A stretch of 64,000 nt of DNA, taken from assembly GCF_026151205.1 (NCBI RefSeq), contig NC_087079.1, forward strand, positions 18,403,571 to 18,467,570, in the 5' to 3' direction. The notes under the pieces are model-generated. The model ran no database searches and was not told the DNA's origin. It was given only the letters and a program-made list of their open reading frames with translations. The position numbers and the translations under genes are program-made. Shown piece after piece: positions 1 to 64,000 of the stretch. This DNA is from Bolinopsis microptera. Taxonomy: Eukaryota; Ctenophora; Tentaculata; Lobata; Bolinopsidae. Within the stretch, counting starts at the first letter, position 1. Each line of letters opens with the position of its first letter.

Positions 1-148
1 GCCTTAACAGATGCTGCAGGAGAGTTGTTTCTGGGCGAGCGTCTGTTTTGTGGTGGTGGTGTTGGAATTCTCTTCATGACTGTGGATTGATCACGGGGAT
101 GTGCTGAGTGCCCTCTGGGCTGCCACCACCGGCGAATTAGCTGCACCT

Positions 149-185
149 CAAATTATTTGTTATATAGTAGTGTTGAAAGTATTCC
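149..185 (+). repeat. Dispersed ~36-bp motif, copy 1
   Basis: A stretch starting ctcaaattatttgttatata is repeated almost exactly at 14150-14187 and, with a 4-base deletion, at 26857-26887. The flanks of the three sites differ. It could be a transposon end, a small-RNA-derived sequence or a regulatory motif; nothing here decides between them. Confidence 0.6.
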
Positions 186-189
186 TGGA

Positions 190-1150
190 CGCACTACTGG
201 TTCAAGAAACGTTATCCACGACGGATACCGCTACTGCCTGGATAATTAGAAGCGCGACGACAGGACCTACTGGCGATCCACTGGGAAGATCTGCTCCGGA
301 CGTCTCAGTCTGATGAACGACACTACTGTGACCAGTACGCTTAGATGGCAAGTACGTACGGTACAGGGCTTTAAGTACGTACGGTACAGCTACTTTTAAA
401 GGTACGTACCGTACAGGCACTGTAAGGTACAATCTATTTTCAAATTTTTAGAATCAACTTCAGTGAATTACTTGCAATTTTTGATTAGTATATTATCATC
501 ATAATTTTTGAGATAGAACTAGAAGTCGAAAATAAACACACAAATTAACCGGTACTACACTACTACTACTTGTAATTATCGTTAAACTCAAAGCTTCATC
601 CTTTTGTTGCAGTATACGAACACCAGCTTTTCAGCTAGCTCAGGTCGCAACCTTAATCTACGCTTGTCCATTGCTATCAACTGGATTTGTACCTTTCAGC
701 CTACTTTATTAAGTACGTACCGTACAGCTAATTTAAAGGTACGTACCGTACGTACTTGCCATCTTAGCCAGTACGAAGACTTATTCCCACCCTCCTACTC
801 CTGCAGCAAACTCTGTCAACGGAAAGCTTCCGATACTGACCTCCCTACGAAACACCTAATTGCTGATGCTGTTGGACATTATGAAGCCCTCTTGGATGAG
901 CTCCTTGCTTTTGGAGTCGACCCTCAATCTGTCATGAGTGACTACGAGAGAGCCCTGATAAACGCTGTGGAGACAACCTGTATACTACCAAGAGAGGATG
1001 CTTCTTCCACCACAAGCAAGCACTTTGGAGGAAGATGCAGCAACATGACCTAGTCCCGGAATACAACGCAGAGAACTCAGCAGTACGGAAGTACTTTAAG
1101 ATGATCGGTGCTATTGCCTTCGTGGACCTAATCTTCGTGGACCTAATCTT
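190..1150 (+). pseudogene. FLYWCH zinc finger + MULE transposase relic
   Basis: Remains of a Mutator-like (MULE) DNA transposase gene. Positions ~210-339 read DGYRYCLDN, then a stop, then TYWRS and C..GRLSL. Directly after the inserted MITE (768 onward) the frame continues TSTKTYSHPPTPAANSVNGK. Together this is the FLYWCH zinc-finger pattern that precedes MULE catalytic domains in animals. Positions ~858-1150 encode HYEALLDELLAFGVDPQSV, then MSDYERALINA (second catalytic acidic region), then after a frame change GCFFHHKQALWRKMQQ and KYFKMIGAIAFV. The first catalytic half is missing between ~850 and 860, so the gene cannot be active. The end carries a short duplication (cgtggacctaatctt, twice). 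The family assignment rests on motif recognition. Confidence 0.72.
340..767. mobile_element. 428-bp MITE inserted in the MULE relic
   Basis: The ends are inverted repeats of about 25 bp (cttagatggcaagtacgtac at the left, its complement at 743-767 with one mismatch). CCAGTACG flanks both sides (332-339 and 768-775) as an 8-bp target-site duplication. Removing the element rejoins the FLYWCH reading frame. Both ends hold further gtacgtacggtac/gtaccgtac palindromes. The interior is AT-rich with no coding capacity. The TSD length suggests a hAT- or MULE-mobilised element. Confidence 0.75.
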
Positions 1151-1244
1151 CGTGGATTGTAATCTTTGATTTTATATTTAACCCCATATTTACTCATACA
1201 CGACTACACTCTTGTCATTAAAACTTAAAAATGGAAAGTCAAAT

Positions 1245-1465
1245 TTTTATTGCGTAAAGTGTTTTGTCGCACTTTAGTTCGTGTCGCACTACAGTCCAGG
1301 TAGCGCACTGTAGTGCGACAGTGTCGGCCTTGAAATTTCTCTGTCGCACTAGGGTACGTGTCGCACTACGATCCAGGTAGCGTACTCTACTGCGACAGTG
1401 TCGATCTTGGAGGTTTCGCACTAGGGTACATGTCGCACTAGAGTACGTGTCGCACTACAGTACGT
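1245..1465. repeat. GTCGCACTA satellite-like repeat
   Basis: The words gtcgcacta and gtacgtgtcgcactac recur about ten times. They also occur inverted (tagtgcgacagtgtcg) within two roughly 110-bp subunits, so short hairpins are possible. No coding meaning is seen. Confidence 0.7.
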
Positions 1466-1667
1466 GACCCGAACTGCTGAAGGTAATTCGTTAGAAGGCT
1501 TACCTACATCTCGATCCCGGGGTGCGGATAGAAGAAAAACATTATTTATAGTCTTGGACACTTATAACTAGCTGATAGCACAGACTACGTTTTTGTTAGG
1601 AAGAATTAGGGTCCGCAAATATGATGTCATTGTCAAAGTATGAGTATTTACTTTGATAGACACCCGG

Positions 1668-1870
1668 CTTAGTTGTAGTGAACGTACGGAACGTTCACTA
1701 AAAATAGTTTGTGAACGCGTTCGCTAAAAGATTTAACGTTCGGAACATAAGGTAAAGGAAGGTTAATCAGATTTGAAATATTAACACGTCGACACGCCAT
1801 CGTTTCCCGCAATTTTACTTGTTCTAGATGAGTTAGAAGAGTTTTAGCGCGCGTGCATGCACGTGTCAGC
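1668..1870. repeat. Dispersed repeat R1, copy 1
   Basis: Contains gtgaacgttccgtac-type palindromic ends, gcgttcgctaaaagattt, and a cgtcgacacgccatcgtttc block. It is found inverted at 6940-7150 (full length) and at 8880-8985 (end only). The three copies probably mark ends of one transposon family. Confidence 0.65.
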
Positions 1871-2289
1871 AGAAAATATTTTAAATGCTAATAATTCAGG
1901 TATTTAATGAAAAAATATGTTAGTCTCATTATCGTATAATGGTCAGCATCCGCAATGTCTATCAGTACAGCATCTCTACGTAATTGTGTACACTGTATAG
2001 TACACGGAATGAAGTATCGAGCATTAACAGATATATGTGTCATCATTAATTATGGATGAAAATACCTTTGAACTATTGAAAGTTGATGATCAATAAACGT
2101 CATGCGGTTTGCTACAAGTACAGTCAAGTTAGTATAAGATCTGTCGAAATTCGAGTGAAATTATTTTCATTCCCATACATTCAAAAACTGAGCCAGTAAA
2201 CCTTATTAATATTTAGACATGATAAGTAAAAGTAACTCCAATCATTCAAATTTTTCGTCTGGTGTATGTGAGATTTTTCCCTCCAAATA

Positions 2290-2430
2290 CTTTACCGGCT
2301 GATAAACATTAAATAATATATTTCATGTACACATCTGTTTTCCAAACAGTTTAAGTTAAAGACTAAAGTTACCGGTACGTGACCAGAACTGCATTGAGTG
2401 CACACGTGCGAATTTGATTTTACGCACGAA
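2290..2430 (+). repeat. Dispersed repeat R2, copy 1
   Basis: Block with ccaaacagtttaagttaaag and gcacacgtgcgaatttgatt. It recurs in direct orientation at 3450-3745 and 8195-8410, and is followed in those copies by tcgcgcggggaataat and ttggtcacgt. Confidence 0.6.
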
Positions 2431-3449
2431 TTAGTATTAAATGTTAGACCAAGAAATTGATCTAACACACAACTGTACTTCTGTACACTTCAATGATTGG
2501 GCTGATGACTCCAGTGAAAGGGCTGGTGACTCTAGCGAAAGTGCTGGTGACGAGGAGAAAGACCATAAACCAGGGATTCCTTCGGGAGCATGTAAGATTA
2601 TATCCAAAGTTTGTTCGCCAATGGGGTGTGTCTGGGTGTCAAAGATCTTCAAGGTGGGTGCTACTTGTGATGAACTCTAGAAGGATGGGATGGTAATACT
2701 CGGTCTGGCCGTCTGGAAGCCCATATAGTTCCAGTTCAGAAACCGATTAAGGAGGTGCGGCTACTGATGAGAAGTCTCCTTAAAGTTTATTTGGGTTAGA
2801 AACGCCATCTGGATCCCTACCCTCGCACAAGATTATTCTCAATTTTCTTGTTGTGTTCCACAATTCTACCAATAAGTATACTTACCTTTATGTACATGAT
2901 ATCTTTCTATAGCATATTCTCTATACAATAGGTAGTGTTTCTCCTATAATAATATATTGTACATGACAGACATAGAACTTATCCTGACTGTCATCTTTTG
3001 CGGACCCTAATTCTTCCTAACAAAAACGTAGTCTGTGCTATCAGCTAGTTATAAGTGTCCAAGACTATAAATAATGTTTTTCTTCTATCCGCACCCCGGG
3101 ATCGAGATGTAAGCCTTCTAACGAATTACCTTCAGCAGTTCCATAACTTAAGGTAGATACCATACTATACTACTTGTATCACGTCGCGATCCCCACCGAC
3201 ATGTCATTACTTTCTCTAAGTAGATCTTGAAGTGAAAATTGTTTCCGATTTTAGCGTTGATGTCGCTGAAAATTTCCGTGGTTGTTAGATTTGCCAAAAG
3301 CAAAAGTTCTTACTTCTTTCTGATCAAGGTATTCCATTAGCGTTGCATCACCATTAGCCTTAGGTAAAGGTATAAAATTCGATAACTGTTTTATCGTCTT
3401 ATCGGTATCCGCATGATTTTCTGATCTAATTCTACCGGCCGAATGGCAA

Positions 3450-3745
3450 AGCGATAAACATTATTTTTCATAACACATCCGCGTTTTCCGACCAGTTTAA
3501 GTTAAACAAGGTTAACGGTGACCAGTCCTGTGGACAATGACATGGAGCCTATTACCTATGACTATAAATTTATAATAATGCAATTCACAGAATTGCATTT
3601 TGACGTACTTTTGGGAGTACCAAAAGCGCGCAAACTTAATATATTTGACGCGCGAATCTGTTTTTGAAAGAAACTGATCAAAGTGAAAGAGAATCTAATT
3701 TGTAATAACATCGCGCGGGGAATAATATTGGTCACGTACGTGTAA
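3450..3745 (+). repeat. Dispersed repeat R2, copy 2
   Basis: Longest visible copy of R2, diverged, ending cgcgcggggaataatattgg. From 3745 to about 4380 I see only AT-rich DNA with no supported gene. Confidence 0.55.
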
Positions 3746-4583
3746 TATTAAAACTATACTATAAGTATACGAATACCTAACGATTCCCTTAAAAATAAGG
3801 ATAATCTATAAATCACTTTGACGTGGGACTGGGAAGCTATTCTCGCACATAACTTTTACTTACGAATCCAAAATTACTAGGTCTAGAGAAGGTTCCAAAA
3901 TCAAACCAGCAATGATAAGTTTATCTTATTGAACTTTAATTAACTTTAATTTTGAATCGACACCAATTCAAATTGAACGCTCGAGAGTCTGAGAAGAGGC
4001 CCCAGCTAGGGCATAGCGTACATATATTAATATCCGTTTAACCTTAAAGTTAAATAGTCTGCCCATTTACGTTCAAGTCAACGCCCGTACGTAAACGTTT
4101 GAATGCCTCCGGGCTCCGAGCGTTCATTTTAATGTCCGTTTTTAACTTTAAATGGATACAATGAGATAAAACTATGTTGTCGGAATTAGACAGTAAATAC
4201 CTAAACAACAATGAATAAAAATAAGTCACTAGTATAGCAATAAGCAAATAATAATAAAATTATTGCTCCTTAATTCGTGAATTTTTCATAAGACGCAAAC
4301 TTGTGTTAACATAAATATAATAACATAAATATAATAACATAAATAATAATAAGGTCTCGCTGCTTGTTAACTGTGGGGCGGTTTCTTTTTTTGTTTATCA
4401 CCCAGTCGTACAAGCTCCAATTCGTCTCACAGGGTGAGGCTGATGTCGATTGCGACAGCGCTTTCGTTGGAAAACTCTGTAGTTCGGGTACCTCTCAACC
4501 GAAGTTGCTCCACCAAGAGACTGGACCGTCAAAATCTTGAGGCAGCGTCAGTAGAGAATAAGCCTCTTTTCTCTCGGTAGAAC

Positions 4584-5999
4584 GTGTACTGCGAAATTAA
4601 AGTATCTTCTTCTTTGTTGCGCCGTCACACCTTCAAACTCTATATCCACGAGCTCTCGATCAGACTTGAACAAATCGAGGAATTGGATGTACCTTTATTA
4701 AACGGTGTAAAAGTAAGTCACCTCCTATGGGCAGATGACCTGGTACTCTTAGCGCTGGATGCGGGCAGCTTACAGAAACTGCTCAATTGCTTGCATGACT
4801 ATGCTGAAAAGTGGGAGCTGTCTGTGAATATCAACAAAACCAGCGTGATGGTCTTTAACACAAGCTCACGAATACTGAAATGTGCTTACGGCTTCAAACT
4901 AGGCAACTTGGACATCGCACCCGTCAGAAAATACTGCTATCTAGGAATCCAGTTCTCCCTGAACGGTTCCTTCAAGCAAGCAATCGATGAACTTAGGAAG
5001 AAAGCTCTTCGCTCATTCTTCTCTCTGAGACGAACTATTGACACGAGAGCCCTTACCACTAGCACGATGCTAAAACTCATTGATAGCTTAGTCAAGCCAG
5101 TGGCCACATATGGATGCCCTATTTGGCTGCCATCAACCAACATCGTGAAAGCCATCCTCTCAAAAAATCAAGAAGCGAGTCTTCCCAAAGCAGCAGCAAA
5201 AGATGCTCTTGAAACTACTCACTTGAAAATTCTTAAATGGATATTGGGTGTCCACAAAAAGGCAAATAACAACTTCTGCTACGGAGATACAGGTAGAACC
5301 CCCTGGACAGTAACCGTCCTCCCTCAATGTATTGCCTACTTCTGTAGAGCATCACAAGCGGTTGTAGGTAACGTGAACACCCTGCACCATACATTTCAGG
5401 AACAGAAACAACTGAACCTTACCTGGTATGATGCATGGTCTACTATCATCAAGACTAGCACTGTCGCTAAGCCACACCTACCCCACACCCTTGCGGCTCG
5501 TGAACACATACACGAAACATTTGTCAACCACTGGAAGAAGGATCTTCACAACCAGCCTAAAATGTCATTCTACACTGCGGTCAAAGCTGAGTTTGGTGAA
5601 GAACTGTACTTACAGCTCCCATGCAGGGTCAAAAGAGCTAACATTGCAAAACTTCGATCTAGCAGTCACGATCTGAGGATTGAGAAAGGTCGCTACACTG
5701 GAGATCGCTACAACACAGCACTGAAAACATGTCGCTTTTGCTGCTCCTCAGACACCGACGTCATGCGGTTCTTCGAAGAACTACCATTCTTTGAAACACC
5801 TATCCTTGAAACCGAGGACCACGTTATAAATGAATGCCCCAGCTACAACTCCCTCCGGTCCAACCTCTCAGACAACCTTAAAAGCCTCATAATGCTCAAA
5901 GAATATGGGGCCATCATGAACTCATTCCATGCTACTGAATTTGGAAAGTACCTCACAGAATCCTTTCACCTTCGACATCCTCCTGAAAAGAAGTCCTAG
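4584..5999 (+). pseudogene. LINE-A: 5'-truncated reverse transcriptase
   Basis: An open frame of about 470 codons encoding the C-terminal two thirds of a non-LTR retrotransposon reverse transcriptase. The catalytic motif C reads SHLLWADDLVLLALD near residues 46-60, with WADD in place of the common YADD. Further on are a thumb-like region (YLGIQFSLNGSFKQA, LIDSLVKPVATYGCPIW) and a C-terminal conserved block LRSSSHDLRIEKGRYTGD. That block is followed by a Cys/His cluster (CRFCCSS, EDHVINECPSY). Motifs A and B and the endonuclease are absent, as expected from 5' truncation on insertion. Its start codon is only the first ATG of the remaining frame. It is related to, but clearly different from, the LINE-B RT at 36.5-38.9 kb. 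Confidence 0.85.
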
Positions 6000-6407
6000 T
6001 TATCACCTCCTATGAAGTCCTAGCAATCACCACCTAACAGACTCTTCAAACCTTCGAAATCCTATGATTAAGTCCTAATCCTCGCTTCACGTCCCCTACT
6101 CATCTCCTTCAACGTCCCATCACCTTATGTAGTTTAACATATCTCCTTGGACTTGCTTTTATGCACACATCCAGAATTTCTATTAGCATTTAAATTATTA
6201 TATTTGATTTTATTTCCACTTCGTGATATTGTAACGCGGTTAAATTTTAAGATTTTATTTTCATACTTTTATTCGGCTTTTGTTTTATATATGAACTTAT
6301 TTATGAATTGATGTATAGCCAAAACGAGTCCGTTAGTGTTCTCCTTGGTAATTTCAAGTTTAATTCCAGTTTAATTTAATTCCAGTTTAATTCCAGTTTA
6401 ATTCCAC
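6000..6407 (+). mobile_element. LINE-A 3' UTR and tandem tail
   Basis: Non-coding sequence after the RT stop, ending in several copies of agtttaattcc at 6354-6407. Short tandem tails in place of poly(A) are typical of CR1/L2-like LINEs, so this is probably the element's 3' end. 6410-6670 holds nothing I recognise. Confidence 0.55.
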
Positions 6408-6674
6408 CACGTGTCCATGACATCTAGAAACTCCTTCCAAGTAGTAGAATAATATTGATTGCTCAATGAAATAAATGATTACGATTAAAATGTGGTATAT
6501 AAGTCGTTCGTTTTTGGTGAAGTATTATCAGTTGCCATCATCAACAACAGCTATTCCAATTCCTGACATGGTACTCTTCTGTCTAATGGACGAAATTAAT
6601 GGACCCACCGCCTCCCGTAAGGTTGCTTAATCGTTTAATAAGCCTTGACACCACCGCTGATTGAAATTCGCGTG

Positions 6675-6762
6675 CGATGATGTGAACCCTGCTTGATTCA
6701 GGGGATGATGTGAACCCTGCTTGATTCAGGGGATGATGTGAACCCTGCTTGATTCAGGGGAT
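6675..6762. repeat. 28-bp tandem repeat, 3 copies
   Basis: Three near-identical copies of gatgatgtgaaccctgcttg followed by attcaggg. Confidence 0.85.
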
Positions 6763-6939
6763 ACTGTCATTATGCAGTAATTATCTGGTAGACAGGTGTT
6801 CGTGGACAGTTGTCCGCGGACAGTGGTCGGGCTATCTCGATACTGCCGAAACTCCTTCCAGACATCCTGATTCGTGTGTTGATCAAATCCCTGATATATA
6901 AGCCGGGTGAACACAAAACCCTAGAAACACTATATAGCG

Positions 6940-7150
6940 GAGTTTTAGGGCCTGAAAAGTGAAACGTGCATGCATGCGCGCTAAAACTCTCCTAACTCAT
7001 CTAGAACATGTAAAATTGCGGGAAACGATGGCGTGTCGACGTGTTGATATTTTAAATCTGATTAACGTTCCTTTACCATTATGTTGCGAACGTTAAAATC
7101 TTTTAGCGAACGCGTTCACAAACTATTTTTAGTGGTCTGTACCTAATTAA
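6940..7150. repeat. Dispersed repeat R1, inverted copy
   Basis: Inverted relative to 1676-1870 over about 190 bp. It includes gcgggaaacgatggcgtgtc and tttagcgaacgcgttcacaa. From 7150 to 8190 no gene or clear repeat is visible in AT-rich DNA. Confidence 0.65.
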
Positions 7151-8194
7151 TGACGGCTAAACTAGGTAAATTTGCGCATGAACCTATCAATATAGGGACT
7201 GATGAAATCAAGGCAGTTAGTGGCACAGAAATCGAAAGGATTAGTGATTTCATAAATCAGTAGTCAATGACTAGACAGGGTTATTGAAAATTACAAAGAA
7301 TAAAATGGCGTCTGGACTTGGGACCAGCTCATAGCACAGTTCATTAATGCAATCTGAAAACCATTCTGCTAGCTAAAAGTAAAAAATGATTTTGTTAGGT
7401 AAAACGTACTGAAAATTAAAATTAAGATTAAAAATTGAAAACGAACTGAACTAAAAAAAAGAATGACACGTCATGCTAAAATACATATTCCGAAGTAAAA
7501 TTAATCCCAAATTTTCCCCAAATGTTAAAATACTTGTCGACGAAGATTTCAAACCGTTTGCGCAAGGTGCAGCAATATTAAAACTTTGTCGTGCAAGTTT
7601 ACGAACTAAATTTTTACAATCCAAAATAAAACTGTTATAAGAACTATTAATACGAGCTAACGAACTAACTGACTAATAAATTTACCATAATACTGGCCTT
7701 TGGGATTATTCCCATCTAATAGGGATAATTAATGACATCAAAATTATAATCGTTCCTCTTGTCGTAAAGTTTTTAAAAAAATTTTCCCTTATAAATATTG
7801 ATAGTGATAGTAATTAGTAAGACTAATATCTAAAAAGTCAGTTTCACGAACTGAAGTATTATTTTTATTCATAATCATCTCTGGAGGATATATTTCACTT
7901 AAAACTCGGTCTAATAGACCAAAATCATATATAAGACCATAACATACAGATTATACTTTTCCGAGCCACCGTTGAGCTATATTGTTCTAAATCTATGGCT
8001 GAGACCCATTGGATATCGGTTAGTTGCTGTTTGATAACTATAAGCGTATCAATGGTTGTTACAGTAGGTAAGCCCTCAACAGTTGAATACCATCCCCAAG
8101 CCAACAGTGATGATTAGTCGAAGCATAATGAAACTAGCCAAGTATTTAGCGAGACACAATGATGAACTGGCCGATCAAGCACTTTTTGGGATTC

Positions 8195-8410
8195 CCAGCA
8201 TAAAATAACAACACCTGTTTCCAAACAGTTAAAGTTAAAGATTATAAACTTACCGTTGCCTAATTCTGAGAACATGGAACGCACACGTGCCAATATGATT
8301 TTACGCGCGAATTACCCAGAATTAACTGAAACTGAATGCTGAAAGAGAATCTTATCAGTTATCGGCTACCTATCGCGTCGCGCGGGGAATAATTTTGGTC
8401 ACGTTCATCA
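8195..8410 (+). repeat. Dispersed repeat R2, copy 3
   Basis: Matches 2290-2430 and then 3640-3745: aaacagttaaagttaaag, acgcacacgtgcc, gcgcggggaataattttggt. Confidence 0.55.
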
Positions 8411-8879
8411 TTTTGTGTTCCCTTTTAAATACAATTACCAGTGCAGAGAGTGGTTTCAGAAACGCAAATTCAACTTGCAAAGATCAATTTACCTGGGTAC
8501 GGTACCTCGCTCAGGCTTTTGCATTTATTAAGTTAAACACATTGATTTAACATTGAACATATTATGGCGATTAAAAATATGTCTATAGCAGATAGGGCGG
8601 AATGACAGGTTTAGCAACGCCCAGGAATTACAAGCAGCAAATTCTGCTACTGCTAGTGCTATCACGGAGAATCAAATCAAATATCATAGTGGTACCGTGG
8701 CATGTCCTGTGTCCATTCTTGGTCAGCGTTGTATAGGTTGCATGGATTAGAATAAGTCCCTGCTTGCTGTTGGCGTTGCTGCGGTGAGGCTGGCTGGAAC
8801 AATTGTCGGAGAACTCTTTGGCTTCATTCTCTCTTCACTTCTTTCTCCGCACAAAACTGTTTAATCCGTGGGAGGCCCT

Positions 8880-8985
8880 GTTTTAACGTTCCTTATGTTC
8901 CAAACGTTAAAATCTTTTAGCGAACGCGTTCACAGACTATTTTTAGTGAACGTTCCGTACGAATTCACTACAAGTACAACTAAGC
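8880..8985. repeat. Dispersed repeat R1, terminal copy
   Basis: The end of the R1 family in inverted orientation (tttagcgaacgcgttcacag ... gtgaacgttccgtac ... taagc). From 8990 to 10150 the sequence is AT-rich with no supported gene. Confidence 0.6.
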
Positions 8986-10164
8986 TATAAGGGCAAAATC
9001 ATCGATTAGAGGCTTTTATCTTAAAGAGTGAACCGGAAGTGGAACGTGAAACAGATCATATTGCACGGTGGAGAACCAAACTAGCAACTTTTCTATTATG
9101 AATACGTTCAGTAGGTGAAAATTATTGTTATTAATTTTTACCTGTCAGATACGTAAAATAACAAAGTAATCTCTCCGTTAGGCGTTCGGGTAGGAGAAAT
9201 AAGCAAGCTGATAAGAGACAATGAAATTACAAACGTATGCAATTAGTGTGTGGCGTGAGGTATATTTACTTTAATTTTTAGTGCCGACTTTAGCTTCAAT
9301 GATATCACCGCGCACCGTTAACATACTCATAGTCTGGACAGCACCCTTCTAAATCCGAAAAGTGTCATGCTTGTAGTAAATATTTGGTAGAATTCGGTCC
9401 AGGACAAGCTATTAAATTTTTTGCTGCGCTCCGGTCTATCACAGCAGTTTTCCTAATACCGTAGAGAAGTTTTTTTTTATTAACAAATAAAACTCGATTA
9501 CTAGACTCCTAGCCTGATACGAACTAAATTAAAAATTGCTCATAATGAACTTATCATCTTATCATTGATCATAAATAAAATAAATGCTGTTAGCTGTGAG
9601 CTTTTGCTGGTCCCATGAATATAATTCAATGGATATGATATAATATAAATATTCATATACTAATATAATACAATTATTCAAACAATATACACATAATATA
9701 GTAATGACCCTATATAAAATCAACCCTTAAAGAATTCAAAAAATTCCCTTAACAATCAAAAATTACCCCTTGGCCTTGTGGCTCCAAGTTAAGATCTAGA
9801 CTGTTTATATCAACAATGTTTTTTTCTTGCACCCCTGTCTCCACGGAGAGAAATCACTGTTGTTGTATTCATATACTTGCACATTTACGAGTCTTCTGAA
9901 TCTATTATATTACATAATACACGACTTCTCATTCATAATTCATATCAAACATTTATATACTCATGCAGCGAGAACAAAATATTTAGTGTCGAAACTAACA
10001 CAAGCAGTCATATTGCCGTGTTGTAAAACGGCCGACCGTTTACTACAAGTTAAGCATCAGTCAAGTCAAATCAAATCAAAACATAGTTTTAAAAAACGTA
10101 TACGCTATCTGCAACATTTGACATCTAGCACAACGTGCACAGTCTGGTTTAGTCAACAATGTTA

Positions 10165-10235
10165 CCTGGGAACCTCAGGCTATCATGTTCGTTAATGAAT
10201 AGAGATTCGGCGGAATGACAGGCTGAGCGCTGCCC
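10165..10235. repeat. Dispersed motif (gcggaatgacaggctgagcg)
   Basis: About 65 bp similar to the terminal inverted repeats at 41266-41344 and 43841-43924. A shorter match lies at 8595. It is probably a solo end of that transposon family. Confidence 0.6.
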
Positions 10236-10324
10236 AATAATCAACAATGCAGCTCTAAACGCTGCGGACTTGCTATTATAAAAATTGATGAGCGCTCGAT
10301 TTGAAATCCCGACGCGCATAAAAA

Positions 10325-10545
10325 CTGCCACTAACTGCTACTAACTGCCACTAACTGCCACTAACTGCCACTAACTGCTACTGTCGCGCGCAAATGCGTG
10401 GGCGCGATTGTAGCAGTTAGTGGCAGTTAGTGGCAGTTAGTGGCAGTTTGTAGCAGTTAGTGGCAGTTTGTGGCAGTTAGTGCAGTTTGTGGCAGTTAGT
10501 GGCAGTTTGTGGCAGTTAGTGGCAGTTTGTAGCAGTTAGTGACAG
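10325..10545. repeat. Giant hairpin of 10-bp tandem repeats
   Basis: The left arm is five to six copies of ccactaactg (10325-10383). The right arm is about 13 copies of the complement cagttagtgg/cagtttgtgg (10413-10547). A GC-rich spacer (cgcgcgcaaatgcgtgggcg) lies between. The transcript or single strand could fold into a very long stem. Confidence 0.85.
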
Positions 10546-10584
10546 TTTATTTGCACTTAGCTCCTCCTGTGACCAGGACGCGCG

Positions 10585-10655
10585 CCGAGTTGGACTCGTC
10601 GACGGTCCTGTTCCAATATATGGAACAGATATTTTACGAGTATCACCCGTTAAGC
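10585..10655 (+). repeat. Copy of the gactcgtcgacggtc motif
   Basis: gactcgtcgacggtcctgtt followed by attttacgagtatcacc resembles the block after the stop codon in every unit of the 44-63-kb array (for example 45241-45295). It is a dispersed repeat shared with the array. 10655-11095 otherwise shows no gene. Confidence 0.6.
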
Positions 10656-11097
10656 CGTGGACAGTGGATGGACAAAATTGGGATTGAAATAACAAATATA
10701 TCAAAATATTTCTTGCGCCGCGCGCATTTTCATCACTCTTCATCCCCTCTGTGAAGCTATTAGAACTTTCCTGATACCTTGCCAATCCGTATTAACACCA
10801 ATCCGTGTTCTTTCTTTTGATTGGTCGGCGTCCACTGTAAGCCTTCCTTGCGGTTGCTTTCACAACGCGTCCCCATTCTCCAACTCCTGCTGCTAAAGAG
10901 AGAGAGACTCCCAAGTTATATACCATAATATATTATACATAGATATCGACAACAGACTCCGAGAGTCTTGAAGTTCTGTTACCACCGCCCCTGGTGCAAC
11001 CCCTTACGGGTTAACGATGAGGAGACAGGGACTTCCAGGGACGGTCTGGCCTGCTACGTGCAACTCGTAGGAGTATGCAATGTTCCTGTAACGTCAC

Positions 11098-12478
11098 TGT
11101 AGACCTTTCCTCTGTCGTTGTTTTGAGTGTCCGATTCAAAAACCAAATCCTAGGGTACACGAGACGTGGAAGCCTGTGAGCGTTTTAGAGTCTGTTAAGT
11201 GTTAGAGTCCTAGGTTACACGAGACGTCGTAGCCTGTGAGCGTGTTAAATCCTAGGGTTACACGAGACATGGTAGCCTGTGAGCGTGTAGACTGCTCCTC
11301 TATCGTTGTTTGAGAGTCCGATCCAAACCAAATCATAGGGTACACGAGGCGTGGTAGCCTTTGAACGTGTAAAATCCTGGGGTTACACGAGACATGGTAG
11401 CCTGTGAGCGTGTAGTCCGCTCCTCAATCGTTGTTTTGAGTGTCCGATCCAAAACCAAATCCTAGGGTACACGAGACGTGGGAGCTGTTAGCGTGTTAGA
11501 ATCTGTTAAGTGTTAGAGTCCTAGGGTTACACGAGACGTGGTAGCCTGTGAGCGTGTTAAATCCTAAGGTTACACGAGACTTGATAGCCTGTGAGCGTGT
11601 TAAATCCTGGGGTTACACGAGACGTGGTAGTCTATGAGCGTGTAGACCGCTCCTCTATCGTTGTTTTGAGTTTCCGATCCAAAACCAAATCCTAGGGTAC
11701 ACGAGACGTGGAAGCCTGTGAACATGTTAGAGTCTGTTAAGTGTTAGAGTCCTGGGGTTACACGAGACATGGTAAGCCTGTGAGCGATAGACCGCGCTCC
11801 TCTCGTTGTTTTGAGTGTCCGATCCAAAACAAATCCTAGGGTACACAAGGCGTGGTAGCCTTGTGAGCGTGTTAGAGTCTGTAAGTGAGTCCTAGGGTTA
11901 CACGAGACGTGGTAGTCTGTGAGCGTGCTAAATCCTGGGGTTACAGGAGACATGGAATCCTGTGAACGTGTCAAATCCTGGGGTTACACGAGACATGGTA
12001 GCCTGTGAGCGTGTAGACCGCTCCTCAATCGTTGTTTTGAGTGTCCGATCCAAAACCAAATCCTAGGGTTCACGAGACGTGGGAGCCTGTGAGTGTGTGT
12101 TAAATCTGTTAAGTGTTAGAGTCCTAGGGTTACACGAGACGTGGTAGTCTGTGAGCGTGCTAAATCCTGGGGTTACACGAGACATGGTAGCTTGTGAGCG
12201 TGTAGACCGCTCCTCTATCGTTGTTTTCAGTGTCCGATTCAAAACCAAATCCTGGGGTTCACGAGACGTGGGAGCCTGTGAGTGTGTGAGAATCTGTTAA
12301 GTGTTAGAGTCCTAGGGTTACACGAGACGTGGTAGTCTGTGAGCGTGCTAAATCCTGGGGTTACACGAGACATGGTAGCTTGTGAGCGTGTAGACCGCTC
12401 CTCTATCGTTGTTTTCAGTGTCCGATTCAAAACCAAATCCTGGGTTACACGTCATGTGGGATCCTGTGAGCGTGTTAG
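11098..12478. repeat. Complex minisatellite (~1.4 kb)
   Basis: Built from a ~40-50-bp word, tcctagggttacacgagacg then tggtagcctgtgagcgtgt. It is interleaved with a second word (gaccgctcctctatcgttgt then tttgagtgtccgatccaaaa), giving a higher-order period of roughly 180-260 bp. Open frames here come from the repetition and are not genes. Confidence 0.9.
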
Positions 12479-12759
12479 TTTCCTGCGGAAGGTGTTATTT
12501 GCCTGTGGGAAAAGCTGTTATGCTGCGGTTTTAAGGTTAGTAGAGGCTATTAGAGCCTTTCCTTGTTGTAGAGATGGCTAGTCCCTTCCTTTGCATAGGT
12601 AGAAACACCCATGCACCTCCCGTTCAAACCGGTGAGGTTTTTCGTGGGGCACCAATCCGTGTTAACATCAACTACAGTTTTCCGGTAATTCTCTGAGACA
12701 TTACTGTAATGTGAAACTTTGCACAGATGAAACGAATCCTTAGCTATCTCCCTAGACTA

Positions 12760-12829
12760 GGTACCACTGGGATTCAACCCTAGAACTTCAGTACAGAGCT
12801 GGAAGCTCTAACTAATCGGCCACGTAGCC
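12760..12829 (-). repeat. tRNA-derived SINE head (tRNA-like)
   Basis: On the minus strand the sequence starts ggctacgtggccgattagtt (A-box-like) and has gggttgaatccc (B-box-like) about 45 bases later. This is the spacing of an internal pol III promoter. The acceptor and T stems do not pair fully, so it is unlikely to be a working tRNA. The AT-rich stretch at 12640-12760 would be its body. Confidence 0.55.
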
Positions 12830-13109
12830 ATTTGTACGATCAGACGTTAAAAATCAAAGAGAAGAAATATTTAAGGTGCATAAAAACGATTGTGACATTA
12901 CGTAGGATTATCAAAATTGATACCAATGTCCATTTGAGCACAAACACTTACAATTCTATTCATTTAACATTTTCTGCTGCTCCTACTGTAGCGAAAAGTT
13001 CTGTGAGAGGGATAACGAAAGGGAGACACTTTACATGTGTGCTAAAGGCAGTTGTGTTGTGCAGATAAGTGAAAATTTCTATTAATACGACAAACAACTA
13101 TCCAGACTA

Positions 13110-13385
13110 TCACATCCACTTGCATGGGACTTGAGCAGATAACTTAAGAAGACAATCTACTAGACCTTGCATTCTGTATGTCATGAAGGGAGAGTACTGA
13201 GTGCTTTTTGTTAGCAATTTGTATTCCTTTTGTTGGCAGCAATAAGAGCCGTAGGGGGAGTTCCATCCCAATCTTACAGATCTACAGGACTCATGCTGCC
13301 GCTGAGCTGAAGCAGTAGAGGGGATGGCTACTTCTCTGGGATCTAACACATCCTGAATCAGACCAACACTATGTCCCAACGGCAC
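13110..13385 (-). CDS. Unassigned open frame
   Basis: A 91-codon open stretch with less AT-rich composition than its surroundings, beginning MPLGHSVGLIQDVLDPREVA. It has no recognised domain, no obvious signal peptide or membrane segment, and no paired exon. It may be an exon or transposon fragment. The next kilobase (13400-14290) holds another weak minus-strand frame (13740-13931, VILLDRSNERTEIRVVNSAV) and is otherwise featureless. Confidence 0.2.
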   Translation of the reverse strand: MPLGHSVGLIQDVLDPREVAIPSTASAQRQHESCRSVRLGWNSPYGSYCCQQKEYKLLTKSTQYSPFMTYRMQGLVDCLLKLSAQVPCKWM

Positions 13386-14149
13386 TGGTGTTGGGATGTC
13401 TGCCCCCGGTGCCTGCCCGGATCAATAAGCAGTCAAGCATCATGATGTTAAAACGTTGAGCATTCTCAACCAGCAGATCTGGGAACTCCCACGAAGGACC
13501 GAAACAGATCTAAATAGACAATTAGCAAATCGGAAAAGTAGACTCGAATTTGTTTATATAATTTATAAAGCGTATGTTATTGCCACGTTAAGGGGCCTGT
13601 TAATAATTAATTAAATTATTAGCTATAATAATTTAATAATTATCTTACAGATCGATGAGATTGAGGAGTTATCAATTGTCCTCATATTAGCTCATTCTGT
13701 CATGAGAGTGACAACCTGTGGATCAGATATTGTCTATATTTAGATCCCTGCACAGATTTTCCTTACCACTTCCATCCTATGTCCAACTAAGATTTCCAGT
13801 ATATTAAAGTAAGAGAACCATTTCCGAACAGCAGAATTCACAACTCTGATTTCTGTCCTTTCATTACTTCTATCCAATAGAATCACTTCCAAGGTTTTGG
13901 GAGCTCCAAACATGATGTAATTCGTTAGCAAATATTCACTTCACAATTTTAAATCAACTCCAAATTTTACTTGACAATTGAACCATCAACCTTTTCTATG
14001 TAAACCTTCTTGTTCATACTATTTTCATACATAATTGAATCAGATAATGATTTTAGGGATAATATCCGGTAGTAGAGACTAGGTAAGACAAGTGAAGCTA
14101 CTGTTTAGGAGGAAACGCGAGCTTTCAGTGTGCTACACTTTCATCAGGC

Positions 14150-14187
14150 TCAAATTATTTGTTATATAGTAGTGTTGAAAGTATTAA
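14150..14187 (+). repeat. Dispersed ~36-bp motif, copy 2
   Basis: Same motif as at 149-185, about 105 bp upstream of the TMEM147 start codon, so it lies where a promoter or 5' UTR would be. Confidence 0.6.
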
Positions 14188-14291
14188 AAATAATTGGATC
14201 ACTTTGCTTAATTACTCGCCAAAAGAAATGCTATATATCTAATTTCTTGAGAACATTGTTTTAATCTTTAACCTTCTGTTAGGGATTAGCA

Positions 14292-15528
14292 ATGACCCTG
14301 TTCCATTTGGTAACTGCTTTGCTCTGGCATATTTCCCCTACCTCATAGTGTACAAGAACTCTAAACTGTGAGTATAAATTAGATTATACTCAATCTGTTA
14401 ACAATTTACTTAGATTACTTCATCTGTTGCTAATTATTTAATCGAAAATTAAGATTATTCAATTATCATATTTAGTTTAGCTTGAATTCTACTCACAATT
14501 TACTATCTTCAGTGTTGCAATAAATTCCTTGATTTTATACAAATAAATTTTGTATTTCAGATCAGAGTACAGTTCGTTCTGGCATGTGTGAAAGCGCGAG
14601 GTGTAACTGTTTGACACAGCTATGCAAGGTGAGAATATCCTGCTAATCTAGCTCTGCTCACCTCTTGGGTTAATATCGGATATCTTTCTTAAATATATGT
14701 GCTTGGTAGAGCTACTTAGTTTTAAAAATATCTGCAGGGGAGCCTGTGTATTTTATTATATTAAAAAACACATACATATGTAAATATGAAGTTTGTACTC
14801 ATTTTTCTGTATGCAGATGATAATCCTGGCTACCTTCTTCCCCACCTACGAAGTACCAGTGGGGAAGATTGACCTTCACGGTGAACTCATGAAGGGAGCA
14901 GTGGAGCTGTTTGATCTTATCGGACTCTTCGTCATTATATCTCAACAGATTGGGAGAGGTGATCTCAAAATATTAGGTCGCTGGAGTCGTACGTTCTTGA
15001 ACTTTTGTTAACTAAAAGATATTAAAACATTATAAGATTTAACGTAGAGCCTTCGTTTGCATTAGTATTCATACCCCACTTATGGAACCAAAAGATTGCC
15101 CCTTTGCTTGACATAATATCTACATTGTTCTTGTCACCAGGATGGGCCATGGCTGAGCTGATCAGCATGAGGCTCCTTCCTCTTTGGGTCGGAGCACGCG
15201 GTATTGAATTCAGCTGGAAGTATATCCAACTTAGTTTCGAGGCTAACATCAGCTTGGTTCGTTTTATTTTCTTTACTTTTTTCTGTTCAATATAAATAAT
15301 AAACTTCTCTGTTGATTTGCTTTTGTGTCATCAGATTTAATCAACGAGATAAATTGTATCAACGAGATAAGTGCGTCTCGAATTTACAGTTCGTTTCTCT
15401 CTCCAGGCTCATCACATAATAATGGCGATGTTGATCTGGATGTGACGAGGAACAACATAGAGAGGTCCTGTGCTCCCCCTCATAATATCCCTGCTCCTCC
15501 TCTGGCAGCTCCAAAACAAACCTCTTGA
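14292..15528 (+). pseudogene. TMEM147: TMEM147 (BOS complex subunit), five exons with frameshifts
   Basis: Homologue of TMEM147, a multipass ER membrane protein of the nicalin-NOMO-TMEM147 (BOS) complex that works with the multipass translocon. Exons, with good GT/AG borders and compatible phases: 14292-14367 (MTLFH..., then NCFALAYFPYLIVYKNSK), 14561-14628 (SEYSSFW...TQLCK), 14817-14988 (MIILATFFPTYE, GELMKGAVELFDLIGL), 15141-15256 ([36 protein letters not shown]) and 15407-15528 (AHHIIMAMLIWM...PVLPLIISLLLL). Exons 3 and 4 are intact. Exon 1 lacks one base after CATTT, exon 2 lacks two single bases, and exon 5 shifts frame around 15440-15475. The last exon is not found. This is either a decayed intron-bearing copy or a real gene hit by consensus indels; exon order and lengths fit the real locus. 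Confidence is high for family identity and open for functionality. Confidence 0.88.
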
Positions 15529-16148
15529 GTAAGTTTAACCTTCGCGTTAAGGTGCTTTATGTTCGCGAATATCAGCCGAAAAAGATGTACGGTCAAGCCA
15601 TTGAGAAACTAGTCTGTACAGTGAAACTTCAAATTTCAAATCCGCATTTGTTATTGTATCGGATCAATTTTTACCAGAGCAACAAATTTCTAATCACGCA
15701 GATATTAGATTATTCAATATGGAAAATTGTTGTACACTGTAAGTGGTTGTATTCAATTTTAGACAAATAAAACTACAAATTCGGGTCTTATCTCGGAAAG
15801 TGATAAGGAAGTATAGAAAACATTTTTTTGGTTTTTTGGGAAATATCCTCTTTTTTTGTGTTTTTTGAGATATACATCCTGTTTTTTTTTGCTTTTTTTA
15901 ACGTTTTGTGATAGTACAATGGTATAATACAAACTCAATTAAAAATGATATAGTAGATGAAATGCTAGTGTTTGATCAGCTGTTTTCTTGATCCATCTTC
16001 GTTTTGGAGTCCTCGTCCTACTACACGGCCGCCCTTCATTCATGAGTCTGCTTTGTTTCTGGTCTCCGACGTGAGAGTCTAATCCAATTCTGGAATTATA
16101 GACAGGAATAGTCTTGGTAGTCCTCGATCTTGTCTATTTTTTCTAGGC

Positions 16149-16457
16149 TTGCTAGTTGCGAACTTCATCTCTTCGCCATACTGTTGGGTGCATGCTTATA
16201 AGCGGGATAAAGCTAGAATTAGTCCCACAGAAAAGATCTTCGAACTCGGTTCAAGATGGTTCCGATTGTCTAATACGTTCCAATCGGTTCTTCATAAACG
16301 CCTTCAGTTCTTCGACAATTCAGAAAGTCCATCACCGATGGAGGTAGCTTTGCTATCCACCGCATACGCAGCGCAGCGGTATGTGCCTTTCCTAAACAAC
16401 GAGTTCTTCACTCGAGGTGAGGAAACCTTTTTTTTTCCTTCTCCCGTTCGGAAGTAA
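16149..16457 (+). CDS. Unassigned open frame
   Basis: A 102-codon open stretch (middle MEVALLSTAYAAQRYVPFLN), somewhat GC-richer than the neighbouring DNA. No domain, signal peptide or membrane segment is recognised. The stretch 15530-16140 between TMEM147 exon 5 and here contains T-rich runs (15830-15905) but no exon I can support. Confidence 0.2.
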   Translation: MLVANFISSPYCWVHAYKRDKARISPTEKIFELGSRWFRLSNTFQSVLHKRLQFFDNSESPSPMEVALLSTAYAAQRYVPFLNNEFFTRGEETFFFPSPVRK

Positions 16458-16599
16458 TGAAAACGTAGGCTTTTGCCGGGGTACGTGTTTCACCCTTTGC
16501 ACGACCAATTGCAATCGTTATAATCGATTTGTTCGTCATCTTCGACACTTCCGAGAAGAGCCACTAGATTGACGTAGATATTATGTCGTCGTCAGACGC

Positions 16600-16980
16600 T
16601 CAAGGTAATTCATACATGAGGAATGTTGGGCTGTATCCAGAGTGACTGGGGTCTCGTAAGACAGAATTCCAGTTTGATAACGATGAGAGAATCATTTTGG
16701 TTTTTAAGTATTCTTTTCGTAGATTGTCCTTTTCCATCCTGGAGTACAGAGAGGAGACGTACTTCGGGTAATGAATGTTGCTTTGACTAGAATCAGAACA
16801 AGCAGTCCTTTGGGCGTGTCCGACTCTCCAACACTTGTGACAAGCCCCAAGGCAAGCGAGTGAGAGTCGGTTAAGGTACCAAACGCGATTAACTGAATGA
16901 GTGCCTTTCTGAGTCTTTGATATTGTAGGATGCTGAGTTCTGCCACCTTTATCAAATTTGTCAGATGATAGTAACTTCAA
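16600..16980 (-). pseudogene. Fragment with a CCHC-like zinc knuckle
   Basis: A minus-strand open frame containing CHKCWRVGHAQRTAC. Cysteines and histidine are spaced as in a retroelement Gag zinc knuckle, with one extra residue before the last Cys. No protease, integrase or RT is found beside it and no LTRs are seen. It may be a Gag or LINE ORF1 scrap. The identification rests on one motif only. Confidence 0.35.
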
Positions 16981-17334
16981 ATTCTTTCAAGATCGTCCTT
17001 TCCGTTAGGTCATCGCGGGTATGCAGTAGTCGGTAACACCAAACTTTCTATCCCACAGAAAATTGTTAAACATTTATATTATCGTGTAAATTAGCAAACT
17101 ACTTAAAGTAGAGAGTTAGAGTGCAGACGTCCGTAGGATTTGAAAAGCCAATGCTGCGATGTACCTTCTTGTAAAGTGCCTGACATTATTTTCATAAAGT
17201 TGCCCCAATTGTCTCAAGATACCTCCGGAATCACTAACTTTACGTAACGCGCAAAGACTTAAGATCATCGTAAGTCTGGAGCGCACGCATTTTCGGACTT
17301 AATTAAATTGATGTGACTAGCTTACGGCTGTTTA

Positions 17335-18455
17335 GCTCTGATTTGCTCTCGGACCCGATAGGAAATTCAAATCCTATGGGATCCTAGAGCTAATCCTAGC
17401 GAGATAGGATTAAACAATTCCGAGTGGCGATAGGATTTGCTCTCGGACACGATAGGAAATTTAATCTTACGATCCGAGAGCTAATCCTAGCAGAGATAGA
17501 ATTAAACAATTCCGAGTGGCGATAGGATTTGCTCTCGGACCGAATAGGAAAATTCAAATCCTACAGGATCCGAGAGCAAACCTAGCGCAGTAGGATTAAA
17601 CAATTCCGAGTGGCGATAAGATTTGCCCTCGGACACGATAGGAAATTCGAGAATCCTACGAAGGATCCGAGAGCTAATCCTAGCGGAGATAGGATTAAAC
17701 AATTCCGAGTGGCGATAGGATTTGCTCTCGGACCCCCGATAGGAAAATTAAATCTTACGGGATCCGAGAGCTAAATCTAGGCGCAGTAGGATTAAACAAT
17801 TCCGAGTGGCGATAAGATTTGCCCTCGGACACGATAGGAAATTCAAATCCTACGGGATCCTAGAGCTAATCCTAGCGGAGATAGGATTAAACAATTCCGA
17901 GTGGCGATAGGATTGGCTCTCGGACACGATAGGAAATTATAAATCTTACGGGATCCGAGAGCTAATCCAAGCAGAGATAGAATTAAACAATTTCCGAGTG
18001 GCGATAGGATTTGCTCTCGGACCCGATAGGAAATTCAAATCCTACAGGATCCGAGAGCAAATCCTAGCGCAGTAGGATTAAACAATTCCGAGTGGCGATA
18101 AGATTTGCCCTCGGACACGATAGGAAATTCAAATCCTACGGATCCGAGAGCTAGTTCCTGCGGAGATAGGATTAAACAATTCCGAGTGGCGATAGGAATT
18201 TGCTCTCGGACCCGATAGGAAATTTCAATCTTACGGGATCCGAGAGCTAATCCTAGCGGAGATAGAATTAAACAATTCCGAGTGGCGATAGTATTGCTCT
18301 CGGACACGATTAGGAAATTCAAATCCTACGGATTCCGAGAGCTAATCCTAGCGGAGATAGGATTAAATAATTCAGAGTGGCGAAAGGATTTTCTATCGGA
18401 CCCGATAGGATAATAAAATACTATGGGATCCGAGAGCAAGTCTGAAAGGCGATAG
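17335..18455. repeat. ~96-bp minisatellite, ~11 copies
   Basis: Each unit contains gataggatttgctctcggac, a cgataggaaattcaaatcct block, gggatccgagagctaatcct and aacaattccgagtggc. gctctcgga and tccgagagc within one unit are inverted, so every unit can form a stem. Copies differ by small indels. No gene. Confidence 0.92.
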
Positions 18456-18519
18456 CATTTGGAAATTGGAGCAATTTAATTGAAGAAGATACAATTTAGT
18501 TCATTTAGGATACTATAAA

Positions 18520-18700
18520 CCCTTTTTCTTGTAGTATTCTTCAAGTTAATAACAGGGTACCTGCAGTACTCTTCAGGTAAACTTTAGGTACCAGTACCTT
18601 GTGTATTCTTCAATTTTAAAATCAGGGTACCTTGCAGTACTTTAAAGTTCATTCAGGGTACCTTGTAGTATTCTGCAAGTTAACATCAGGGTACCAGTGG
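18520..18700. repeat. cagggtacctt tandem repeat
   Basis: About four diverged ~45-bp copies with cagggtacctTGcagtact and tattcttcaagttaa. It directly follows the 96-bp minisatellite. Confidence 0.7.
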
Positions 18701-18982
18701 CGTAACGAAGGCCCCGCTAGTCGCGACTATTCTTTCCCAATTTTGCGCGCTCCGAAACTACAATCCACAAATCACTTCCACACTTTCCTTGAATGTTACT
18801 CGTATATTATTGTCAAAAATTGCACAAACATTATGAATGAGATTATAGGGTTTGCTCAAATTCCCAATAAGATCTGTCCAATTTCCGGATCATATAATTT
18901 CAAGACAGGCCCTAATGGGTCAAATTATAAAGTTTCACCTACGTATTAGTGTACATAACAGCCGGGGTGCGCTTCATATTCC

Positions 18983-19155
18983 TGTAACTTTAGTAATCCT
19001 AACTATTCTCATTCTCAGACTGCAAAGGGACACTGTTCCACGTAAAATTTTGTAATCCTAACTATTTCTCATTCTCAGACTGCTAGTACACTGTTCCACG
19101 TAACTTTAGTAATCCTAACTATTCCCATTCTCAGACTGCTAGAACGCTGTTCCCT
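18983..19155. repeat. ~60-bp tandem repeat, 3 copies
   Basis: Three copies of aactttagtaatcctaacta then ttctcattctcagactgc and cactgttccacgt. From 19155 to 20270 I see no supported gene. A weak plus-strand open frame at 19976-20206 ends near an AATAAA at 20241. Confidence 0.85.
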
Positions 19156-20272
19156 GTCTCCTCGTTTGGTATACTCTCCATTAACGTCTGTAACAATGCT
19201 GGTCGGGCTACGCTACCCATCTTACATTAACCTCTGTATCCAAAACAACTCCTGGGGCAACCCCAAGGTACCGTTACTTCTCTTATTTTATTTCCACCTT
19301 AGATGTATTCATACTAATTATTTTGTTGAGCAAATTGTGTCTATTTTCTTTAGGCTGTTATCGTTTTTTTAAATTTACAGCACTGTTGCCGGTGCCCTGG
19401 CAAATAAGAACAAAAATGAATTATGATAAACAGCATTTGATATTTCCTTTATTTCAGTATCATTAAAACCCCACTAAGTTCCTGCAAAAGTCTTCCTGAC
19501 TCCCTGTTAACGCCCCACAACGGAAAATCCAGTATTGGGAAGACAAGTTATACGATTTCCCGGGATTTGTAACACCTTGAGATTTCACTATCGAAATTCT
19601 AATATTATTAGGGATCGTTCCCTAATTCACATAACTGTAAGCCAGATTTTGAACTTTCAGACCCCCATGCTCCCCCGTTTTAGTCTTGACACGTAGCTAC
19701 TGACCAGAAATTACACTAGCGCAAGCTTTTCTCCCTGGGCGTAATATGTGAACGGTCCCTTGGTGCAATAATCGAATATTTCTTGGACGTGGTATGTTTT
19801 ATTTTCAACTCCATTTACTTTTTTTTTAAAGGGTTTAAACTTTGAGTATCTATTATGTAATGTTGTATACTGTTTTCGAACGCATTTATTTTGTTTGTTT
19901 GCTGATAAATTGATGAATCAACATTCTCATTATATTTTAAAGGGTAGTTTAGAACTTAGAATAGAATAGAATAGAATGAATCAAATTTTAACACAGCTGA
20001 ACACAATTGGACACAAAATTAATCTCCGTTGTTGTCTCAACAAGTACAGTACAGTGAGGACAAGCAACACGCCCCATTATATTTACCAACAACTGAGCAA
20101 TTATTGCCAAAAATCAAACACATGTCCAAAATTAAATAGATTAAAAAAGCCAATCCCAAAAAATGGGTATCCAAACGACCCAAAACTACTTCAGTTACAG
20201 TTGTAGATCAAAAAGCGACTTGTAAGATGTATTTTGTACTTAAATAAAGCTAGACATGAACCTCTACATTGT

Positions 20273-20555
20273 TCAGCTGAAAAACTGGCCTAGTGCCAGC
20301 CCCGCACATAGCCCGTTCCAGCGCTCTAAGTTTGAAGGGTCTGACCCGCATGGACCACCAGTCCCACCCTCTCTGGCGGGGTCACTGCAAGTTGAACACC
20401 TGAGCAGCAGCGGACGGGTGTCTAGTATGGTCTCAGCGAACCTGGAGCCCTCTGTTAACAGTTCCTCTAGATCGGAGCAGCAATTGTCATAATGTTCAGC
20501 TAGATCTTTGTAGTTGAGATATCTTTGGAAGCTATTCTGGACCCTTCTAGTAAAC
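20273..20555 (-). CDS. Candidate terminal exon, unknown protein
   Basis: On the minus strand an acceptor-like cttataaccccag precedes an open frame. It reads FTRRVQNSFQRYLNYKDLAE and YDNCCSDLEELLTEGSRF, continues through LRCSTCSDPA and a Gly-rich stretch, and stops after LGQFFS. Base composition is markedly more GC-rich and codon-like than the surrounding DNA. The incoming phase would be 1 base. The frame stays open 5' of the acceptor to an ATG at 20605, so a first exon is also possible. No family is recognised and no poly(A) signal is obvious downstream. Confidence 0.4.
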
Positions 20556-22287
20556 CTGGGGTTATAAGGTTTACTTAAATATATAACTTTAAATAATTTG
20601 TTCATTCCACCCCCGCAAATGACTTGATAGTCACGTAATCCAATATACCCCAGTAAGCAATACCTTTATTTACAATAATAAAGCATTTTTAACTCCACAA
20701 ATCACTACTAGTTTCTAACACATGCACAAATTTCGAATAGTTCTATTCCACTATAGCCATTTTAAAATGCATAATTATAAATATATTTCTTAATAATTTA
20801 CTAATATTATAATAGCTTGGCCGATGGCTCATCGCAATACGCCTTGTTATTGACAAAAAGGTTATTTTGCACATGCAATTAGCGCATTTGCATTTGCACG
20901 TGCAAACATCTTTTTCTATAATAATTCTAGTTACAAGTAAGAGAAATGATTCATTTCTGTTGTGATCGTCCGCTATTCCTATGCTCTTCCAATGATTTAT
21001 GAGAAGGCACAAAAGTTTATAAACAGGCCCAACTCCGAGTGAGTGGAGATCGTAGGCTACCAATGGCAATAGGCAATTTACCCCGCCGATAAAAAACTTA
21101 CCGCCGATATGTCTCTGCTCTGCGTTGAGTTCGTGCGGGAAGTAAGTTTCTGTCGTTAAGAAAACTGCAACCTCGATGCAGGCTATTTTTAATCGCTAAA
21201 AGAAGGTAAATGTCCATAACCCGCACCATTAAATACTGGATACTAGCCCCGAGTAATAATTAGATTAGAGACCGGTTTTAGAAAATAAGGGGAAAATGAA
21301 AGCCGTCGTGCTGGCTGCATATATTTATAACCAAAATTAGAAACTTAAAACTATAACATTTAGTAATACTCAGCGTTTAAACTAACGAATGCAGAATGGG
21401 ATTAAAGGGAAGCGTGTCATGTGCGAAAGTGCATATTTTTTTGAAAATATTTAACTCCTTGCTTGTTCAATTTCTTTTAAGAACTGAAATCCGAATGCGA
21501 AAATCTATGCAATTTTCAGGATCGAATTTTGAATTTTTTTTTACTATGACATGCTTTTTTTTAAATTTTAATTTTAGTGTTATAGAGCCTACTAAAAGTA
21601 CTGTTTGCCGAAGAATAATCAAAGTCATAAACGGGGGGAAAGCCGTTCGCATGTTAAACAATGCATCCACTTTCAAAAGAGAAAGTAATATCATAATATC
21701 AGATACGAAACTACCAATGACCCAATGATATAATGATTATAATTAATAGTGGTAATGCCCTAAATTTCTTCGAAATCGAAATACTGCATACTGACCGCGG
21801 GTAAATAAGTGAAACGTTGCCCGACTCCCCGTGGGGCAGTTCATTTTAAAAGATCGGCCAATAAGATCAGCCAACATTTATAATAAATCTGATATCAGAT
21901 AGTGCAATCAACACTAACAGAAACGTGGGGTTTTTTGAGTGCTACCACTCTAAGTCAAATAATTTCTTTTAACTTCGGTTCCAAGTTCGATTCACGCCCT
22001 TCTTAAATCTCATCGCTCAACTTTGAACTTTGTCCTCCATTAAAAATCCTCAAAAATAGAACCCATTTTCTAAAAGTTTTTTTGGTTATCATAACGTCAT
22101 TTTCTGGTTATTATAGCACCAATTTTCATTGACGTATTAATACTCAATGGTCAAACAGTTGCATTGGATTGAAATCACATGTGAAATAGGGAAGGGCTCT
22201 TATCTTACTAATTTTGCTCGCCCAAAAAATTCACGTGACTTTGGTTTTTATGGTTTTTGGGAGCCGTACAAAACATTTTTAACATAA

Positions 22288-22329
22288 GGGTCGTTCACAT
22301 ATTACGTAATCAATATTTTAGCAATTTTT

Positions 22330-22367
<38 letters not shown>

Positions 22368-22812
22368 TTTCCCCTAATCAACCGTAATCAAGACCCACCC
22401 CCCCCCTGACAGCAATATTAAAGTAATTTAGGCCTGACACCCCCCTCGACTTTTTTCCTAGAAAACACCTTTCTCTACGTTTCATGCTACTCTTTATCAT
22501 GCTATCATGATGAGCCAAATCATTGTTACCGGCCAAGCACCTTCTAAACCCACTTATTTTTATAGCCGGATATTCGATCAATTTCTAAATTTATCACTAT
22601 CAGAGTGAAATTGAGTGAAATTTTAAAATTTAAAAAATTCTCAATTTTTATTATTCTAGAGGGTAAAAAAAAAAATGTTGATTACGTAAAACAACGATCG
22701 TTGATTTCCGAAACCCCCCCCCCCCCGACCGAAACCCCCCCCCCCCGTAATCAACCGTAACATTTGTAAACCCCCTCCCCCTCGGCTGATTACGTAATAT
22801 GTGAACGAACCC
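22288..22812. mobile_element. MITE with TAA target duplication and poly-C tracts
   Basis: The inverted ends gggtcgttcacatattacgt (22288) and its complement (ending 22812) span about 27 bp. TAA lies on both sides (22285-22287, 22813-22815). A 3-bp TAA duplication fits the PIF/Harbinger superfamily. The interior has a run of about 37 C at 22331-22367 and several C7-C9 runs, with no transposase. A shorter relative lies at 40134-40287. 20600-22280 to its left is AT-rich with no supported gene. Confidence 0.75.
22331..22367. repeat. Poly-C run (~37 C)
   Basis: An unbroken cytosine homopolymer inside the MITE. Its length in the assembly may be inaccurate. It could adopt i-motif/G-quadruplex structure. 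Confidence 0.9.
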
Positions 22813-22814
22813 TA

Positions 22815-22890
22815 ATGATAAACCTAATCCCAACCCTAACCATAACCCCGAAGCTATCCATAACCCTTACCAGTACCACAACCCTAACCC
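22815..22890. repeat. Degenerate CCCTAA-like stretch
   Basis: Several irregular copies of aaccctaa/aacccta. This resembles telomere-type repeats but is too degenerate and internal to be a telomere. Confidence 0.35.
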
Positions 22891-24463
22891 GCGAGCCCTA
22901 AACAATCGAATTCAGTTTTTACTAACCTGTCACGTGACCAAAAACTTTTTTTGCCCATAACTTTCCAGGAAGCATTTTACCCTACGTCATGGAGGTGATT
23001 CGGAATCAGCGTCCAAAAATACACCGATAAATCAAATTTCACACCCAAAGGGCCTTTTCACAAGAATTCTCTTTAAATTTGGGCGAGCGAAATTTTTCTC
23101 GAATGGTTTCTGATGAGAGGGTTTCCCAAATGGTCCCGCATGGTGACTTTGGTTCCTCGTTTTAAACGCACTCAAACCCAAGCACAACTTACAGCACGTT
23201 CGGCTATAAGGGTAACGTGGGGACTCGGCTGAAACCACATTAGTCATTACATTTCCTTTTCGAGAAAAATCTTACTTTAAACTAAAGAGACCACATTGTG
23301 AGGAAAGTCTCAGGCATGGCTGGGGGCAACCAAAATCCAAAATTCAACATTAAGAACCCGAATAAATTTCTAACTTTCGACGCATTAATATTTGGGAAAA
23401 GTGCAGTGTGCCGTGGCCTTACAACATCGATATTTTGAAGAAGTCGTTATAAATGTTGACAATATTGCAACATTTGGTGACCTCCTACCCTAGGCTAAGC
23501 ATATCTGAAAACAAATATTTAATTCCTACTTTTTTGCCCTTCCCGATAGGAAGGGAAACAACTCGGCGACAAAGTTTACGGAACATTTTTTTTTCCCCAG
23601 TGACACTGCTTGTTAAAATCTCGGGGACGGGAATAAATATCATTCTCTCATGACAGTGTGTAACTGTCCATAATGAAAAGTTGTTATCTCACCTTTTTTT
23701 ACGCTAATATAATGCATTAAATAGGGGTGCAATAACTGGGAGGGAGATAACATTGTTATCCCCCCTGGTCCATCCTTTGCGCTGAATGTTGCTAATTATT
23801 TTAAAAACAAAATTGCCATAACTTATGTTCTGAAAAATATTTTTGCTTTCAAAAATTTTACAGAATGTCAATAACAAGTAGTCAAACATTTGTGGCAAGT
23901 TTTTGTGTGAGTGTGACTTCACTGAGCTTATTTGACCAATTAAAATAATAGCAACATCTCAGCGACCTGTAACAATTTTAAGAGATAAGGATGTGTCCTT
24001 TAGAAAGTTTGACTCTGGAGTGTTATATGTAGTAATATTAAACGTCGTTAATTTCCGATGTAAATGCTGCATTCGCAGCATCATTTCGTAGATCACAGAG
24101 AATAACATTTACCAACTCGTCAAACTCGTTGGATAAAATTATTTTTCACAACTCAAAGTTGTGAAAATAATTTTATCACAAATTTTAACATGAAAGTAAC
24201 TGCTTATTATTTTATTTTATGATGCACTCTGAAGTACTTATAAAGACACACATTATAGTTTATATCAGAGAAGATGTTTGTTGGAATACAAAAACTTTGT
24301 TTGCTAAATAATACAACTTTATTGAGAACAGGACAACAAATAAAAGAGAAAGAAAGTATTTTTTTAACATTTTTACTTAAATATCTGACTGAATATCTAA
24401 GAAATTGCTAGAATAATCAAGTCAAAACGTTTCCAAGCATGCTTTTTCAGTAGATTGTGTTCT

Positions 24464-25891
24464 AGTCCGTCAGTTAGGGCAATTACCTGAAATGATAGTA
24501 GAGGGCCTGATTTGCGAGCTCTCAAAGGTCTTTGTATCACGTTGCGACCCCCACGGTCGTTTCACTATAGGGGAGCCGCGCACATTCGTGCGCGGCGGGT
24601 CATACAACGTATGACAAAAAGGTCTTAAAAACCGAAAAAACTTCGGAGCCCTAAAATTCAGACTGGGAAAATCGCCCATTTCACATTGGCCAAGCCCATT
24701 TTTAGTACCAAAATGTCCAGGCACAATTTGAGAGAAATATATATAATGTCATTCCTAACATGTTAGGGGTCAAAAACTAATGTTTTTTTGCACGACGAAT
24801 CGATGGCAAGGTTCTTAAGGTTCTAAAACACATTTTTTTTGCAAAAACTAAAGAAAATTATAATTTTAACGCGCCAAATTTTTCAGTCCCCGATTAATAA
24901 AATTGTTCAAAATCGATTTCCTGAAATGTTTGGTATCTAAACCCATGTTTTTTGTACGACAGGCCGATATTGACAAATATTCGCAATGGGGCACATTTAT
25001 CTAAGACTTATGAATCAATAATGCTCTAACATGCTTATTTTGTAGAGAAATTGGGCAAAAAAACGGTAATTTTTGGGTACACCAATACAATTACCAATTT
25101 GGTAATTCGTTTTTTCTTTTTAAAGCAAATTTCACGTTGCAATTTTCAAGATCGGTTTATGGCTATCGATAGGGCAAGGGCTTAATATGCTATTTATGGT
25201 TTTGATACAATCCTTCAGCACCTGACATAGGCAATAGGGGTCACAAACCCATAAAGTAAAGATGTCAGGACTGGGCAGTGGCCGATAAATATTTGATAAT
25301 TACTTGGACTGGAATATCTTTTCAACGGTTATTGACATCTTTAAAACCCGTATTGACTATTGAACGTGGAGTAAAACTTCTAATCTATTTGTAGCTCAGG
25401 CGATGTGCCCCCGAACCTCACGTCCTGAGTGACAGTGGGCCTTATCGATCATGAGCCGCAAATCACAATGGCTTTTGGGCCTCAGAGACACAGAGTCATA
25501 CTACACACCAAACATTTCAGGAAATCGAATTTTGAACAATTTTATTAATTGCGACTGAAAAAATTGGCACGTTAACAACTATTTCTTTCAGATTTTTTGC
25601 AAAAAATAAGTGATTTAGAGCTTTAAGAACCTTGCCAATCGACTGGTCGTGCAAAAAAAAAATAGATTTAGACCCCTAACATGTTAGGAATGACATTATA
25701 AAATATTTCTCTCAAATTTTGCCTGGACATTGGTACCAAAAATGGGGGTGGCCAAAATTGGGGATTTTCCATCTGAATTTTAGGGCTCCGAAGTTTTTTC
25801 GTTTTAAAGACCTTTGAGAGCCCCCAAAAAAAGTTCACCCCCCTACATGATGCAGGTAATTACCTGATTTTTTCCATAACTGACTATAATA
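24464..25891. mobile_element. 1.43-kb foldback element nested in the outer one
   Basis: Inverted arms at about 24464-24945 and 25507-25891. They share ggcaattacctg/caggtaattacctg ends, acatgttaggaatgacatta, ccgaagttttttcg and aatttcaggaaatcga-type blocks. The left arm holds an extra ~95-bp insertion at about 24531-24625 with its own imperfect inverted ends (tcacgttgcgaccc / gggtcatacaacgt). No coding capacity. Confidence 0.7.
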
Positions 25892-26169
25892 AACAACAAT
25901 TTGTTGAGCCCCGCTGATAAAAGAACGCAGTAAGCGTCGCAGGAAACAGCTGGTGTTGAACATTGTCTTACAACGCCGCTAACGTCTTCAACCCGCTTCT
26001 CGACTGATAAGAGAGTTTGCACTTTTATAATTGAAACATAAAAAAATTTTTTTGTATAAATTTCATATGTAAACCCTAATTAGTGGTGATTTTGCTAATA
26101 CTAATTGTTAATTGTATCCAATAACCCAAAATTTATGTGTTTTACTCCTCATTAACATCTTACTATGTA

Positions 26170-26950
26170 AATTAAAGCGAGACGAAATATGGATAATGGG
26201 TGGATCCGTACCATTTTACTGACACCACGGCATCAACTTAACGCGACTTTCCGCATAAACCGTAAAAAAATATACAACTGCAAACTCTTTTTTACTGGGG
26301 GTTACCATCAATAGCTGGCGCTATCTAGCGCCAAAAATAAATGATTACCTTCACAACGCTTGAGATAGCCACCGGAGATTTCACCCCCAGAAACTGTTCT
26401 TGAGTCGATTCCTTTCCGGGAGAGTGAACTTTTTGGATGCGTCTCGTATGTGATACCTCCACAGTCTAGTAGGGAAGGTGGCATTTAAGGTGAATTGATA
26501 TTTTTACCATGATTTTTGCATATCTTTTGTGTATTAAATTTCAAAATAATCGATTAATTTTTCTAATTTATCATCAAAATTAACTGCAAGTTTGAACTGA
26601 CCGGATCGTATGAGACATTCGCTCTGAGCCTTCAGAAACTGTCGTATTTGGCTGTTCCTGCGCTGTAGCCGCTCAGATATTACCACGTTCTTGCTCCAAG
26701 TCCCTGGAAGAAAAAATTCCATTTAATAATTACCTCAGGTTTTATATAGACCTTTTTTGGGAGTTCCAAATAATTTCTGATTATTCCTGATTTCTTGCGA
26801 CAAATGATACTGCACGAAAGGATAAACGACGTTTCAAAGTAACAACTTCGTTTTCAGCTCAAATTATTTGTTATATATAGTGTTGAATTGGTGCAAGACT
26901 CAAGAGACTAAAATAATTATTACCTATTCAATTCGCGTTTTTGACACCAC
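26170..26950 (+). repeat. Segmental repeat S1, copy 1
   Basis: Matches 30306-31040 in direct orientation: attaaagcgagacgaa, cacggcatcaacttaacgcg, tagctggcgctatctagc, aattgatatttttacc, attcgcgtttttgacac. Copies are diverged with many indels. The ~36-bp dispersed motif (26857-26887) sits in this copy only. Confidence 0.65.
26857..26887 (+). repeat. Dispersed ~36-bp motif, copy 3
   Basis: ctcaaattatttgttatata followed by tagtgttgaa, four bases shorter than the copies at 149 and 14150. It is preceded by cgttttcag. Confidence 0.55.
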
Positions 26951-28229
26951 TTGGCCGGGGTCCAAATTTTGTAGTATACATAATAAGCAGTTTTCATCAC
27001 GCATATATTATTATAATGTGATAACATTATTTTCACAACTTTGAGTTGTGAAAATAGTCCCAACTCTCAAACTCGTTGGATAAAACGAGTTTTTTAATCC
27101 CGAGGTTTTTACCTCATGTTATCAATTAAAGCAGTGAGTAAATGCATTCTCTGATGATACGAAATGAAGCTACGAATGCAGCATTTACATAGGAAATTAA
27201 CGACCGATATATTAAATACATATAACATCCAATCCAAACTTTTTAGAGGACACATCCTATCTTTTAAAAATTGTTACAGGTCGCTGAGATGTTGCAAAAT
27301 TATTTAAAATTGGTCAAAAAGCTCAGTGAAGCTCACACTCACACAAAATTTGCCACAAATGTTTGACTACTTGTTTTTGACATTCTTAAAATTTGAAGCA
27401 AAAATATTTATCAGAACATAAGTTAAGGCATTTCCCCCTGTTTTTAAAATAATTAGCAACATCTCAGCGACTAAGGAAAGACCAGGGAGATAACAATAGT
27501 TATCTCCCCCCCCTATTTACCGTTAATCACACCCTAAATGTAGTACCAGGGTTGACCATTGTTAATAAATCGGCCCCGGGCGCGCGCTACTTCGTAACAC
27601 TTGCCATCGAGAAGAAAGCGGCGCGCGCTACTTCGAAGAAATTTAGACGAGTAACAACCGTCAAGTACCAGGAGATAAAAATAGTTATCTCCCTCCCAGT
27701 TATTGCACCCCTATTTAATGCATTATATTAGCGTAAACAAGAGTGAGATAACAACTTTTACATTATGGACAGTTACACACTGATCACGAAGAATGGTACT
27801 TATACCCAACCTAAAAATGGCGCACCTGATTTTGTGTATAATTACATATGTTAACCCTAATTAGGTGATTTTTTCTAATGCGAATTGTTAATTGTATCCA
27901 ATAACCCAATTGAGTGTGTTACTCCTCATTAACAGATGAACATGAAATTGGGACTGGTACAGGGTTTGGGGCCCGTCCTCCCCGCTAGACCCATGTTTCT
28001 CTAAACCCATCATGTCACAGCCTACCGCACACAAAAAACAATCACTCCAAGTTAATTTTCGAAAGAAACCCGAGTATCGCTAAACCACCAAAAGAGGACT
28101 TTCTTATTCACAACGGTTTCAAGAAACGAATTCCCCGCAATCAACACAACCCATCTGGGGTAAAATATTCACACCACAACGTCATTACTAAAACTTTGAA
28201 ATGTAGCTTTAGAGAATATTGGGGTCCCT

Positions 28230-28840
28230 GTATTAGGGAGTGGCGCCATCGACAGTGGGGCCGCGCGTGCCGACTGTAGGATGGTTTTTTAGCGCTAATT
28301 TCGGGCCAGCACAATTTTCTTCAAAGCAAACAAATAGATATTAAGTATCCTTTCCGACCTCTGATTGCAACAAAAAATTGTAAGCTTACTCACTAGCATT
28401 CAAGAGGAAAGTGTCCGAAAGTTTAAAGCATATCCAACCATCAGACATTATTGTGACAGCTAAAAGCAGCGTATTTGTCCCCATTTTGCTCACTATATCA
28501 ACTCTCTGATATCCACAAATTTTTCGGACAGTTGTGAAAGCCCTATTGGAAAGGTCGTCGCCAATTTTCAGAATGATCTCATTCAAGGAACTGAAGATAT
28601 ATCCAATAATAGACACAAAAATCACGAATTTGGTCAAATTTGGTCAAATTACGCGACTTTTACAGCTAATTTTGCTCCAAAAGCCGCGCACACATCAAAT
28701 ATGGCACCTAGGCAAAACTCACTGATCTTCCAAAAAGGTATGAAAAATTTGGGAACCGTGAAAATCTCACAGCCCTCTAGAAAACAAGGGTACAAAAATT
28801 TTAAAAATCCGAGCAAGTTTATTTTTATTGGGGCAAACCC
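28230..28840 (+). repeat. Segmental duplication S2, copy 1
   Basis: About 610 bp repeated directly at 28938-29553 (gccatcgacagtg, gtgccgactgtaggatggtt, agcgctaatttcg, ccgagcaagttta). A minus-strand open frame in this copy (28386-28637, containing ISIIGY-like hydrophobic stretches) is broken in the second copy, so I do not call it a gene. 27790-28230 shows only a partial repeat of 26060-26160. Confidence 0.75.
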
Positions 28841-28937
28841 CCTACCTGTATCAACACTCTCACGGAAATTAGAATTCTATCGTGACCTAAAATCAAAAAT
28901 TTTAAAAAAGAGTATTACCAAGAGTATACCCATAGAC

Positions 28938-29553
28938 AGTGTCATTAGGGATGCGCCATCGACAGTGAGCCGCGCGTGCCGACTGTAGGATGGTTTTTTT
29001 AGCGCTAATTTCGGCCAGCACAATTTTCTTCAAACAAATAAATATTGAGTATCCTTCCCGACCTCCAATTGCAACAAAAATTAGTAAGCTTACTCATAGA
29101 CTTAAAAAGGGAAAGTGTCCGAAAAATTTAAAGCATATCCAAATCAAACCATTATGTTACAGCTAAAAGCAGCGTATTTTGCCCCATTTTGATCACAGTA
29201 TCAACTCCGATATCCACCAAATTTTTCGGACAGTGTAAAATCTAATGGTGAAGGTCGCGCTAATTTCAGAATGAAACTCATTTAAGGAGACTGAAGAAAA
29301 ACCAGAAAAATCGTACAAAAAATGTGTCCAAAATTGGACGAATTATGGTCAAATTACGCGACTTTTACGCTACTATTTGTCTCCAAAAGCCGCGCACCAT
29401 CAAATATGGAAGGTGCACTTATCGCAATTCATCAGATCTTTCCCCAAGAAGTATGACAAATTTGTATTGATGAAAATTCCACACTCACAGTCTCTAGAAA
29501 ACACAGGTACAAAAACTTTATACAATCCGAGCAAGTTTAATTTTATCGTGCAC
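28938..29553 (+). repeat. Segmental duplication S2, copy 2
   Basis: Second, more indel-rich copy of 28230-28840. From 29560 to 30300 no gene or clear repeat is supported. Confidence 0.75.
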
Positions 29554-30305
29554 CTCCTAGTTCCTTAAATATCAGACCGATGCTAATAACACAAGACAGC
29601 AGATACGTGCACATCGACTCGAATTGAACTTGGCCGAAATAAACAAACTCCTCGTGATTAGCTAATATCTCCGGTGCATTAAGTTATATGTCAGTATAAT
29701 TGAGATGAAGATCACTTCCTTTAACCATTGTGATCAAACGCATTGCATCGAGGCGAAAAGTCCTATAAAAGGGGACACAGATCCATTCACACATAATCAA
29801 ATCCAATCAAACCATCAGCGACATCTTATACTGTTCACACACTGTCAACCCTTGAGCAAACTACCTCAAAATACAACATTCAACAACCTTTAAATCATTG
29901 AATTAATCACTAACGAAAGTCAAAGCCCACCTCAACGAAGATGTCGTTTTGCTATATTTTGCCACTACGTGAATTAACAACCGCAAGAAATTCGTCTGAC
30001 TCTCTGGCCAATACATGAACACTGAAAATCACTGAACCAGCGCTTATGTTTCTTTTCGCGCAACATCTAGTGCAAAGTGGCCATGGCTCAATACAAGCAT
30101 TACAGCATTATCAAGCTGACTGAAAACAAAAATATATGTTGTCAAAATCTTTTATTTTTTCACTTTTAAGTTTATAGATATATTAATATAATAAATTCAC
30201 CATCTACAGAAATTGTAATTATCATAACAGTTACTAAATGTAGCTCAAGATATTAAATTTGTATTCCATGTTAGTTCCTTGTATATCCATAACAACAAAC
30301 TAATA

Positions 30306-31040
30306 TTTAAAGCGAGACGAATTATAAGGATATGAAGTGCATGTGATACGTACCATTTTACAACACACGGCATCAACTTAACGCGACTTTCCGCAAAACC
30401 TTAAAATAAAAATACAAGCTAAAACTTTTTGACATGAGGTGTTGCTTCACAATAGCTGGCGCTATCTAGCCCAAAAATAATTGTTACCATCAACATCGCT
30501 TGAGATAGCCAACCAGGAGATTTCCCCCGAGGAAACTGTTCTTTGAGGTCGAAGTCTTTTCGCAAGATAACTTTTATTTGTATGCGGTCTCGTATGTGAT
30601 ACCTTCCACAGACCCTAGTAGAGAAGGTGGCATTTAAGGTTGAATTGATATTTTACCAGTGATTTTGCATATCTTATGTGAAATAAATTTCAAGAAAACC
30701 AATTAATATCTAATTAACATCAAATAATTAACTGCAAGTTTGAACTGCCAGGAAGGGGGGGGACTAGAGGGGGGGTGGGGAGGGGGGGTTTTAGGTACGC
30801 GAACGTTTGAGACACTCGCTACTTAGCCTCAATGAAACAGACAAATTTGGGCGTTAGCCTCGCAGTAGCCGCTCAGATATTTACCAGCTTATCTTGCGAC
30901 TACAAGGACCCCCAGTAAAAAATATATCCATTACCTCAGCATTAAAGCAGGAACCCCGTATAACCTTAAATGTGTGACAAGACTCAAGACTCAAAAGACA
31001 AAAATAATTATTACCTATTAATTCGCGTTTTTGACATCAC
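30306..31040 (+). repeat. Segmental repeat S1, copy 2
   Basis: Direct copy of 26170-26950. It contains a G-rich tract at about 30754-30791. From 31040 to 32235 I find no supported gene; 31760-31870 is unusually GC-rich. Confidence 0.65.
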
Positions 31041-32584
31041 TTTATTACTCAATTGCTTTCTGTTTACAGCACTTTTAAAGCTCCTCGATTTACCACTGAC
31101 ACCGTGACGTGTTTTGCTTTTAATCGCTTAGCGTGGCCATTATAGTGGTGCAGGAACTGTTCCTGCCCCTCCGCCTAACCCTAACACAATTCCTGTACAT
31201 ATTTTGAACTGGAATTGGGACTGGATTTGATTCTTTTTTTGGCTTAAAATGACCGGGTTTGTGGTTCTACTCGCCTATATATCGTACAACGATCAGGGAC
31301 CCGATTATGTATAACATCATTTGTAATGATACCTACACACTCAACCACCCTAGTAAACTGCACATCTTCGCTCCTCATTTTAAATTAACTTTAGTCATTT
31401 TACCTTACACGCCAGACGTACTTCCGTGTCTTGGAACTTACTCATAATATATACCGATTCAACTCACTAATTGAATAAGACGTATTGTTTAAAAGTACTT
31501 GTTATATTTCGAAGAGTGAACTGCAGAGGCACCACCCCAGAACCTAAAAATAGACTTGGGCTCATGGCCATGTTTATGTTGATTGCTTTTGAATTCTTGA
31601 GTGTCTCTAAATATGTAAACATGATACTGATAGGAATGTAATAGTGCCCCAACGCCCTATTTTATTTGATGAGTGGACTTTGCAAGATTTGTGTTGAAGA
31701 TTTTTTCGATTACCATTTTATTGATCGCTCCGAATATTTAGTGGTAGTAGTCAGTGCCAGGGTTACTAGGTATCTCCTCGCTTGTGGCCACGTTCGTCGC
31801 GCTCGCGTGCCTGCGCTCGCTTTTTCCGAGACCCGTCCGACCCAATGCGGCAGAGCCGACTTTCCGCGTATCACTAAGAAGCAATAGAAACGCCCATTCT
31901 CGAATATTCTATCACCTCACCAACTCTCACACATACCAGTATGCCATAATTAAAATTAGGGGAGAAACATTGGAATCAAAATTTGAGCAAAATTTAAGAC
32001 CAATTTTAAGTGTAAAAAAACACTTTGACAAAGTATCAGGTTTTTTTGACATTTGTTTTTATGATGGTCCGTTTTGCTCTATCGTCGGCACATTGAATTC
32101 TCTAAATTTCATTTGAAACCTTTGATACCTACATTCAACTGGGGGGACGCTTATTATACGAGAAAAAAAGTATATCTACCTAGACCACCTTGGGGTTGAG
32201 TGGGGGTTTGTTTGGGTGGCCAATCCTCATCAGCAACTTCAATTTTTTTATGTCTAAAATAAGATCTCTCCGATTAACTCCAGATCACAGAACTCAAACA
32301 GCACTCCTAAGAAAGCACACCCCACGGAAAACTCTTTTCAAGCAGTCAACCATCTCGCTTACCAAAAACCTTAAGTCCGTACTGAATCCGGAGAGAGATC
32401 TCGCGCAGAATGAGAGTTACTCCGAGCCAGAGCAGCAGTGGCCATCTGGAGTGTAAATGTGATGAGTGCAGGTGAGAGGAGTGTCAGATGACGAAGGAAG
32501 TTAGTGAGTGTAGTCGAGTCAAGACAAGAGGAAAAGAAACAGTCCAAATAAACCAAAGGCCATCACGGAGAACGGGTATACATC

Positions 32585-33150
32585 CTGGATCAAAGGAAAA
32601 AGAAATGTACTTTACACTACATCGAGGATTTTATTGACTTCGACGCCGCTGAACGGCTGCTTAGTGAGCTGAATGTTGATATATCGAATTACCCTAACCA
32701 AACGAGTAGCCGTCAAGAGATAAATCTGGAGATCGAGATGATTGCGTAGAGTCTGAGGGTCATCCAGATGACTCGACCCCGGAGAGTAACCTTAGAAATC
32801 AGATCAGCTACCTCACCAAGAAAATCGAGAAATCAGCGAGCTCAATATTTGAAATTAATACAACTATCACCAACATAGTATTCAGGCCGACTCCCAAGTT
32901 ATAACGATCTTATCCCCTACGAAACACTAGCTGAATACATGGGGCGAAACCCACAGTTGCCCAGTCTTTCCCCTTGGGCCCCAAGATCACTCAAACTGAA
33001 ACGGGGAACTAAAGTAACCCATTTGGTGCCCATGCCACTCAGGATCCTCTGTGTGTTCTCTCAGGAAATTCCACTCTTGAGTACATGGCATCCATACCTA
33101 GAGGAAAGAGTGATATTCAAAACGAACAACTTCTTCTTTTTTTCATGGAT
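32585..33150 (+). pseudogene. AlkB-like 2OG-Fe(II) dioxygenase relic in LINE-B
   Basis: Pieces in successive frames follow the AlkB order. LHYIEDFIDFDAAERLLSEL (32601-32660) resembles the N-terminal entry segment. KKIEKSASSIFEINTTITNI (32818-32877) matches the helix plus FN..L.N strand. DSQVIT (about 32889-32906, another frame) sits where the HxDDE metal site should follow. GRNPQLPSLSPWAPRSLKLK (32942-33001) matches the NPTIASLSLGA.R strand. SGNSTLEYMASIPRGKSDIQ (33061-33120) matches the C-terminal region with IP..K. The iron-binding HxD is not intact and there are at least four frame changes, so it is inactive as written. No single motif proves the call; the ordered set does most of the work. 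Confidence 0.5.
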
Positions 33151-33254
33151 CTCCTTCCAACTGCGATCGAGGAAAATGTGTAAGTGACCAGACCTCAGTC
33201 TCATCTCTGTCAGAAACGGCTCCCTCTCAATCTTCTACAGATGGTGGATTTAGT

Positions 33255-33480
33255 GTAGATGACCCTTTCAGACCTGACTTTATAACTTAGAAATAGATAC
33301 TGGACTACAAATGACCCTTAACAAGACGACGGAGATACCTGACATTATTACACATCAGCAACTTCAAGGATCTAATGTAGATGATCCCTTCAGACCTGAC
33401 TTTAACTTAGAAAAAAGATAATGGACTACAAATGACCTTTAACAAGACGACCGGATATCCCTGACATTATTATCACCTCA
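33255..33480. repeat. ~125-bp tandem duplication inside LINE-B
   Basis: gtagatgaccctttcagacc ... ctggactacaaatgaccctt occurs at about 33255 and again at about 33378, both encoding VDDPFRPDF. The duplication is coding-like but frame-disrupted. Confidence 0.75.
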
Positions 33481-33899
33481 ACCAGCGGTCCCTGATATCA
33501 AACTGACCGAAGCGCAGACCTCTTACTTAACTGAGCAAGGCAGATCTAGTTTGTTGGATAGTAATCCAATCATCAGGTCGCCCTCTGCGTCACTTCATCT
33601 GGATGTTAACAAAGATGATCTCAACGTTGGCCCTGCAACTCCCGAAGACACCGAAAGGACAGTTATTCTTATGGAGAACCACACGGTCGCTCCCGAGACA
33701 CTTATTACTTGTGTTTGCTCATCTTCCTGAACCCATCCTCAACGAGGAACTAACGAGGAATGGTTGCTCCACAGAAGGATCTGTTTACAGAAAGGAGAGC
33801 AAGAATGATGAATGTGATGTCTAGACCCGAAGAACCAGCAAGGAAATCTCTGAATAGGGACTTAGATTCGAAACTCCCCTCTCTCGCATGGGTCCAGAC

Positions 33900-34229
33900 T
33901 GTTATCGAAAACCAAGTTATTGACGTAAGCAGGAGTTGGAGAAACTTACATCTGAGGTTAACAGCCTTAAGTGCTCCGATACTAGCATCCAGCAAATCGA
34001 AAAACTACTAGAGGTTGGCAAGAAGGAAATGCAAAAGGTCAAAGACCTCTGGGAGAAAAACTTGTCAGCTACCACACGGATCAAAAACAGAGTAGACGAA
34101 GTTTTCACGGAGATTTCTATAGCGGAAACGAAAACGGACGAAGTAGACAAAAGTGTTCAAAAACTAAAGTTTGACCTCAAAAAACTACTACAACAGTGCA
34201 TTCTTTCGGGAAGACGGACAGCTGATTAA
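33900..34229 (+). pseudogene. LINE-B ORF1 coiled-coil segment
   Basis: The open stretch MEKLTSEVNSLKCSDTSIQQ, then IEKLLEVGKKEMQKVKDLWE and VDEVFTEISIAETKTDEVDK, has heptad-like leucine/valine spacing and high charge. This is typical of the multimerisation coiled coil in LINE ORF1 proteins. It is cut off by a frameshift before the SGNH domain. Confidence 0.55.
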
Positions 34230-34567
34230 AGAAATTCACAAAATAGTCACTAGTCAGAAGGATGGAATGGCGTGAGTACCGATGTCCACCTGACTATTCC
34301 CCTAATGACGATGATTTATCACACACTCCACCCTACCAACCTCCCTCACCCTTTCGAGATCAAAGAACTCACAGTAGAGAAAACAACCTGCTGGTCCCCG
34401 AAGAAACAATGGATTCAGCATGACTTCCTCGGCCTCTCGAGCTCAGAATCTCTACTCAAGCTCAGAACTCCAACTTTACCAGAACTCAGAACCTCAATTT
34501 CACCAGGACTCAGAACTCCGACTTCACCACTCGTCAAACTTCAGGATCCACCACACCCTCAAAAGTG

Positions 34568-35200
34568 TTCAAGACGACCCTCATCTCAGACTCAATCCTG
34601 AGACATGTCCAGGGTATGGACACCAAGAATGCTCTCGGAAAGAACCATGAATTGACCCTAATCAACAAGCGGGACACAGGTGGACTTAAAGACCAACATG
34701 TCAAAGGACGAATTATTAAGAACACAACCTGATTTCATCTATGTTCACCTAGGAGTCAATGATGCCAACCAAAACTTCGACCTAAGGGTAAGTCTCGACA
34801 ACATATTTCAATTTTCACTATTCGTAGAGGAATCCCTGATAGGTACAAAGTTATTCTTCTCAATGCCCGCTATGACATCTGACAATGAAGCGAACGCAAG
34901 GATTGGGGAGATAAGGGATGCAATTTGGGGAATTTGTGACCGTAACTAATAAAACGAACGCAAACCCTTCAAAGAGCGGTCTTTGTATTATAACCCCAAC
35001 GCAAACTTCATGCATGATGATCATCTGATAGGAGAATATCACACGAACGATGGAGTCCACCTTTCAACAAGAGGCAAAGAGGTCATTCTAGGAAACTTCC
35101 GTCACAGCATCCATGAAATGACAAGGACTGCTTCTCAACAAGCCAAAGAAAAGTCCGTTCTACAGGGGGATTGGACCTTCTCTCCTCTTAGTCGAATGTG
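34568..35200 (+). pseudogene. SGNH/GDSL esterase-like domain of LINE-B ORF1
   Basis: Frames read TLISDSILRHVQGMD (block I with the nucleophile Ser), then DFIYVHLGVNDANQNFD (block III G.ND), then GEYHTNDGVHLSTRGKEVIL (block V, catalytic D.VH). A stop at about 34947 and one frame change around 34720 interrupt it. Esterase-like ORF1 domains are known in CR1/L2-clade LINEs, which supports the classification. Confidence 0.7.
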
Positions 35201-35305
35201 ATTACAGCTGACATAGATTCTCATTTATACACATTATACCATGACTAGAAACACACAAAAAAATACACAGGTTTCAATTAATAAAAATAGCATAAAATAC
35301 TTTCT

Positions 35306-36250
35306 TGGAATATCCAATCGCCTTCATCAGTAGATGGGAGCAAATTTGAAATAGAATCATTTCAAAATGTTATCAAAGATCATGACATAGCCTGTCTTCA
35401 GGAAATTAGGAGAGAGGTTCACTTGGTAGGATATCGATCAATCTGCAACATAAGGAAAAGACGGTAAATCAGGAGGTGTCGGTATCCTCATTAAAATGAG
35501 CTTATTGAAGGGATTGAGTTTATCAAGAATACAGAGTGTTCAGACTACCTAGTTTGTCGACTAGACAAGGATTCTTTAACCTATCAGAAGATACATTTAT
35601 AGTTAACGTTTTACATTAGACCATTTAATTCATCAGCTTCAAACCCGACTGACAATGGCAAAGATGCTCTAAAAAACATTGAAGACGTTGTGAACGAACT
35701 TCGGGAGGAGGGCGAAGTCATATTGTGTGGGACTTTAACTCTCGTATAGGACAAAAAACGGGTATGATAAGAGAAGACTCAACCAACGTTGTTCCCTTAC
35801 CAGACGATTAAGAGCCTGACAACTTTCTCCCCCGAAACTCACTAGACTCTATCACAAATACTTACGGTACACACTTTCTTAACCTAGTCAAACATAACCA
35901 ACTCACTATTCTGAATGGCCGTACCCTAGGAGATCTTGTAGGAAACTTCACAAGTATCCAAAAAAATGGGTGCAGCGTTATTGATTACATTGCAGTGACC
36001 AACTCCACAAAGATCAGAATCAACTACTTCAAAATCTTGACATTCACCGAGCATTCTGATCATAAGCCCCTCAGTACTGAATTACAATGCAATAGATTCG
36101 CGATCAACAAATGCGCCCCATTACAGGACACTTATCAGACAGCGCCAACCAGATACATTATCAACGAAGAGAACAAGACGACTTTTTCGAAGCTCAGTCA
36201 GAAAATCTATCATTGACCTTAATCCATGAACTTCAATCGAACATCGACTT
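35306..36250 (+). pseudogene. APE-type endonuclease domain of LINE-B
   Basis: Frames read WNIQSPSS, ACLQEIR (metal-binding Glu), GGVGILIK, then ILNGRTLGDLVGNFTS, CSVIDYIAVTNST and EHSDHKPLS. The SDH near 36055-36063 is the terminal catalytic motif of the exonuclease-endonuclease-phosphatase fold. The central part (35450-35860) is frameshifted. It lies directly upstream of the RT as in other APE LINEs. Confidence 0.75.
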
Positions 36251-36534
36251 ACTCACCAATCAAAATATTTTAGCAGACAATGACCGTAATTATGAAACTG
36301 AACTCAAAGACATTAACAAACGACTTTCAGAACACCTTCGCGACATGGCCTCGAAGTGTTTCAAACAAACCAAGCCACCCAAAAAATCTCACACCTCAAA
36401 CAAACCTTGGTTTAACTGGAAAACGAGATTAGGTAAAAGAGAATTTCGTTAAAGCTACAGATGCAACCTCAAAATTCCCGTCAAACAACCTTATACGTGA
36501 AAACTATTATCTTGTCAAGGGTAGCTATAAGCGT

Positions 36535-38907
36535 TTGAAGAACTCTGCCAAAAACGAATTCTTCGCACGTATGAATGAGGACATAGAGGGGGGGAAAATT
36601 CTCAACTGGCAATCTTTCAAAAAACTAAAAAATCAGAAAAAGGAAACTTTAAATTTTGACAGTCATGATATGAATAGATTCGAGACTTTTTTTGGTAACC
36701 TATATTCCGATAACCACAAAACAATAAATGAAAATAAAAAAGTTTCTATGATTGATCAAGCTGACTTGATAAATCAAGGTGCAACTCATCCTGAGTCACT
36801 CAACTCCTTAATCACCAAAACAGAACTTGACTCTAGTATAAAATCCCTAAAAAATGGTAAAGCTTCCTCACTCGACATGATTAATAACGAAATTATAAAA
36901 TCTCTGGACACCAATCATAAATTGATTATGTTGAACCTCTTCAACGCCTGCTTCTCACAAGGAATTTATCCCTGGAACGTCAGCATTATATCTCCACTTC
37001 ATAAAAAGGGTAATAAATCAGATCCTGACAACTACCGTGCAGTTGCTGTCAGCAGTGTCATAGGAAAACTATTTTCAACTATTCTCTTAGAACGACTCAT
37101 TCGCTTCCGCTCTGAAAACTGCCCTGATCCACCTAACCAACTAGGCTTCACAAAGAAAGCTCAAACATACGATCACATACTAACCATGAAAACTATAGCT
37201 TCAAAATATAAACTTTTGGGGAAACCTGTATATGCAGTATTTGTTGATTTTAAAAAAGCATTCGACTCAGTCTGCCGTCAAGCCCTTTTCCTCAAACTCG
37301 CAAAAAATGGCATAACTGGAAACTTCTACAATGTCCTCAAAAATATGTACTCAAACTCGTACGCTTACATAAAATTATCTGGTCACCTCAGTAAACGCTT
37401 CCAGATACGTAAAGGTACAGAACAAGGTCACCCACTCTCACCTGATCTTTTTAAAGTTTTTCTCAGTGATATGTCCTGCCTCCTAGATTTTCCAAATTGC
37501 CCCGTACTTTCAAATTTGACTGTTAGCCACCTACTGTGGGCGGATGACCTTATACTCCTTTCACTCGACCAGGAAACCACTCAAAAGCAACTTAATATTC
37601 TCGGTAATTTTTGTAAGGAGTGGGGCATTGAAATCAATGAACTCAAAACTCAAGCAGTCATCTTTGGTAAGAAAACGTTAAAACAGGACATACAAAACAT
37701 CAAATTTACACTCAACGGATCTAATCTTGAAATTGTTGACAGTTATTGTTACCTTGGATTTGAACTTCATCAATCGGGTCAAGTACAGATCGCTCAACAA
37801 AACCTTAAAACCAAAGCAATGCGTGCATTTTTTGGCCTGAAAAGGGTTGTCATGCGTTCAAAGTTATCTTTTAAAGCACTCCTTACACTGTTCGACTCTC
37901 TCATCAAGCCCATTCTATTATATGGTGCTCCGATATGGACACCCACTAGTACGATCAATAAATCTCTTTGCAAAACGATTAACTCGACAGAAGCAACCGC
38001 TACTAACTTACTTAAAAAAATCAGCGCCTCTCTGCAAGAAAGAGTGCATATTTCATTCCTAAAATGGGCATTGGGAGTCCATCGTAAAGCATCAAATGTA
38101 GGTGTTTGGGGAGAAACAGGAAGAATTCCTTTGATTTATCAATCAATTCGCTTAACGTTAAATTACTTCAAAAGGCTAAATACAAAATCAAAGTCGAATT
38201 CGTTTGTCACTGCAGCCATAAAAGAACAAAAATCACTAAACTTACCTTGGTATCGATACATAAAACCACTCCTTGAACTAGATGAAATTTACAAACTAGA
38301 TCACGTAACTGCGCACCGAATTCTCAATACAAATGCAGCTAACAAAGCCGCGCCCAACCCTGTAAGTGATCACAAATTATTAAAAGACTCCCTCATAAAT
38401 CAGTCAAATTTTAGTCAATCCATCAAACCACTATGCAGCAAAAAGTATAGAATTCCTAAAATCATCGAAGCTCTAACCAATCAATTCAAAAAATGTTGGC
38501 AATATCAAAAATCTACTTCTTCTAAACTCTCATTCTATCACTCAATCAAACACACCTTCAACCGAGAGCCCTACTTATACTTATGCAAAGGCTTTTCTCG
38601 TCGTTACAGTACCACAAAACTTAGAATCAGCGCACATGATCTCCATATTGAAAGAGGCAGATACTCCAACACACCCCGTGAGCAAAGACTATGTGGTTGG
38701 TGCCAATCAAGTATGGGCGTTGAGACCATCGAAGACGAGTCGCATGTTCTTTACATATGTGACTTGTATTCAAAACAGAGGTCGAAATTAGTCAAAAATC
38801 TTTCTCAAATGCCAATCATTGAAATAAGCAATGAAATCACCGACTCCAGCAATATCAATGAAACAAATCTCAAAGATCATCTCATGGAAATTTTGTCTCC
38901 TTACTAA
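36535..38907 (+). CDS. LINE-B reverse transcriptase (uninterrupted)
   Basis: About 790 codons without a stop. RT motifs: NYRAVAVSSVIGKLF (~166-180), LGFTKKAQTYDHI (~203-215), motif A VFVDFKKAFDS with Asp near residue 238, motif B GTEQGHPLSPDLFKVF (~294-309), and motif C SHLLWADDLILLSLD with the Asp pair at ~337-338. The C-terminal domain has RISAHDLHIERGRYSN and a Cys/His cluster (CGWCQSS, ESHVLYIC) as in LINE-A. All catalytic acids are present. The first ATG is only where the open frame begins; the natural polyprotein would start upstream in the endonuclease. It reverse-transcribes the element's RNA at the nicked target. An intact RT beside a broken 5' half is unexpected. Confidence 0.92.
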   Translation: MKNSAKNEFFARMNEDIEGGKILNWQSFKKLKNQKKETLNFDSHDMNRFETFFGNLYSDNHKTINENKKVSMIDQADLINQGATHPESLNSLITKTELDSSIKSLKNGKASSLDMINNEIIKSLDTNHKLIMLNLFNACFSQGIYPWNVSIISPLHKKGNKSDPDNYRAVAVSSVIGKLFSTILLERLIRFRSENCPDPPNQLGFTKKAQTYDHILTMKTIASKYKLLGKPVYAVFVDFKKAFDSVCRQALFLKLAKNGITGNFYNVLKNMYSNSYAYIKLSGHLSKRFQIRKGTEQGHPLSPDLFKVFLSDMSCLLDFPNCPVLSNLTVSHLLWADDLILLSLDQETTQKQLNILGNFCKEWGIEINELKTQAVIFGKKTLKQDIQNIKFTLNGSNLEIVDSYCYLGFELHQSGQVQIAQQNLKTKAMRAFFGLKRVVMRSKLSFKALLTLFDSLIKPILLYGAPIWTPTSTINKSLCKTINSTEATATNLLKKISASLQERVHISFLKWALGVHRKASNVGVWGETGRIPLIYQSIRLTLNYFKRLNTKSKSNSFVTAAIKEQKSLNLPWYRYIKPLLELDEIYKLDHVTAHRILNTNAANKAAPNPVSDHKLLKDSLINQSNFSQSIKPLCSKKYRIPKIIEALTNQFKKCWQYQKSTSSKLSFYHSIKHTFNREPYLYLCKGFSRRYSTTKLRISAHDLHIERGRYSNTPREQRLCGWCQSSMGVETIEDESHVLYICDLYSKQRSKLVKNLSQMPIIEISNEITDSSNINETNLKDHLMEILSPY

Positions 38908-39384
38908 ACTGTAATTCCTCAAAAACACCAGAGCCTCCATATTCACTGCCACCGCTCACTTGATATTCAACCAAACACCCCACAGTATACTCAATTTCAA
39001 GAAAGGCGCTCCTATGCTGTCAACTGTGTGTGCACTTTTTTCCTTCGCTGCTCCGAAGAGCGAAATAGCTTCACCGAAGATACGCGTCAGCGTAATTCAA
39101 ATGCACGAAACTTAAACAATTTTACTATCAATTTGGTGAGAACCTCGCGAATTAGTCATAATTAAGACTCAAGGATAACCCTGGCCCTGACTTCAAGCAA
39201 AGATGATTGTTTTCATTAACTTCTGTAAACAATTATGACGGTCCATGATAATGGATCTATAATTTAATTTTAATCCTGTGTAAATCCTGTGTAATCCTGT
39301 GTAAATCCTTGGGGGTCCACATTTTGGGCTCTAAAACACAAAATCAGGTGCGCCATTTTTAGGTGGGGTATAAGTACCATTATG

Positions 39385-39474
39385 TAACTCTAATTAGTCA
39401 GTCACTAACTCTAATTAGTTAGTCACTAACTCTAATTAGGTAGTCACTAACTCTAATTAGTTAGTCACTAACTG
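39385..39474. repeat. 23-bp tandem repeat, ~4 copies
   Basis: Copies of taactctaattagttagtca in a row, just right of the LINE-B end. Confidence 0.85.
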
Positions 39475-39764
39475 TATATTTTTTATAGGGTACATTTTGT
39501 TACTGATTGTACATTGAAAATCAAAAAGTTGCACATGTGAGGACACGCCCAAATATTTTTAATCTATTACAATTGCAAATGAATGGGAAAAGCGAGCGAC
39601 CGATTTCATTCTCGGTATAATCAATTTGCATTTGCGGACGGTAATTATTCGAATTAATATCATTTCCTTTTGCTTGGGAGAGAGAGACACTGCATGTTGC
39701 GGTCCACTCTACCCATGATTATGGGTTTTGGTCAAATAAATACTGACAAATTTATATATCCTAC

Positions 39765-39998
39765 CTGGTACGATAAGTTCGTTACACAAGCCATAGTTGC
39801 ATGTTTCAATTGCACAGGCATAATCCTTCAAATCGTCCAAAGTATTTTCAAATTCAGATTTTAATCCCCTACATTTATCCAAGTCTGATGACGTGCATCT
39901 GCCGCCTTCATACATTTATAACTTTTCATATAGCTGAACCTGCTACCCTCATAGAAGGTCGTGGCAAGAGATGCGCACACGTCTTTTCCGGCCGGACA
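39765..39998 (-). pseudogene. Ly6/uPAR-type three-finger domain exon
   Basis: A minus-strand exon between an acceptor (tttctcag, 39999 side) and a donor (cag|gtagga at 39763-39764). It begins CPAGKDVCASLATTFYEGSR and FSYMKSYKCM. After a one-base frame change near 39890 it continues GRCTSSDLDKC and ACAIETCNYGLCNEL. Cysteine spacing and the closing CN..LCN are characteristic of Ly6/uPAR domains, usually secreted or GPI-anchored extracellular proteins. A single-base indel breaks the frame. A possible first exon lies at 40514-40741. Confidence 0.55.
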
Positions 39999-40133
39999 CT
40001 GAGAAAAGACAATTTTATTATTTACCACCATATTTTCACATATAAATCAATCAATAAACATACATTCGAATAAATAATACCCAACTAAATTTTGGCCCTA
40101 GATGCTTAGATGGTAACATACTATAGGGCCAGG

Positions 40134-40287
40134 GGTCGTTCACATATTACGCAATCACTTTTTTTACCATCCCCCCCCCCCCCCCTCCGTAATCAGTTTT
40201 ACACATAGCTATTGTATCAAGATTACACTAGCGTAATCATTTGGAAACCACCTCCCCCTCGGCTGATTACGTAATATGTGAACGACC
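40134..40287. mobile_element. Short MITE related to 22288-22812
   Basis: Ends ggtcgttcacatattacg and cgtaatatgtgaacgacc, a C15 run near the left end and cctccccctcggctgattac near the right. Same family as the 22-kb MITE, about 154 bp. No certain target duplication. Confidence 0.7.
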
Positions 40288-40513
40288 TCCTATTATAAAT
40301 AGAATTGAGTGGAATAAATCCATACGCTAGCAGCTAACTGGCTATACCTGTTGAACGCTGTATTTGGTACAGGTATTTTTAACCCCTGATTTCAAATTTG
40401 CGTCCAGGCATTTCCAACAAGTAAGCGATTGAGCTCGTGCCACCATTGCCACTATTATAGCTATTGCTATATTCATTTTAGCTTCTTTGCTTTAGGCTAC
40501 TGTAGATATATTG

Positions 40514-40741
40514 TTAATAAATGTCAGTTTTGATATTGAAAAAACAGGACTGTTTATCCCGACCTAGGATACAGCCGATGAAATGTAACTCAACGCAATG
40601 AAAACAACCGATGATACAATAATAAGGACTTGCACGTGCAGACAAAGACGAAGTTTCACTCAATAAATCAAACCGGGTTAAGTGAATAAGGAGTAGGATC
40701 GTTAAAACTGTGCAGGGATTATTTACAAAATAACACCGCAA
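40514..40741 (-). CDS. Candidate signal-peptide exon for the Ly6-like gene
   Basis: Begins MRCYFVNNPCTVLTILLLIH, a short charged start followed by a hydrophobic core like a signal peptide. SARASPYYCIIGCFHC follows, with Cys spacing that could open a Ly6 domain. It lies 0.5 kb upstream of the Ly6-type exon on the same strand. The donor site is uncertain, so the link is an inference. Confidence 0.28.
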   Translation of the reverse strand: MRCYFVNNPCTVLTILLLIHLTRFDLLSETSSLSARASPYYCIIGCFHCVELHFIGCILGRDKQSCFFNIKTDIY

Positions 40742-42529
40742 CTTATTATCTATCCCGTTTCTTAGCAGTATCCCAGAGGGGTTTATAGCAGCCTACAAAA
40801 GCTACAATCAGACAGTAAGCTCAGCTACAACAACAATAAAACATACCTTACCCTTATTCTTAAATCCAAATTTATAAACTGCTGTACTATACGCAGTGAG
40901 TATCCGAGGTGCCGTGCAGCTCTATCCGCATTATCTTAAATGATTAGAGGTATCTATAACATATAACTTATTGTTCCATTGAAAACTTACTGTTTTATTT
41001 GATTGTTTGACTTAATAGTTAGAGTATGAGGTCAGCTGAGCACCAACTGACCAACTTAGGCCCCTTCCAGCCATTGCCACGCTACCATCTAATATGGCAG
41101 GTTTTATAGAAAGGCTGATAATCACTTTGAAGCCTTAATATGATTCCAGAAAAATTAACCGCCAATCGAAATCATCCTGCCTATTTATCTTATTCGCGCA
41201 GGGATGTATCCCAAGCGATTATTTAATCGAGTTGTTGATTATTAGAAAAGTCTGCAAAAATATGATTACCTGAGGACCCCAGGCTTTAATGTTGGTAAAC
41301 GAATAGAGATTAGGCGGAATGACAGGCTGAGCGCGGCCCAGTAAAAATATGACAAAACCTGCTTCATCTTTCCACTACCTATAACCCACAGCAGGTTCGT
41401 TCTAATTAGACAGGTTTTCCGTTAAATAAAAAGTCGAATGCTGCAGATTTAATGCATATCCTGCGTAAGCTTAGATAATTCGAATCAATTTGTTGCGTGA
41501 TTAAACCTAAATTGGCAGGTTTTGTAATTAAGTTTAAGGTGGACAAAAATGTTGATTTTTGCAGGATTTGTCAAAATAGCAGGTTTTTGGATAATTTGAG
41601 TGTACATTGTACAATGTGGTAAAAAGTGCATAATAACGAAGTTCATAAAAGCATGAAAACAATTATGTAATATATATATATATACGATGACAATTTAAAA
41701 ACGAGGAAACAGCTGATAATAATGAATGACAATTTGCAATTACCCAAGAAAAATTATAAACCAATCTATCGCATCTACAGGCTGAAGACAAAGTGCCGTT
41801 ATCCTGTGCTTATACAGGCACAGCAGGCTCAGAGCTTTGTTTGATAAGGTATTGTAGATACCTCATGCTGTTCGGCTTTGTATTGGAGATTCCTTAAGGC
41901 AAGATGATCAAGAATAGACGGCTTCAAGTCTCCGCCGTACTCCGTTTTATCGATTCGTTAGTTATAATACGTACATAACTTCACAATGTACAGGGTGTAA
42001 ACTGTAACCAGCTACCTTACGAGACATATTTATGTTTGACATACCTTATCGGACCTTATTTGATTTTGAACGGACATTATGTGAACGGACATTATGTTGA
42101 ACGGACGTTAAAATTAACGCTCGCATTGACATACGTTGCATGCCACTTTTCGCGCGCGAAGTTCAAAACCATCAAAAATCCGAATTTGTAAATCAATTTT
42201 TCAATACAACAAGTAAGAAATTGAAAAGCAGTCGTTGACGTTAGGCATTAAAAATGTTAAATGCTGTGCAGATGAGGTATGAAGGTACGTCGGCCATATC
42301 CTTCGGAAGATATCCCGGTTTTCGAATTCTAAATCATCGAGATGGCTGGTATGGTAGAAGATATCGTCGTTGACATGAACCACCGAAGGTAGCCTTTGCC
42401 GGTAACACGACTCCTGTCCGACAGCGACATCTGTCCGACTCAGGGTACCAGAAAAAAACGACATCTGTCCGAAATTGTGATCTGATTTCAATACGACATA
42501 CATTTCCAATTAGAGACATGATCTGAACT

Positions 42530-42800
42530 TTTACTTGCTAATTTGTATACGTAACATTTCCGATTTGAGATATGATCTGAGCCATAGTTTACTGCCTGCC
42601 TGCCTGCCAAGATCGATCCAGATGAAATCTGGAACGAGTTTCGTGTCAACGCTTCTCTCCATTTATATCTATCACACATGAGCAAACGCAGCTGGTCAGG
42701 TTCCATTACAGTGTCTTCAAGTAGAACGTCCAGGAAGGTCTTATGTGGTCATCCTTGATAACGCTGGCCATAGGATGGTTGCCAAAAAGAAGTTGTTGAG
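42530..42800 (-). pseudogene. LINE reverse-transcriptase C-terminal scrap
   Basis: The minus strand reads QLLFGNHPMASVIK. After a frame change it reads KTFLDVLLEDTVMEPDQLRL and MCDRYKWREALTRNSF. This matches the conserved tail after the thumb in many LINE polyproteins (RPKKTWLD...L..DR..WR). It is a different LINE family from LINE-A and LINE-B. Confidence 0.5.
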
Positions 42801-43179
42801 CAGGTTGGTCCTGTAGACGGTATGTTACGTGGTTATTGAGTTATTGACTATTGTATAATGTACACGCGCCTATCAAAATAGGATTTCTATCGTGGGAATA
42901 GCTACAGAGGTATGGAACTATAATTATTATGAGAAACCCCGGCACTGGTCATATCCGGCGGTTTTTACATTTACGAACCGACTAGCTAGACAGCTATTGA
43001 CAGTCTGACAGGGTGGCTCACTCAAATTTGAACTTTGACACGTCCAAATTCCACGTTAAATCGAGGCTTTAATGTAGTAACCAGATTCATTATAAATAAC
43101 ATTTATGTCATGATAATCAATATGACCATCAGCTGGTTAGGCTAGCGTGTAATAAATATGTAATAAATTGTTGGTATGG

Positions 43180-43218
43180 TGACCAGCCTCACAGAGCTAG
43201 CTCTATGAGGCTGGTCAA
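43180..43218. repeat. Short hairpin gaccagcctcacagagctag
   Basis: gaccagcctca ... tgaggctggtc surrounding agagctagctct forms a near-perfect 36-bp hairpin. Function unknown. Confidence 0.7.
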
Positions 43219-43765
43219 CAAACCGGTAGGACAATAAGAAAATGTAAAACATGCCCCGTCAATAGGTCTCAGCAAACCTTAAGTTAACATAAGTTGAAAT
43301 ATGCCGTACGGATGCCTATTATGGATCGCTTCCCCCTGGTTTAAAGTTCTGGCTGAAGATTGATTAAAAATGGAATTTTCAACTAAAACGATAAATGAGG
43401 AAGGAATTTAAACAGGCAACAAAGAATTTGCTTCATGGGTCATGTGCTGACATGCACCCTGTTAGCGTTCACGTGCACCCTCCCAGTTTCTAATTCTAGT
43501 AATTTGATCTCATGCAGAATATGCAGCAGGGGTGCCGACCAGAGTAACAGGTCAGTGTTAGCAAGTTAGAACAGTGACTATTGAATGTATGATAGATAAC
43601 AGCCTATACTACAGCGGTGGATCTAAATGTCACAGGTCAAACCCGGGGTGGACTATTTACATTGAGCGTCCCAACGGCTCCTAGCTGACACATGGTAGAA
43701 CCTGGTAAGCTCGGGAAATTGAGTCAAACTTAACCCTAATTGTCATGTCCTCCTGTAGGTTTTAC

Positions 43766-44073
43766 GGTTCTTTTGCGATAGTCAAAACGCGACAACTAGC
43801 GCTGGATGGCGACAACTAGCGCTGGATGGCGACAATTATCTTACTGGGCCGCGCTCAGCCTGTCATTCCGCCTAATCTCTATCCGGTTGTTTACCAACAT
43901 TAAAGCCTGGGGTCCTCAGGTAACAATTATCGAACATATATATTTTGCGCTGGCCAGCGTTATCCAGCGCTGGATAGCGACAACTAGCGCTGGATGGCGA
44001 CAACTAGCGCTGGATAGCGCTAGTTGTCGCCATCCAGCGCTAGTTGTCGCGTTTTGACTATCGCAAAAGAACC
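43766..44073. repeat. Large hairpin at the left edge of the array
   Basis: Arms ggttcttttgcgatagtcaa + aacgcgacaactagcgctgg (43766-43826) and their complement (44010-44073), with tandem gcgctggatggcgacaacta words. The inner part holds a copy of the 84-bp TIR. It ends exactly where the tandem array begins. Confidence 0.75.
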
Positions 44074-44222
44074 AAATAACGGACTACCTCATAATCATAT
44101 CAGGCTTGGTCAAATTGTTTATGTCCCCAGAATCAATCTCACCAAATCCAATCTGGACAAAAGGTTTTTCAACTTTGTTCTGAGATCTTTGCTCCAGTAA
44201 TTGGTAATGTTGTAGGTTTATA

Positions 44223-45223
44223 ATAACATAAACCCGCCACGCAAAGGGTTTATATAACAGATCATCCCGCGCTAGCGGGATGATCTGATAAACACTTATA
44301 CGAGTGCGCGCAGCGCACGAGTTTTGTGTTAATATGTAATCCCGAAGCGCCAGCTGAGGGATTACATTTATTTAGCCCTGAGCGTGAAGTGTTTATGGAT
44401 TATAATTATCTCCGGCGATTTCGACAAGGGATTTATACTTTAGAAGAGAGTGATAAAATAGTTTTTATTTCGGAATACGGGTCTGATTTTAGTAATATTT
44501 TCATTTCTATTTGTGATGGTGATAACAAGTGATACGATAACGTACTAACAGTCGTTGAACAGGAATTTGGTCAAAGTCATTGAAGTCACGAGCAAATCTG
44601 GATGACTGAAGCCAAGAATTAAATTTGTTTAGAGCCCAGTTGTTGACTTTAACTGTACTGTCCGGAACACGATTGGAAAGCAGTTCATCAATCTGAATGT
44701 CAATCCGATCTGTCATAGTGGAGCAATAGCTTGAACGTTAGCAGGAACAAGAGCTGGAAGGAGAGCAAGCAAAACAATACTATTTTTAGGGCACGGACAA
44801 GGGTAGCTGGCTAGTCGCCAACTTCTCACGCCACGCGTTGGAGAAATTCCAAGAATTAGCTGCTTTGGCAACGTTCCCAGGAATTTGCGTGTAAAAGAAG
44901 TGGACGGTTACGATGTTTCATATCACGTGGTGCGCTTTCGTGTCACGTGGTATAGACTCGGCGTATGCTATTGGTGGCACGTGGTACGCACGTGACGCGC
45001 CCACGTGATCGCGCGTCTAACTGTTCTACTATTATCGAGTTCTAATCAGCAGTATCATTGATTATTGTAAGTCGGAGAATTGAATGATAAACATCAGTTA
45101 CGACTAAAAAGCGGGCCGGGTTTATATAAATTTCCGGGGCGGGATGATATCACCTTGAGATGTTTATCTAACAGCGGGCCGGGCTGAGTGATAATATGAT
45201 CCCGCGTCGAAATCCCGGAAATA
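44223..45223. mobile_element. 1.0-kb insertion in the first array unit
   Basis: Compared with all other units, sequence is inserted within gtaggtttataacctacc. TTTATA flanks both sides (44217-44222 and 45224-45229). Inside are a perfect hairpin gatcatcccgcgctagcggg..., GC-rich ends with gggtttatataa on both sides, and two open frames: 44326-44532 plus strand, unassigned, and 44507-44716 minus strand, Crypton-like. The precise empty site in six sister units makes this a clean mobile insertion. Confidence 0.75.
44507..44716 (-). pseudogene. Crypton/DUF3504-like N-terminal fragment
   Basis: Contains DELLSNRVPDSTVKVNNWAL then NKFNSWLQSSRFARDFNDFD. A Ser/Asn-Thr-x-x-A/V-x-x-W-x-x-x-x-F-x-x-W-L pattern is typical of the N-terminal region of Crypton-type tyrosine recombinases and of host genes derived from them. 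Catalytic residues of the recombinase are not present, so it is at most a fragment. Confidence 0.4.
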
Positions 45224-45586
45224 TTTATAACCTACCAAAACTCGTCGACGGTCTTGTCGTAGTATTTGGAACAAATATTTTACGAGTATCACCTGTCAAA
45301 TCCAATGTACTAAATAAAAGAATTTGTAATCAAAATAATTGGAGCAACATTTAAATAAGAACCATGTCAGCTGTAAGTGTAAGTGTAAGTACAACTACAA
45401 TTTCAGTATAAATGAAATTATAAAAATAAAAGCGATCCTAAAACCGTCAGTAAAATAGAAATATTTGCTTCGCATCAGTTTGAAAACGATACATGAACTA
45501 ATAGTCATACTGCCACCATATTAAATATTCGATCCCAGCCACACCAAATGATTCAAATAACGACTAAAAACACCACAAATAATACA

Positions 45587-45592
45587 TTTATT
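45587..45592 (-). terminator. AATAAA poly(A) signal after membrane-protein exon copy 1
   Basis: tttatt on the plus strand, about 40 bases past the stop codon. The same signal follows copies 2-6. Copy 7 has CATAAA (61049-61054). Confidence 0.65.
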
Positions 45593-45631
45593 CTTGCGGA
45601 TGAAGGGTGCGGGCGAACATGGCACATGCAC

Positions 45632-45978
45632 TCATATACTCCCAGGAGTCCCCCGAGGTTTAGTATAAAGCGGTGTTTTAAGTCTAGTAGGGGTCACTGT
45701 CACTGACGCCGGCCTGAACGGGGAACCTATCTTAACTGGAGTAGTTAACATTGAGTTCATAGTTAGGGGCGAGTCCCACTGAGACGAAGTGGATTTGAGA
45801 CGTCTGTAGCTGGCGGTGGTTAGGAAGACGATCCCAATGACGATTAGAAGGACGAGGAGTCCCAGGACGACAGTGGGGAGGAGAGTGCTGATAAGTTCGG
45901 AAAACTCCAGTTTAATGGGAGGTGGAGTTAGGTCGGGTTCTGAGGGTGTTATCAGTACTTCGTACACTTCCTTCTGAC
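45632..45978 (-). CDS. Terminal exon of membrane protein, copy 1
   Basis: Begins after ctctgttccaacag with two bases completing a Gly, then QKEVYEVLITPSEPDLTPPP. A membrane span TLLPTVVLGLLVLLIVIGIV (~residues 30-55) follows, then YRRLKST and a Ser/Thr/Pro-rich tail ending TKPRGTPGSI. The predicted topology is type I with a ~60-residue cytoplasmic tail. Encodes the same 115 residues as the other six copies. Unlike copy 7, no upstream exons lie in the ~550 bp to its right before the plus-strand gene begins. 46020-46560 holds a partly duplicated caacatattattcagaacat block. Confidence 0.75.
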
Positions 45979-47122
45979 CTGTTGGAACAGAGTTAGAGAC
46001 TAACATACTGAAGTTATTAGTTTTAGGATTTTACCGATTAATTTGATGAAAGGTGCGAGGAAAAACCTTTCTAACCTTTTAATTGATATTCAGGCAACAT
46101 ATTATTCAGAACATGCTAGATTGAACAGTTTAAATGTTATCAACGCATTTAAATCTGATATTAAACACAATCTTAGCCAATAGCACACTGAATAGACCAG
46201 TTGTTAAAAACGCTCTTTTCAAACATTATACATGAAGTTATACGCAATAAGACTGAACACAGGATTGAGCACATCTCAAAAAATCGTTTAGCCGTACTTA
46301 ACTTATTTGATAACCTTGAGCAACATATTATTCAGAACATGCTAGATTGAACAGTTTAAATGTTATCAATCTGTGAATTTTAAATCTGTGAAATTTTGAA
46401 CAAATTTTTGAAAAATTTCGTGCTTCAAAAATTAATTTTGGTACTAAAAGTTGTGTCTGACTAAGCTCATTACGATCCTGTAAGAATTATTTCTAAATAT
46501 TCAATATTTTAGGAGTCCCACATATAACAGCTCGACGTTATCGTGCTACACGGTGAATTGTCATTATTCACACTTAGAGGCAACTTTTGGTAGGTACCAA
46601 ATTTATCGAAAATCAGAGACAACAAATTCTGTGCCAGCTCATTCATGGCGCTTATTACATAGCAGTGCCGTAGGATGAAAAGTTTGAAAATTGGTTAGAA
46701 ATTTTCAGAAAATGTGTTATTGGACTGCCGATCTGGGGAGCAACCTAGGGCCCTCTATATATTCATGCCCATTGTAGGCTGCTACCCCGATCCCCGAGAC
46801 TTCGTCTTACTTTCGTCTGGTTTCCACTCTCTCTTCATACCAAGTTACTAGCTAGGTAACAAGGTAATCGAGGAGACAGTTTTCAACGTAACAACGATTT
46901 CAGCCGGTTCGGACAAATCTTTGTTCTACCAACTGAACAACAAATCAGTGCACTGCCATCTGTACGCGTCCTCACACACTGTTCTTAAACCAGAGTTAGC
47001 TTTATACCAACATAGTTCACGAAATATTTACTTGTATGTACCCCTAATCATCGAATTACCAGCCAATTTCACGCTATTACAACTCCCTGCAACTCCACTG
47101 CAACTCCAAGCTCTTAATTACG

Positions 47123-47360
47123 CCTTATATGGATGTGTAATGAGCTGTGCAAATATCACGTGCTAGAAGCAGCTCTTAATTGCGCCTTATATGGTGCGTA
47201 ATCGGGTCTGCATGATAGCTCAATGTCACGCGCTATACATCCAACCAGTAAACGCGCTCAATCGATATCTCGTGACTGTCACGTGACAGCTATCCAAGGA
47301 AATTCTCTATATGGCGCCTCCGGTGTAAACTAGGAAAGAGCTAGTTTGAGCCTTAAATAG
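47123..47360 (+). promoter_or_regulatory. Putative regulatory block (CArG and E-box motifs), copy 1
   Basis: Contains two perfect CArG boxes CCTTATATGG (47123-47132, 47185-47194) and two CACGTG E-boxes (47157-47162, 47280-47285). The second E-box sits inside ctgtcacgtgacag. ctctatatggcgcc and a ccttaaatagg follow. The block recurs in every unit upstream of the PLAT exon. Metazoan SRF and bHLH factors bind such sites; a promoter or enhancer role is inference. Confidence 0.35.
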
Positions 47361-47503
47361 GCGGACACCGCTAATATTTATTAACTTCTACCATCACCCA
47401 AGCAGGTGGCGGTGGAGCTGAAAGTTAGCCTGTGTGAGATCACTATTCCTGCGATATCAGACAAGAGCACGCTTCACACATTCTAGCGAGCCTCCCTTTA
47501 CAG

Positions 47504-47906
47504 GAGGATTCTCATGGAATTGAAGTAAAGAAGTACTTATACTTTACGTGTAACAGATGGTTAGTCAGATCTGAAGACGACGGGGAGATCGTCCGGGAGC
47601 TGATCGCTACGGATGACAACGGAGTGCCTATAAGCTCTGCAGAAGGTGGGCCTCTATTTGAACTGTGTGGGGTTCAGAGCTGTTGTACGGAACAATGTTG
47701 ATTACACTTCAGGTTTAATAACCTGCACTATCAACAATGTTGATAACACAAGCGATAGCGCCCTATCTGATGTCTCTTCTTCCCAGTTTCAGATCACTAG
47801 GCCTCTAACCAGACGAAGTTTTCGTTACAAAAAACCGGAAATCGTTATCTCTTTAACTTTTGACAAAAGGTATTTCAACTTTGTTCTGAGATCTTTGCTC
47901 CAGTAA
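47504..47906 (+). pseudogene. PLAT-protein 3' exons, array copy 1 (deleted)
   Basis: PLAT exon 47504-47645 (GIEVKKYLYFTCNRWLVRSE, DDGEIVRELIATDDNG) and microexon 47678-47712 with one extra codon. The next exon, from 47787, is fused by a ~200-bp deletion to the end of the following microexon, ending GACAAAAG|gt. It differs from other copies by several residue changes (H for Y, E-V for K-E, V for A, D for E). Probably not functional. Confidence 0.6.
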
Positions 47907-48313
47907 TTAGTAATGTTGTAGGTTTATAACCTACCAAGACTCGTCGACGGTCTTGTCGTAGTATTTCGGAACAAATATTTTACGAGTATCACCTGTTAAA
48001 TCCAATGTACTAAATAAAAGAATTTGTAATCAAAATAATTGTAGCAACATTTAAATAAGAACCATGTCAGCTGTAAGTACAATTTCAGTATAAATGAAAT
48101 TATAAAAATAAAAGCAATCCTAAAACCTTCAGTAAAATTGAAATACTTGCTTCGCATCAGTTTGAAAACGATACATGAACTAATATTCACACTGCCACCA
48201 TATTCAATATTCGATCCCAGCCACACCAAATGATTCAAATAACGACTAAAAACACCACAAATAATACATTTATTCTTGCGGATGAAGGGTGCGGGCGAAC
48301 ATGGCACATGCAC

Positions 48314-48660
48314 TCATATACTCCCAGGAGTCCCCCGAGGTTTAGTATAAAGCGGTGTTTTAAGTCTAGTAGGGGTCACTGTCACTGACGCCGGCCTGAA
48401 CGGGGAACCTATCTTAACTGGAGTAGTTAACATTGAGTTCATAGTTAGGGGCGAGTCCCACTGAGACGAAGTGGATTTGAGACGTCTGTAGCTGGCGGTG
48501 GTTAGGAAGACGATCCCAATGACGATTAGAAGGACGAGGAGTCCCAGGACGACAGTGGGGAGGAGAGTGCTGATAAGTTCGGAAAACTCCAGTTTAATGG
48601 GAGGTGGAGTTAGGTCGGGTTCTGAGGGTGTTATCAGTACTTCGTACACTTCCTTCTGAC
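48314..48660 (-). CDS. Terminal exon of membrane protein, copy 2
   Basis: Identical protein to copy 1. An acceptor (ctctgttccatcag) precedes it and an AATAAA follows on the minus strand. The flank to its right keeps ~90 bp (to ccagcagtttctag, 48774) that also follow copy 7, and then jumps into the plus-strand block. The upstream exons were therefore removed by a deletion at that point. Confidence 0.75.
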
Positions 48661-49658
48661 CTGATGGAACAGAGTTAGAGACTAACATACTGAAGTTATT
48701 AGTTTTAACATTTTACCGATTAATTTGATGAAAGGTGCGAGGAAAGAGTTTGGTGTTTTTACCAGCAGTTTCTAGAATCAGAGACAACAAATTCTGTGCC
48801 AGCTCATGGCGCTTATTACATATAATAGCAGTGGCGTAGGACTGATGAAAAGTTTGAAAATTAGAAATTTTCAGAAAATGTGTTATTGGACTGCCGATCT
48901 GGGGAGCAACCTAGGGCCCTCTATATATTCATGCCCATTGTAGGCTGCTACCCCGATCCCCGAGACTTCGTCTTACTTTCGTCTGGTTTCCACTCTCTCT
49001 TCATACCAAGTTACTAGCTAGGTAACAAGGTAATCGAGGAGACAGTTTTCAACGTAACAACGATTTCAGCCGGTTCGGACAAATCTTTGTTCTACCAACT
49101 GAACAACAAATCAGTGCACTGCCATCTGTACGCGTCCTCACACACTGTTCTTAAACCAGAGTTAGCTTTATACCAACATAGTTCACGAAATATTTACTTG
49201 TATGTACCCCTAATCATCGAATTACCACCCAATTTCACGCTATTACAACTCCCTGCAACTCCACTGCTCTTAATTACGCCTTATATGGATGTGTAATGAG
49301 CTGTGCAAATATCACGTGCTAGAAGCAGCTCTTAATTGCGCCTTATATGGTGCGTAATCGGGTCTGCATGATAGCTCAATGTCACGCGCTATACATCCAA
49401 CCAGTAAACGCGCTCAATCGATATCTCGTGACTGTCACGTGACAGCTATCCAAGGAAATTCTCTATATGGCGCCTCCAGTGTAAACTAGGAAAGAGCTAG
49501 TTTGAGCCTTAAATATGCGGGATATTTAATATTTATTAACTTCTACCATCACCCAAGCAGGTGGCGGTGGAGCTGAAAGTTGGCCTGTGTGAGATCGGTA
49601 TTCCTGCGATATCAGACAAGAGCACGCTTCACACACTCTGGCGAGCCTCCCTTTACAG

Positions 49659-50160
49659 GAGGACTCTTATGGAATTAAAGAAAAGAAGTACTTATACTTT
49701 ACGTGTAACAGATGGTTAACCAGATCTGAAGACGACGGGGAGATCGTCCGGGAGCAGATCGCTACGGATGAAAACGGAGTGCCTATAAGCTCTGCAGAAG
49801 GTGGGCCTCTATTTGAACTGCGTGGGGTTCAGAGTTGTACGGAACAATGTTGATTACACTTCAGGTTTAATAACCTGCACTATTAACAATGTTGATAACA
49901 CAAGCGATAGCGCCCTATCTGATGTCTCTTCTTCCCAGTTTCAGATCACTAGGCCTCTAACCAGACGAGGTTTTCGTTACAAAAAACCGGAAATCGTTAT
50001 CTCTTTAACTTTTGGTTTCTGGGCTCGTCTAAATTTCTTCGAAGTATAAAATTATCTGCATTGATCTGAAACGAATTATTAAAATAACGGACTACCTCAT
50101 ATCAGGCTTGGTCAAATTGTTTATGTCCCCAGAATCAATCTCACCAATCTGGACAAAAGC
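49659..50160 (+). pseudogene. PLAT-protein 3' exons, array copy 2 (donor broken)
   Basis: PLAT exon 49659-49800 (Thr for Ala after CNRWL; Gln for Leu in VRELIA), microexon 49833-49864, exon 49939-50014 with a changed donor, microexon 50133-50159. The last donor reads AAAAG|CT instead of AAAAG|GT, so normal splicing to the stop exon is lost. Confidence 0.6.
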
Positions 50161-50340
50161 TTTTTCAACTTTGTTCTGAGATCTTTGCTCCAGTAATTGG
50201 TAATGTTGTAGGTTTATAACCTACCAAGACTCGTCGACGGTCTTGTCGTAGTATTCGGAACAAATATTTTACGAGTATCACCTGTTAAATCCAATGTACT
50301 AAATAAAAGAATTTGTAATCAAAATAATTGTAGCAACATT

Positions 50341-50397
50341 TAAATAAGAACCATGTCAGCTGTTAGTAGTACTAACAGCTGACATGGTTCTTATTTA
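50341..50397. repeat. Perfect 57-bp palindrome, array copy 3
   Basis: 27-base arms (taaataagaaccatgtcagc + tgttagt) around a 3-base loop. Other units have only the left arm. It lies between the two convergent poly(A) regions. An identical palindrome is at 52976-53032. Confidence 0.9.
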
Positions 50398-50643
50398 CTA
50401 ATAGTACAATTTCAGTATTTTAAATGAAATTATAAAAATAAAAGCAATCCTAAAACCGTCAGTTAAATTGAAATACTTGCTTCGCATCAGTTTGAAAACG
50501 ATACATGAACTAATAGTCACACTGCCACCATGTTCAATATTCGATCCCAGCCACACCAAATGATTCAAATAACGACTAAAAACACCACAAATAATACATT
50601 TATTCTTGCGGATGAAGGGTGCGGGCGAACATGGCACATGCAC

Positions 50644-50990
50644 TCATATACTCCCAGGAGTCCCCCGAGGTTTAGTATAAAGCGGTGTTTTAAGTCTAGT
50701 AGGGGTCACTGTCACTGACGCCGGCCTGAACGGGGAACCTATCTTAACTGGAGTAGTTAACATTGAGTTCATAGTTAGGGGCGAGTCCCACTGAGACGAA
50801 GTGGATTTGAGACGTCTGTAGCTGGCGGTGGTTAGGAAGACGATCCCAATGACGATTAGAAGGACGAGGAGTCCCAGGACGACAGTGGGGAGGAGAGTGC
50901 TGATAAGTTCGGAAAACTCCAGTTTGATGGGAGGTGGAGTTAGGTCGGGTTCTGAGGGTGTTATCAGTACTTCGTACACTTCCTTCTGAC
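50644..50990 (-). CDS. Terminal exon of membrane protein, copy 3
   Basis: Identical protein. It carries ATC where copies 1-2 have ATT (Ile, silent), as do copies 4-7. The minus-strand 3' UTR runs towards the palindrome at 50341-50397. Confidence 0.75.
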
Positions 50991-52268
50991 CTGATGGAAC
51001 AGAGTTAGAGACTAACATACTGAAGTTATTAGTTTTAACATTTTACCGATTATTTGTAATACAATATTTGTGATATTATGTTAGTAATTAAAACTAATTA
51101 AAAGAATTCAAACTTGCAAATTTCAATTTGCAGTTTCTGAATGTTATCAATCTGTGGATTTTTAATCTGTGAAATTTTGAACAAATTTTTGAAAAATTTC
51201 GTGCTTCAAAAATTAATTTTGGTACTAAAAGTTGCGTCTGACTAAGCTCATTACGATCCTGTAAGAATTATGTCAAAATATTCAATATGTTAGGAGTCCC
51301 ACATACAGCTCGACGTTATCGTGCTACACGGTGAATTTTCATTATTCACACTTAGAGGCAACTTTTGGTACCAAATTTATCGAAAATCAGAGACAACAAA
51401 TTCTGTGCCAGCTCATGGCGCTTATTACATATAATAGCAGTGGCGTAGCGACTGATGAAAAGTTTGAAAATTAGAAATTTTCAGAAAATGTGTTATTGGA
51501 CTGCCGATTTGGGGAGCAACCTAGGGCCCTCTATATATTCATGCCCATTGTAGGCTGCTACCCCGATCCCCGAGACTTCGTCTTACTTTCGTCTGGTTTC
51601 CACTCTCTCTTCATACCAAGTTACTAGCTAGGTAACAAGGTAATCGAGGAGACAGTTTTCGACGTAACAACGATTTCAGCCGGTTCGGACAAATCTTTGT
51701 TCTACCAACTGAACAACAAATCAGTGCACTGCCATCTGTACGCGTCCTCACACACTGTTCTTAAACCAGAGTTAGCTTTATACCAACATAGTTCACGAAA
51801 TATTTACTTGTATGTACCCCTAATCATCGAATTACCACCCAATTTCACGCTATTACAACTCCCTGCAACTCCACTGCTCTTAATTACGCCTTATATGGAT
51901 GTGTAATGAGCTGTGCAAATATCACGTGCTAGAAGCAGCTCTTAATTGCGCCTTATATGGTGCGTAATCGGGTCTGCATGATAGCTCAATGTCACGCGCT
52001 ATACATCCAACCAGTAAACGCGCTCAATCGATATCTCGTGACTGTCACGTGACAGCTATCCAAGGAAATTCTCTATATGGCGCTTCCGGTGTAAACTAGG
52101 AAAGAGCTAGTTTGAGCCTTAAATATGCGGGATATTTAATATTTATTAACTTCTACCATCACCCAAGCAGGTGGCGGTGGAGCTGAAAGTTGGCCTGTGT
52201 GAGATCGCTATTCCTGCGATATCAGACAAGAGCACGCTTCACACATTCTGGCGAGCCTCCCTTTACAG

Positions 52269-52831
52269 GAGGACTCTTATGGAATTAAAGAAAAGGAGTA
52301 CTTATACTTTACGTGTAACAGATGGTTAGCCAGATCTGAAGACGACGGGGAGATCGTCCGGGAGCTGATCGCTACGGATGAAAACGGAGTGCCTATAAGC
52401 TCTGCAGAAGGTGGGCCTCTATTTGAACTGTGTGGGGTTCAGAGTTATACAGAACAATGTTGATTGCACTTCAGGTTTAATAACCTGCACTATTAACAAT
52501 GTTGATGACACAATTGCGATAGCGCCCTATCTGATGTCTCTTCTTCCCAGTTTCAGATCACTAGGCCTCTAACCAGACGAAGTTTTCGTTACAAAAAACC
52601 GGAAATCGTTATCTCTTTAACTTTTGAAGTAAGGCCCTGGCCAGTAAGGGTTTCTGGGCTCGTCTAAATTTCTTCGAAGTATAAAATTATCTGCATTGAT
52701 CTGAAACGAATTATTAAAATAACGGACTACCTCATATAAGGCTTGGTCACATTGTTTATGTCCCCAGAATCAATCTCACCAATCTGGACAAAAGGTTTTT
52801 CAACTTTGTTCTGAGATCTTTGCTCCAGTAA
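52269..52831 (+). CDS. PLAT-protein 3' exons, array copy 3
   Basis: Exons 52269-52410, 52443-52474, 52551-52628, 52768-52794, then a stop at 52829-52831 at the start of the next exon; all GT/AG with compatible phases. The first reads DSYGIKEKEYLYF then CNRWLARSEDDGEIVREL, the C-terminal strands of a PLAT/LH2 domain as in LOXHD1-like proteins (lipid or membrane-associated beta-sandwich). The rest read ELYRTMLIALQ, FQITRPLTRRSFRYKK..., and NQSHQSGQK. Poly(A) signal about 110 bases after the stop. No N-terminal half of the domain is found in the unit. Confidence 0.6.
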
Positions 52832-52975
52832 TTGGTAATGTTGTAGGTTTATAACCTACCAAGACTCGTCGACGGTCTTGTCGTAGTATTTGGAACAAAT
52901 ATTTTACGAGTATCACCTGTTAAATCCAATGTACTAAATAAAAGAATTTGTAATCAAAATAATTGTAGCAACATT

Positions 52976-53032
52976 TAAATAAGAACCATGTCAGCTGTTA
53001 GTAGTACTAACAGCTGACATGGTTCTTATTTA
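52976..53032. repeat. Perfect 57-bp palindrome, array copy 4
   Basis: Same palindrome as 50341-50397, showing the two units share one origin or were converted. Confidence 0.9.
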
Positions 53033-53278
53033 CTAATAGTACAATTTCAGTATTTTAAATGAAATTATAAAAATAAAAGCAATCCTAAAACCGTCAGTTA
53101 AATTGAAATACTTGCTTCGCATCAGTTTGAAAACGATACATGAACTAATAGTCACACTGCCACCATGTTCAATATTCGATCCCAGCCACACCAAATGATT
53201 CAAATAACGACTAAAAACACCACAAATAATACATTTATTCTTGCGGATGAAGGGTGCGGGCGAACATGGCACATGCAC

Positions 53279-53625
53279 TCATATACTCCCAGGAGTCCCC
53301 CGAGGTTTAGTATAAAGCGGTGTTTTAAGTCTAGTAGGGGTCACTGTCACTGACGCCGGCCTGAACGGGGAACCTATCTTAACTGGAGTAGTTAACATTG
53401 AGTTCATAGTTAGGGGCGAGTCCCACTGAGACGAAGTGGATTTGAGACGTCTGTAGCTGGCGGTGGTTAGGAAGACGATCCCAATGACGATTAGAAGGAC
53501 GAGGAGTCCCAGGACGACAGTGGGGAGGAGAGTGCTGATAAGTTCGGAAAACTCCAGTTTGATGGGAGGTGGAGTTAGGTCGGGTTCTGAGGGTGTTATC
53601 AGTACTTCGTACACTTCCTTCTGAC
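53279..53625 (-). CDS. Terminal exon of membrane protein, copy 4
   Basis: Identical protein and nucleotide sequence to copy 3. Its right flank (53690-53960) continues into an AT-rich block and then the plus-strand unit, with no trace of the upstream exons. Confidence 0.75.
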
Positions 53626-54902
53626 CTGATGGAACAGAGTTAGAGACTAACATACTGAAGTTATTAGTTTTAACATTTTACCGATTATTTGTAATACAAT
53701 ATTTGTGATATTATGTTAGTAATTAAAACTAATTAAAAGAATTCAAACTTGCAAATTTCAATTTGCAGTTTCTGAATGTTATCAATCTGTGGATTTTTAA
53801 TCTGTGAAATTTTGAACAAATTTTTGAAAAATTTCGTGCTTCAAAAATTAATTTTGGTACTAAAAGTTGCGTCTGACTAAGCTCATTACGATCCTGTAAG
53901 AATTATGTCAAAATATTCAATATGTTAGGAGTCCCACATACAGCTCGACGTTATCGTGCTACACGGTGAATTTTCATTATTCACACTTAGAGGCAACTTT
54001 TGGTACCAAATTTATCGAAAATCAGAGACAACAAATTCTGTGCCAGCTCATGGCGCTTATTACATATAATAGCAGTGGCGTAGGACTGATGAAAAGTTTG
54101 AAAATTAGAAATTTTCAGAAAATGTGTTATTGGACTGCCGATCTGGGGAGCAACCTAGGGCCCTCTATATATTCATGCCCATTGTAGGCTGCTACCCCGA
54201 TCCCCGAGACTTCGTCTTACTTTCGTCTGGTTTCCACTCTCTCTTCATACCAAGTTACTAGCTAGGTAACAAGGTAATCGAGGAGACAGTTTTCAACGTA
54301 ACAACGATTTCAGCCGGTTCGGACAAATCTTTGTTCTACCAACTGAACAACAAATCAGTGCACTGCCATCTGTACGCGTCCTCACACACTGTTCTTAAAC
54401 CAGAGTTAGCTTTATACCAACATAGTTCACGAAATATTTACTTGTATGTACCCCTAATCATCGAATTACCACCCAATTTCACGCTATTACAACTCCCTGC
54501 AACTCCACTGCTCTTAATTACGCCTTATATGGATGTGTAATGAGCTGTGCAAATATCACGTGCTAGAAGCAGCTCTTAATTGCGCCTTATATGGTGCGTA
54601 ATCGGGTCTGCATGATAGCTCAATGTCACGCGCTATACATCCAACCAGTAAACGCGCTCAATCGATATCTCGTGACTGTCACGTGACAGCTATCCAAGGA
54701 AATTCTCTATATGGCGCCTCCGGTGTAAACTAGGAAAGAGCTAGTTTGAGCCTTAAATAGGCGGGATATTTAATATTTATTAACTTCTACCATCACCCAA
54801 GCAGGTGGCGGTGGAGCTGAAAGTTGGCCTGTGTGAGATCGCTATTCCTGCGATATCAGACAAGAGCACGCTTCACACATTCTGGCGAGCCTCCCTTTAC
54901 AG

Positions 54903-55464
54903 GAGGACTCTTATGGAATTAAAGAAAAGAAGTACTTATACTTTACGTGTAACAGATGGTTAGCCAGATCTGAAGACGACGGGGAGATCGTCCGGGAGCT
55001 GATCGCTACGGATGAAAACGGAGTGCCTATAAGCTCTGCAGAAGGTGGGCCTCTATTTGAACTGTGTGGGGTTCAGAGTTATACAGAACAATGTTGATTG
55101 CACTTCAGGTTTAATAACCTGCACTATTAACAATGTTGATGACACAATGCGATAGCGCCCTATCTGATGTCTCTTCTTCCCAGTTTCAGATCACTAGGCC
55201 TCTAACCAGACGAAGTTTTCGTTACAAAAAACCGGAAATCGTTATCTCTTTAACTTTTGAAGTAAGGCCCTGGCCAGTAAGGGTTTCTGGGCTCGTCTAA
55301 ATTTCTTCGAAGTATAAAATTATCTGCATTGATCTGAAACGAATTATTAAAATAACGGACTACCTCATATAAGGCTTGGTCACATTGTTTATGTCCCCAG
55401 AATCAATCTCACCAATCTGGACAAAAGGTTTTTCAACTTTGTTCTGAGATCTTTGCTCCAGTAA
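54903..55464 (+). CDS. PLAT-protein 3' exons, array copy 4
   Basis: PLAT exon 54903-55044 with GIKEKKYLYF and CNRWLARSEDDGEIVREL, then the same small exons as copy 3, stop at 55462-55464. All splice sites are intact. Differs from copy 3 by Lys for Glu in the first exon. Confidence 0.6.
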
Positions 55465-55882
55465 TTGGTAATGTTGTAGGTTTATAACCTACCAAGACTC
55501 GTCGACGGTCTTGTCGTAGTATTTGGAACAAATATTTTACGAGTATCACCTGTTAAATCCAATGTACTAAATAAAAGAATTTGTAATCAAAATAATTGTA
55601 GCAACATTTAAATAAGAACCATGTCAGCTGTAAGTACAACTACAATTTCAGTATAAATGAAATTATAAAAATAAAAGCAATCCTAAAACCGTCAGTAAAA
55701 TTGAAATATTTGCTTCGCATCACTTTGAAAACGATACATGAACTAATAGTCACACTGCCACCATATTCAATGTTCGATCCCAGCCACAGTCCACACCAAA
55801 TGATTCAAATAACGACTAAAACACCACAAATAATACATTTATTCTTGCGGATGAAGGGTGCGGGCGAACATGGCACATGCAC

Positions 55883-56229
55883 TCATATACTCCCAGGAGT
55901 CCCCCGAGGTTTAGTATAAAGCGGTGTTTTAAGTCTAGTAGGGGTCACTGTCACTGACGCCGGCCTGAACGGGGAACCTATCTTAACTGGAGTAGTTAAC
56001 ATTGAGTTCATAGTTAGGGGCGAGTCCCACTGAGACGAAGTGGATTTGAGACGTCTGTAGCTGGCGGTGGTTAGGAAGACGATCCCAATGACGATTAGAA
56101 GGACGAGGAGTCCCAGGACGACAGTGGGGAGGAGAGTGCTGATAAGTTCGGAAAACTCCAGTTTGATGGGAGGTGGAGTTAGGTCGGGTTCTGAGGGTGT
56201 TATCAGTACTTCGTACACTTCCTTCTGAC
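55883..56229 (-). CDS. Terminal exon of membrane protein, copy 5
   Basis: Identical protein. Neither this unit nor copy 6 has the palindrome; the UTR region reads gtcagctgtaagtacaacta instead. Confidence 0.75.
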
Positions 56230-57516
56230 CTGATGGAACAGAGTTAGAGACTAACATACTGAAGTTATTAGTTTTAACATTTTACCGATTATTTGTAATA
56301 CAATATTTGTGATATTATGTTAGTAATTAAAACTAATTAAAAGAATTCAAACTTGCAAATTTCAATTTGCAGTTTCTGAATGTTATCAATCTGTGGATTT
56401 TTAATCTGTGAAATTTTGAACAAATTTTTGAAAAATTTCGTGCTTCAAAAATTAATTTTGGTACTAAAAGTTGCGTCTGACTAAGCTCATTACGATCCTG
56501 TAAGAATTATGTCAAAATATTCAATATGTTAGGAGTCCCACATACAGCTCGACGTTATCGTGCTACACGGTGAATTTTCATTATTCACACTTAGAGGCAA
56601 CTTTTGGTACCAAATTTATCGAAAATCAGAGACAACAAATTCTGTGCCAGCTCATGGCGCTTATTACATATAATAGCAGTGGCGTAGGACTGATGAAAAG
56701 TTTGAAAATTAGAAATTTTCAGAAAATGTGTTATTGGACTGCCGATCTGGGGAGCAACCTAGGGCCCTCTATATATTCATGCCCATTGTAGGCTGCTACC
56801 CCGATCCCCGAGACTTCGTCTTACTTTCGTCTGGTTTCCACTCTCTCTTCATACCAAGTTACTAGCTAGGTAACAAGGTAATCGAGGAGACAGTTTTCAA
56901 CGTAACAACGATTTCAGCCGGTTCGGACAAATCTTTGTTCTACCAACTGAACAACAAATCAGTGCACTGCCATCTGTACGCGTCCTCACACACTGTTCTT
57001 AAACCAGAGTTAGCTTTATACCAACATAGTTCACGAAATATTTACTTGTATGTACCCCTAATCATCGAATTACCACCCAATTTCACGCTATTACAACTCC
57101 CTGCAACTCCACTGCAACTCCAAGCTCTTAATTACGCCTTATATGGATGTGTAATGAGCTGTGCAAATATCACGTGCTAGAAGCAGCTCTTAATTGCGCC
57201 TTATATGGTGCGTAATCGGGTCTGCATGATAGCTCAATGTCACGCGCTATACATCCAACCAGTAAACGCGCTCAATCGATATCTCGTGACTGTCACGTGA
57301 CAGCTATCCAAGGAAATTCTCTATATGGCGCCTCCGGTGTAAACTAGGAAAGAGCTAGTTTGAGCCTTAAATAGGCGGGATATTTAATATTTATTAACTT
57401 CTACCATCACCCAAGCAGGTGGCGGTGGAGCTGAAAGTTGGCCTGTGTGAGATCGCTATTCCTGCGATATCAGACAAGAGCACGCTTCACACATTCTGGC
57501 GAGCCTCCCTTTACAG

Positions 57517-58079
57517 GAGGACTCTTATGGAATTAAAGAAAAGGAGTACTTATACTTTACGTGTAACAGATGGTTAGCCAGATCTGAAGACGACGGGGAG
57601 ATCGTCCGGGAGCTGATCGCTACGGATGAAAACGGAGTGCCTATAAGCTCTGCAGAAGGTGGGCCTCTATTTGAACTGTGTGGGGTTCAGAGTTATACAG
57701 AACAATGTTGATTGCACTTCAGGTTTAATAACCTGCACTATTAACAATGTTGATGACACAATTGCGATAGCGCCCTATCTGATGTCTCTTCTTCCCAGTT
57801 TCAGATCACTAGGCCTCTAACCAGACGAAGTTTTCGTTACAAAAAACCGGAAATCGTTATCTCTTTAACTTTTGAAGTAAGGCCCTGGCCAGTAAGGGTT
57901 TCTGGGCTCGTCTAAATTTCTTCGAAGTATAAAATTATCTGCATTGATCTGAAACGAATTATTAAAATAACGGACTACCTCATATAAGGCTTGGTCACAT
58001 TGTTTATGTCCCCAGAATCAATCTCACCAATCTGGACAAAAGGTTTTTCAACTTTGTTCTGAGATCTTTGCTCCAGTAA
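57517..58079 (+). CDS. PLAT-protein 3' exons, array copy 5
   Basis: PLAT exon 57517-57658 (Glu variant KEKEYLYF as in copy 3), the same downstream exons, stop at 58077-58079. Splice sites intact. Confidence 0.6.
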
Positions 58080-58497
58080 TTGGTAATGTTGTAGGTTTAT
58101 AACCTACCAAGACTCGTCGACGGTCTTGTCGTAGTATTTGGAACAAATATTTTACGAGTATCACCTGTTAAATCCAATGTACTAAATAAAAGAATTTGTA
58201 ATCAAAATAATTGTAGCAACATTTAAATAAGAACCATGTCAGCTGTAAGTACAACTACAATTTCAGTATAAATGAAATTATAAAAATAAAAGCAATCCTA
58301 AAACCGTCAGTAAAATTGAAATATTTGCTTCGCATCACTTTGAAAACGATACATGAACTAATAGTCACACTGCCACCATATTCAATGTTCGATCCCAGCC
58401 ACAGTCCACACCAAATGATTCAAATAACGACTAAAACACCACAAATAATACATTTATTCTTGCGGATGAAGGGTGCGGGCGAACATGGCACATGCAC

Positions 58498-58844
58498 TCA
58501 TATACTCCCAGGAGTCCCCCGAGGTTTAGTATAAAGCGGTGTTTTAAGTCTAGTAGGGGTCACTGTCACTGACGCCGGCCTGAACGGGGAACCTATCTTA
58601 ACTGGAGTAGTTAACATTGAGTTCATGGTTAGGGGCGAGTCCCACTGAGACGAAGTGGATTTGAGACGTCTGTAGCTGGCGGTGGTAAGGAAGACGATCC
58701 CAATGACGATTAGAAGGACGAGGAGTCCCAGGACGACAGTGGGGAGGAGAGTGCTGATAAGTTCGGAAAACTCCAGTTTGATGGGAGGTGGAGTTAGGTC
58801 GGGTTCTGAGGGTGTTATCAGTACTTCGTACACTTCCTTCTGAC
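58498..58844 (-). CDS. Terminal exon of membrane protein, copy 6
   Basis: Identical protein but with two private silent changes (ACC for ACT at Thr; CTT for CTA at Leu). Acceptor and AATAAA are intact. Confidence 0.75.
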
Positions 58845-60130
58845 CTGATGGAACAGAGTTAGAGACTAACATACTGAAGTTATTAGTTTTAACATTTTAC
58901 CGATTATTTGTAATACAATATTTGTGATATTATGTTAGTAATTAAAACTAATTAAAAGAATTCAAACTTGCAAATTTCAATTTGCAGTTTCTGAATGTTA
59001 TCAATCTGTGGATTTTTAATCTGTGAAATTTTGAACAAATTTTTGAAAAATTTCGTGCTTCAAAAATTAATTTTGGTACTAAAAGTTGCGTCTGACTAAG
59101 CTCATTACGATCCTGTAAGAATTATGTCAAAATATTCAATATGTTAGGAGTCCCACATACAGCTCGACGTTATCGTGCTACACGGTGAATTTTCATTATT
59201 CACACTTAGAGGCAACTTTTGGTACCAAATTTATCGAAAATCAGAGACAACAAATTCTGTGCCAGCTCATGGCGCTTATTACATATAATAGCAGTGGCGT
59301 AGGACTGATGAAAAGTTTGAAAATTAGAAATTTTCAGAAAATGTGTTATTGGACTGCCGATCTGGGGAGCAACCTAGGGCCCTCTATATATTCATGCCCA
59401 TTGTAGGCTGCTACCCCGATCCCCGAGACTTCGTCTTACTTTCGTCTGGTTTCCACTCTCTCTTCATACCAAGTTACTAGCTAGGTAACAAGGTAATCGA
59501 GGAGACAGTTTTCAACGTAACAACGATTTCAGCCGGTTCGGACAAATCTTTATTCTACCAACTGAACAACAAATCAGTGCACTGCCATCTGTACGCGTCC
59601 TCACACACTGTTCTTAAACCAGAGTTAGCTTTATACCAACATAGTTCACGAAATATTTACTTGTATGTACCCCTAATCATCGAATTACCACCCAATTTCA
59701 CGCTATTACAACTCCCTGCAACTCCACTGCAACTCCAAGCTCTTAATTACGCCTTATATGGATGTGTAATGAGCTGTGCAAATATCACGTGCTAGAAGCA
59801 GCTCTTAATTGCGCCTTATATGGTGCGTAATCGGGTCTGCATGATAGCTCAATGTCACGCGCTATACATCCAACCAGTAAACGCGCTCAATCGATATCTC
59901 GTGACTGTCACGTGACAGCTATCCAAGGAAATTCTCTATATGGCGCCTCCGGTGTAAACTAGGAAAGAGCTAGTTTGAGCCTTAAATAGGCGGGATATTT
60001 AATATTATTAACTTCTACCATCACCCAAGCAGGTGGCGGTGGAGCTGAAAGTTGGCCTGTGTGAGATCGCTATTCCTGCGATATCAGACAAGAGCACGCT
60101 TCACACATTCTGGCGAGCCTCCCTTTACAG

Positions 60131-60682
60131 GAGGACTCTTATGGAATTAAAGAAAAGAAGTACTTATACTTTACGTGTAACAGATGGTTAGCCAGATCTG
60201 AAGACGACGGGGAGATCGTCCGGGAGCTGATCGCTACGGATGAAAACGGAGTGCCTATAAGCTCTGCAGAAGGTGGGCCTCTATTTGAACTGTGTGGGGT
60301 TCAGAGTTGTACGGAACAATGTTGATTACACTTCAGGTTTAATAACCTGCACTATTAACAATGTTGATAACACAAGCGATAGCGCCCTATCTGATGTCTC
60401 TTCTTCCCAGTTTCAGATCACTGCCTCTAACCAGACGAAGTTTTCGTTACAAAAAACCGGAAATCGTTATCTCTTTAAAGTAAGGCCCTGGCCAGTAAGG
60501 GTTTCTGGGCTCGTCTAAATTTCTTCGAAGTATAAAATTATCTGCATTGATCTGAAACGAATTATTAAAATAACGGACTACCTCATATAAGGCTTGGTCA
60601 AATTGTTTATGTCCCCAGAATCAATCTCACCAATCTGGACAAAAGGTTTTTCAACTTTGTTCTGAGATCTTTGCTCCAGTAA
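60131..60682 (+). CDS. PLAT-protein 3' exons, array copy 6 (best reading frame)
   Basis: Exons 60131-60272, 60305-60336, 60411-60479, 60619-60645, stop 60680-60682. Phases join correctly: 142 nt ends with one base, the 32-nt microexon adds two and ends in frame. The reading is CNRWLARSEDDGEIVREL, ATDENGVPISSAE, ELYGTMLITLQ, FQITASNQTKFSLQKTG, NRYLFK and NQSHQSGQK. The third exon is 69 nt here but 78 nt in copies 3-5. A 2-base and a 7-base indel there keep the overall frame but change most residues. This copy looks the more protein-like. The PLAT assignment is firm for the first exon; the tail is unassigned. Confidence 0.65.
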
Positions 60683-60787
60683 TTGGTAATGTTGTAGGTT
60701 TATAACCTACCAAGACTCGTCGACGGTCTTGTCGTAGTATTTGGAACAAATATTTTACGAGTATCACCTGTTAAATCCAATGTACTA

Positions 60788-60793
60788 AATAAA
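60788..60793 (+). terminator. AATAAA poly(A) signal of the PLAT-protein gene, copy 6
   Basis: AATAAA within ctaaataaaag, 106 bases after the stop codon. It is repeated at the same place in every unit. It faces the minus-strand poly(A) signal about 260 bases away. Confidence 0.65.
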
Positions 60794-61048
60794 AGAATTT
60801 GTAATCAAAATAATTGTAGCAACATTTAAATAAGAACCATGTCAGCTGTAAGTACAACTACAATTTCAGTATAAATGAAATTATAAAAATAAAAGCAATC
60901 CTAAAACTGTCAGTTAAATTGAAATACTTGCTTCGCATCAGTTTGAAAACGATACATGAACTAATAGTCACACTGCCACCATATTCAATATTCGATCCCA
61001 GCCACACCAAATGATTCAAATAACGACTAAAACACCACAAATAATACA

Positions 61049-61054
61049 TTTATG
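61049..61054 (-). terminator. CATAAA variant poly(A) signal, membrane-protein copy 7
   Basis: The plus strand reads tttatg here where copies 1-6 read tttatt, so the minus-strand signal is CATAAA instead of AATAAA. Confidence 0.5.
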
Positions 61055-61093
61055 CTTGCGGATGAAGGGTGCGGGCGAACATGGCACATGCAC

Positions 61094-62305
61094 TCATATA
61101 CTCCCAGGAGTCCCCCGGGGTTTTGTATAAAGCGGTGTTTTAAGTCTAGTAGGGGTCACTGTCACTGACGCCGGCCTGAACGGGGAACCTATCTTAACTG
61201 GAGTAGTTAACATTGAGTTCATAGTTAGGGGCGAGTCCCACTGAGACGAAGTGGATTTGAGACGTCTGTAGCTGGCGGTGGTTAGGAAGACGATCCCAAT
61301 GACGATTAGAAGGACGAGGAGTCCCAGGACGACAGTGGGGAGGAGAGTGCTGATAAGTTCGGAAAACTCCAGTTTGATGGGAGGTGGAGTTAGGTCGGGT
61401 TCTGAGGGTGTTATCAGTACTTCGTACACTTCCTTCTGACCTGATGGAAGAGAGTTAGAGACTACTGAAGTTATTAGTTTTAGGATTTTACCGATTAATT
61501 TGATGAAAGGTGCGAGGCAAGAGTTTGGTGTTTTTACCAGCAGTTTCTAGCGAAACAAAACAAAGCAGCTAACCCAAGACCCAAGTACTAACCAGAAGTA
61601 GGACAGAGAAAAGTGAGAGAATGGACAGCCTGGGTGTTCCAGTTGAGCAGGGATAGGTGGAAGTGAGACGAGGTTTTAATAATGTTCAGATCACCGCCAG
61701 CTCTGTCGTCTAACGTCACCTGAACAAGGTTCCAGCTTTGAGCTAGTTTGTAATTTTATAAATAAATATAAAATTATATAAATAATAGACTGACCCGACG
61801 GTCACTGCATTGCCTGGGGAGTGGCGTCATGTTTCTCTATGCTAATGTTTTGGAGAATTGGCTACCTAGAAAATATCGGATTGTGCGAAGCAAAACTTTA
61901 AAAGGCAAGACAGAGTGGTTCTCTACCCCCTAGTCTATAATATTTACCTGAACAAGCGAAAATTCTCCCTCCACAAGGAAGATATCAGTAGTAGGACTCT
62001 CTGAAGAGAGAGAAGTCTTCTCTCCAGATAACTTAAAACCTGTAGAAAGTTATGAAACTTGCAGTTAGTGGTACGTTAAAGTGTCTGTATCTGTTATTAG
62101 TACGGTCTACCAAGATAATCTCTAGTCACGATGTGTGATGTCATAACACGTGTGTCATACTCGAAGTCTACTCGAAAAAGTAATTGTTTCTGGAGGTTAA
62201 AAATGTAAGGGCAAGTTTACTCACGTGATACGAATGGTATCTGGATGGAGCTGGATACAGCACCCTTTACTTTTACAGTCACCAGCGGAGATACGGTCGA
62301 TACAG
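61094..62305 (-). CDS. Single-pass membrane protein, last four exons (probable parent copy)
   Basis: Minus-strand exons 62225-62305, 61948-62039, 61593-61719 and 61094-61440, each with good acceptor and donor sites and matching phases (1, 0, 1). They read VTVKVKGAVSSSIQIPFVS, RFKLSGEKTSLSSES, IFLVEGEFSLVQ, VTLDDRAGGDLNIIKTSSHF and HSLTFLCPTSG. The terminal exon shared with the array follows: juxtamembrane QKEVYEVLITPSEP, a ~24-residue membrane span, and a Ser/Pro/Thr-rich tail. The fragment is extracellular or lumenal beta-rich, then TM, then a short tail. The order of beta strands, one C-terminal TM and an SP/TP-rich tail recalls the nucleoporin NUP210/gp210 family, but similarity is weak. 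The 5' exons lie beyond what I can find (62330-64000). It has two private silent changes relative to the other copies. Confidence 0.7.
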
Positions 62306-63104
62306 CTGCAAAAAATAATCGGTTAGATCTGCTGAATAAGTGGTTTAATTGGTGGTTTTGTAACTAATATGATACTTAAGTTTCTCACTTTCTGTCCCTT
62401 CTCTCTTTCTCCTTTCTGTCCCTCCCTCACAGACTTACCTTACATTCCGTAATTTTTAATTAAGTTTGAGTGTGTTCTTTCACTCTCACTGGTAATATTT
62501 CATAATTTTGTTTGAGGTATGTACATTTTACTTCGGTCACTTGAAATTGCTTTTTTTCGGAGGCTTCGGTGCTGGTTTCGACTGAGCGGGTTCATACTTT
62601 TGCAACTTCTTAACTGCCAAAATTGTTACACTAGTTGGCCATTGCATTGGTAGACACAATCTTAGCAAAATACTGCTAAATTGCAGTATTAAATTGCAGT
62701 ACCTATTAAATTACAGTATTACATTTTCATATTAAATACGCAAACGATAGCCATCTTGTATGCCATGCTCCCGGAAATTATTAGACTGAAAATAGTCCAA
62801 ATTTCAAAGAATATCTTTATAATCATTAATGTAATATCTTAATCTCGGTATCGTGTTATTGCAACGGTCATCATGTATAATGTTCTATTCAGTATTCTCA
62901 ACAGTCGATATATGTAAACTATAAGCATTTGAATAAGATGTGGGTAATAATAGGGAGGCGGTGCAAGCCTTTCAAACAGATTAACAGATCAAGTTAAATT
63001 ATATTACGTGTCATATCAGCTTTAAATTGATATTACAACCCTGTCCATTAAGAAGGTGGTAGCCACGTGACCACTTTCATCCATTCAGCTAATATTCATT
63101 ATTC

Positions 63105-63780
63105 AGCCAACATATTATTCAGAACATGCTAGATTGAACAGTTTAAATGTTATCAATCTGTGAATTTTTAATCTGTGAAATTTTGAACAAATTTTTGAAA
63201 AATTTCGTGCTAAAAGTTGCGTCTGACTAAGCTCATTACGATCCTGTAAGAATTATTTCAAAATATTCAATATGTTAGGAGTCCCACATACAGCTCGACG
63301 TTATCGTGCTACACGGTGAATTTTCATTATTCACACTTAGAGGCATTTTTTGGTACCAAATTTATCGATCAAAATCAGAGACAACAAATTCTGTGCCAGC
63401 TCATGGCGCTTATTACATAGCAGTGCCGTAGGATGAAAAGTTTGAAAATTAGTTACAAATTTTCAGAAAATGTGTTATTGGACTGCCGATCTGGGGAGCA
63501 ACCTAGGGCCCTCTATATATTCATGCCCATTGTAGGCTGCATCCCCGATCCCCGAGACTTCGTCTTACTTTCGTCTGGTTTCCACTCTCTCTTCATACCA
63601 AGTTACTAGCTAGGTAACAAGGTAATCGAGGAGACAGTTTTCAACGTAACAACGATTTCAGCCGGTTCGGACAAATCTTTATTCTAACCATTTGAACAAC
63701 AAATCAGTGCACTTCCATCTGTACGCGCCCTCACACACTGTTCTAAAACCAAAGTTAACTTTATAACCAACATAGTTTAT
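63105..63780. repeat. Degraded partial array unit (right edge)
   Basis: Matches the 5' part of the unit (catattattcagaacatgct ... tctgccgatctggggagc ... aggtaatcgaggagacag), then accumulates indels and loses similarity near 63780. 62310-63100 between the gene exons and this repeat holds AT-rich DNA without a supported exon. 63780-64000 shows nothing recognisable. Confidence 0.8.
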
Positions 63781-64000
63781 ATAAACAAAAGCTCTAAGAA
63801 ACAGATAGTAAACAAAGTAAACATTTCTGTCCCCTAATCTTTCTCAAACAAAAGTCATGCAATTTGCATACTTCTCCATTTAACTCTATTCTGAGCAATT
63901 AACGTTAAATAGTTCAAATCACATAAATTATTTAACGATAATTTTCGGACACTAAGGTCGTGTAGAATCAGTGAGAAAAGGTTGACCGGTTCCCCCCCTT

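Follow-up and report, generated by a model that had tools for sequence, protein, structure and literature searches.

Structures in which inserted DNA lies at a duplication junction are already known from bacteria and plants. In the bacterial Dup-IS-Dup structure (Ngan et al. 2024, PMC11708052), an insertion sequence (IS) sits where the two copies of a large tandem duplication join, and its authors propose that the IS entered the break first and that the duplication was resolved afterwards. For H. pylori, PMC2869330 mentions long target-site duplications. The first step of tandem duplication is still an open question, because unequal exchange requires a pre-existing repeat. If one module recurrently marks independent duplication junctions, this first step could be studied by comparing filled with empty sites.

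Here, a stretch of 64,000 nucleotides from Bolinopsis microptera (the window), whose end is also the end of contig C8, was analyzed. It contains an array of a local gene-end segment, X, and a dispersed module, E, and the comparison with other loci of the assembly suggests that the insert E may arrive together with duplications.

Layout of the Array in the Window

The repeated segments span 44074 to 63777, in agreement with the extent given by the first-pass annotation, and form a tandem segmental array with a period of about 2.6 kb, the units being head-to-tail, in one orientation and of high identity. The annotated number of six to seven units was confirmed by the exons in the window sequence, with seven copies of the minus-strand membrane-protein exon and six of the plus-strand PLAT-like exon, and E is represented by seven copies of its block 1 and six of its block 2. 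The spacings of consecutive block-1 36-mers were 2166, 2610, 2634, 2604, 2615, and 4129 bases. The middle units, which had been called nearly identical, differed in 5 of 2441 and 13 of 2394 aligned bases in two pairs (0.2-0.5%), and unit 1 diverged in 26 of 1475 aligned bases.

Both ends of the array are partial. At the left end, a fragment of X (44074..44223, plus strand) shares 90.7-91.3% with five further copies, such as 50082-50219. Between it and the other units lies an inserted repeat (about 44217-45230), which matches positions 1967-2181 and 2178-2737 of the C11 locus L023 at 99%. The part of X that holds the membrane exon appears first at 45224..46063 (94.7-96.2% to the six other copies). 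At the right end, both block 2 and the PLAT-like exon are missing past the seventh block 1; the right-most partial unit (63108..63777, plus strand) comprises the left part of E alone, followed by other sequence up to the contig end.

Gene-End Segments of the Units

X consists, in this assembly, of the 3' ends of two local genes that meet tail to tail. As the first-pass annotation had proposed, the units carry gene 3' ends in this order and no whole genes. The last exon of the membrane-protein gene is located on the minus strand at 45632..46025 (an ORF of 132 aa), 48314..48712, 50644..51042, 53279..53677 (reference copy), 55883..56281, 58498..58896, and 61094..61482. The PLAT-like exon is located on the plus strand at 47538..47703 (with stop), 49693..49855, 52303..52466, 54937..55100 (reference copy, with a weak PLAT resemblance), 57551..57714, and 60165..60327. 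The poly-A signals that had been noted on both strands were also found; in unit 3, the plus strand has ATTAAA at 52713 followed by AATAAA at 52937 and 53072, and the minus-strand AATAAA reads as TTTATT at 53234. Rightward of the seventh membrane exon, the sequence is absent from the other window units, and to the right of this last copy, 62225..62305 (minus strand), with splice-like borders and an open frame as judged by eye, is a candidate for an upstream exon of the gene.

The protein names given earlier are tentative. The term PLAT-type is backed by a short motif, but Pfam gave no family at E<=1, and the best PDB match of the exon, Rab6-interacting protein 1 (3cwz_B; E=0.082, 23 residues), is weak. 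The term membrane protein is backed by one transmembrane-like stretch recognized by eye, but not by a Pfam family match. No parent gene of the PLAT-like exon was found among the C8 matches, because the matches covering the exon also cover E leftward.

Module E Is Dispersed and Lacks Fixed Ends

Module E is about 0.9 kb long; its inner part is shared, its outer ends vary, and the part of the reference copy common to other chromosomes is at 53957..54936 (plus strand). Using a 36-mer, E was found in 38 places on C2, C7, C8, C9, C11, C12, and C13, whereas the reversed-pattern control gave 0. The description of the unit as a gene-end cassette is therefore correct as to the gene ends but incomplete, more than one third of each unit being dispersed E; since E is dispersed and lies beside pieces of other genes elsewhere, the cassette is the local cargo of something wider. 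The genes beside E at other loci have family matches to SMC_N (E=3.2e-19), PhyH (2.3e-31), EF-hand (5.2e-9), DHHC (3.8e-13), and zf-C2H2 (8.6e-10), and at C13:4.01 Mb a frame of 959 aa next to E gave no Pfam family at E<=0.1. On C11, SMC coding exons run from the left into the first copy, followed twice by E and a truncated 3' end. The earlier suggestion that the array lies beside working genes thus receives support from C11, where the exons continue into the first copy, but none from the window.

Two blocks were delimited within E: block 1 at 54088..54335 (other window copies start at 46674, 48844, 51454, 56692, 59307, and 63432) and block 2 at 54641..54730 (others start at 47241, 49397, 52007, 57255, and 59870), the latter holding CACGTG and TATA-like words as seen by eye. 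Across 12 loci, variable columns amounted to 19/245 in block 1 and 7/90 in block 2 versus 53/258 in the part between (Fisher 4e-5 and 0.005, the blocks having been picked after the conservation profile was seen). The middle of E differs by 3-16% per 40-base window between copies. In oriented coordinates of five loci, the left end falls at about 372-641 and the right end at about 1490-1859.

Several identities were considered for E and rejected. A cut-and-paste DNA transposon of the Ac/hAT type does not fit, as fixed ends are missing and the ends vary among the compared loci; Ac carries terminal inverted repeats. In an LTR retrotransposon or solo LTR, TG/CA ends would be expected, and those of E at four loci differ from each other and are not TG/CA. 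A non-LTR retrotransposon or SINE is contradicted by the variation of both left and right ends, with no constant 3' end. E as coding sequence was discarded because indels between loci shift its plus-strand frame, and Pfam gave none above cut-off.

Direct Duplications around Module E

Direct duplications contain E, or have it at their junction, at 12 of the 13 loci read. Four loci with a single E (L022, L029, L030, and L035) show it precisely between two long copies of the local DNA in direct orientation (X-E-X) with sharp edges, at the junction and not within a duplicated unit; L035 was chosen as a test once the X-E-X idea was set down. The length of X at these loci is 0.46-4 kb, and the two X copies differ by 13/459, 25/1972, 97/3567, and 32/1721 substitutions (1.3-2.8%). 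This divergence is at or below that between E copies, which fits older E lineages copied into new sites. At L032 (C8:16.42 Mb), no flanking repeat was found around E within the 9 kb read.

An automatic bracketing rule (a pair of >=400 bp with >=85% identity and a gap of 300-2500 bp) scored 4 of the 13 E loci as bracketed; the others were six array loci, the window included, C12 12.89 Mb, C13 4.01 Mb, and L032. The bracketed C9 locus is a weak case, lying in a tandem exon array with 36% of the locus bracketed. Under the strict rule, four of the seven single-E loci were bracketed versus about 2.4% of positions in the control, which is small (66.8 kb) and consisted of two random 10-kb stretches, 43.8 kb of the window, and 3 kb of L047. 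Of the random stretches, L052 holds a true 2.7-kb tandem pair without E, joined by a hexamer repeat, and the pair in the other (L053) represents two copies of an inverted-end repeat around single-copy DNA. Since one of the two random controls contains a tandem pair without E, E is not required for duplication.

Larger arrays were also found. At C7 17.87 Mb, four X-E units (99.6%) are present with no further X after them; C2 has three similar units in the examined part and six E places altogether; and the C11 array is interrupted by a 100-N gap. C11 also contains a duplicated pair of 889-bp period.

A Second Version of the Locus on C8

The compared parts of the window repeat C8:16.47-16.53 Mb almost exactly, and its sampled left part has nearly the same sequence as C8:16.47-16.515 Mb elsewhere in this assembly. 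An identical stretch of 8,102 bases joins 36450..44551 to C8:16506494-16514595. Between the two versions, the 10,239 aligned bases of left flank differed by 1 substitution and 14 indel events, 3,000 of 3,000 bases were identical to the left of the window, and the right flank differed by 1.4%. The window is thus probably a redundant contig, one locus (C8:16.47-16.53 Mb) having been assembled twice.

Between the shared flanks, the other version has four membrane exons, three PLAT-like exons, and five block-1 copies versus seven in the window, but most of its array copies are raw-quality, unpolished sequence. Compared with good units, C8:16516464-16525060 showed 8.4-10.3% substitutions, with fewer transitions than transversions over the five stretches compared (51 and 106 in an example stretch), 124-221 deletion events (97-180 of a single base), and 21-38 insertion events. 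Old, decaying units were considered for this region and rejected, the pattern being that of raw long-read error and not of age. For the same reason, the stops at C8:16520712 and C8:16525536 are poor evidence for a pseudogene. The published pipeline for B. microptera comprised wtdbg2, HiRise, TGS-GapCloser, Purge Haplotigs, and pilon (PMC10232365). The redundant end of scaffold C8, together with unpolished sequence, would mislead the dating of repeat units.

Discussion

We give about an even chance to the reading that the window is an array of X and E in which E came with a duplication of its target, unequal exchange built the array, and the window itself is most likely an assembly duplicate. 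E would reach a new site jointly with the target duplication, either by insertion with target breaks 0.05-4 kb apart or by capture of an E fragment during the formation of a tandem duplication. The long direct repeats would then recombine unequally into arrays such as the seven-unit array of the window, and the gene ends within the units would be by-products. Against this joint arrival, E has no fixed ends, unlike in ordinary transposition, L032 lacks a flanking repeat, the units at C7 17.87 Mb end without a further X, the automatic rule brackets only 4 of 13 E loci, a random control holds a tandem pair without E, and no parent gene emerged for the PLAT-like exon. If true, joint arrival would account for the amplified 3' ends of unrelated genes in this genome, and copies linked to the module may then underlie the truncated genes in its annotation. 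A stronger version, in which E is a new kind of mobile module that duplicates 0.05-4 kb of target directly, seeds gene-piece arrays, and sets a conserved promoter-like block by truncated ends, appears unlikely to us; it would make E an engine of gene-end arrays, and perhaps of truncated or antisense transcripts, across the comb jelly genome.

Three other explanations have to be weighed. E may be an ordinary old repeat carried along by chance, the units having been duplicated by slippage or unequal exchange in a duplication-rich genome. We place this on the doubtful side: tandem duplications and minisatellites are common here (the L052 control and the 889-bp-period pair on C11), C7 17.87 Mb is compatible with plain duplication of an X-E unit, and the loci were picked by starting from E, but a repeat carried along would sit within both copies, whereas each of the four single-E loci has two X but a single E, located precisely where the copies join. 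The bracketing frequency under the strict rule also argues against a chance passenger, with the small control and the weak C9 case to be kept in mind. A false X-E-X would also arise if E insertions were heterozygous and the assembler wrote both X haplotypes in series, and the window array would then perhaps be inflated. This appears distinctly improbable. The redundant segment, the raw sequence resembling gap filling, the gap closing and haplotig purging in the published pipeline (PMC10232365), and the 100-N gap on C11 speak for it, and false duplication of haplotypes could produce the appearance of single X-E-X sites because the divergence of the X copies is close to the 1.4% of the right flank. 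However, the arrays of four (C7), three (C2), and seven (window) similar units cannot derive from two haplotypes, L022, L029, L030, and L035 contain zero N, and their X pairs have at least as many transitions as transversions, although 40 indel events separate the copies of the C12 12.89 Mb pair.

E might also be a functional multi-copy gene or promoter, namely a structured RNA or a bidirectional promoter, with arrays kept for truncated-gene-end or antisense expression; judged from the sequence, this appears quite unlikely, and it is compatible with joint arrival. It would explain why blocks 1 and 2 are better conserved between loci than the part between, why the predicted fold of block 1 is more stable than that of shuffled sequences (z -2.76 and -2.83 for the two strands), and why truncated SMC copies on C11 begin at an in-frame ATG directly after E. 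On the other hand, folding of the block 2 region (54600-54840) is ordinary (z -1.0), and E is oriented against the adjacent gene at C12 12.11 Mb. The tRNA and Rfam searches gave none at threshold, with 0 Rfam matches at gathering score in the window, and all 16 sub-threshold matches are one hairpin present in two units. E carries no spliced-leader signal. A 14-base word is common to the Hormiphora leader, as given in PMC8527503, and 7 of 7 window cores; it occurs 131 times genome-wide versus 83 for the reversed control, and E copies account for at least 22 of the 100 places listed. A spliced-leader RNA was rejected, as the other leader half occurs only once in the window, with three mismatches, at chance level.

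Joint arrival of E and its target duplication can be set beside described systems, as far as the cited accounts go. Like the mobile piece of Dup-IS-Dup (PMC11708052), E lies between two direct copies of host DNA; that system concerns a bacterial IS and a large duplication, whereas E belongs to an animal genome, has no fixed ends, and recurs as one module at four loci or more. For bacterial genes, the title of Nobusato et al. 2000 likewise names an insertion accompanied by a long duplication of the target. In the reversed-ends transposition of maize Ac (PMC3744419), a eukaryotic transposon lies at the junction of a tandem direct duplication, but the duplications measure 8 kb to over 5,000 kb with 8-bp target duplications, whereas X measures 0.46-4 kb and E has no fixed ends. 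Arabidopsis transposed genes (PMC2869330) likewise represent moved host DNA between direct repeats, often of target sequence; there, different genes were moved and the repeats are much shorter, whereas E is one recurring module.

Gene-end array in the window

Head-to-tail units were found at 44074-63777. They hold seven copies of a last exon on the minus strand, in which one stretch is transmembrane-like, and six of an exon on the plus strand whose motif weakly resembles PLAT. The unit spacing is approximately 2.6 kb in the middle of the array, with a shorter first interval and a long last one. The two pairs of middle units compared diverged by 0.2% and 0.5%, while the first unit diverges by 1.8%, and poly-A signals are present on both strands between the PLAT-like and membrane-type exons. 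The tandem array of two convergent gene ends described in the first-pass annotation was thus borne out by the repeated exons, their spacing, the near-identical middle units and the poly-A signals. Its "PLAT-type" exon is indeed repeated, but the assignment to PLAT is weak: Pfam gave no family at E<=1, and PDB a single marginal match. The interpretation as a gene-end cassette was partly supported and had to be widened, as the unit consists of the gene ends plus a dispersed module of about 0.9 kb, named E, whose two conserved parts are present in seven (block 1) and six (block 2) copies.

Two units carry a strong hairpin (50339-50402 and 52974-53037), which several microRNA models match weakly, below their gathering scores. 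Outside the array, a LINE-like element at 36433-38904 has an open frame of 824 aa that includes a reverse transcriptase domain (RVT_1, E=1.3e-29), and minisatellite arrays lie at 10408-12475 and 17340-18437 (periods of 10/20, 43 to 371, and 95 bases).

A second assembled copy of the locus

The window (C8:18403571-18467570) ends with its contig, since C8 stops at base 18,467,570; no telomere-like array was detected in its last 2 kb (0 TTAGGG, 1 CCCTAA). In the 264.65-Mb genome, contigs C1-C13 measure 15.2-26.2 Mb and C14 0.2 Mb, hence n = 13; for Bolinopsis microptera, 13 scaffolds and a k-mer size of about 254 Mb have been published (PMC10232365).

Identity is 100% between positions 1-3000 and C8:16470170-16473169 and between positions 38900-44050 and C8:16508944-16514094; the 3,000 bases that precede the window on its left agree exactly with this inner copy as well. 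One shared block of 8,102 bases is exact. The left flank (34954-45200) showed 1 substitution and 14 indel events, one of them longer than 10 bases, over 10,239 aligned bases, and the right flank (61500-63983) 34 substitutions in 2,476 bases. The base-by-base comparison covered the parts just named; across positions 3001-34953 the offset shifts by 125 bases, so they hold at least one indel. The LINE-like element is identical in the other copy from 36450 onward. The redundant scaffold end extends over C8:18400571-18467570 versus C8:16467170-16528429, the compared parts being exact or nearly exact copies.

Between its flanks, the inner version holds five block-1 copies. The stretches compared there differ by 8-10% substitutions, with many single-base deletions and an excess of transversions, unlike the comparisons of good units, where transitions are in excess. 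Judged by the transversions and deletions, these stretches are raw read sequence, as gap closing would give; the published pipeline included TGS-GapCloser (PMC10232365). With shared flanks and raw inner sequence, the two versions are most likely a single locus that was assembled twice. The window is probably the redundant copy, and the true number of units may differ from that in either version.

Distribution and conservation of module E

The E copy at 53957-54936 matched other chromosomes at 82-97% with common edges among the matches scored, whose number is a lower bound (best 40 candidates in each of two comparisons). A 36-mer of E was located at 38 places on seven chromosomes (33 exact, 5 with 1-3 mismatches), 7 of them in the window, and its reversed control at none in the genome. 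Among the best 40 of 103 candidates scored, a left part of one E subtype recurs on C13 in long arrays whose period is about 4.2 kb. Two such E-bearing arrays, at C13:2.16-2.25 Mb and C13:3.87-3.93 Mb, are mostly 82-88% identical to the query copy and are probably unpolished sequence.

Over 12 loci, variable columns numbered 19/245 in block 1, 7/90 in block 2 and 53/258 between them (Fisher test, 4e-5 and 0.005), with block limits picked after viewing the conservation profile. Compared with shuffled sequences, block 1 has the better fold on each strand, and the block 2 region does not. Candidate CACGTG, CArG-like and TATA-like words were recognized in E by eye.

Anatomy of E sites

Thirteen E loci were read, a sample outside which other E places lie (e.g., C13 3.87-3.93 Mb). 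At six of them, E is part of a tandem array (C2, C7 17.87 Mb, C8, C11, C13 2.10 Mb and C13 2.15 Mb, the two C13 sites possibly forming a single cluster). At four others, E lies exactly between two direct copies of a local segment, X: C7 17.895 Mb (X of 466/460 bp), C12 12.11 Mb (1989/2081 bp), C12 12.89 Mb (3681/4071 bp) and C13 2.81 Mb (2081/2916 bp), the longer pairs aligning in two or more pieces. C13 2.81 Mb was a test site, fetched after the X-E-X idea had been noted. On C9, E sits within an 899-bp tandem exon array, and some 50 bp recur to either side of it; at C13 4.01 Mb, a direct repeat of about 490 bp brackets E and a neighbouring frame; at C8 16.42 Mb, no flanking repeat was found around E in the 9 kb read.

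An automatic rule (pair >=400 bp, >=85% alike, gap 300-2500 bp) bracketed only 4 of the 13 loci, as it misses arrays and alignments that are split. Applied to 66.8 kb of control sequence, it bracketed about 2.4% of positions, from two pairs, one being a genuine tandem duplication without E. This duplication, in a random 10-kb stretch (L052, 599-6495), consists of 2.7-kb copies that are 99.6% alike, with about 0.5 kb of a six-base repeat joining them. The other pair, in a second such stretch (L053), is formed by two copies of a 3.8-kb repeat (250-4085 and 5204-8981), which has inverted ends in runs of G/C, around single-copy DNA.

Gene pieces also accompany E elsewhere: an SMC 3' end on C11 (SMC_N; presumably SMC3), a PhyH gene on C13, an EF-hand 3' end on C12 (which we take to be calumenin-like), an MFS-like exon at a second C12 site (E=0.014, below the cut-off), DHHC and a short membrane protein on C2, and C2H2 zinc fingers on C7. 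On C11, coding sequence enters the first copy from its left side, and the duplicated segment begins within an exon; after E, two further copies start at the same point, at an in-frame ATG. A 100-N gap cuts off the third copy, so this array may be longer than assembled. A repeat of about 0.8-1 kb is inserted both in the C11 array (L023 1967-2737) and in the first unit of the window (44217-45230), 99% alike.

Proposed origin of the E-linked duplications

Each of the four single sites has a single E, placed where its two X copies meet. A repeat that was merely duplicated along with its surroundings would be expected inside both X, so E probably arrived together with the duplication. X1-X2 divergence (1.3-2.8%) is at or below E-E divergence (3-16% per 40-base window, middle of E), so E lineages seem to predate the separate duplications. 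E could have been inserted at widely spaced breaks, or it could be a fragment caught during repair of the duplication; its ends vary on both sides, which fits capture better than the action of a transposase on fixed ends. Once X-E-X had formed, unequal exchange between X copies would give X-E-X-E-X, as in the window. At C7 17.87 Mb there are four X-E units but, contrary to the prediction, no last X after them. This duplication mechanism is one that we infer, and the assembly contains redundant and unpolished sequence.

In the ctenophore literature covered (titles and abstract openings, with few subscription papers among them), nothing was found on E-type duplications. For bacteria, an "insertion with long target duplication" was reportedly proposed in 2000. 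Like E, a bacterial insertion sequence was seen separating the two copies of a large, newly formed duplication, and its entry into a break was offered as the explanation (PMC11708052); maize Ac, which produces tandem direct duplications, likewise lies at their junction (PMC3744419); and transposed genes of Arabidopsis, like E, often have direct repeats on their flanks (PMC2869330).
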